From: a virus
DNA length: 29,450 nt
Strand: one strand, 5' to 3'
IMG/VR virus record: IMGVR_UViG_3300008110_000284
Coordinates: 1-29,450 of that record
Of the stretch, positions 1 to 29,450 are shown piece after piece. A program made the position numbers and the translations under genes. Numbering within the stretch: position 1 is the stretch's first letter; the number at the start of each line of letters is the position of its first letter. Under the pieces are notes generated by a model. That model saw only the letters and a program-made list of their open reading frames with translations. It searched no databases and was not told where the DNA came from.

Positions 1-1098
1 TTGTGCATATGGATCAATGTAAACCTTGATACGACCGAACATGGTACCTGCGAAGGTGTTACCAGTATCGTCAACGGTTAGGTTAACTTGACCTTGTAGT
101 GCTGATTGATAGTCAAGAATACCAGCCATTGCGAAAGCAGAAGCAACATCTGACGAGCAGATCATAATGTTACCCTTACCACGACGAGTTGTCTTGGCAA
201 TGGTGTTAGCTTCACGTTCGATTTGGAAAGCAAGACCTTTAACTTTTTCAACCATCCAACGACCGTTTGAGTCGGTGTCTAGGTCGAATACAGCGCGGTT
301 GGTTGTACCAACTTGGCAACCCAACTTAGCAACACCGTAAATGGTACGAATAACTTCACGGTTGATTTCAGCAAGAATTTCTGTTGAAAGAATGTTTGCT
401 AGTTCGGTTTCTGCATCTAGACCATGAACTGCTTTCAAGTCTTGAGCAAGTTCCATTGAATACTCGGCCTTTAGAGCACGGGTACGAGCAGTTACGGTAA
501 CTTTCTCGATTGAGAATGCCATTTCTTGGAAGGTGTTACCTGCAGCACCATCACCAAGAGCTTCAGCAGAACCGGTTGTCATTGCAACGGCAGCATTAGC
601 GTTTGACTGGAACACTTCAGTTGTGTTAGCAGCGATTGTAAGAGCAGTCAACTGGCTAGCAACTTGAGCAATCAGAGCTGTGTTAGCACCTGAGAACTGT
701 GTGTTGGCTTCGTTGTAGAATGCTTCATCACCACTTTGTGATGCATAACGGGTACGCATTGCGAAAATCAAACCGGTAGGACCAGTCATTGGCTGAACGC
801 CGCAAACATCATACGCGATTAGGTTAGGCAATGAACGGCGAACCAAACTGATTAGGATTGGATCGAAACCAGCAACTGGACCAGCAGCAGCTGCACTACC
901 GCTGAAACCGCCTGTACCAGCAAAGTTGGTTGGTGAACCTGTTTCATACAGCATACCTGCGGTCTTCTGCATTTCTTGTGCTTGGTTCTCAAGAACAACA
1001 GCAGTAACTGCTTTACGGTATGGATCTTTAATTGGGGCCATGTCTGGATGATCCAGAACACCTTCCCATTTCTTTTGTAGGCCTTCGGACAAATACAT
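1..1098 (-). CDS. 23: Major capsid protein, T4 gp23 family (3' end beyond the window)
   Basis: This is the major head shell protein (HK97-type fold in T4), forming the hexamers of the icosahedral head. The first 366 residues are present; the rest lies past position 1, so about 100-150 residues are missing compared with T4 gp23 (521 aa). Recognition rests on the segment around residues 87-115 (VRRSLPNLIAYDVCGVQPM then TGPTG), the LKAEYSMELAQDLKAVHG-type segment, and an EINREVIRTI stretch, all gp23 hallmarks. The start at 1098 has an AAGGAG-type ribosome binding site a few bases upstream. A possible gp21 cleavage site of the L-x-E type is L50-Y51-E52, which would remove an N-terminal propeptide. 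It lies directly downstream of the scaffold gene and probably shares its late promoter. Confidence 0.97.
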   Translation of the reverse strand, partial: MYLSEGLQKKWEGVLDHPDMAPIKDPYRKAVTAVVLENQAQEMQKTAGMLYETGSPTNFAGTGGFSGSAAAAGPVAGFDPILISLVRRSLPNLIAYDVCGVQPMTGPTGLIFAMRTRYASQSGDEAFYNEANTQFSGANTALIAQVASQLTALTIAANTTEVFQSNANAAVAMTTGSAEALGDGAAGNTFQEMAFSIEKVTVTARTRALKAEYSMELAQDLKAVHGLDAETELANILSTEILAEINREVIRTIYGVAKLGCQVGTTNRAVFDLDTDSNGRWMVEKVKGLAFQIEREANTIAKTTRRGKGNIMICSSDVASAFAMAGILDYQSALQGQVNLTVDDTGNTFAGTMFGRIKVYIDPYAQ

Positions 1099-1120
1099 TT
1101 TTATCTCCTTGTTTTACTAA

Positions 1121-2179
1121 TTAAATTCTTGTTTTTGAAATTGCTTGGGCAACAGCAGCGACCATTGGGTCAACGACCTTGTCATCTGTGCCTTCCAACT
1201 CTTCATGCAACTGTTTTTCATCAGCACGCTTGGCGCCAGATGGGAAGTAGTTCTCACGAATTGTCTCAAGTTTGGTTTTGTATTCGTCCTCTGTGGAGAA
1301 TTCAACACTCTCTGCGAGTGATTTGATTTTTTCAACTTGAGTGGTGATGAGACCTTCACATACAGTATGAATGATTTCAGCTTTACGAGCTTCAACCAAT
1401 GCCTTCTTGGTTTGAATGCCACGTTCGATTTCCTCGTTAAGAGAGGTTTCTAGTTCTTCAACTTTAGAAGCCAACTCATCAACTAGGTCAACTTTTTCGG
1501 CAGGAACATCAATATAGTGTTCTGCAAATAGGTTGCGTAGACCTGAAATAAACTCTTCGGTAATTTCAGAACGCAGACCTGCTTCGATAGCAATCTGGTT
1601 TTCTTCCATCCATTGCTCAACAACATACGAAAGATAGTCATCAACCTTTTCTGTTAGGTCGGCACGAATAGATTCAACTGCTTCTTCGAGCATACCAGCA
1701 TATGCGGTTTCGATTTCTTCTTCGATTTGAGCAACACGGTCAGTAACGCGAGCTTCGAAAATGGTAGAAACTTTTTCTTTGAATTCTTCTGAGATTGTAG
1801 AATCGTCGGCAAACAATGAATCAACATCTTCCTTCATCTTTGCTTTCCATTCTTTCTTCTCTTCTAGTTGTTCTTCAGTTTCAGCAATAACTTCTTCTTC
1901 GTCTGAAACTTCTTCATCTTCTCTCATTGTTGACTGACCTTTGCCAAGCATTTCTTGCTTGTCTGGAGAGGCAGCTGAAGGTTTTGTAGTTGGTGCTGCA
2001 GCACTCTTTGATGATGGGCTAATCTTTGCAGAATTATCATTGTTCTTATAATTCTGTGGGGTTGGACCACCAGCATCATGTACCTCAGCTGGAATTTTTT
2101 CTGGAGGCATTGCTGGTGCAGCACTCTTACTACCTGCAAGAATTTCTGCGGCTGCCTCAAATAGTTTGTTTGATGCCAT
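1121..2179 (-). CDS. 22: Prohead core scaffolding protein, T4 gp22 family
   Basis: This is the main scaffold of the prohead core; in T4 it is degraded by the gp21 protease during head maturation. The 352-aa product is strongly acidic and predicted mostly helical. Residues 1-75 are an Ala/Pro/Ser/Lys-rich, low-complexity N-terminus; a Glu-rich stretch follows (around 85-115), then the conserved gp22 core with IEEEIETAYAGMLEEAVES and WMEENQIAIEAGLRSEI. Its position between the protease and the capsid gene is exactly that of T4. The start is preceded by an AAGGAG-like site, and an exact TATAAATA octamer lies 23 bases upstream. Several L/I-x-E tripeptides could be gp21 cut sites. The Pro/Ser/Lys-rich N-terminal part has no counterpart I recognise. 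Confidence 0.93.
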   Translation of the reverse strand: MASNKLFEAAAEILAGSKSAAPAMPPEKIPAEVHDAGGPTPQNYKNNDNSAKISPSSKSAAAPTTKPSAASPDKQEMLGKGQSTMREDEEVSDEEEVIAETEEQLEEKKEWKAKMKEDVDSLFADDSTISEEFKEKVSTIFEARVTDRVAQIEEEIETAYAGMLEEAVESIRADLTEKVDDYLSYVVEQWMEENQIAIEAGLRSEITEEFISGLRNLFAEHYIDVPAEKVDLVDELASKVEELETSLNEEIERGIQTKKALVEARKAEIIHTVCEGLITTQVEKIKSLAESVEFSTEDEYKTKLETIRENYFPSGAKRADEKQLHEELEGTDDKVVDPMVAAVAQAISKTRI

Positions 2180-2201
2180 TAGGAATCTCCTTATGATTTC
2201 T

Positions 2202-2209
2202 TATTTATA
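2202..2209 (-). promoter_or_regulatory. Putative T4-type late promoter upstream of gp22
   Basis: The minus strand reads exactly TATAAATA, the T4 late-promoter -10 octamer, in the gap between the gp21 stop and the gp22 start, 23 bases before the gp22 ATG. A ribosome binding site fits between it and the start. It probably drives the abundant scaffold and capsid transcripts. T4 late promoters have no -35 element, so the octamer and its position are the only evidence. Confidence 0.6.
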
Positions 2210-2212
2210 AAA

Positions 2213-2863
2213 TTAAAGTTTTCTGATGAAATTTTCAAACAAGTTAAGTGCAACCTGTTCAATATCTTTTCGTGATGCCTGTCGAATTTGTCTTTTTGCA
2301 TTATCAATATCAATTTCAACGAAACGACCTTCAACAAACAACCATTCTTTATTCTCCATGATGCCATTAACAAAGGCTCCTGGTGCCGATGGGTCGGCAA
2401 CAATGTCAGCAGCAGTTGCTAAACGAAAATCATCTTGAACAATATTGTAACCTTCTTTTGTTGGCTGCAACGAGCCCATACCACGGGAAGATACTCCAAG
2501 GTTAACACCAGAATCCATAAAATTCTTAACGATTTGCCCGTATGGTGTGTCAAGTATCAATGCCTTACCAATGAAAGATTCTCCATTGTCGGTAAGTTCT
2601 ACAATCTTGTGTGACACTCTTTCAAGATTGATAGAAGGTGTATCTGGATGACCAAGTTCTCCTAGAGCACGGTTTGTCTTTACATATTCTTCATTGTAAC
2701 GACCAACTTCTTTGCTTAGAATGTCTTTGGTATACATACGGTTATTCTTGTTTGGTTTGTCATAAACAAGAAATGGTCCAGTAATGTAAAGATTCTTCTT
2801 GCCATTTTCGGTGGCTTCAGTAAGATACTTTACTTCTTCGATGTTTTCTCTAATCAGTTTCAT
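2213..2863 (-). CDS. 21: Prohead core protein protease, T4 gp21 family (peptidase U9/S77)
   Basis: This serine protease matures the prohead by cutting scaffold, core and capsid proteins, typically after L/I-x-E. The 216-aa protein carries the family signatures GELGHP (His72, probable catalytic His), LGVSSRGMG (Ser125/126, probable nucleophile) and a downstream DD/ADIVADPSAPGAF segment. The reading frame stays open upstream to 2929, but the start at 2863 is preferred: it has AGGA at proper spacing, begins with MKLIREN, and avoids a 60-base overlap with the upstream gene. The upstream gene ends 5 bases before this start, and the AGGA lies in its last codons, so translation may be coupled. Like T4 gp21, it sits between the core genes and the scaffold. 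Early LIRE and IEE tripeptides could be self-processing sites. Confidence 0.95.
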   Translation of the reverse strand: MKLIRENIEEVKYLTEATENGKKNLYITGPFLVYDKPNKNNRMYTKDILSKEVGRYNEEYVKTNRALGELGHPDTPSINLERVSHKIVELTDNGESFIGKALILDTPYGQIVKNFMDSGVNLGVSSRGMGSLQPTKEGYNIVQDDFRLATAADIVADPSAPGAFVNGIMENKEWLFVEGRFVEIDIDNAKRQIRQASRKDIEQVALNLFENFIRKL

Positions 2864-2868
2864 AGTTA

Positions 2869-3228
2869 TTATCCTGTATATGGATCTACGTTGTAGGTAG
2901 CAGATTTGGAAACTTCCATAACAAGACAACCACCAGTTTGAACTGTGATAACAATAGATTGCCCACTATTGTTTGCAATTGAATAACCACTCTCATCAAA
3001 ACGCATTTCACCTGCGTTATGTAATTGTAGAATAGGCATACTATTTCTAGCAATCTGAATGGCACCGTTAGTTGACCACATAACTCTCTTGATGCTAGCC
3101 GCGTTAACAGTCTCTGTTGTTGGGTTAGCTCTTAGGTCAGTAAGTGCAATAGTTACTGTACCAGGATCAGCAACTCTAATGATTGATGATCCTCTTAATG
3201 AATTTGTAATTTCTGATTGAAATGCCAT
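2869..3228 (-). CDS. Small beta-rich putative virion protein of unknown function
   Basis: I do not recognise a named family. The 119-aa protein starts MAFQSEITNSL, has alternating hydrophobic/polar segments typical of a beta-sandwich or beta-barrel, and lacks a signal peptide or membrane segment. It lies between the basic core protein and the gp21 protease, with 1-base and 5-base gaps, so it is almost certainly expressed with the head genes. T4 has no gene at this point. A head decoration protein, a minor capsid or a core-associated protein are possible roles; this is inferred from position only. A weak site (GGAATAAGATAA) precedes the start. It contains few Lys residues and no Cys cluster beyond a single GGC motif near the C-terminus. 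Confidence 0.8.
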   Translation of the reverse strand: MAFQSEITNSLRGSSIIRVADPGTVTIALTDLRANPTTETVNAASIKRVMWSTNGAIQIARNSMPILQLHNAGEMRFDESGYSIANNSGQSIVITVQTGGCLVMEVSKSATYNVDPYTG

Positions 3229-3229
3229 T

Positions 3230-3664
3230 TTATCTTATTCCCATTGAGGTACGGCGTCTAAGGGACATTTTGCGTTTCATTAGTGTTCTACGCAACTTTG
3301 ATTTTCCCTTTGTCTTCCAGTATCGTTTAAGTTTTCGAGCCTTCTGTAATCTTTGCATTGTCGGTATTCTAACAACTCTGTTACCAGACAACTTGTAACC
3401 TTTAATAGAAGATTTTCTAATGTTCTTCTGAACAACAATTCTGCCCTGCTTGTTTCTACGGATTCTACGGCGAATCTTAGTGATTCTACCCATCTTCATT
3501 ACGTTGGCTTCATCCAACTCTTCTTCTACCCACTCATATGTATCATCTGCCACGGCAACTTTTTCTGCCTCTAATCTGGCAACAATCATCTCTTCAAGGC
3601 GTTCAAAAATTAATTCTCTAGCCTCAACTAACTTGTTCTGTGCAATTAAATCTATCAGTTTCAT
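3230..3664 (-). CDS. Prohead core-type protein with acidic N-terminal and very basic C-terminal half
   Basis: The 144-aa protein is two-part. Residues 1-55 (DLIAQNKLVEARELIFERL then an acidic WVEEELDEAN stretch) resemble T4 gp67, the acidic prohead core protein. Residues 56-144 are extremely Arg/Lys-rich (for example KIRRRIRRNKQG and RRTLMKRKMSLRRRTSMG), as in DNA- or RNA-binding internal proteins. It occupies the gp67/gp68 position. A likely role is a core component whose parts are separated by gp21 and whose basic part stays with the packaged DNA; this is inference. L-E-E at residues 22-24 could be a gp21 site. Its start overlaps the previous stop as ATGA, indicating coupled translation. 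It may correspond to gp68, but I see no clear gp68 sequence match. Confidence 0.85.
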   Translation of the reverse strand: MKLIDLIAQNKLVEARELIFERLEEMIVARLEAEKVAVADDTYEWVEEELDEANVMKMGRITKIRRRIRRNKQGRIVVQKNIRKSSIKGYKLSGNRVVRIPTMQRLQKARKLKRYWKTKGKSKLRRTLMKRKMSLRRRTSMGIR

Positions 3665-4365
3665 TTGGCATGCTTGAAAGCAAAGTCAGCAGCCTTCATT
3701 AAATGTTCTGGTGACTTATGTACCATATCAGCAAACTTTTTCTTGTTCTCGTCATTCAATGCTTTATGCACTTGAGTAATTGCTGATGCGGTGAAGTGGT
3801 CTACTTTGCGGGTATGACCTGACGCAAACTTAACAGACTTTGCCTGTTTATCATTCACAATCTTATGAAGTGTATCCATTACTGCTTCTTCTAACTCAAC
3901 TTCTTCTGCCTGAATTGGTGCATCCATACCTGCACCATATTGATAAGGTATAGAGAAATATTTTCTTAGTCGTTCATTGTAATACAAAGCAATTTTTGTT
4001 CCATCTGGATACATACGAATTGCTTTGCGTTTGATAACTAGAACTACTGGTGGATCTTTGTCTTCTTGTAGAACAATTGGTTCATCAGTAACTTCTTCTA
4101 CATCTTCTCTTACTGCTCTACGAGCTTGATTGAAAATCTGTTTGTTATTGGAAACCAAATCTACCATACGATTGAACATATTCTGTAGAATCGCACGGTC
4201 TGCATTATTAAACACAGGTTTTTCTTCTTGCATCTTATCCAATATCTTATGGATACGTTGCAACTGTGCCTTGTTAACAAGACCAGCGCGAACAAGAGCA
4301 TCAAACTTTGAGTAGTCTGATTTCTCTTCTTCAACGATAGATTTGAATTCTAATAAGGACTTCAT
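3661..4365 (-). CDS. Putative prohead core/head protein of unknown function (234 aa)
   Basis: No named family recognised. The N-terminal 120 residues are helical and charged (MKSLLEFKSIVEEEKSD, then a long RIHKILDKMQ/ILQNMFNRMVDL amphipathic part). A short beta segment with PPVVLVIKRKAIRMYPDGT and an Arg/Tyr-rich stretch follow, then an acidic linker (AEEVELEEAVMD) and a basic helical C-terminus ending in HAK. The early tripeptides L-L-E and I-V-E fit the L/I-x-E rule for gp21 cleavage, so it may be packaged in the core and processed. Both ends overlap the neighbouring genes as ATGA, placing it firmly in the head operon. T4 has only gp67 and gp68 here, so this is either a divergent gp68 equivalent or an additional core protein. 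Confidence 0.83.
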   Translation of the reverse strand: MKSLLEFKSIVEEEKSDYSKFDALVRAGLVNKAQLQRIHKILDKMQEEKPVFNNADRAILQNMFNRMVDLVSNNKQIFNQARRAVREDVEEVTDEPIVLQEDKDPPVVLVIKRKAIRMYPDGTKIALYYNERLRKYFSIPYQYGAGMDAPIQAEEVELEEAVMDTLHKIVNDKQAKSVKFASGHTRKVDHFTASAITQVHKALNDENKKKFADMVHKSPEHLMKAADFAFKHAK

Positions 4366-4538
4366 TCTTGTTCTACAGTTTCTTCTTCTGTTTCTTCTTG
4401 ACCACCAAATAGTGTAGAAGCAATTTCTTGTTTACGGGCATCTAGTGCCTCAAATGCCTTTGCAGACAACATATCAGACATTGTTTGTTTGGCACCAACA
4501 GCATCACCTGTTGCGATTTGAGTTACGAAACTTGTCAT
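4362..4538 (-). CDS. 67: Prohead core protein, gp67-like
   Basis: This small acidic protein matches T4 gp67, a minor core component needed for correct head shape. The preferred product is 58 aa, starting MTSFVTQIATGD; this aligns in register with the start of T4 gp67 (MEGLIEAIKSND). The middle KAFEALDARKQEIASTLFGG is typical of the family, and the tail is Glu-rich (EETEEETVEQE), as in T4. An in-frame ATG also exists at 4550, giving four extra residues and a TAATG overlap with the portal stop. Both starts have an SD-like sequence (AGGA for 4550, GGAG for 4538). The downstream start is chosen from the family alignment and because the putative late promoter at 4558-4565 would leave almost no leader for the upstream one. 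Confidence 0.85.
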   Translation of the reverse strand: MTSFVTQIATGDAVGAKQTMSDMLSAKAFEALDARKQEIASTLFGGQEETEEETVEQE

Positions 4539-4549
4539 AGTATTCTCCA

Positions 4550-6193
4550 TTATTTCCTATTTATATTGAGAGCAGTTTTCTCTACCGAATTATCTAATTC
4601 TGGTGTCAGAGATTCTGTATCCTGTTTCTCATAAGTGTTATCTACTGGTTCTGCATCACCACCAGGTTGACCTTGTTGCTGGTCACCACCAATCGGTGTG
4701 ATTGGACCTTCTTCTTCTATTTCTTGATCCATCTTCTCAATTTCTTCATCGGTCATCTGAAGAACATTCTTCTTAACCCATGTTGCAGAGAAGTAACGAC
4801 CAATGAATGGTTCCATCATCGTTGCAGTATTGACTCTTTCACGCAGCAATTCTGCATCACGCATTTCGGTAAAGTTATTGTCTTTGATGAAGTCGTAATA
4901 AATTTCTTCACGGAATTCATCCCATTCTTCACTGGTACAAACACCTTTAAGAACTAATTGTGTGCGTAGTGCATGGTCAAAAATCTGTGCAAACTTGTTG
5001 CGTAGTCTCTGAACGAACTTTGCAAACTTAACTTCATCGCGGGTAACTTCGGTTGTTTTACCAACACCCATCAAACCACCGTCATTAGGTTCTAAACGAG
5101 ATACTGGAACATTCAATGCATTCAACAGTTTCTTTTGGAAGTATTTTACATCTTCCATCTCACCTAAGTTTTGACCAGCAGGCAATGTTGTAATTTCGGT
5201 ACCTTTACCACCTTCGCGGCGAGGTAACCAGAAGTCTTCAAGCATCGACAAGTGTTTACGTTCATCACGAATCTCACCTGTGCTTGCATCGTAAACTAAC
5301 TTGTTACGATACTGAATCATAATAGAACGGATGTATTGTTCTGCTTTACCTTTTGGTAAGTTACCAACATCAATATAGAATATACGGCGTTCAGGTGCTC
5401 TTGAGATACGGTAAATAACTACCGCATCTTCAATCATTCTTAGTTGATTGAGTGCCTTGATTGCTTTGTGTAGGTAAGAAATGACAAATACATTTTTTGC
5501 ATCCATCAAACCTGAGTTTACATTAATAATTGCCTCAGGTGCAATACGCAAACCTTGTGTTACATTCGCACTAAATGTTTGTGTCGTTGTACCACGGTCA
5601 TTATAGACATAGTATTCAGCCAACGATTTGATGATGTTGGCACCAGTTTTTGGGTCGCGTTCTTTTTGAATCTCACGCACTTTACGAATCTTGCGTGGGT
5701 CAATATAACGAAGTTCTTGAATACCTTTTTTTGGATCTTTATCATTGACGATTACATGGTAATAGATACGACCGTCAATGTACCAACGCTTGAATAAATC
5801 GTCGGCAAGATTACTGAAGTTCAACATCTTTTGGATGTTTTTAAACTCTTCAATAATTTTTTTCTTAACTGCTTCTGGTTGTTTGAGATTATCTACTACA
5901 ATCTTGACAATCTCACCTTGTTCTGTATGACTGATTGCTTCATTAACAATTTCATCAATTGCCATATCACACTCTGGGTGATTTGACATTTCACGATAAC
6001 GAGTGATGAGTTCAATCTCATTACGAACAGAACCATCTAAATCAACATAAGTGCCGTAATGGGCATTCTGCGTGATAGTAACTGCACCGTCATCAATTGC
6101 CTCGGTTGGAAGTGTAAAAGAGGCCTGCTCGGGTTTTTCTTCCCGAACAATGTCCTTTTTACCTAGTGTAAAACCGAATAATTTTACTGCCAT
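4550..6193 (-). CDS. 20: Portal vertex protein, T4 gp20 family
   Basis: This protein forms the dodecameric portal at one head vertex, which nucleates prohead assembly, docks the terminase and later joins the neck. The product is 547 aa, close to T4 gp20 (524 aa). The family motif near residue 70 is visible (ITRYREMSNHPECDMAIDEI then VNEAI), as are RYIDPRKIRKVREI and NVPVSRLEPNDGGLMGVGKT, followed by a long helical stem/crown region (FAKFVQRLRNKFAQIFDHAL). The C-terminal 60 residues are Gln/Glu/Gly-rich and probably flexible. The start at 6193 has AGGA about ten bases upstream, immediately after a terminator hairpin that separates this gene from the tail tube gene. The stop overlaps an ATG of the next gene. 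Confidence 0.97.
   Translation of the reverse strand: MAVKLFGFTLGKKDIVREEKPEQASFTLPTEAIDDGAVTITQNAHYGTYVDLDGSVRNEIELITRYREMSNHPECDMAIDEIVNEAISHTEQGEIVKIVVDNLKQPEAVKKKIIEEFKNIQKMLNFSNLADDLFKRWYIDGRIYYHVIVNDKDPKKGIQELRYIDPRKIRKVREIQKERDPKTGANIIKSLAEYYVYNDRGTTTQTFSANVTQGLRIAPEAIINVNSGLMDAKNVFVISYLHKAIKALNQLRMIEDAVVIYRISRAPERRIFYIDVGNLPKGKAEQYIRSIMIQYRNKLVYDASTGEIRDERKHLSMLEDFWLPRREGGKGTEITTLPAGQNLGEMEDVKYFQKKLLNALNVPVSRLEPNDGGLMGVGKTTEVTRDEVKFAKFVQRLRNKFAQIFDHALRTQLVLKGVCTSEEWDEFREEIYYDFIKDNNFTEMRDAELLRERVNTATMMEPFIGRYFSATWVKKNVLQMTDEEIEKMDQEIEEEGPITPIGGDQQQGQPGGDAEPVDNTYEKQDTESLTPELDNSVEKTALNINRK
4558..4565 (-). promoter_or_regulatory. Putative T4-type late promoter inside the end of the portal gene
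   Basis: The minus strand reads exactly TATAAATA within the codons for the portal C-terminus (asn-ile-asn-arg). It is 20 bases before the preferred gp67-like start at 4538. It could give the small core genes a separate late promoter so that they are made in excess over the portal. Because it overlaps coding sequence it could also be chance, but a second exact match at 2202-2209 supports this octamer as the phage's late signal. Confidence 0.5.
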
Positions 6194-6210
6194 ATATGAA
6201 TCATCCTAAA

Positions 6211-6240
6211 AAGTAAAAAGGGAGGTCAGAAGGACCTCCC
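6211..6240 (-). terminator. Intrinsic terminator between tail tube and portal genes
   Basis: The minus strand has an 8-bp perfect GC-rich stem (GGGAGGTC / GACCTCCC) with a 5-base loop, followed at once by TTTTT and then ACTTTTT. It begins a few bases after the tandem TGA TGA stops of gp19 and ends about 17 bases before the portal start. This is a textbook rho-independent terminator. It should end or attenuate the neck-tail transcript and reduce read-through into the head genes. No clear late promoter lies between it and the portal gene. Confidence 0.88.
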
Positions 6241-6246
6241 TCTTCA

Positions 6247-6792
6247 TCACGCCACGTTGTCAGCTACTGATTCCCACCACTGGTAGGAAAGAGTAATTGT
6301 AAACTCTTCAATAGTGTCGTTTGAACCCCAATCAACATCAATTGGTGATACATCTTGTGGGAACATACCTAGAAAACGGTATTTCTTAAGAGTATTACCT
6401 TGCTTGCCGTATTGGGTAACATCAGCATCAACAGTATATCCACCAGGAGCAAGAGCTAATGGGTTACGGACATTAAGACTGTGACTGTTGATACCGTTCA
6501 ACCAACGCTCGAATGCATTACGAATAACAAAATCTTCATCATTGATAATTGTGATTGTCCAATCTTGGAAGGTTCTGTTACCCGCAAACTTCAATTCGCG
6601 GCCAAAGTATTGAACAGGTACAACACCAACGGTAGAACCAGGCAGTTGAGCTGTCTTACACATGAAGGTTAGTTTCTTCTGTGCATCTCCAGCTTGTGAA
6701 AAGCCAGGAAACGGCATACTCACCTCAAATAGATTTGGGCGAGCACCGTCTCCTACCATTTGAGAGCGGAATTCGTTTACATTAAATGCCAT
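6247..6792 (-). CDS. 19: Tail tube protein, T4 gp19 family
   Basis: This is the inner tube protein of the contractile tail, polymerising as stacked hexamers inside the sheath. The 181-aa length is slightly above T4 gp19 (163 aa). The segments ARPNLFEVSMPFPG, CKTAQLPGSTVGVVPVQYFG, RELKFAGNRTFQDWTITI and the conserved FERWLNGINSH part are typical of the T4-gp19/Hcp-like tube fold. The start at 6792 has GGAG seven bases upstream. It ends with two consecutive TGA codons, followed by a strong terminator. It lies directly downstream of the sheath gene, as in T4. Confidence 0.97.
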   Translation of the reverse strand: MAFNVNEFRSQMVGDGARPNLFEVSMPFPGFSQAGDAQKKLTFMCKTAQLPGSTVGVVPVQYFGRELKFAGNRTFQDWTITIINDEDFVIRNAFERWLNGINSHSLNVRNPLALAPGGYTVDADVTQYGKQGNTLKKYRFLGMFPQDVSPIDVDWGSNDTIEEFTITLSYQWWESVADNVA

Positions 6793-6812
6793 TTATATTC
6801 TCCTATCTCTCT

Positions 6813-6820
6813 TATTTATT
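6813..6820 (-). promoter_or_regulatory. Possible late promoter variant upstream of gp19
   Basis: The minus strand reads AATAAATA, one mismatch from TATAAATA, overlapping the stop codon of the sheath gene and 21 bases before the tail tube ATG. A separate late promoter for the abundant tube protein would make sense, but the variant is common in AT-rich DNA, so the call is tentative. Confidence 0.3.
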
Positions 6821-8723
6821 AGAAACGGCCGACAATTTCATCAAACGAAACACCTGTTCTTACTGCAACAAAGTTAAGTTGGATGAAGTTGACTGAGCGT
6901 GCTGGTTTAATGTAGATATCACCAACGAAACGGTTGCTGTCAATAACTTCGGCTGTGTTGTTTGACTCATCGCAGACTACACGGAAGTCAGTAATACCAC
7001 GGCGACCTTGAACATCACGCAAGTAAGGTTCTACTAGGTTTACAAACTGAGCGCGAGTAAATTGGTCGTTGAATTCAAACAGAGAGCTGCGTGAAGCACG
7101 AGCAATTGTCTTTTCTAGAACAATGAACAGACGGCGAACATTGATACGGTCAAATGCTGATGGGCGATTCAACATAGTCTTATCACCAAACAAGATTGTG
7201 CCTTCACCTTGGAATGTAACAACAGGGTTGACACCTTGAACATATAGGTTATCACGTTCTGTTTTTGTTGGGTTGAATGCCAACTTGATAACATTCTTTA
7301 TGATACCGCGGTTTAGACCACCTGGTGAGTACCATGGATCGCGCTCTTGGTCGGTACGAGCGCAAACACCAGCAATGTCACCGTTCAAAGGTACCCAACG
7401 GTATACATCTGTGTATCTATCGTATTGGTATTTGTAACCAGAATCCATGAATGCGTATGAAGAACTGGTGAATCCAGCACGATGTGTAAGAATGCTTGTT
7501 GATTCTGAACCAGCATTGTTAACTACGTTAGTCTTCAACGGTGACAAGAATACCATGCAGTCTTTACGAGATTCTGCCAATGCAATTAGACTTGCACCAA
7601 CAGTTGCGTTACCTGGACCAGAAATTAGTAGTGAAACATCAACAACATCTGGATTAGAGAAGAAGTTGTATGCAGCAACAATTTCTGTATTACCAATTGT
7701 ACCATCTGCACCGTCACTCATTGACGCAGAGAATGGTGTGTTGATATTGGTAAATGTCTTTGCAACAGCAGTAGTTCCCCAGTTTGACGAACCTGGTTGA
7801 TGACCTAACCACCAAACATACTTAGATTGAGCGTTGATAACTGTTTTATAGTAATTTGTTGAACCATCGTTGTTTGTAGAATCAGATGCCTTTGAAACGA
7901 ACGAGTATTTTTCAAGAACGGTATTTGCAACGCCGCCAGAAAATTGACCATCTTCGTCTACAACGATAACATGCATTTCATCGCCTGAACCGTTTAGAGC
8001 AGAAACATAAGCTGAAGTTCCTGGTGCAACACCAAATTGGTCAGCATATTGCCACTTACGAAGAACTGGAGTACCAACAGCAACTACACCTGGTGCAGTT
8101 GCGGTAATAATTGCAGTTGCATTAACTTCTGCAACACGGATATAAGTTGAACCACCGTCAAGAGAAATTAAATCATTGTTAGCAAGGTTTGCTCTTGCAT
8201 CTGCGGTACCGTTGATGTTAATTACTGTGCAGCTAGCTGCAACAGCATTTGCTCTTAGGCTGTCTGTAACACTTAGGTTTGCAGAGAATGCTTGTGTGCT
8301 TGGGCACATAGAAATACGCAAGGTATTACCTAGAGCACCAGCATAACGAGCAGCAAATGGACCGTAAGCAGTGTTGGTTGCAGTTTCGCGGTTAGCAGCA
8401 TAATCGTCAGAGTTCTTAATCAGAACACCGGTTCCGTTTGCTGTCGAGTTGTTACTTGATGATGTGTTTGCCGCACGAACAACTTTTAGATTGTTAGAAT
8501 ACGCTAAGAAATTAGCAGCAGAGAACCAGTATTCATAATTTGTATTGTCTGGCTCACCGAATCGGCTAACGAGATTGTTCTCGCTCGAAACGGTAACCAC
8601 TTCACCAACTGGACCCCAGTTGAAATTTCCAGCAATACCGCCAATAGAAGTGGCGACTGAAGGGACAATTGTAGTCAGGTCGATTTCTGATACATTTACC
8701 CCAGGTGATAGCTGAAATGCCAT
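6819..8723 (-). CDS. 18: Contractile tail sheath protein, T4 gp18 family
   Basis: This protein forms the contractile outer sheath of the tail. The 634-aa length is close to T4 gp18 (659 aa). The N-terminus LSPGVNVSEIDLTTIVPSVAT plus GGIAGNFNWGPVGEVVTVSS is the standard sheath opening. The conserved C-terminal core is visible: RGIIKNVIKLAFNPTKTERD, NPVVTFQGEGTILFGDKTM, FDRINVRRLFIVLEKTIARA and DFRVVCDESNNT, the part that forms the inter-subunit handshake. The middle (about residues 90-280) is variable and corresponds to the surface-exposed domains. The start at 8723 has AAGGAG upstream. An imperfect late-promoter-like TATAAAGA lies 31 bases upstream at 8754-8761. Confidence 0.97.
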   Translation of the reverse strand: MAFQLSPGVNVSEIDLTTIVPSVATSIGGIAGNFNWGPVGEVVTVSSENNLVSRFGEPDNTNYEYWFSAANFLAYSNNLKVVRAANTSSSNNSTANGTGVLIKNSDDYAANRETATNTAYGPFAARYAGALGNTLRISMCPSTQAFSANLSVTDSLRANAVAASCTVININGTADARANLANNDLISLDGGSTYIRVAEVNATAIITATAPGVVAVGTPVLRKWQYADQFGVAPGTSAYVSALNGSGDEMHVIVVDEDGQFSGGVANTVLEKYSFVSKASDSTNNDGSTNYYKTVINAQSKYVWWLGHQPGSSNWGTTAVAKTFTNINTPFSASMSDGADGTIGNTEIVAAYNFFSNPDVVDVSLLISGPGNATVGASLIALAESRKDCMVFLSPLKTNVVNNAGSESTSILTHRAGFTSSSYAFMDSGYKYQYDRYTDVYRWVPLNGDIAGVCARTDQERDPWYSPGGLNRGIIKNVIKLAFNPTKTERDNLYVQGVNPVVTFQGEGTILFGDKTMLNRPSAFDRINVRRLFIVLEKTIARASRSSLFEFNDQFTRAQFVNLVEPYLRDVQGRRGITDFRVVCDESNNTAEVIDSNRFVGDIYIKPARSVNFIQLNFVAVRTGVSFDEIVGRF

Positions 8724-8775
8724 GGATTTCTCCTTAGTTATGGGTCAATTTTTTCTTTATACACTATTTAGTTTT

Positions 8776-10458
8776 TTACAGATTTGAAGATAGGTAACCT
8801 GGTGGCATTTGTTTAGGTTCTTCTTTTGTCCACGCATCTCCACTATCTACATCATATTCATCTTCTAATCCGTCAGACATGAAACCGAAGGGTATAACAT
8901 CTTCTTCAATCTGTTTAATTCGTTCTTGGTACATTGCTTCACGAACATTGATATCATTTAAATCTTTGAAATACGGGTTGGTTGTCAACCAACTAAACAA
9001 AACTAGAGGCATAACTAAATCATCGTGGTAACCATCATCTGCCTCATAAGAACCACGGTGTTCAATAAAAGTTGATAACTCTGAAATTACATCTGCGTCC
9101 TGAATCAGTAGTTTCTTCTCTTCTACCAGAGATTTGAAGGTGAAACAACCAATTCGTTTTACTCTCTTGTCTGTCACAACACCGAAACTTGTTCTACCGG
9201 CACCACCGAAGCCGCCAGTTACACGCTGACCTTTACCTGATTTTGTGACATACAGAATGTTCTCATACTCTAGTTCAGACTGCAAAATGTATGCAACCTG
9301 TTCACTGGTATTGACCTCAAGTAGAACATATGCATTGTTGAAGTCTTTTGCCACCTTATGTATAACAGACGGGTAAAGCATCGGTGCAATCTTGTTGTCT
9401 CTGAATTTGCCTACAAGTTTGTATGGAACTTCAGTAATATCTACGATTACAAATGCCGAGTAGTCTCCACCAACACCTTGTGCGGTATCTGCAACGATAA
9501 CATATGAGTGAGGTTTCTTAGTTAGTTTCTCTTCATCATCTCTCTCAGCTTTGATTGGGTATTCATACAAGTCCAACCCATCTTTTGAGTAGACCATCGG
9601 GCAGGTTGACATATACTCGATGGTTGCAGAGTCAATTAATGTTAACGAAGAGCCCAGAAACTTGCAAAGAACCTCTTGGTTATACTTCAATTCACCAAGT
9701 TGGCGTTTCTGTTCTAGTGCCCACTTCTCATCACGACCAGGAATCTTGTTGTATGGAATGAACAGAGGCACAAAGTCATTGTTCTTGTTTGTTGCATCGT
9801 TCCAGAATTTCCAAAAGTGGTTATATCCTAGAGGTGTCGATGTAATCAGAATCTTGGTTGTTTGACCAGCAGAAATAACAGGGTAAACCGCAGTAAAGAA
9901 TGCTTCGGCAACTGTGTTTGGTATGATTGCAGCTTCGTCAATATACAGAAGGTTAACTGATTTACCACGAATACCTTGCGCGGTTGTCGCAGCAGTAAAG
10001 ACAATAGAACCGTTTTCTAGTTCAATGTCACCTTTGTTCCATGTCTTAACACCTTGTTGCATCCAGACAGGCAAGTTTTCATACATCAATTGATAACGAG
10101 ATATAATTTCTCTTGCAGTTGATGCCTTGTTCGCCAAAATGGCAACGGTCTTAGATTCTTGGAAGAGTGTATACCACAGAATGTATGCTGCTGAGGTCGA
10201 AGTTTTACCTTGTTGTCGACCTTCCATAATGATAACCTTACGGTTCTTATGGATTATATCTAGTTTTTCTTTTTGGCAATCATACAGTTTGAACGGTTGC
10301 AAACCATGGTCAAGTGTTACAATATAACAATAGTTGTCAACGAAGTATATTGGATCGCTGGCACACCTAGCAAGCTCTAATACTTGTTCTTGCGTATATG
10401 AAATTTTGACTTCAGTTCTTTTTAAGGAACTGTTGCCCATATACCCCGTATCACTCAT
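8776..10458 (-). CDS. 17: Terminase large subunit, T4 gp17 family
   Basis: This is the DNA-packaging motor ATPase and headful nuclease. The 560-aa protein has Walker A at residues 80-87 (GRQQGKTS), Walker B LLYIDE at 170-175 with Glu175 as probable catalytic carboxylate, and the coupling motif ITSTP around 205-209. The C-terminal RNase H-like nuclease has the expected acidic residues: Asp324 (VADTAQGVGGDYSAF), Glu381 (YVLLEVN) and Asp479/480 (YHDDLVMPL). It is slightly shorter than T4 gp17 (610 aa). The start at 10458 lacks a good ribosome binding site; an alternative ATG six codons later (10440) follows GGGG. The upstream gene ends 4 bases before. Gene order gp16-(Dps)-gp17-gp18 matches T4 apart from the Dps insertion. 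Confidence 0.97.
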   Translation of the reverse strand: MSDTGYMGNSSLKRTEVKISYTQEQVLELARCASDPIYFVDNYCYIVTLDHGLQPFKLYDCQKEKLDIIHKNRKVIIMEGRQQGKTSTSAAYILWYTLFQESKTVAILANKASTAREIISRYQLMYENLPVWMQQGVKTWNKGDIELENGSIVFTAATTAQGIRGKSVNLLYIDEAAIIPNTVAEAFFTAVYPVISAGQTTKILITSTPLGYNHFWKFWNDATNKNNDFVPLFIPYNKIPGRDEKWALEQKRQLGELKYNQEVLCKFLGSSLTLIDSATIEYMSTCPMVYSKDGLDLYEYPIKAERDDEEKLTKKPHSYVIVADTAQGVGGDYSAFVIVDITEVPYKLVGKFRDNKIAPMLYPSVIHKVAKDFNNAYVLLEVNTSEQVAYILQSELEYENILYVTKSGKGQRVTGGFGGAGRTSFGVVTDKRVKRIGCFTFKSLVEEKKLLIQDADVISELSTFIEHRGSYEADDGYHDDLVMPLVLFSWLTTNPYFKDLNDINVREAMYQERIKQIEEDVIPFGFMSDGLEDEYDVDSGDAWTKEEPKQMPPGYLSSNL

Positions 10459-10462
10459 AGCA

Positions 10463-10897
10463 TCACTTTAGAATGCTACGCAACATCCATGCAGATTTTT
10501 GTTGTCTACCTAATAAATCTTGTATGAAATTAGATACAGCGGGTTCACCTGCTTGGTCAGCAGCAACAATACCGGCACGAAGATGCACAATTAAACGGTC
10601 ATTATCATTCTTGATTTCGAACATCATAGCCAAGGCTGAAGGTACAGTAGTTGCATCTTCAATATCAGATAGTTCAAGGAATCGTGTGAATGAACCTGGA
10701 GCATACGCATCTAAACGGCGAAGGTGTTCTGCAATATCATCAGTCTGTTCCCAAACTTGATTATAGAATGAATCAAGAAATGAATGATACTGTGGAAAAT
10801 CGGGACCTTCAATGTTCCAATGGTAATTGTGTGCCTTTAGATACAAGGCAAAATTGGTTGCAAGAATAACTTTGAGTTGTTGAATTAATGTTTCCAT
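10463..10897 (-). CDS. Dps-family ferritin-like protein (ferroxidase)
   Basis: Dps proteins form 12-subunit shells that oxidise Fe(II) with peroxide and store iron, protecting DNA from oxidative damage. The 144-aa protein has His26, His38, Asp42, Asp53 and Glu57; this spacing (12, 16, 27 and 31 residues from the first His) is identical to the E. coli Dps ferroxidase site H51/H63/D67/D78/E82. The AHNYHWNIEGPDF motif is diagnostic. It begins directly at the first helix and lacks the Lys-rich N-terminal tail used by E. coli Dps for DNA binding. It lies between the small and large terminase genes with gaps of 6 and 4 bases, so it is expressed late with packaging genes. T4 has nothing here. Whether it is a virion part, a protector of packaged DNA or an iron-handling enzyme is unknown. 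Confidence 0.92.
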   Translation of the reverse strand: METLIQQLKVILATNFALYLKAHNYHWNIEGPDFPQYHSFLDSFYNQVWEQTDDIAEHLRRLDAYAPGSFTRFLELSDIEDATTVPSALAMMFEIKNDNDRLIVHLRAGIVAADQAGEPAVSNFIQDLLGRQQKSAWMLRSILK

Positions 10898-10903
10898 AGT
10901 AAC

Positions 10904-11311
10904 CTATTTATTATCTCTAATTTGTTTAAGTAAATCTGCTGTTGAACCAACAAAAACTGCTTTTTCTACGGTGATATTTCCACCAGTATTTTCTAATTGA
11001 GGCTTCAAATCTTTTTTTCGTTTCTGTAGTTCTAGTAAATCTTTGTTTAAATCAGCCATCGTCTTCATCAACCCAGCAACGACCTCATATGCTCTAGGGT
11101 GTTCTGATTCTTTTGAAACTTGCAACAAGTTATCTACTGCAACATTACCTTTATCAATCAAATTTCTTATATTCTTACGGGCATAATCCGTATCAGAATC
11201 TACAACATCATCTTCAACGGTAACCAGTTCTGCTGTTTTGATAGGTTCAATCGTTGTTGATATTGGATCAAGGTCAAAAATTTCTGATAACTTTTTATCT
11301 GTCTTGCTCAT
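10904..11311 (-). CDS. 16: Terminase small subunit, T4 gp16 family
   Basis: This small terminase regulates the gp17 motor and recognises DNA for packaging. The 135-aa product (T4 gp16 is 164 aa) aligns with the T4 protein: ARKNIRNLIDKGNVAVDNLL corresponds to the T4 RRNMHFQQQMLMDAA region, SEHPRAYEVVAGLMKTMADL to SPRHMEVFATLMGQM, and EKAVFVGSTADLLKQI to the ATVFMGSPTELMDEI ending. The central part is a helical hairpin that forms the oligomer core; the N-terminal 45 residues are acidic. Its start overlaps the gp15 stop as ATGA, which indicates coupled translation. It is separated from gp17 by the Dps gene, whereas in T4 the two terminase genes overlap. Confidence 0.93.
   Translation of the reverse strand: MSKTDKKLSEIFDLDPISTTIEPIKTAELVTVEDDVVDSDTDYARKNIRNLIDKGNVAVDNLLQVSKESEHPRAYEVVAGLMKTMADLNKDLLELQKRKKDLKPQLENTGGNITVEKAVFVGSTADLLKQIRDNK
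10905..10912 (-). promoter_or_regulatory. Possible late promoter variant before the Dps gene
   Basis: The minus strand reads AATAAATA across the last codons and stop of gp16, followed by GG and then the Dps ATG seven bases later. It differs by one base from TATAAATA. If it is a promoter the Dps mRNA would have almost no leader, so it may be chance from the Asn-Lys-stop codons. Confidence 0.2.
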
Positions 11312-12312
11312 AGTAATGTTTGTGGCCAGTCTGTAAATGTTTCTTCAAATCCATACGGACCATTTCCGTTGGCATTTGGTGGGTTAGGTGTTACAACGAT
11401 TGCAACCGCTTTGGTTGGTGAGTTGTCTACTGTTGCAATCTTAAAGGTTGCATTTGAGTAAACACCTGTTACCAAATCGTTTACTTCTACTCTTTTGTTC
11501 AAGTCTGTTAGAACAAGAACACCAGTTGAGGTATTACTGAAATATAGAACCTTACCTGTAACACCTCTTGCATCGACAAAAACATCTTCACCGGTTGTAT
11601 ACACACCAGTTCCTGTTGCATAGTTTACATAGACCTTCTGTGCATCAAGGTTGGTCGAATCTGTATATATGTTACTGTTTGCCTGAAGAATAAGTTTGCC
11701 GCCCGAAGGATTAATAACTGGTGGCCAGATGTAAGCCTTTGCGGTGAAAGTAAGATTCCAAATAATGGCTCTTGTGTTGTATAGGTCACCTTCATAGTCA
11801 ACCTCTGGTGTTACTGAATTCAAAAGGACAGGCATATCATAGACCTGATCCATTTCTTTGATGAAGTCTACAGTAACAGTAAAGTCTGGTGTGAAGTATG
11901 GTAAAATTTGTTCTAGTATCTGTGTGCCATCTTCTGTGTTACGAACATAGATTGACAGACTGAAATCAAAATTATATGGAACAGGCGCATACTGTGTTCT
12001 CAAACTACCTGAACTAAAACCAAAATTCTGTAATGTGGTTTGTTGTTTTCTGGTGGTGTCATATGAGATACCTTCCAGATTAAAACTCATTCTAGGCAAA
12101 GTAGTTTGAATTGATTTTGTTAGAGTTGGATCACTATTAATACGAACCAAATACTTCTCTTTGGGTCCATAGTTTAATGGAACCTTGGTAGTTTCGTGTG
12201 CTGTCAACCCATCTTTTGAATAACGAGTTAACACAACATCATTGAACATAGAACCAAATGCAACAACAATCTTGCGAATGGTTCTATTATAGAAGTGTGC
12301 GTTGTGTAACAT
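11308..12312 (-). CDS. 15: Tail completion / sheath terminator protein, T4 gp15 family
   Basis: In T4, gp15 caps the finished tail and connects it to the neck proteins gp13/gp14. Family segments are the N-terminal HNAHFYNRTIRKIVVAFGSMFNDV, the VPYNFDFSLSIYVRNTEDGTQILEQILPYF part and FTPDFTVTVDFIKEMDQVYD. The protein is 334 aa compared with 272 aa in T4. Much of the excess is a beta-rich segment at about residues 233-297 (GVYTTGEDVF to VNDLVTGVYSNATF), which resembles a segment in the neighbouring gp14. The C-terminal YGFEETFTDWP is a typical family ending. The start overlaps the gp14 stop as TAATG and the stop overlaps the gp16 start as ATGA, so it is coupled on both sides. Confidence 0.93.
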   Translation of the reverse strand: MLHNAHFYNRTIRKIVVAFGSMFNDVVLTRYSKDGLTAHETTKVPLNYGPKEKYLVRINSDPTLTKSIQTTLPRMSFNLEGISYDTTRKQQTTLQNFGFSSGSLRTQYAPVPYNFDFSLSIYVRNTEDGTQILEQILPYFTPDFTVTVDFIKEMDQVYDMPVLLNSVTPEVDYEGDLYNTRAIIWNLTFTAKAYIWPPVINPSGGKLILQANSNIYTDSTNLDAQKVYVNYATGTGVYTTGEDVFVDARGVTGKVLYFSNTSTGVLVLTDLNKRVEVNDLVTGVYSNATFKIATVDNSPTKAVAIVVTPNPPNANGNGPYGFEETFTDWPQTLL

Positions 12313-13202
12313 TATGGTTCACCAAATGGGTTATGTTCTGTGAAGTCGATAACATCATCAGCTTCACCTTCGATTCTATTATTATCAACAACATCTTCAA
12401 ATGCATTGTCCATTGTGGCAGTATCAGAAGTAGAAGCAACATTCCAAATCGCACCACTTGTATTGCCTGTTACGATTGTGTTGGCTGCAAATGTACCTGT
12501 AACACGATAAACATACAGTTGTGAACCTGCAACATAGTTGTGAACGGTTGCTACGGCACTTGCAGTTGCTACATTAGCACCTTGATACACTACCTCATCA
12601 GGTACATAAGTTCCTGAACCACCTGCTCTTAGTGTGATTTGTGTTCTTGGATATGCATCTTTAATTTGACCATCAATCTCGGCATTACCAGTAAGAACAA
12701 GTTCATTAGAGAATACCCATTGTTTCAATTTCAATGCATAGACATAGACATTGCCACCACGACCACGACCTAAGGTGTAATACATTGCCTGGTTGTTTTC
12801 GTGTTCTACAAAAGTAATCTCAAAGAAATTCTGTAACATTGGAACATAAATCAAATCACCTTCATTTGGTCGTTGTTGATTTACTGTAAAAACAAATCTG
12901 CGACGAGATACAAGGAATGTCATCTCATCACGAATCTCAAGACCAAACTTCGACATGAAGTCGCCTTCACCTTCCATACCTGTAACATCTTCAAGGTACA
13001 TCTCAAGTGGGTAGGCTGCTGTGTATTGCTTTAGTGTATCTTCACCATACAACATATCAACCTGGTCACCAGTGCTTCTAGGCATATAGTAAATATCCAT
13101 GCCATAGATTTTCAATGCCTCAATAACAAGGTCTTCCACCAGCAATTGCTCGCTGGTGATTTGATTTACTGGAAAGTTATTGAAATAGAAATTAGTAGCC
13201 AC
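12312..13202 (-). CDS. 14: Neck protein, T4 gp14 family
   Basis: In T4, gp14 and gp13 form the neck that joins the head to the tail. The conserved N-terminal part reads LLVEDLVIEALKIYGMDIYY then MPR, followed by EMYLEDVTGMEGEGDFMSKFG and RPNEGDLIYVPMLQNFFEI. The C-terminal VIDFTEHNPFGEP is the typical gp14 ending. The protein is 296 aa (T4: 256 aa); the extra length is mainly a beta-rich insert at about residues 195-258 (GTYVPDEVVYQGAN to VTGNTSGAIW). The start is GTG at 13202, giving MATNFYFNN; the overlapping ATG at 13204 is out of frame. No strong ribosome binding site precedes it, so coupling to gp13 (stop two bases upstream) is likely. Confidence 0.93.
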   Translation of the reverse strand: MATNFYFNNFPVNQITSEQLLVEDLVIEALKIYGMDIYYMPRSTGDQVDMLYGEDTLKQYTAAYPLEMYLEDVTGMEGEGDFMSKFGLEIRDEMTFLVSRRRFVFTVNQQRPNEGDLIYVPMLQNFFEITFVEHENNQAMYYTLGRGRGGNVYVYALKLKQWVFSNELVLTGNAEIDGQIKDAYPRTQITLRAGGSGTYVPDEVVYQGANVATASAVATVHNYVAGSQLYVYRVTGTFAANTIVTGNTSGAIWNVASTSDTATMDNAFEDVVDNNRIEGEADDVIDFTEHNPFGEP

Positions 13203-13203
13203 A

Positions 13204-14160
13204 TTAACCCATCATAATTTCATTAGGCAATGCATTGATATCATACATCTCTTGTTCTAACTCTTTAATCTCAGCAACTGCTTCGTCATATATTTGTTGA
13301 CCGTTTAGAACAACACCACCAGGCATTTGTATGCCACCAAATTTTTTCAGATTAGAACCCCATTGTCTTTTAATCAATGCGGTACCATATCTCTTAAGGT
13401 ATCTATCATTCCATACATCAGAGTTACCAGCCACAGTTGCGGTTGTATTCGATGCACTATTTGCAAAAGGTCCGCGAACAGTAATTGATGTTGGTGAATT
13501 GATTGTTGCAATCTGTATAGTGTCAACACCGTTTAAAGTGATGAAGTCATTCTCCATAACTTCTTGGTCAAATATTGTTCCGTATCCTGTGATAGTATTT
13601 GAAGACGAAGTGTATGTCATGGTACCTGTTAGAGTTACTGTATCAGGTATCATTTTACGATAACATTCAACGATTACATATTGACCAGGCATTAAATCTC
13701 TTGTCCAATCAATGTCAAGGAACACTTTGTTCTGGTGACGATTGAATCTGAATTGCGGTGTACCAGAGAACAACAAGTTCAAGGTACGAATGTGTTGCAT
13801 CGTAATCTCATATGAGACATACGAAACAGAAGTAAAGTCATACAGGTCATGCAAGCGTAACTGGTAACGCAAGTCAAACATATTGATTGACGCATTAGAT
13901 TGGTCAAACGGAAATATACCTGTTACGAATGATACAGCATCAGGGCAATAAATCCAACGGCGATTAATATCTTCAGCCGTAATCTGATGCTTCATATACA
14001 TCTTCTGTTGACCGTCAAAATGATAATCGTTCCAGAAGGAAAGTGCCTCATCAATACGGTCATCTACCTGGTCATCGTCCACGTTAATTTCAATAACAGG
14101 AAAACCAAGTTCTCTTAGACAGTATGTTTTGTATTGTGCTCTTGTTGCTGGCTTTGACAT
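13204..14160 (-). CDS. 13: Neck protein, T4 gp13 family
   Basis: In T4, gp13 is the neck protein that sits below the portal and is needed for head-tail joining. The N-terminus YKTYCLRELGFPVIEINVDD, the VDDRIDEALSFWNDYHFDG segment and the C-terminal DVWNDRYLKRYGTALIKRQ, LPGG-like MPGGVVLNG and EAVAEIKELEQEMYD are diagnostic. The length of 318 aa is close to T4 (309 aa). Residues 173-247 (TLTGTMTYTSSSNTITGYG to NTTATVAGNSD) look like a small beta domain inserted in the loop between the CYRK and DVWND segments; T4 must be shorter here or longer elsewhere. The start at 14160 has only a weak upstream site (GATTGATAA). Confidence 0.95.
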   Translation of the reverse strand: MSKPATRAQYKTYCLRELGFPVIEINVDDDQVDDRIDEALSFWNDYHFDGQQKMYMKHQITAEDINRRWIYCPDAVSFVTGIFPFDQSNASINMFDLRYQLRLHDLYDFTSVSYVSYEITMQHIRTLNLLFSGTPQFRFNRHQNKVFLDIDWTRDLMPGQYVIVECYRKMIPDTVTLTGTMTYTSSSNTITGYGTIFDQEVMENDFITLNGVDTIQIATINSPTSITVRGPFANSASNTTATVAGNSDVWNDRYLKRYGTALIKRQWGSNLKKFGGIQMPGGVVLNGQQIYDEAVAEIKELEQEMYDINALPNEIMMG

Positions 14161-14167
14161 TTTTTTA

Positions 14168-14359
14168 TCAATCTGTTATTAGTTTAATCTGATTATCATT
14201 AACATCATAATAAGAATTTTCTGGTGTAGTGTCATCAGAACACTCAACCCAAAACAAAACACCATCAACATCTATAAGACCTTCTTTAGTGTTTTGCACC
14301 TGAACAATACGAACGCCAAGAGAGTATGGCTCTTGCGTTGAAATATAAGCGTATTTCAT
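14168..14359 (-). CDS. Small conserved-type phage protein of unknown function (63 aa)
   Basis: The 63-aa protein begins MKYAYISTQEPYSLGVRIVQV and carries a LFWVECSDDTTPENSYYDV segment ending with IKLITD. Small proteins of this shape (short beta strands, a central W-V-E/D-C-x-D-D motif) are common beside fibre genes of T4-like environmental phages, from my general knowledge; no function is established. The start has a good AGGAG six bases upstream. It sits between the glycine-rich adhesin-like gene and neck gene gp13, with gaps of 8 and 7 bases. It could be a fibre assembly factor or a minor tail part; this is a guess from position. Confidence 0.82.
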   Translation of the reverse strand: MKYAYISTQEPYSLGVRIVQVQNTKEGLIDVDGVLFWVECSDDTTPENSYYDVNDNQIKLITD

Positions 14360-14367
14360 ATAAACTC

Positions 14368-15024
14368 CTAATATTCAAAAATTACAACGCCAGCATTACC
14401 ACCGCCACCGCTGCTGGATCCACCACTACCACCGCCACCGTATGCACGACCAGCATTACCTGCGCTATTGCTAACACCAGCAGCACCACCACCAAAATAT
14501 GAACTTCCACCAGCACCACCAAGTCGTTCGGTGTCTCCGCTATTAAGACCAGAACCACCTCCACCTTGGCCAGCAAAATTTAAATCTCCATTTGAGCCAA
14601 TTCCACCATTACCACCATTAACTGCACTACCACCACCTCCCTGGCCAGTGGAACCCCCTGTAGCGGAAACAGTAGTAATTGATTGAGTGCCAGAAGCAAC
14701 TTGAGATGTGGCTCCTGCGCCGCCAACTGTATAGAGTAATGTATTACCAGGAGTCAAACTTGTTAAAATTTTAATAGCTGTTCCACCACCGCCACCGCCA
14801 CCGCCGTTGCTACCACCTCCGCTGCCACCACCTCCAACTACAGTAACGCGAACTTTAGTTACACCAGCAGGAATTGTCCATGTTGCAGAAGTACCTGTGG
14901 TTAGAACATTCATTGTGGCAATAGGTGATGCCGTATTAGCCGCAGCAAAAGCCGCATTAGAGAACGTGTCACGATATGACAGAGTTCCGTCTAAGTTTGA
15001 TGGGCGTATTCTTAGTAGTGGCAT
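14368..15024 (-). CDS. Glycine-rich adhesin-like tail fibre protein
   Basis: The 218-aa protein starts with a short region containing SNAAFAAANTA (residues 22-32), a single copy of the heptad repeat seen in the larger fibre proteins. It continues with the TWTIPAGVTKVRVTVVGGGG motif (residues 48-67), a hallmark of glycine-rich phage fibre domains. From residue 64 to 213 it has many Gly runs separated by short variable stretches, ending in NAGVVIFEY. In phage adhesins of the S16/T2 gp38 type, such Gly-rich segments fold as packed polyglycine II helices and present receptor-binding loops; by analogy this may be a receptor-binding tip. AGGG lies five bases before the start. It follows the 1300-aa LamG gene after a 10-base gap, so the two may assemble together. 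Confidence 0.88.
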   Translation of the reverse strand: MPLLRIRPSNLDGTLSYRDTFSNAAFAAANTASPIATMNVLTTGTSATWTIPAGVTKVRVTVVGGGGSGGGSNGGGGGGGGTAIKILTSLTPGNTLLYTVGGAGATSQVASGTQSITTVSATGGSTGQGGGGSAVNGGNGGIGSNGDLNFAGQGGGGSGLNSGDTERLGGAGGSSYFGGGAAGVSNSAGNAGRAYGGGGSGGSSSGGGGNAGVVIFEY

Positions 15025-15031
15025 AATACCC

Positions 15032-15039
15032 TATTTATG
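15032..15039 (-). promoter_or_regulatory. Possible late promoter variant before the glycine-rich gene
   Basis: The minus strand reads CATAAATA, one mismatch from the late consensus, overlapping the last codons and stop of the 1300-aa gene and seven bases before the next ATG. The same bases supply part of the AGGG ribosome binding site. The short distance makes a promoter role doubtful. Confidence 0.2.
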
Positions 15040-18000
15040 CATTTCGATTAGGAGTTGTTGGTGCGGTAAAGTTTGCAACATATCTAGCATAACCTTTAGT
15101 TACTCTTAATTCATCAATAAATCCATTCCAAGATTCTGTAAGCGCAGGATTATCTCCTACAAAAAAAGTTTGGTCGTGAGACAAATAATTAGTAAAAGAT
15201 GTTGTTGATCCTACCTGTGTGCCATCAAGAAATAGTCTCATACTTCCACTACTTCTAGTCACAGCAAAATGCGTCCATGTGTTTGCAACAACTGTACCTG
15301 CCGATACAACTGATGCTGATCCTGAATAAAATTGTAATGCAGCCGCACTCAAACCAAAAGAAAATCGACCAGCTGTAGTATCTGCGGCACTTGTTCTAGT
15401 AGTGCAGATAGTTCTAAATCCAGCGGCTACAGTAGAAGCATATAACCAACCATCAATAGTAAAATCTCCAGTTCCAAATGTAAATTGTTGGTTTCCACTA
15501 TTCTGTATTCTTAAATAATCTCCAGAACCATCAAAATAAATTGCAGTATTTCCAAACTTTTTCTGAGTTGTTGATGCTCTAGAATTACCAATAACATCAA
15601 TGTTACCCATCATACTTCTATCAATGATTCCTGATGCATTAGCAGAAGCTGCTCCTAGTAAAAGAGCAGTATTTGCGGTAAGTGTTATTGGCGTTGTTGG
15701 TGGCGTAAATGCAGAAGGATACAATGCTGTTCCTTTAACCACATGCAAATCTGTTATGTAACCGTTATATGCTACTATACCAGTAGTAGCTCCATTATTT
15801 AAATATCCTATAGAACAGAATGTCTGTGTATTATCAAGAACCACAACAGAACCTGTACCAACACTTGTACCATTGATATAAAGAGTAGCACTTCCTGCTG
15901 AAACACTTACTGCAACATGCGACCAAGTGTTTCTAGATACCGTAGAAGAAGATGTTATTAATATATTAGAACCACCGGTGCTAGGTCTAACTTGAAATCT
16001 TATGTTGCCTGTACCATACAATTCTAAAAGTAATGAGCCGTAGTTAGTTACGTTTGCGTTACTTACTTGATAAAGATGCGCTGCATTAGTTGACAAAGGC
16101 AATGCTGTAGGATATATCCAACACTCAATAGTATATGTGTTAAGTGGTGGCAAGAAATGACTAAGTGGTACGGTTAAGTAATCACCGGTACCATCAAAGA
16201 AATAAGAACCACTATAAACTGTAGTATCATATGCTAATTCTTTACCAAATGGTGAAAATTTAGAAACTGATGTGTTACCTGAAGGTGTTAATGTATATCC
16301 TTTAGGGCTGTTATCTATCAGTCTGTTATTTTGAAAAGTTAACAGAGATACGTTAGCTGAATTAGCACCTTGACTTGTTGTTGTTAATGGTACAGTAGAC
16401 GGTGTGAAGTTTGCTGTATATAATGCTTGACCTTTAACTACGCGAAGATTAGAAAGATGCCCATTTATACTACTATTAGTTCCGCCATTTTCTTGTCCAA
16501 TATAAACTGGGTTAGCGGTACTACTAAAGTTTGTTGTTTGTATACCATTGGCTACTATGTTTCCATTTAAAAATAATCTTGTATTTGATGACTCTCTAGT
16601 TACCGCCAAATGTATCCAACTGTTAGATACAACTATTCCGGATGTTTTAGTTACACCCGGCTCGCCTGTAACAACTTCTGTAAAAAATAAAGCACTATTA
16701 CTAAATTTTAAACTCCATGTACCAGCCAAACCAGCACCAGAGGCTCTAGTTGAAATAATTCTAGAGTTGGCACCACCAAAGGTACCAATAGAATATATCC
16801 AAGTTTCAATTGTAAAATCACCTGTACCAAAAGCAAAATTGGTATTTGCAGGAACAGTAACGTAATCACCACCCGAATCAAAGTAGGTACTCCAAGTGTT
16901 TGCAGAGTTAGCAGAAAAGGTATAACCATATGGAGTAAATGTTGATGGGCATACAGAACCAACTCTTGTTAGAGTAAGGTCGTTATTACTACTATCATAA
17001 AAAATTTCATTGTTGCCAGAATATTTTGTTTGAGTGGTTAACAATACCACATTACTAGAGTTCGCACTTTGGCTTGTCAAAGTTAATGGTACTGTTGAAG
17101 ATGTGAAACTGCTGGTATAAAGTGCTTGACCTTTTGTGATGCGAAGATTGCTTATGTAAAAATTTCCATAAGCTGTCCAAGTATCTGCATATCCAATTTT
17201 AAAGGTGGTACTAGAATCTGTTAAGTTTGTGCTATTAGTTCCAGTAGCATCTAATGTACCATTTTTAAACCAGTAAACTGTAGATCCGGTTCTTACTAAC
17301 GCCCAATGTGTCCAAGCATTAACTTCTACATCTGATCCCGAAAAGAAATCACTGGTACCTCCAAGTCTCGCACCAATCTTTGTTGGACTTAATGAAGAAT
17401 TTTTATAAATTTGCCACCCAGAAGTAGCATCACTAAGTTTTTTACCAGTAACACCCATAGTGCCGGTCCAAGATATAGGATATAACCAAAACTCTACAGT
17501 AAAATCACCTGAACCTAAATCTAGAGTTGGAGTTTGAGCTATCTGAACATAACTAGTATTGAAATAAACAGAACCCATAGTTTGGTCATCAGACAACGAA
17601 AGTGGTGGTACTATAGTATTTGTTATTGAACTATTTGCACTTGCGGTTCTAGTTAAAGTAAATGATGATGCACTTGCGTCTATCACTCTATTACTGTTGG
17701 CAATTAATAATACTGTATTTGATATGGCTGTTAATGGTGATGTTGGTGGTGTAAAAGTTGATGTATATAAACAAGTTCCATTAGCAACACGATGATTGCT
17801 GACATATGCACCTGTTGTATTGTAACGAGTTTCACCAATTGACCATGAACCAGTAGCATAAGAACCTGATACTGTTGCATTTCCAGCAGAAATTCCATTG
17901 ACCCAAACTGTCATCAAATTATTATTATCTCTAGTCATAGCAACGTGGTACCATGTATTTGCTAAAGGAGCAAATGAAGTTGTTACTAAATCTCCAACAT

Positions 18001-18937
18001 TGAATTTATTTGCTCTAAGAGAACCTCCTACGTTATCCCAATAGAGGCAATAACCATTTGTAGCATTAACACCCCATATTACCATATCTGATGCAGGTCG
18101 CGTATTGAAGTATAACCACCCTTCGACAGTAAATTGACCTGGCAAGTTAAAGCTTGCACTTGAAGTGGTTGTGTAATAACTGCTGTTGTTAACAAACCAT
18201 GACCATGTATTTGCAAAAGGTGTAGATGCAGTTGGTATTGGTGTACCATTCTTAGTAATTAAAAATGTATTATTACTTGCATCATCGAAAGCAGAGTTTG
18301 AAGTAGTCTCACCTGTTAGTGATAGTGTAGTATAGTAATAATACGGATCATTAATTGAAATAGTTAAAGTTATGCTCTGTTGAGTAGTTTGATTTTGAGC
18401 ATCGTTTACTAGAATTGTAAGGTTAGATACCGATGATTCTGTTACTGTTCCTGAAATTAAACCTGAAGAAGATAATGTTACTCCGTCAGGTAATATTCCT
18501 GAATACAAACTATAAGTTAGTGGTGCATCACCGGTTGCTAAAAGTTGAACACTTACAGAAGTTCCTAAAACTGTGTATACGGTGCTGGTGAAAGAAGGAA
18601 AACCAGAAGTAGTGACTCCGTTTGTGTATATTGCACCAGAGTTGTTATTATTGAACATCATCAAATTTACAGTTGATGCTGCAATTGCAGGAACAACAAC
18701 CCTATATTCACCACTACTTACAAAAGTATTTGATACAGGAGAACCATTCAGATAGATTGTAGCACCAGGTAAAAAACCATATCCTATCAATTTTAAATAT
18801 CCACCAGAACTAGAGACAGCAGTATCATCCAATTCAACATATGAAGAATCGGTAACAATTACATTTGTGATAGCAATACGGTTATCTTGAGTAAAACTCT
18901 TAACATCAGTTTTGCTAATTAATTTTTGACTGTTCAT
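15035..18937 (-). CDS. Giant LamG-repeat fibre/adhesin protein, 1300 aa, five jelly-roll repeats
   Basis: Probable host-recognition protein. Residues 22-120 look like an IPT/TIG-type beta domain (SGGYLKLIGYGFLPGATIYLN). Residues 125-195 match the putative-Ig (He_PIG) pattern: GDAPLTYSLYSGILPDGVTL then SGLISGT. Five LamG/concanavalin-like domains follow at about 245-395, 455-615, 685-848, 912-1080 and 1133-1295, each with FDGTGDYL...TGDFTIEGW..., NTWxHxAxTR, LFLNG and ISNLRVxKGxALYT..FTPST elements. LamG domains commonly bind carbohydrate, so surface polysaccharide or LPS is a plausible target. Linkers repeat a TTTSQxANSxNVxLLT motif. No signal peptide, no catalytic motif. The start overlaps the stop of the upstream paralogue as ATGA, with AAGGA before it. 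Confidence 0.9.
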   Translation of the reverse strand: MNSQKLISKTDVKSFTQDNRIAITNVIVTDSSYVELDDTAVSSSGGYLKLIGYGFLPGATIYLNGSPVSNTFVSSGEYRVVVPAIAASTVNLMMFNNNNSGAIYTNGVTTSGFPSFTSTVYTVLGTSVSVQLLATGDAPLTYSLYSGILPDGVTLSSSGLISGTVTESSVSNLTILVNDAQNQTTQQSITLTISINDPYYYYTTLSLTGETTSNSAFDDASNNTFLITKNGTPIPTASTPFANTWSWFVNNSSYYTTTSSASFNLPGQFTVEGWLYFNTRPASDMVIWGVNATNGYCLYWDNVGGSLRANKFNVGDLVTTSFAPLANTWYHVAMTRDNNNLMTVWVNGISAGNATVSGSYATGSWSIGETRYNTTGAYVSNHRVANGTCLYTSTFTPPTSPLTAISNTVLLIANSNRVIDASASSFTLTRTASANSSITNTIVPPLSLSDDQTMGSVYFNTSYVQIAQTPTLDLGSGDFTVEFWLYPISWTGTMGVTGKKLSDATSGWQIYKNSSLSPTKIGARLGGTSDFFSGSDVEVNAWTHWALVRTGSTVYWFKNGTLDATGTNSTNLTDSSTTFKIGYADTWTAYGNFYISNLRITKGQALYTSSFTSSTVPLTLTSQSANSSNVVLLTTQTKYSGNNEIFYDSSNNDLTLTRVGSVCPSTFTPYGYTFSANSANTWSTYFDSGGDYVTVPANTNFAFGTGDFTIETWIYSIGTFGGANSRIISTRASGAGLAGTWSLKFSNSALFFTEVVTGEPGVTKTSGIVVSNSWIHLAVTRESSNTRLFLNGNIVANGIQTTNFSSTANPVYIGQENGGTNSSINGHLSNLRVVKGQALYTANFTPSTVPLTTTSQGANSANVSLLTFQNNRLIDNSPKGYTLTPSGNTSVSKFSPFGKELAYDTTVYSGSYFFDGTGDYLTVPLSHFLPPLNTYTIECWIYPTALPLSTNAAHLYQVSNANVTNYGSLLLELYGTGNIRFQVRPSTGGSNILITSSSTVSRNTWSHVAVSVSAGSATLYINGTSVGTGSVVVLDNTQTFCSIGYLNNGATTGIVAYNGYITDLHVVKGTALYPSAFTPPTTPITLTANTALLLGAASANASGIIDRSMMGNIDVIGNSRASTTQKKFGNTAIYFDGSGDYLRIQNSGNQQFTFGTGDFTIDGWLYASTVAAGFRTICTTRTSAADTTAGRFSFGLSAAALQFYSGSASVVSAGTVVANTWTHFAVTRSSGSMRLFLDGTQVGSTTSFTNYLSHDQTFFVGDNPALTESWNGFIDELRVTKGYARYVANFTAPTTPNRNA
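15066..15108. repeat. Direct repeat, copy 1 (3' end of 1300-aa LamG gene)
   Basis: This 43-bp stretch matches 18965-19007 with 40 of 43 bases identical by eye. It encodes the RVTKGYARYVANFT-type ending shared by the two LamG paralogues. Together with similarity in the 5' parts, it shows that one gene arose by duplication of the other, and it offers a site for recombination between them. Confidence 0.85.
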
Positions 18938-21900
18938 AGTCCTTTATTTGGAGAAGTAGGAGCTGTAAAGTTTGCAACGTATCTAGCATAACCTCTAGTA
19001 ACTCTTAGGTCATCTATGTATCCTTGATAATGGTTCGTAGCTGTAGCATCTCTATTACCAACCGAAGTACCTATAGTTACATCTCGGTCGGTACAAGATG
19101 CTGCACTTGTACCGTTACCTGTTGTTGGCTTTGTTCCATCCAAATATAGAGTGACTGTTGTACCGTATCTAACAACAGCAACATGAGTCCAAGTGTTTAT
19201 CGTTAATGCAGTTGAAGATGTAAATAAAGTGGCGTTATTAATCACAACTAACGGAAATCCTGTGGCACTTATTGACAAAGCTAAGCCCGTTGTTGATGCT
19301 GCACTAGTGCGAGAATCAATTACTGTCATTGCTTTAGACACGGTAGTAGGATACAACCATGCTTCTATTGTAAAATCTTGAGTTCCAAAATAACAACTTA
19401 GTGCAGACCTAGCATAAGCATAAACAGAAATGTAATCTCCTGTTCCATCGAAGAAATAACTATGTGTTCCCCATTTACTGGTTCCAGGCAATAACCTAAC
19501 ATTGCCGTTTAACTGCAATGTATTTTGCATAGTGCTATCTAAGACACTAGTGGTCGCGCCAGAAAGTAACACTTTAGTTGTAGATGCATATTCTCGATAA
19601 CCAAAAGGTCTAGCTGACGGAGTAAAGTTACCTGTATATACGGCAGTACCATTTACAAATCTGTAGTTAGATATGTAACCAACATAAGGTCCTCCTAAGT
19701 CTCCGCCAACACCTATTCTAAACTGTTTAGCAACACCGTTGTAATTGTAAATTGTTACACCAGTAAAATTATAAGTTGTCGCATCAGCAATTCCATTAAC
19801 ATAAAGTGATCCAGTATTTCCATTTCTAACAACAGCAATATGACTCCAACAATTTGCAGCTACGGATCTTGTTGTTCCAGTTAATGCTTTGGTTGAAATA
19901 CCTGATGCAGCATCAGTAAAAGAAAACTCCAGAAAATTGCCTGAGGTGAGAGTAAAAATACAAGCACCACCAGATTGCCAATTATTAGATATACCTCTAG
20001 ATGCAGCGTTTGTTGTTGGATAAACCCACGCTTCAATTGTAAAATTTGAAGCACTAGGAAGAAAATCATTGTTGGCGGTACAAGTCAAATAGTTTCCGCT
20101 AGCCGGAGCCAAATACATTGAAGTGCCGTTGTCATCATATGTGTAAGTATTTGCTGAAGAAAAGGGTGAAAAATTTACTACTGAAACTTGAGCTGTAGTG
20201 TATAAAGATAAAGCATTATTACTTTTGTCAATAAATCCATAGTTATTGCAAGTTAACAATGTTACATTAGAAGAATTTGCACCTTGACTGGTTGTTGTCA
20301 ATGATGTAGAAGATGGTGAAAAGTTTGCTGTGTATAATGCTTGACCTTTAACAACTCTAGCATTTGAAATATATCCATTGTAGTAACCAGAAGCAAAACT
20401 TCTATTATCTCCCACTTGACCTAATATGATATCTTGCGCTGTAGATCCATAATCATTAGAATCTGTGTAAGTGGTTGAATTCACCACACCGTTTAAATAC
20501 ATCTTAGTAACACCAGAACTACGAACCGCCGCAATATGATACCATTGGTTAGCAGTTATGCTACCTGATGAAAACGATATTCTAGAAGTATTACTAACAA
20601 CATAAGCTAGAGTGCTACCAGCCCAATAAATAGTAGGTTTAACTTGAGAGGCAGCACCTGATTGTCTAAAATCTATTAAACCACCACCGGTAACAATTGG
20701 ATAAAACCAACACTCTACGGTAAAATCACCGGTTCCTAAAGCAAATCCTACATTGCTCTGTGTTATTAGTGTATCTCCTCCACTAAAGTATACACTCCAA
20801 TTAGGCACAAATGGATTAAATGATGAAAAATTAGGAGTTCCTACTTTAGTTAATGCTCTCTCATTAATGCTAGCATCAATAAACAAACTGTTATTATTTG
20901 AAGTTAATGTTTGGCATGTTAGTAACAATACATTAGCCGAGTTGGCACTTTGACTTGTTGTTGTAATTCTACTTGTTGAAGGTGTAAAAGTGCTAGTGTA
21001 TAGTGCTTGTTTTGAAACGCGAACATTACTAATATAACCTAGAAATAATTGGTTCAATGGTCGAGTGTTACCAATAACCAATATATCTGTTTGGTTTAAA
21101 TCTGTAGAGAATGTACCTGAACCTTCTTGAGTACCATTTAAAAACAACCTTACAGTTGTACCACTTCTTGTTAAAGCAAAATGATACCAAGTGTTAACTG
21201 CTATAACTGTAGTACCAGAAACAACAGTAGATGATATTGTTGCTGCAAGAGCACCACCAGACGCACCGTTAATACGAATTTCCCAACCGGTTGTTTGTGC
21301 TGTACCTCCTTTTGCAACAAGCCCTCTTTGACCAGAAACGCTCGTTGCATAGAACCAACCTTCTACTGTAAAATCACCAGTACCAAATCTAAGTGCGGCA
21401 CTATCTGCTACTTGTAAATAGTCACCAGTACCATCAAAAAATGTAGACCCATCTATAGCTGTATTTGAAGTAAAAGGTGTAAAGTGTGAAGGTCTACAGT
21501 CACCGTTTACTGTAACAGTAAATCTGTTATCTGATGTATCTGAAAATATTGTTGTTGAATTTGCGTTACTATTATTAGATGCTAATGCTTCTCCACTCAA
21601 TAATAAAGTAGTATTTTTCCAATAATCATCTGAACCACTAATTATTAAAGTTATAGTTTGTTGAGTAGTTTGATTTTGTCCATCGGTTAACAATACATCA
21701 AAAGTTGTTGTTGATGTTCCTGATGTTGTACCTGAAATTAAACCTGATGAAGATAAAGACAATCCAGTTGGTAATGTTCCTGAATATAAACTATAAGTCA
21801 GCGGAGCATCACCGGAAGCTAAAAGTTGGATGCTTACTGTTACAGTACCCGAAGTATAACTAGTGGTTGTAAAAGTAGGAAAACCAGAAGTTTGTAGGTT

Positions 21901-22221
21901 AGCATAGATTACTCCACTATTCAACCTACTGTCAAATATCATCAATGGGTATGAACCAACAGCAGTTGCTGGTATTACAGCACGATACTCGACTGAACTA
22001 ATGTAGGTATTTGATACCAATGCATTGTTGAAATATACTTTGCACTCTGGTACAAAACCATAACCTTTAATTTTTACATAACCACCCGAAGTGCTAACAG
22101 CAGTATCATCTAATTCAATATATGATGCATCAGTAACAACAACACTACTTATACTTATGCCAGCATATTGTGTTATACTGTTAGAATCCGAATCTCTGGT
22201 TCTTACAGATTTACTTGTCAT
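18934..22221 (-). CDS. Giant LamG-repeat fibre/adhesin protein, 1095 aa, four jelly-roll repeats
   Basis: Paralogue of the adjacent 1300-aa protein. It has the same architecture: a beta domain at 20-115 (SGGYVKIKGYGFVPECKVYF), a putative-Ig domain at 130-195 (GDAPLTYSLYSGTLPTGLSL then SGLISGT), then four LamG/concanavalin-like repeats at about 258-415, 475-635, 695-865 and 920-1090. Each has FDGTGDYLQV-like, TGDFTVEGWFY-like, NTWYHFALTR-like and LFLNGT elements, followed by YISNVRVSKQALYTSTFTPST-like strands. It ends with DLRVTRGYARYVANFTAP, nearly the same as the paralogue. The two N-terminal domains are closely similar, suggesting the same attachment point on the virion, while the LamG repeats differ and may recognise different glycans. 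The start overlaps the preceding stop as TAATG. Confidence 0.9.
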   Translation of the reverse strand: MTSKSVRTRDSDSNSITQYAGISISSVVVTDASYIELDDTAVSTSGGYVKIKGYGFVPECKVYFNNALVSNTYISSVEYRAVIPATAVGSYPLMIFDSRLNSGVIYANLQTSGFPTFTTTSYTSGTVTVSIQLLASGDAPLTYSLYSGTLPTGLSLSSSGLISGTTSGTSTTTFDVLLTDGQNQTTQQTITLIISGSDDYWKNTTLLLSGEALASNNSNANSTTIFSDTSDNRFTVTVNGDCRPSHFTPFTSNTAIDGSTFFDGTGDYLQVADSAALRFGTGDFTVEGWFYATSVSGQRGLVAKGGTAQTTGWEIRINGASGGALAATISSTVVSGTTVIAVNTWYHFALTRSGTTVRLFLNGTQEGSGTFSTDLNQTDILVIGNTRPLNQLFLGYISNVRVSKQALYTSTFTPSTSRITTTSQSANSANVLLLTCQTLTSNNNSLFIDASINERALTKVGTPNFSSFNPFVPNWSVYFSGGDTLITQSNVGFALGTGDFTVECWFYPIVTGGGLIDFRQSGAASQVKPTIYWAGSTLAYVVSNTSRISFSSGSITANQWYHIAAVRSSGVTKMYLNGVVNSTTYTDSNDYGSTAQDIILGQVGDNRSFASGYYNGYISNARVVKGQALYTANFSPSSTSLTTTSQGANSSNVTLLTCNNYGFIDKSNNALSLYTTAQVSVVNFSPFSSANTYTYDDNGTSMYLAPASGNYLTCTANNDFLPSASNFTIEAWVYPTTNAASRGISNNWQSGGACIFTLTSGNFLEFSFTDAASGISTKALTGTTRSVAANCWSHIAVVRNGNTGSLYVNGIADATTYNFTGVTIYNYNGVAKQFRIGVGGDLGGPYVGYISNYRFVNGTAVYTGNFTPSARPFGYREYASTTKVLLSGATTSVLDSTMQNTLQLNGNVRLLPGTSKWGTHSYFFDGTGDYISVYAYARSALSCYFGTQDFTIEAWLYPTTVSKAMTVIDSRTSAASTTGLALSISATGFPLVVINNATLFTSSTALTINTWTHVAVVRYGTTVTLYLDGTKPTTGNGTSAASCTDRDVTIGTSVGNRDATATNHYQGYIDDLRVTRGYARYVANFTAPTSPNKGL
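18965..19007. repeat. Direct repeat, copy 2 (3' end of 1095-aa LamG gene)
   Basis: This stretch is the partner of 15066-15108, offset by 3899 bases, with three mismatches in 43 positions. Recombination between the copies would delete or exchange a whole LamG gene. Confidence 0.85.
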
Positions 22222-22550
22222 TAACTTATTTCGCTTCCAAACGCAGAAAAACTTATAGTGCTTGTTGAAGCATTTACGGCCAATATATCCAATGCACCCA
22301 TAGTGATACCAAGTGTCAGGGTGATTGTATCGTTACCTGGTAGTTGTGTATCGAAGTTTAAAAAATGTTTAGATGCCAATGCTTCTGAAATTGGTCTAAC
22401 AGCAACTCTAAAAGTTGCTGCTGTGTTTACTTGGTTACAAATACTGATTGTGCTGATAACGGTATTTGTATTCGCAGGAACGGAATACAAGTTTGAAGTG
22501 GTGTTCGCAGTTGTCAGAGTTTGACCTAAAATTTTATAAATTATACCCAT
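22221..22550 (-). CDS. Small beta-rich tail-fibre-region protein (109 aa)
   Basis: The 109-aa protein begins MGIIYKILGQTLTTANTTSNLYSV and continues with PANTNTVISTISICNQ, TAATFRVAVRP, LPGNDTITLTLGITMGA and ends SFSAFGSEIS. Proteins with this layout (a YKVLGQ opening, a VxxTxxICN strand, FRVAVRP and a LTLGITL strand) occur widely beside phage fibre genes; no biochemical function is known to me. The pattern of strands suggests a compact beta-sandwich, perhaps a virion accessory or fibre-tip protein. The start at 22550 has AAGGA upstream. The stop overlaps the ATG of the 1095-aa LamG gene as TAATG, so the two are probably translated together and may act together. Confidence 0.85.
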   Translation of the reverse strand: MGIIYKILGQTLTTANTTSNLYSVPANTNTVISTISICNQVNTAATFRVAVRPISEALASKHFLNFDTQLPGNDTITLTLGITMGALDILAVNASTSTISFSAFGSEIS

Positions 22551-22559
22551 CGTTATTCC

Positions 22560-25500
22560 TTATGCACCCATCAGTAAGAATGGGCTTAAACTTGTTGTTG
22601 TTGATGAAGTTCCGGTGTTAGCTTTAGCGAAGGCTGAGTTGGCATAATCACCAGCTGAATTTGCCGCTGCATACGAATTATTAACATATACTTGTAAATC
22701 AACACCATTAAGAGTAATTAGTGTTGATTTTACATTGGCTGATAATGTATCTATCGTAAATGAAGCATCATTAATATCTATGTTGTTGTTGGCACCAATC
22801 TCAGGCGTATACCCTTTGAATAGGTACCATTCTTTAGTTACCGCATCACGGATCAGACCAGAGTGTGCATTTGTTCCCGCATTATAGTGTGCCGCAAAAC
22901 CTAAGTCTAATACATCAGAGGTATAGTTGCCAAGACCTAAGATAAACATCGTATCATTCGATGTTAATATTCCAGCGTTTGCAGTAAACGAAGTGCCTTG
23001 AATAGTAAGGTTACCAGTAATGATAACATCACCACTAACAGTACCACCTACATTAGCATCTAATGAGTTATTAGCTCTTATGAATGCACCGTTGGCATAG
23101 ACAGAAGCAGATGCAGCAGTACCAGTATTCGCCGCTAAGAATGCCGCGTTTGCATAACTTGATGCACTATTGGCCACACCAAAAGCAGAGTTAGCATATG
23201 AAGCTGCCGAGGCTGCAGCACTACCTGTATTGGCAGCCGCAAAAGCAGCATTCGCATATGAAGCGGCTGAATTAGATGTTGCGTAGGCAGAGTTTGCATA
23301 ATCTGAAACCGTGGTAAGAGAACTACCACCAGAAACTTTTTTAACGGCAACAGTATCTAAGTTTGAAGGTGCCTCACTTAATAATAGTGTTGTACCGGTA
23401 ACAGTATATGCCGAATTTGGTTGTAATACACCGTTAACAGAAACCAATACTGTATATTGATTTGCACTGGTACTTAATGTAAATGTTGTTCCTGTTCCGT
23501 TAGCCGTAAAAGTATCTTCTGCAAATGAAGTGCTAGAAGTATTTGCATAGGCTGCATTAGCAACAGCAAAGGCTGCATTGGCATATGGGCCTGCTGACGA
23601 TGAACCTGAACCACTATTAGCCGCAGAGAATGCCGCATTTGCATAACTTGATGCACTATTTGCAACATCAAAAGCTGCGTTTGCATAAGGACCAGCTGAT
23701 GAGGCACCTGCACCACTATTAGCTGCTGAAAATGCTGCATTTGCGTATGAAGCAGCCGATACAGCTGTTGAGTTAGCCGTATTCGAATTAGTATAAATGT
23801 TGGTGATTTGGTCGTATAAATCAACACCTCTTAGTGTGATTGATGTTGATTTAAGATTTGCTGATACTGTATCAATTAAAAATGAAGGATCATTTATGTC
23901 GATATTATTGTTAGCACCAATCTCAGGCGTATAACCTTTGAACAAATACCACTCTTTAGTTACCGCATCACGAATTAGACCTGCATGAGCGTTAGTGCCG
24001 TCATTGTAATGTGATGCAAAACCTAAGTCTAATACATCAGAGGTATAGTTGCCAGTACCTAAAATAAACATCGTATCGTTTGATGTTAGTATACCTGCGT
24101 TGGCAGAAAATGAGGTACCTTGAATTGTAAGGTTGCCGGAGATAATAACATCACCGGTTATTGTACCACCCACATTAGCATTTAGAGAATTGTTTGCTCT
24201 TATAAATGCCCCGTTGGCATAAGTTGCCGCAGAGTTTGCAACTGCAAAACTTGAGTTAGAATAACTGGCTGCTGAGTTAGCAGTATCCCAAGCAATAGAA
24301 CCATTAGCGTATGTGAAAATATTATTTGCAATAGCAAAGGCTGAATTTGCATAACTAGAAGCACTATTAGCAACTGCAAATCCAGAATTGGCATAAAATG
24401 ATGCGCTGTTAGCCGCTATGAATCCAGAGTTAGCATAAGATGCAGCTGAGTTTGCAGTATAACTTGGTGTGTTAGCTTGAGTATAAATTGTGTTTGTTGT
24501 ATCACTAACAATTCTACCATTAACTTTAAGTATAGATTGACCTGATCCAACAGGCGTCAATCTCATATTCTCATATTTTCCACCTGTAGATGGATCGTGA
24601 GTCCAAACAAAATATTCATCATCATTATCACCAGTTTGAAACTCCAATCTGTTTGTTGTACCTTCATCACCAGTATTGAAATAAACAATACTTGCAAAGT
24701 CTGTATTTCCTGACCAAAATAATCCGTGGTCACTTGTGGTCCAACTGATGTTACCTGTTAATGTGCTGCCTGATTTTAATACTGCGTTGTTAGATGAAGC
24801 GAAAGCACCGTTAGCATAAGATGCAGCTGAATTTGCAACATAACTTGGAGTGTTTGCTTGAATAAATGCAGCGTTGGCATATGTTGCAGAACTGTTGGAA
24901 ACCGCAAATGCGGCGTTTGCATATGAACCAGCTGAGTTAGCAGTAGCCCAAGCTATAGAACCATTTGTTGAAGTAAAGGCATTATTAGCAACTGTAAATG
25001 CAGAGTTTGCTTGAAGAAAAGCTGCATTAGCGGTACTTCTTGCTACCTCATCTGGTGTTGCTGTAGGATTTAATAGATTTGTTCCTACTCCACCTGCTGC
25101 TTGTGTCAAATCAATATAAACACCACGAGCGGTACCACCCTGTTCAAAGATTCTTAGTTTATCTTGATAAGCGTCAATTGTAACACCACCACCAAGAGTA
25201 CCATTAGGTGGTTTATCTAAAAGTATTTCACCACCTTCATCACCACCAACCGGCAATACTGTTAGTTTACCACCACTACCAATTTTTAAATCACCATCAA
25301 ATACTGTACCACTCGTATTTGCAAGTGCATTATTTGCTTTGGCAAACGCAGAGTTAGCATATGAAGATGCACTATTGGCAACATAATCTGGAGTATTCGC
25401 TTTTAAGAATGCTGCATTTGCATATGCGTCAAGGTTTCTACCATTAACAATAATGGCATTAGATACATTTAGTGAACCAGAAACTTTATCAAACTCAAGT

Positions 25501-25718
25501 CCAGAACTTGAACCTAAGGTACCACTATCGTTGAACTGAATTTCTTTGTTGAGACCAGCTGGTCCCAAATACGGATAGTGTGTAATGACTACATTGGCGG
25601 GAGTAGAATAGAAAAACTTTCCATCACGATTATTAATGGAAATTTCACCATTAGCAAGCGAAGATGGAACATTACCAGTTATGGTAGAATGTTTAAGTTG
25701 TATTACTGTGTTTGCCAT
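22560..25718 (-). CDS. Long modular tail fibre protein, 1052 aa
   Basis: The N-terminus (MANTVIQLKHSTITGN, then LANGEISINNRDGKFFY) is a fibre attachment-type domain shared in outline with two upstream proteins. An EIQFNDSGTLG segment (about 59-69) and a beta domain with GVTIDAYQDKLRIFEQGG (178-195) follow. The shaft contains many A-N-x-A heptads, usually as 14-residue pairs such as ANSAASYANSAFAV (regions 96-132, 228-312, 411-512, 643-727, 805-889 and 1014-1036). Two copies of a roughly 134-residue module (NDTMFILG..., HYNDGTNAH..., GLIRDAVTKEWYLFKGYTPE) lie at about 506-640 and 880-1013. A separate domain at 737-797 carries VLVSVNGVLQPNSAYTVTG, common in phage fibres. The start overlaps the preceding stop as TAATG. 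This is probably a trimeric fibre. Confidence 0.9.
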   Translation of the reverse strand: MANTVIQLKHSTITGNVPSSLANGEISINNRDGKFFYSTPANVVITHYPYLGPAGLNKEIQFNDSGTLGSSSGLEFDKVSGSLNVSNAIIVNGRNLDAYANAAFLKANTPDYVANSASSYANSAFAKANNALANTSGTVFDGDLKIGSGGKLTVLPVGGDEGGEILLDKPPNGTLGGGVTIDAYQDKLRIFEQGGTARGVYIDLTQAAGGVGTNLLNPTATPDEVARSTANAAFLQANSAFTVANNAFTSTNGSIAWATANSAGSYANAAFAVSNSSATYANAAFIQANTPSYVANSAASYANGAFASSNNAVLKSGSTLTGNISWTTSDHGLFWSGNTDFASIVYFNTGDEGTTNRLEFQTGDNDDEYFVWTHDPSTGGKYENMRLTPVGSGQSILKVNGRIVSDTTNTIYTQANTPSYTANSAASYANSGFIAANSASFYANSGFAVANSASSYANSAFAIANNIFTYANGSIAWDTANSAASYSNSSFAVANSAATYANGAFIRANNSLNANVGGTITGDVIISGNLTIQGTSFSANAGILTSNDTMFILGTGNYTSDVLDLGFASHYNDGTNAHAGLIRDAVTKEWYLFKGYTPEIGANNNIDINDPSFLIDTVSANLKSTSITLRGVDLYDQITNIYTNSNTANSTAVSAASYANAAFSAANSGAGASSAGPYANAAFDVANSASSYANAAFSAANSGSGSSSAGPYANAAFAVANAAYANTSSTSFAEDTFTANGTGTTFTLSTSANQYTVLVSVNGVLQPNSAYTVTGTTLLLSEAPSNLDTVAVKKVSGGSSLTTVSDYANSAYATSNSAASYANAAFAAANTGSAAASAASYANSAFGVANSASSYANAAFLAANTGTAASASVYANGAFIRANNSLDANVGGTVSGDVIITGNLTIQGTSFTANAGILTSNDTMFILGLGNYTSDVLDLGFAAHYNAGTNAHSGLIRDAVTKEWYLFKGYTPEIGANNNIDINDASFTIDTLSANVKSTLITLNGVDLQVYVNNSYAAANSAGDYANSAFAKANTGTSSTTTSLSPFLLMGA
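22699..23100. repeat. 402-bp fibre module, copy A
   Basis: This is one of three collinear 402-bp copies. It encodes the NDTMFILGLGNYTSDVLDLG / GLIRDAVTKEWYLFKGYTPE module near the C-terminus of the 1052-aa fibre. It is offset by exactly 1122 bases from copy B in the same gene, and the two are close in both protein and DNA sequence. Confidence 0.88.
23821..24222. repeat. 402-bp fibre module, copy B
   Basis: This is the second copy of the module, in the middle of the 1052-aa fibre gene. It is nearly the same as copy A at the protein level over the central part (TKEWYLFKGYTPEIGANNN) and collinear with copy C in the upstream 483-aa fibre gene, offset by 3044 bases. Confidence 0.88.
24183..24488. 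repeat. Imperfect 42-bp tandem repeats encoding A-N-x-A heptad pairs
   Basis: This is the longest uninterrupted repeat block, encoding residues 411-512 of the 1052-aa fibre. The unit is 14 residues made of two 7-residue halves (ANSASSY plus ANSAFAV). Ala recurs at positions 1 and 4 of each half and Asn at position 2. The spacing of 3 and 4 between Ala positions fits an alanine-core coiled coil, so this is probably fibre shaft. Shorter blocks occur elsewhere in the three fibre genes (for example 27230-27532, 26600-26848, 23538-23792 and 23052-23306). Confidence 0.75.
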
Positions 25719-26242
25719 TAAAATGTACCGCCGACCTCAACCCTTGTTTTATTGGTTTCAGTAGCAGAAATTTCAACAGGCTTTTCTTGATTCTTTACAG
25801 TAGTCTTCTTAACGATTTTTGGTGCTGGCACAAGTTTTTCTAAATTAGATACGGTATCTTTTAAACTTTTAATTTCTACATCTCTATCTGCAATGGTGTT
25901 TTGTAGACTAGAAACTTCATTTCTTCTAGCATCTAAGTCAGTTTTGACACCAGACAATTCTCTCATGGTTTCATTTAGAGCCGATTGAATTCTAGTTTTC
26001 TCTTGCACTATTGCATCATTATTTTCAGCTTGTGCTTTGTAATGTTGTGTTGATTCAAGTTGTTCGTTAAGTTGTCTTATATTCTCTGTAAGGCCATCAA
26101 TTTTTGCCTGCATTTCTGCTCTAACATTTGCTTCTCTTTCAAGCAATTTTAACCTTGCTTGAAACAAGAGGTTCTGCTTGAGTATTGCATCTAAGTTTTC
26201 AAGCAAAACCTCTTGATACACATTTGAAAATTCTACACTCAT
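25718..26242 (-). CDS. Coiled-coil protein in the fibre cluster (174 aa)
   Basis: Residues 8-140 form an almost continuous amphipathic helix with heptad spacing (LLENLDAILKQNLLFQARLK, then LTENIRQLNEQLESTQ, and VSSLQNTIADRDVEIKSLK), so a long dimeric or trimeric coiled coil is likely. A Lys/Pro-rich linker (residues 141-158, PAPKIVKKTTVKNQEKP) leads to a short tail ending VEVGGTF. The last four residues match the ending of the upstream fibre proteins (GGTF, GGSF, GGRF). No family is recognised. Its place between two fibre genes suggests a role as a fibre chaperone, a connector or a shaft piece. The start has AAGGA seven bases upstream; the stop overlaps the ATG of the 1052-aa fibre as TAATG. 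Confidence 0.87.
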   Translation of the reverse strand: MSVEFSNVYQEVLLENLDAILKQNLLFQARLKLLEREANVRAEMQAKIDGLTENIRQLNEQLESTQHYKAQAENNDAIVQEKTRIQSALNETMRELSGVKTDLDARRNEVSSLQNTIADRDVEIKSLKDTVSNLEKLVPAPKIVKKTTVKNQEKPVEISATETNKTRVEVGGTF

Positions 26243-26263
26243 AACAATTCCTTTTCATAATAA

Positions 26264-27715
26264 TTAGAATGTTCCACCTTGTATATATGAGAAGGTTGGA
26301 ACGCCCGAAGCATTGATAGTTAACACATGACCTTCAGTTGATGACGATGCAGTTGTGAATGCAGAAGTACCTTGACCCAACAGAACACCGTTAGTGGTAA
26401 ATGTACCGGCACCTGTACCACCTCTTGCAACATCTAATGTACCTGAAGTGATTGCACCAGCCGCAATTGCGATTGCAGTATTGTTGGCAGAACTGATACG
26501 ACCGTTTGCTTCAACTTTAAACGAAGCAACCGCCGAACCTGTACCATAGTCACCAGCAGTAATTGTTAAGTTGGTGTAGTCGGTGTTTGCAGTAAATGAA
26601 GCACCATTTGCAACATTGAATGCAGCGTTAGCGTAACTTGCAGCAGAGTTAGCGACAGCAAATCCACTATTTGCATATGAACCTGCCGATGCAGAAGTGT
26701 TTGCTGCTGCAAATGCGGCGTTAGCATAAGCAGAGGCTGAATTTGCAACATGGCTTGGTGTATTTGCCTGTAAGAAGGCACTATTAGCATAAGAGCCTGC
26801 TGAAGTTGCTTTTGCATCGGCTGTATTTGCTGCTGCATAAGCATTGTTTACATATGGAAGTAAATCAATACCTTTAACTAAAACTACTGTTGAATGCAGG
26901 TTAGCATTAAGAGTACCAATCTTAAATGATGGGTCATTAATGTCAATGTTATTGTTGGCAGTAATTTCAGGTGTATAACCTTCAAACAGTTGCCACTCTT
27001 TTGTTCCAGCATCACGAATAAGACCGGTATGAGCATTTGCACCATCGTTGTAGTGTGATGCAAAACCAATGTCTAGTATATCAGCAGTATAGTTGCCGGT
27101 ACCTAAAATAAACATCGTATCGTTTGCAACAATCTGTGACGCACTAACGCTGAAAAGATTACCTGTAACACTCAAGTTACCGGTGATACTCAAATCGCCA
27201 GTAATTTGACCGCCAGTATTTGCGTTGATAGAATTGTTAGCACGCGAAAAGGCAGAGTTTGCATAAGATGCAGCTGAACCACCTGAGTTTGCGGCAGCGA
27301 AAGCACCATTAGCATATAACGCAGCAGAATCAGCAGTTCCTTGAGCGGAACTTGCAGCTGAAGAAGCACTATTGGCTGTTGAGAAAGCTGAGTTAGCATA
27401 AGATGCAGCTGAGTTAGCTATTGCTCTAGCCCAACCGTCAGTCGCAGCACCACCAGACAAACTGTTAGCATAATCAAAAGCAGAGTTTGCATATGAACCT
27501 GCACTATTTGCCGCACTAAATGCTGAGTTTGTTTTGGTAAAAATTAGACCTTGTTGGTCTGTAAAATACTTACCACCAATGGTTAATACATTGTTAGATG
27601 TATCACCGATGTATAATTTGTGTGAGGTATTTGAGTAAGCAGCCTCACCTACATTCAGAGTGACTGGTGCAGAAGTAACATCAGACCACTTTAATTGAAT
27701 AACTGTATTTGCCAT
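26264..27715 (-). CDS. Modular tail fibre protein, 483 aa
   Basis: The N-terminal domain (residues 1-52) reads MANTVIQLKWSDVTSAPVTL, NVGEAAYSNTSHKLYIGDTS, VLTIGGKYF. It is shared with the 244-aa protein upstream and resembles the start of the 1052-aa fibre, suggesting the same docking site. A-N-x-A heptad blocks lie at 62-162 and 290-372. Between them is one copy of the NDTMFILGTGNYT / GLIRDAGTKEWQLFEGYTPE module. The C-terminal part (about 425-483) has LDVARGGTGAGTF, TNGVLLGQGTSAF and GVPTFSYIQGGTF, typical of many phage fibre ends. The start has AGGGG upstream, and a CATAAATA late-promoter-like octamer lies 37 bases upstream. It is probably a fibre or baseplate-attached spike; no enzymatic motif is seen. 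Confidence 0.9.
   Translation of the reverse strand: MANTVIQLKWSDVTSAPVTLNVGEAAYSNTSHKLYIGDTSNNVLTIGGKYFTDQQGLIFTKTNSAFSAANSAGSYANSAFDYANSLSGGAATDGWARAIANSAASYANSAFSTANSASSAASSAQGTADSAALYANGAFAAANSGGSAASYANSAFSRANNSINANTGGQITGDLSITGNLSVTGNLFSVSASQIVANDTMFILGTGNYTADILDIGFASHYNDGANAHTGLIRDAGTKEWQLFEGYTPEITANNNIDINDPSFKIGTLNANLHSTVVLVKGIDLLPYVNNAYAAANTADAKATSAGSYANSAFLQANTPSHVANSASAYANAAFAAANTSASAGSYANSGFAVANSAASYANAAFNVANGASFTANTDYTNLTITAGDYGTGSAVASFKVEANGRISSANNTAIAIAAGAITSGTLDVARGGTGAGTFTTNGVLLGQGTSAFTTASSSTEGHVLTINASGVPTFSYIQGGTF
26865..27266. repeat. 402-bp fibre module, copy C
   Basis: This is the most divergent of the three copies, in the 483-aa fibre gene. The frame and length are the same as copies A and B with no visible net gap. 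It encodes NDTMFILGTGNYTADILDIG and GLIRDAGTKEWQLFEGYTPE. The pattern suggests one older duplication between genes and a younger one inside the 1052-aa gene. Confidence 0.83.
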
Positions 27716-27751
27716 TTATGTCCCCTGGATAAGGCTTCTGTTTTTATAGTC

Positions 27752-27759
27752 TATTTATG
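27752..27759 (-). promoter_or_regulatory. Possible late promoter upstream of the 483-aa fibre gene
   Basis: The minus strand reads CATAAATA (one mismatch from TATAAATA) in a 55-bp gap between fibre genes, 37 bases before the next start. The gap is one of the few real intergenic spaces in the cluster, which makes a promoter here more likely than for variants inside coding sequence. A TATAAAAA sequence just downstream (27741-27748) is an alternative. Confidence 0.4.
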
Positions 27760-27770
27760 TTTCGTGATAG

Positions 27771-28505
27771 TTAGAAACTACCACCTCTAATATTTGTTGT
27801 TATACTATTTGCAGCTGCAAAAGCTGAATTTGCGTAAAGTGCAGATGAGTTTGCTGTCTCAAAACCAGAATTTGCTTGATTGAAAGCTAGATTTATCTTA
27901 ACATCTACTGGAACCGAATTTGCAGTATTTGCTTCAGCCTGAGTTAAATTGGCTTGAGTAACTACACCACCTGTAGTTTGAATTGTTGTTAGTGAACCAT
28001 TTGAACTAATGAATAGTGCAGTTGGGTTTGGAACATTTGCAGTTGGTGTTGGAATAAGAAGAATACCACCGCTTGTCGCATCACTCTGAATTTGTGCATT
28101 ACCAAGATTGATTGTGGTACCAGAAAGGTACAAATCTTTAAATCTATTTGTAGGTGATCCTAAATTATAAGTTACACTCGGTGACGGTATAATATTACCA
28201 GCAATCGTAAGGTCACCAGAAATTGTTCCACCAGATGAACTTAGTTTTGTGTTAGCTGCCGCAAAGGCTGCATTTGCATAAACACCAGCAGAGTTTGCAG
28301 CTATAAATGCAGAATTGACTGTATTAAAAATTACTTGTTGCTGAACTACATAATATTGGCCACCAACAGCGATGGCACCATCACCATTTTCTGTACCAAT
28401 GAAGAGTGTGTTGCTTGCATAAGAGTAAGCAGGTTCGGCCACATTCAACGTAACTGGCGTTGAATTTGCAGTCGAATATTTAATTGTTATTGGTGTATAT
28501 GACAT
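27771..28505 (-). CDS. Short tail fibre-type protein, 244 aa
   Basis: The N-terminal domain (residues 1-52: ITIKYSTANSTPVTLNVAEP, AYSYASNTLFIG, IAVGGQYY) is homologous to the start of the 483-aa fibre. One heptad block (62-86, VNSAFIAANSAGVYANAAF) and another near the C-terminus (205-233, NQANSGFETANSSALYANSA) flank a central beta region. That region contains SGGTISGDLTIAGN and NLGSPTNRFKDLYLSGTTIN (113-132), the latter a motif frequent in fibre proteins of T4-like cyanophages and relatives. The protein ends RGGSF. The start overlaps the preceding stop as TAATG with no independent strong ribosome binding site. It is probably a virion fibre component that competes or cooperates with the 483-aa protein. 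Confidence 0.88.
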   Translation of the reverse strand: MSYTPITIKYSTANSTPVTLNVAEPAYSYASNTLFIGTENGDGAIAVGGQYYVVQQQVIFNTVNSAFIAANSAGVYANAAFAAANTKLSSSGGTISGDLTIAGNIIPSPSVTYNLGSPTNRFKDLYLSGTTINLGNAQIQSDATSGGILLIPTPTANVPNPTALFISSNGSLTTIQTTGGVVTQANLTQAEANTANSVPVDVKINLAFNQANSGFETANSSALYANSAFAAANSITTNIRGGSF

Positions 28506-28753
28506 TAAAATCTACCACCATCAACGATAACCGAAGTTGCGGTTACTGTATTGGCTTCAAATTTACCTGTTATAGCATTGTATTGAATTACTTGTTTATC
28601 TTGCACAGAGGTAATATTAGTATCTGTCAATTCAACCAACGATACATTAGGTTTGGGTGCAAAGTTCTGTGCAGCAATCGTAGAACGAGTTTGCTGTGTT
28701 AACTTTACTTGCCCAATATTACTGCCAGTGTTTATTCTAGCATTGACTGCCAT
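28505..28753 (-). CDS. Small fibre-region protein (82 aa) ending in VDGGRF
   Basis: The 82-aa protein is not assigned to a named family. The C-terminal half has the pattern VELTDTNITSVQDKQVIQYN then AITGKFEANTV, which resembles the L-D-V...G-x-V-L-Q-Y-N...T-G-K-F-E repeats found in many phage fibre proteins, and it ends VIVDGGRF. The N-terminal 35 residues are basic and polar (QVKLTQQTRSTIAAQNF). It overlaps both neighbours as TAATG, so it is part of the coupled fibre operon. It may be a fibre-attachment adaptor or a remnant of a larger fibre; the complete frame and clean start argue for an intact small gene. Confidence 0.83.
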   Translation of the reverse strand: MAVNARINTGSNIGQVKLTQQTRSTIAAQNFAPKPNVSLVELTDTNITSVQDKQVIQYNAITGKFEANTVTATSVIVDGGRF

Positions 28754-29085
28754 TATTGCGTAACTCCTGGCGATACTACAATAACACCTTCAACCACTCT
28801 TGTCTTAACGGAAGTTGGTGATGTAATAACCAAATCAAAAACTTGTCTTCCAGGAGTCAGGTTAGAAGTGTTCGCCGAAGTCATCGAAAGAGTAATCTCA
28901 CCATTAGCATTGCCTGTAATGGTTGCAGTAATTATTGTGTTTGATGTTGCGTAGTATGATTTACGCATTTGAGAAGATGCTGTGTAACCGTATAGGTTAA
29001 TAGCAGCACCAGCGGTATCTTCTACATTGACAGTTGTTGAAAATGTAGCGCCTTGCTCAATTAATAATTCTGTGAATGCTGCCAC
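28753..29085 (-). CDS. Small beta-sandwich structural protein (110 aa)
   Basis: The start is GTG at 29085 with AAGGAG at ideal distance. The protein reads ELLIEQGATFSTTVNVEDTA, INLYGYTASSQMRKSYYAT, GEITLSMTSANTSNLTPGRQ, VFDLVITSPTS and ends GVIVVSPGVTQ. This order of strands (IEQGATF, L-x-G-Y-T-A-x-x-Q-M-R, G-x-I-x-L-x-M, a YDL/FDL strand, V-x-x-G-x-V-x-V-x-P) is widespread in small phage virion proteins near fibre and baseplate genes, from general knowledge; I recall no proven function. It is the first gene after the terminator at 29141-29165 and so may open a transcription unit, although the nearest AT-rich candidate (TAAATATA at 29108-29115) is a poor late-promoter match. Confidence 0.87.
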   Translation of the reverse strand: MAAFTELLIEQGATFSTTVNVEDTAGAAINLYGYTASSQMRKSYYATSNTIITATITGNANGEITLSMTSANTSNLTPGRQVFDLVITSPTSVKTRVVEGVIVVSPGVTQ

Positions 29086-29140
29086 GGTATCTCCTTAACT
29101 TTACGGTATATTTAGTCTAATTCGTTGTTATGTTACCAAG

Positions 29141-29165
29141 AAAAAACCCCACCGAAGTGGGGTTT
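29141..29165 (-). terminator. Intrinsic terminator after the glycine-rich fibre gene
   Basis: The minus strand has a 9-bp stem (AAACCCCAC / GTGGGGTTT) closed by a TTCG tetraloop and followed by six T residues overlapping the stem end, then CTTGG. It lies about 19 bases after the stop of the gene at 29184. It should end the transcript of the upstream fibre gene and separate it from the following cluster. Confidence 0.87.
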
Positions 29166-29183
29166 CTGCGTTTCATTTTATTT

Positions 29184-29450
29184 TTAATTGACGCTGTAAG
29201 TAGAAGTACCTGGTATTGCAGCATTAGCAGCAAAAGTTCCGTTACCAGTAAAGGTGTGTATTGTATATGCACCAGGTGCTGGATTAGTAACAGTACCACC
29301 TGTAGCAAATTGAGAACCACTATAACGAATAATTACAATACCTGAGCCACCGGCTCCACCAGGTGTTCCTGCTCCACCTCCACCACCGCCGCCACCTCTG
29401 TTTGTCGTACCAGTTACTCCAGGTCCACCGCCAGCACCACCGCCGCCAGT
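29184..29450 (-). CDS. Glycine-rich tail fibre protein, C-terminal 88 residues (5' part beyond the window)
   Basis: The frame is open to the window edge, so only the end of the gene is present. The visible part starts with Gly runs (GGGGAGGGPGV, then GGGGGGGGAGTPGGAGGSG), continues with GIVIIRYSGSQFATGGTVTN, and ends with a YTIHTFTGNGTFAANAAIPG segment and YSVN. The Gly-rich stretch followed by GIVIIRY and a short HTFTGNGTF strand is a common ending of phage glycine-rich fibre domains. It has the same general composition as the 218-aa gene at 14368 but a different ending, so the two are analogous more than obviously duplicated. It is probably a receptor-binding or fibre-tip protein. Confidence 0.85.
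   Translation of the reverse strand, partial: TGGGGAGGGPGVTGTTNRGGGGGGGGAGTPGGAGGSGIVIIRYSGSQFATGGTVTNPAPGAYTIHTFTGNGTFAANAAIPGTSTYSVN

Follow-up and report, generated by a model that had tools for sequence, protein, structure and literature searches.

Why would a T4-like phage carry a gene for a putatively iron-oxidizing Dps protein between the two genes of its packaging motor? The question arises from a window of 29,450 nucleotides of virus DNA (IMG/VR record IMGVR_UViG_3300008110_000284, positions 1 to 29,450), in which homologues of gp13 to gp18, gp20, gp21 and gp22 lie in order, all of them on the minus strand. A T4-like neck/tail block with gp15, gp14 and gp13 (11308..14160; T4-gp15_tss, T4_neck-protein and phrog_211) lies upstream of the gene for the small terminase subunit gp16 (10904..11311, 135 aa; DNA_Packaging, E 3.2e-11; phrog_445, 9.8e-36), and the gp15 and gp16 reading frames share 4 bases. 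The Dps gene (10463..10897, 144 aa, minus strand) starts with ATG and is separated by 6 bases from gp16 and by 4 bases from the large terminase subunit gp17 (8776..10458, 560 aa; Terminase_6N, 3e-19, and Terminase_6C). Downstream of gp17 are the tail sheath gene gp18 (6819..8723; Phage_sheath_1 and 1C of Pfam) and a block of head genes (1121..6193) with the portal homologue gp20 (4550-6193, assigned from position and synteny), the prohead protease gp21 (2213-2929; Peptidase_S77, 4.2e-35) and the scaffold gp22 (1121-2179; T4_CASP, 5.4e-67). Elsewhere on the same strand, the regions 15035-22221 and 22560-28505 contain two proteins of 1300 and 1095 aa, both very large and with similar repeated segments, together with several ORFs in which 'YANAAF..AN' repeats abound; these are probably fibre or adhesin proteins.

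The window ORF is a Dps-family mini-ferritin. It matched the Ferritin family (PF00210, E 1.1e-24), the phage family phrog_3636 (E 1.5e-35) and Dps proteins among the PDB chains (best E 1.7e-22). An AlphaFold2 monomer model built with 39 aligned sequences (mean pLDDT 97.4) has five helices in the Dps order (residues 2-28, 34-61, 70-76, 88-115 and 119-143), forming a four-helix ferritin-like bundle with a short BC helix. The best 50 solved-structure matches listed for this model were all Dps-family chains, with TM scores of 0.94-0.96 to the top ones. Thus, the ORF coordinates together with the Pfam, phrog_3636 and PDB matches confirm the sequence-only reading of this locus, which had described a 144-aa Dps-type gene with gaps of 6 and 4 bases to the terminase genes. 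Chance or misannotation was also considered, and is ruled out by the E-values, the Dps folds, synteny in dozens of contigs and dN/dS values of 0.085-0.16. The bacterial Dps/Dpr proteins of Staphylococcus aureus (PDB 2d5k), Brevibacillus (1n1q), Pseudomonas aeruginosa (PA0962, 8ff9) and Treponema pallidum (TpF1, 2fjc) have the same fold over the full length and the same His/His/Asp/Glu ligand frame; however, the window protein is only 26-35% identical to them, belongs to a separate phage clade and has no tail. E. coli Dps was not among the closest solved-structure matches listed.

All five residues to which the ferroxidase site had been assigned, His26, His38, Asp42, Asp53 and Glu57, are present in the window protein as claimed, with the spacing of E. 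coli Dps (12/4/11/4). Four of them, His26, His38, Asp53 and Glu57 (E. coli His51, His63, Asp78 and Glu82), are invariant in 123/123 non-redundant phage relatives, and their equivalents occur in 80/80 of the nearest loci from bacterial genomes. The fifth, acidic ligand (E. coli Asp67) is Asp42 in the window protein, whereas this position in 340 type-A phage loci (those with Dps between the terminase genes; the same contigs may recur in this count) is Gly in 139, Asn in 104, Asp in 67, Lys in 15 and another residue in 15. The five-residue site is therefore true of the window protein, but the phage family is constrained at four ligands, because position 42 is mostly Gly or Asn in the phage relatives. 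This also sets the phage family apart from the bacterial Dps/Dpr proteins, and the substitutions could mean a changed chemistry in most relatives. We did not conclude that ferroxidase function is lost through this variation, since cellular relatives also vary at position 42, which is mainly Glu or Met in the nearest bacterial-genome loci (n=80). Position 42 belongs to a stretch of helix B (residues ~39-54; 10736..10783, minus strand), delimited from alignments and residue counts, that, amid an otherwise highly conserved phage Dps, is strongly variable and has a mosaic appearance from lineage to lineage, with Asp53 invariant.

The protein begins METLIQQLKVIL directly at helix A and terminates at helix D, and it is acidic (pI 5.07, charge about -7). 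The absence of a Lys-rich N-terminal tail, already noticed in the sequence-only reading, was therefore correct. Type-A Dps proteins in general have no tail and carry a net charge of -3 to -10. E. coli Dps, in contrast, has a Lys-rich N-terminal DNA-binding tail. In a review of the family, Dps proteins are described as binding DNA through a basic tail, and Dpr proteins as antioxidants without DNA binding (PMC7762939). Because it lacks a basic tail and has a negative net charge, the window protein resembles, as far as its sequence indicates, an iron- and peroxide-detoxifying Dpr rather than a DNA-coating Dps.

How widespread the arrangement is was determined from IMG/VR loci gathered by separate anchors, namely Dps, gp15, the gp16 of a phage without Dps (L112), and gp17. 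With the Dps anchor, the order gp16-Dps-gp17 was found in 73/73 loci holding all three genes. With the gp15 anchor, which is blind to Dps, Dps lay between gp16 and gp17 in 57/57 loci having both, and with the L112 gp16 anchor the order occurred in 67/70 complete loci, the three exceptions (L312, L313 and L339) having gp16 and gp17 about 24-42 bases apart. A search for this order in related phages had been proposed from the window alone, with absence of the gene from the locus in all relatives as the outcome that would count against it; this did not hold, because nearly every close relative shows the order. Dps is thus nearly fixed between the packaging-motor genes in a large uncultured T4-like clade. 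The gp17 anchor gave 13 loci, L112 included, in which gp16 and gp17 adjoin directly, and the earlier description of Dps as an insertion between the terminase genes agrees with this condition of the Dps-less relatives. In three further loci of the gp17 anchor (L131, L134 and L145), a nuclease-like ORF occupies the junction; this ORF of 142 aa, in place of Dps, is of staphylococcal-nuclease type by eye (L131:1185-1613; L145:3569-3997). Additional inserts were found 3' of Dps, comprising GIY-YIG-like ORFs in L065, L348 and L440 and other ORFs in L365 and L409. As a separate observation, an intein-like insert with a possible homing endonuclease splits gp17 itself after '...RQVGKC' in L264 (5440-7611) and L435 (3748-4945), at what seems to be the ATP-binding loop; in L264, gp17 continues with 'HNTTTTVGY'.

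Dps also has a second home. We classified placements as A (between the terminase genes), B (clustered with genes for DUF6267, cytidylyltransferase and DUF6321) and C (all others, including G007). In the large records G004 (165 kb) and G007 (143 kb), Dps is about 36-60 kb from a gp17 that is about 70% identical to that of the window, and in G004 and many divergent loci it is found in the B cluster. The type-A record G012 retains genes for DUF6267, cytidylyltransferase and DUF6321 between about 54 and 66 kb, but the single Dps gene that it has lies at 104 kb, at the gp16/gp17 junction; Dps has therefore changed its genomic place. It nevertheless stayed single-copy: a whole-record search found exactly one Dps in 17/22 records, and a few relatives lacked Dps in the records available. 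The closest Dps of the bacterial-genome set (50% identical) is from L161, a 132-kb contig labelled as a Bacteroidetes MAG (CAIWHI010000271.1); it adjoins ORFs homologous to type-B phage genes, and the contig probably belongs to a phage that was binned with the MAG.

On a Dps tree of 132 sequences and 145 columns, many inner forks of which are unresolved, all phage Dps except three outliers (S-SRM01 L158, L547 and L548) lie together on the same side of a branch with SH-aLRT 95. Placement A requires two changes on this tree, against a mean of 43 for shuffled placements, and forms one group with the window (45 rows) and another near L107 (13 rows). The neighbouring gp17 behaves differently: its type (one about 45% and the other 70-100% identical to the gp17 of the window) switches at least 11 times among the type-A rows. 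The two types, which are about 45% identical to each other, alternate between near-identical neighbours, for example in L012, L020 and L052; L020 is 92% identical to the window in gp13 and 77% in gp18 but 44% in gp17. Since the motor gene has been repeatedly exchanged beside a retained Dps, these sequences argue against a tight co-evolution of Dps and gp17. Pairwise dN/dS was 0.085-0.16 for Dps, 0.018-0.044 for gp17, 0.039-0.098 for gp15 and 0.032-0.095 for gp16; by these estimates Dps is under purifying selection, at values above those of gp17 and similar to or above those of gp15 and gp16. The nearest clearly cellular Dps found is 42% identical, and the GC3 of the window Dps is within the range of its neighbours. 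Together with the phage clade of its own and the low dN/dS, these values rule out a recent capture from a host.

We consider the most probable explanation, at a probability of roughly 0.6, to be that the gene encodes a late-expressed, phage-adapted Dps/Dpr-type ferroxidase, which would limit Fe(II) and H2O2 damage and be made with the packaging motor as part of the late block. In this reading, the subunits would form a dodecamer. Fe(II) would enter it, be oxidized at inter-subunit sites, probably with H2O2, and be stored inside as ferric oxide. Removal of the Fenton reactants may then reduce hydroxyl-radical damage to replicated phage DNA awaiting packaging while host metabolism is failing. 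The position of the gene would serve to co-ordinate its expression with the late genes, and would not reflect a physical part in the motor. The gaps between Dps and its flanking genes are mostly 0-43 bases on both sides across the relatives, and are therefore consistent with co-transcription with the late genes. Matches to the T4 late promoter TATAAATA numbered 2 against 2.3 expected, with none near Dps. The Dps fold, the four invariant ligands, the purifying selection, the gp16-Dps-gp17 order, the acidic protein without a tail and the retention of one Dps per record regardless of position speak for the Dpr-type role, and similar roles in handling iron and peroxide have been proposed for the Dps of Bacteroides phages (PMC8008677) and of Lactobacillus phages (PMC6669764). 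Against it stand the Gly or Asn at position 42 in most relatives, the few relatives without Dps, and the second home among capsid-leader proteins, which points rather to the head. A paper on viral transcripts from a lake concerns a Pithovirus-like protein and was left unused.

The main rival explanation, which we regard as doubtful, is that Dps becomes one of the internal proteins of the prohead, where it would protect the packaged DNA against iron and peroxide, or from which it would pass with the DNA into the next host. ORFs of the B cluster often start with a sequence similar to what we take to be the capsid-targeting leader of the T4 internal head proteins, for example MISFKEYILNEA in G004 and MLTFKEYLLE in L474, and several unrelated protein families of the cluster have it in common. 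With the motif fixed on G004 and L161 and counted on the other loci (G004, L161 and L460 omitted), it was matched by 64/308 ORFs around type-B Dps, 2/325 around type-A Dps and 6/186 around type-C Dps. The difference between B and A (Fisher p 1.6e-19) overstates independence, because many of the 64 matching ORFs are orthologues of one another. Examples of the cluster are L456:108-9225 (about 122.8-131.9 kb in G004), L474, L482 and other type-B loci, and the motif suggests that, in aquatic T4-like phages, this cluster encodes a large repertoire of head-internal proteins not recognised before. That T4 has a capsid-targeting leader, and what it does, has been described (PMC3012670). However, while the T4 internal head proteins carry the leader, the motif is absent from both the window Dps and the type-B Dps themselves, and a 12-mer, with a width of about 9 nm, would require a route of entry into the head. 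Type-A Dps does lie inside the head/tail gene block, and BFVD contains longer phage proteins in which a Dps fold is listed, such as A0A6J7WPK9, A0A6J7XDU5 and A0A6J7WIS1, automatic naming calling some of these longer proteins prohead protease, but none of the 155 divergent loci that we checked for a fusion of Dps with a head protein had one. We give the head some weight because the B cluster is rich in leader proteins, although the window Dps has no leader. By analogy with encapsulins, in which a ferritin-like protein is combined with an HK97-fold shell (PMC7762939), a virus-encoded iron cage might be assembled with the capsid or travel in it; the window Dps, in contrast, has no loading peptide or leader, and we hold such a cage to be rather unlikely.

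It is less probable still that Dps is a passenger, of conditional benefit at most, at a junction that tolerates inserts. The nuclease-like ORFs at the junction and the GIY-YIG-like or other ORFs 3' of Dps speak for this; however, these inserts are sporadic, whereas Dps is near-universal at the junction and under purifying selection. The least supported reading, and a very improbable one, is a direct role in packaging, by binding gp16, gp17 or the DNA end so as to protect or organise DNA in packaging: what speaks for it is the placement between the two motor genes, which almost every close relative shares, but the idea is weakened by at least 11 switches of the gp17 type, by phages in which Dps lies far from gp17, by relatives that package without Dps at this locus, and by an acidic, tail-less protein.

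That phages carry Dps genes, and what these do in general, is already known. The Dps of the cultured phages S-SRM01, S-EIVl and Salmonella 7-11, and those reported for Gratiaviridae and Lactobacillus phages, likewise represent phage-encoded members of the family, about 27-37% identical to the window protein; in the genomes of S-SRM01, S-EIVl and Salmonella 7-11, however, the gene lies amid metabolic or hypothetical genes and not between the terminase subunits. In the open-access literature we found no description of the gp16-Dps-gp17 order, of the near-fixed placement at the terminase junction, of the single-copy relocation or of the association with capsid leaders. The B-cluster neighbourhood is relevant to the question of whether phage heads contain a ferritin, and to thinking on iron in virions; if an iron cage were indeed in the capsid, it would protect the packaged DNA or act in the newly infected cell. 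As for the late-infection ferroxidase that we favour, a gene earlier reported as an occasional accessory of phages behaves like a near-core gene in this large group of uncultured T4-like phages, where it stays single-copy despite genomic moves and repeated swaps of the neighbouring terminase. This suggests that these phages have a lasting need to control iron damage in late infection, and makes that need directly testable.
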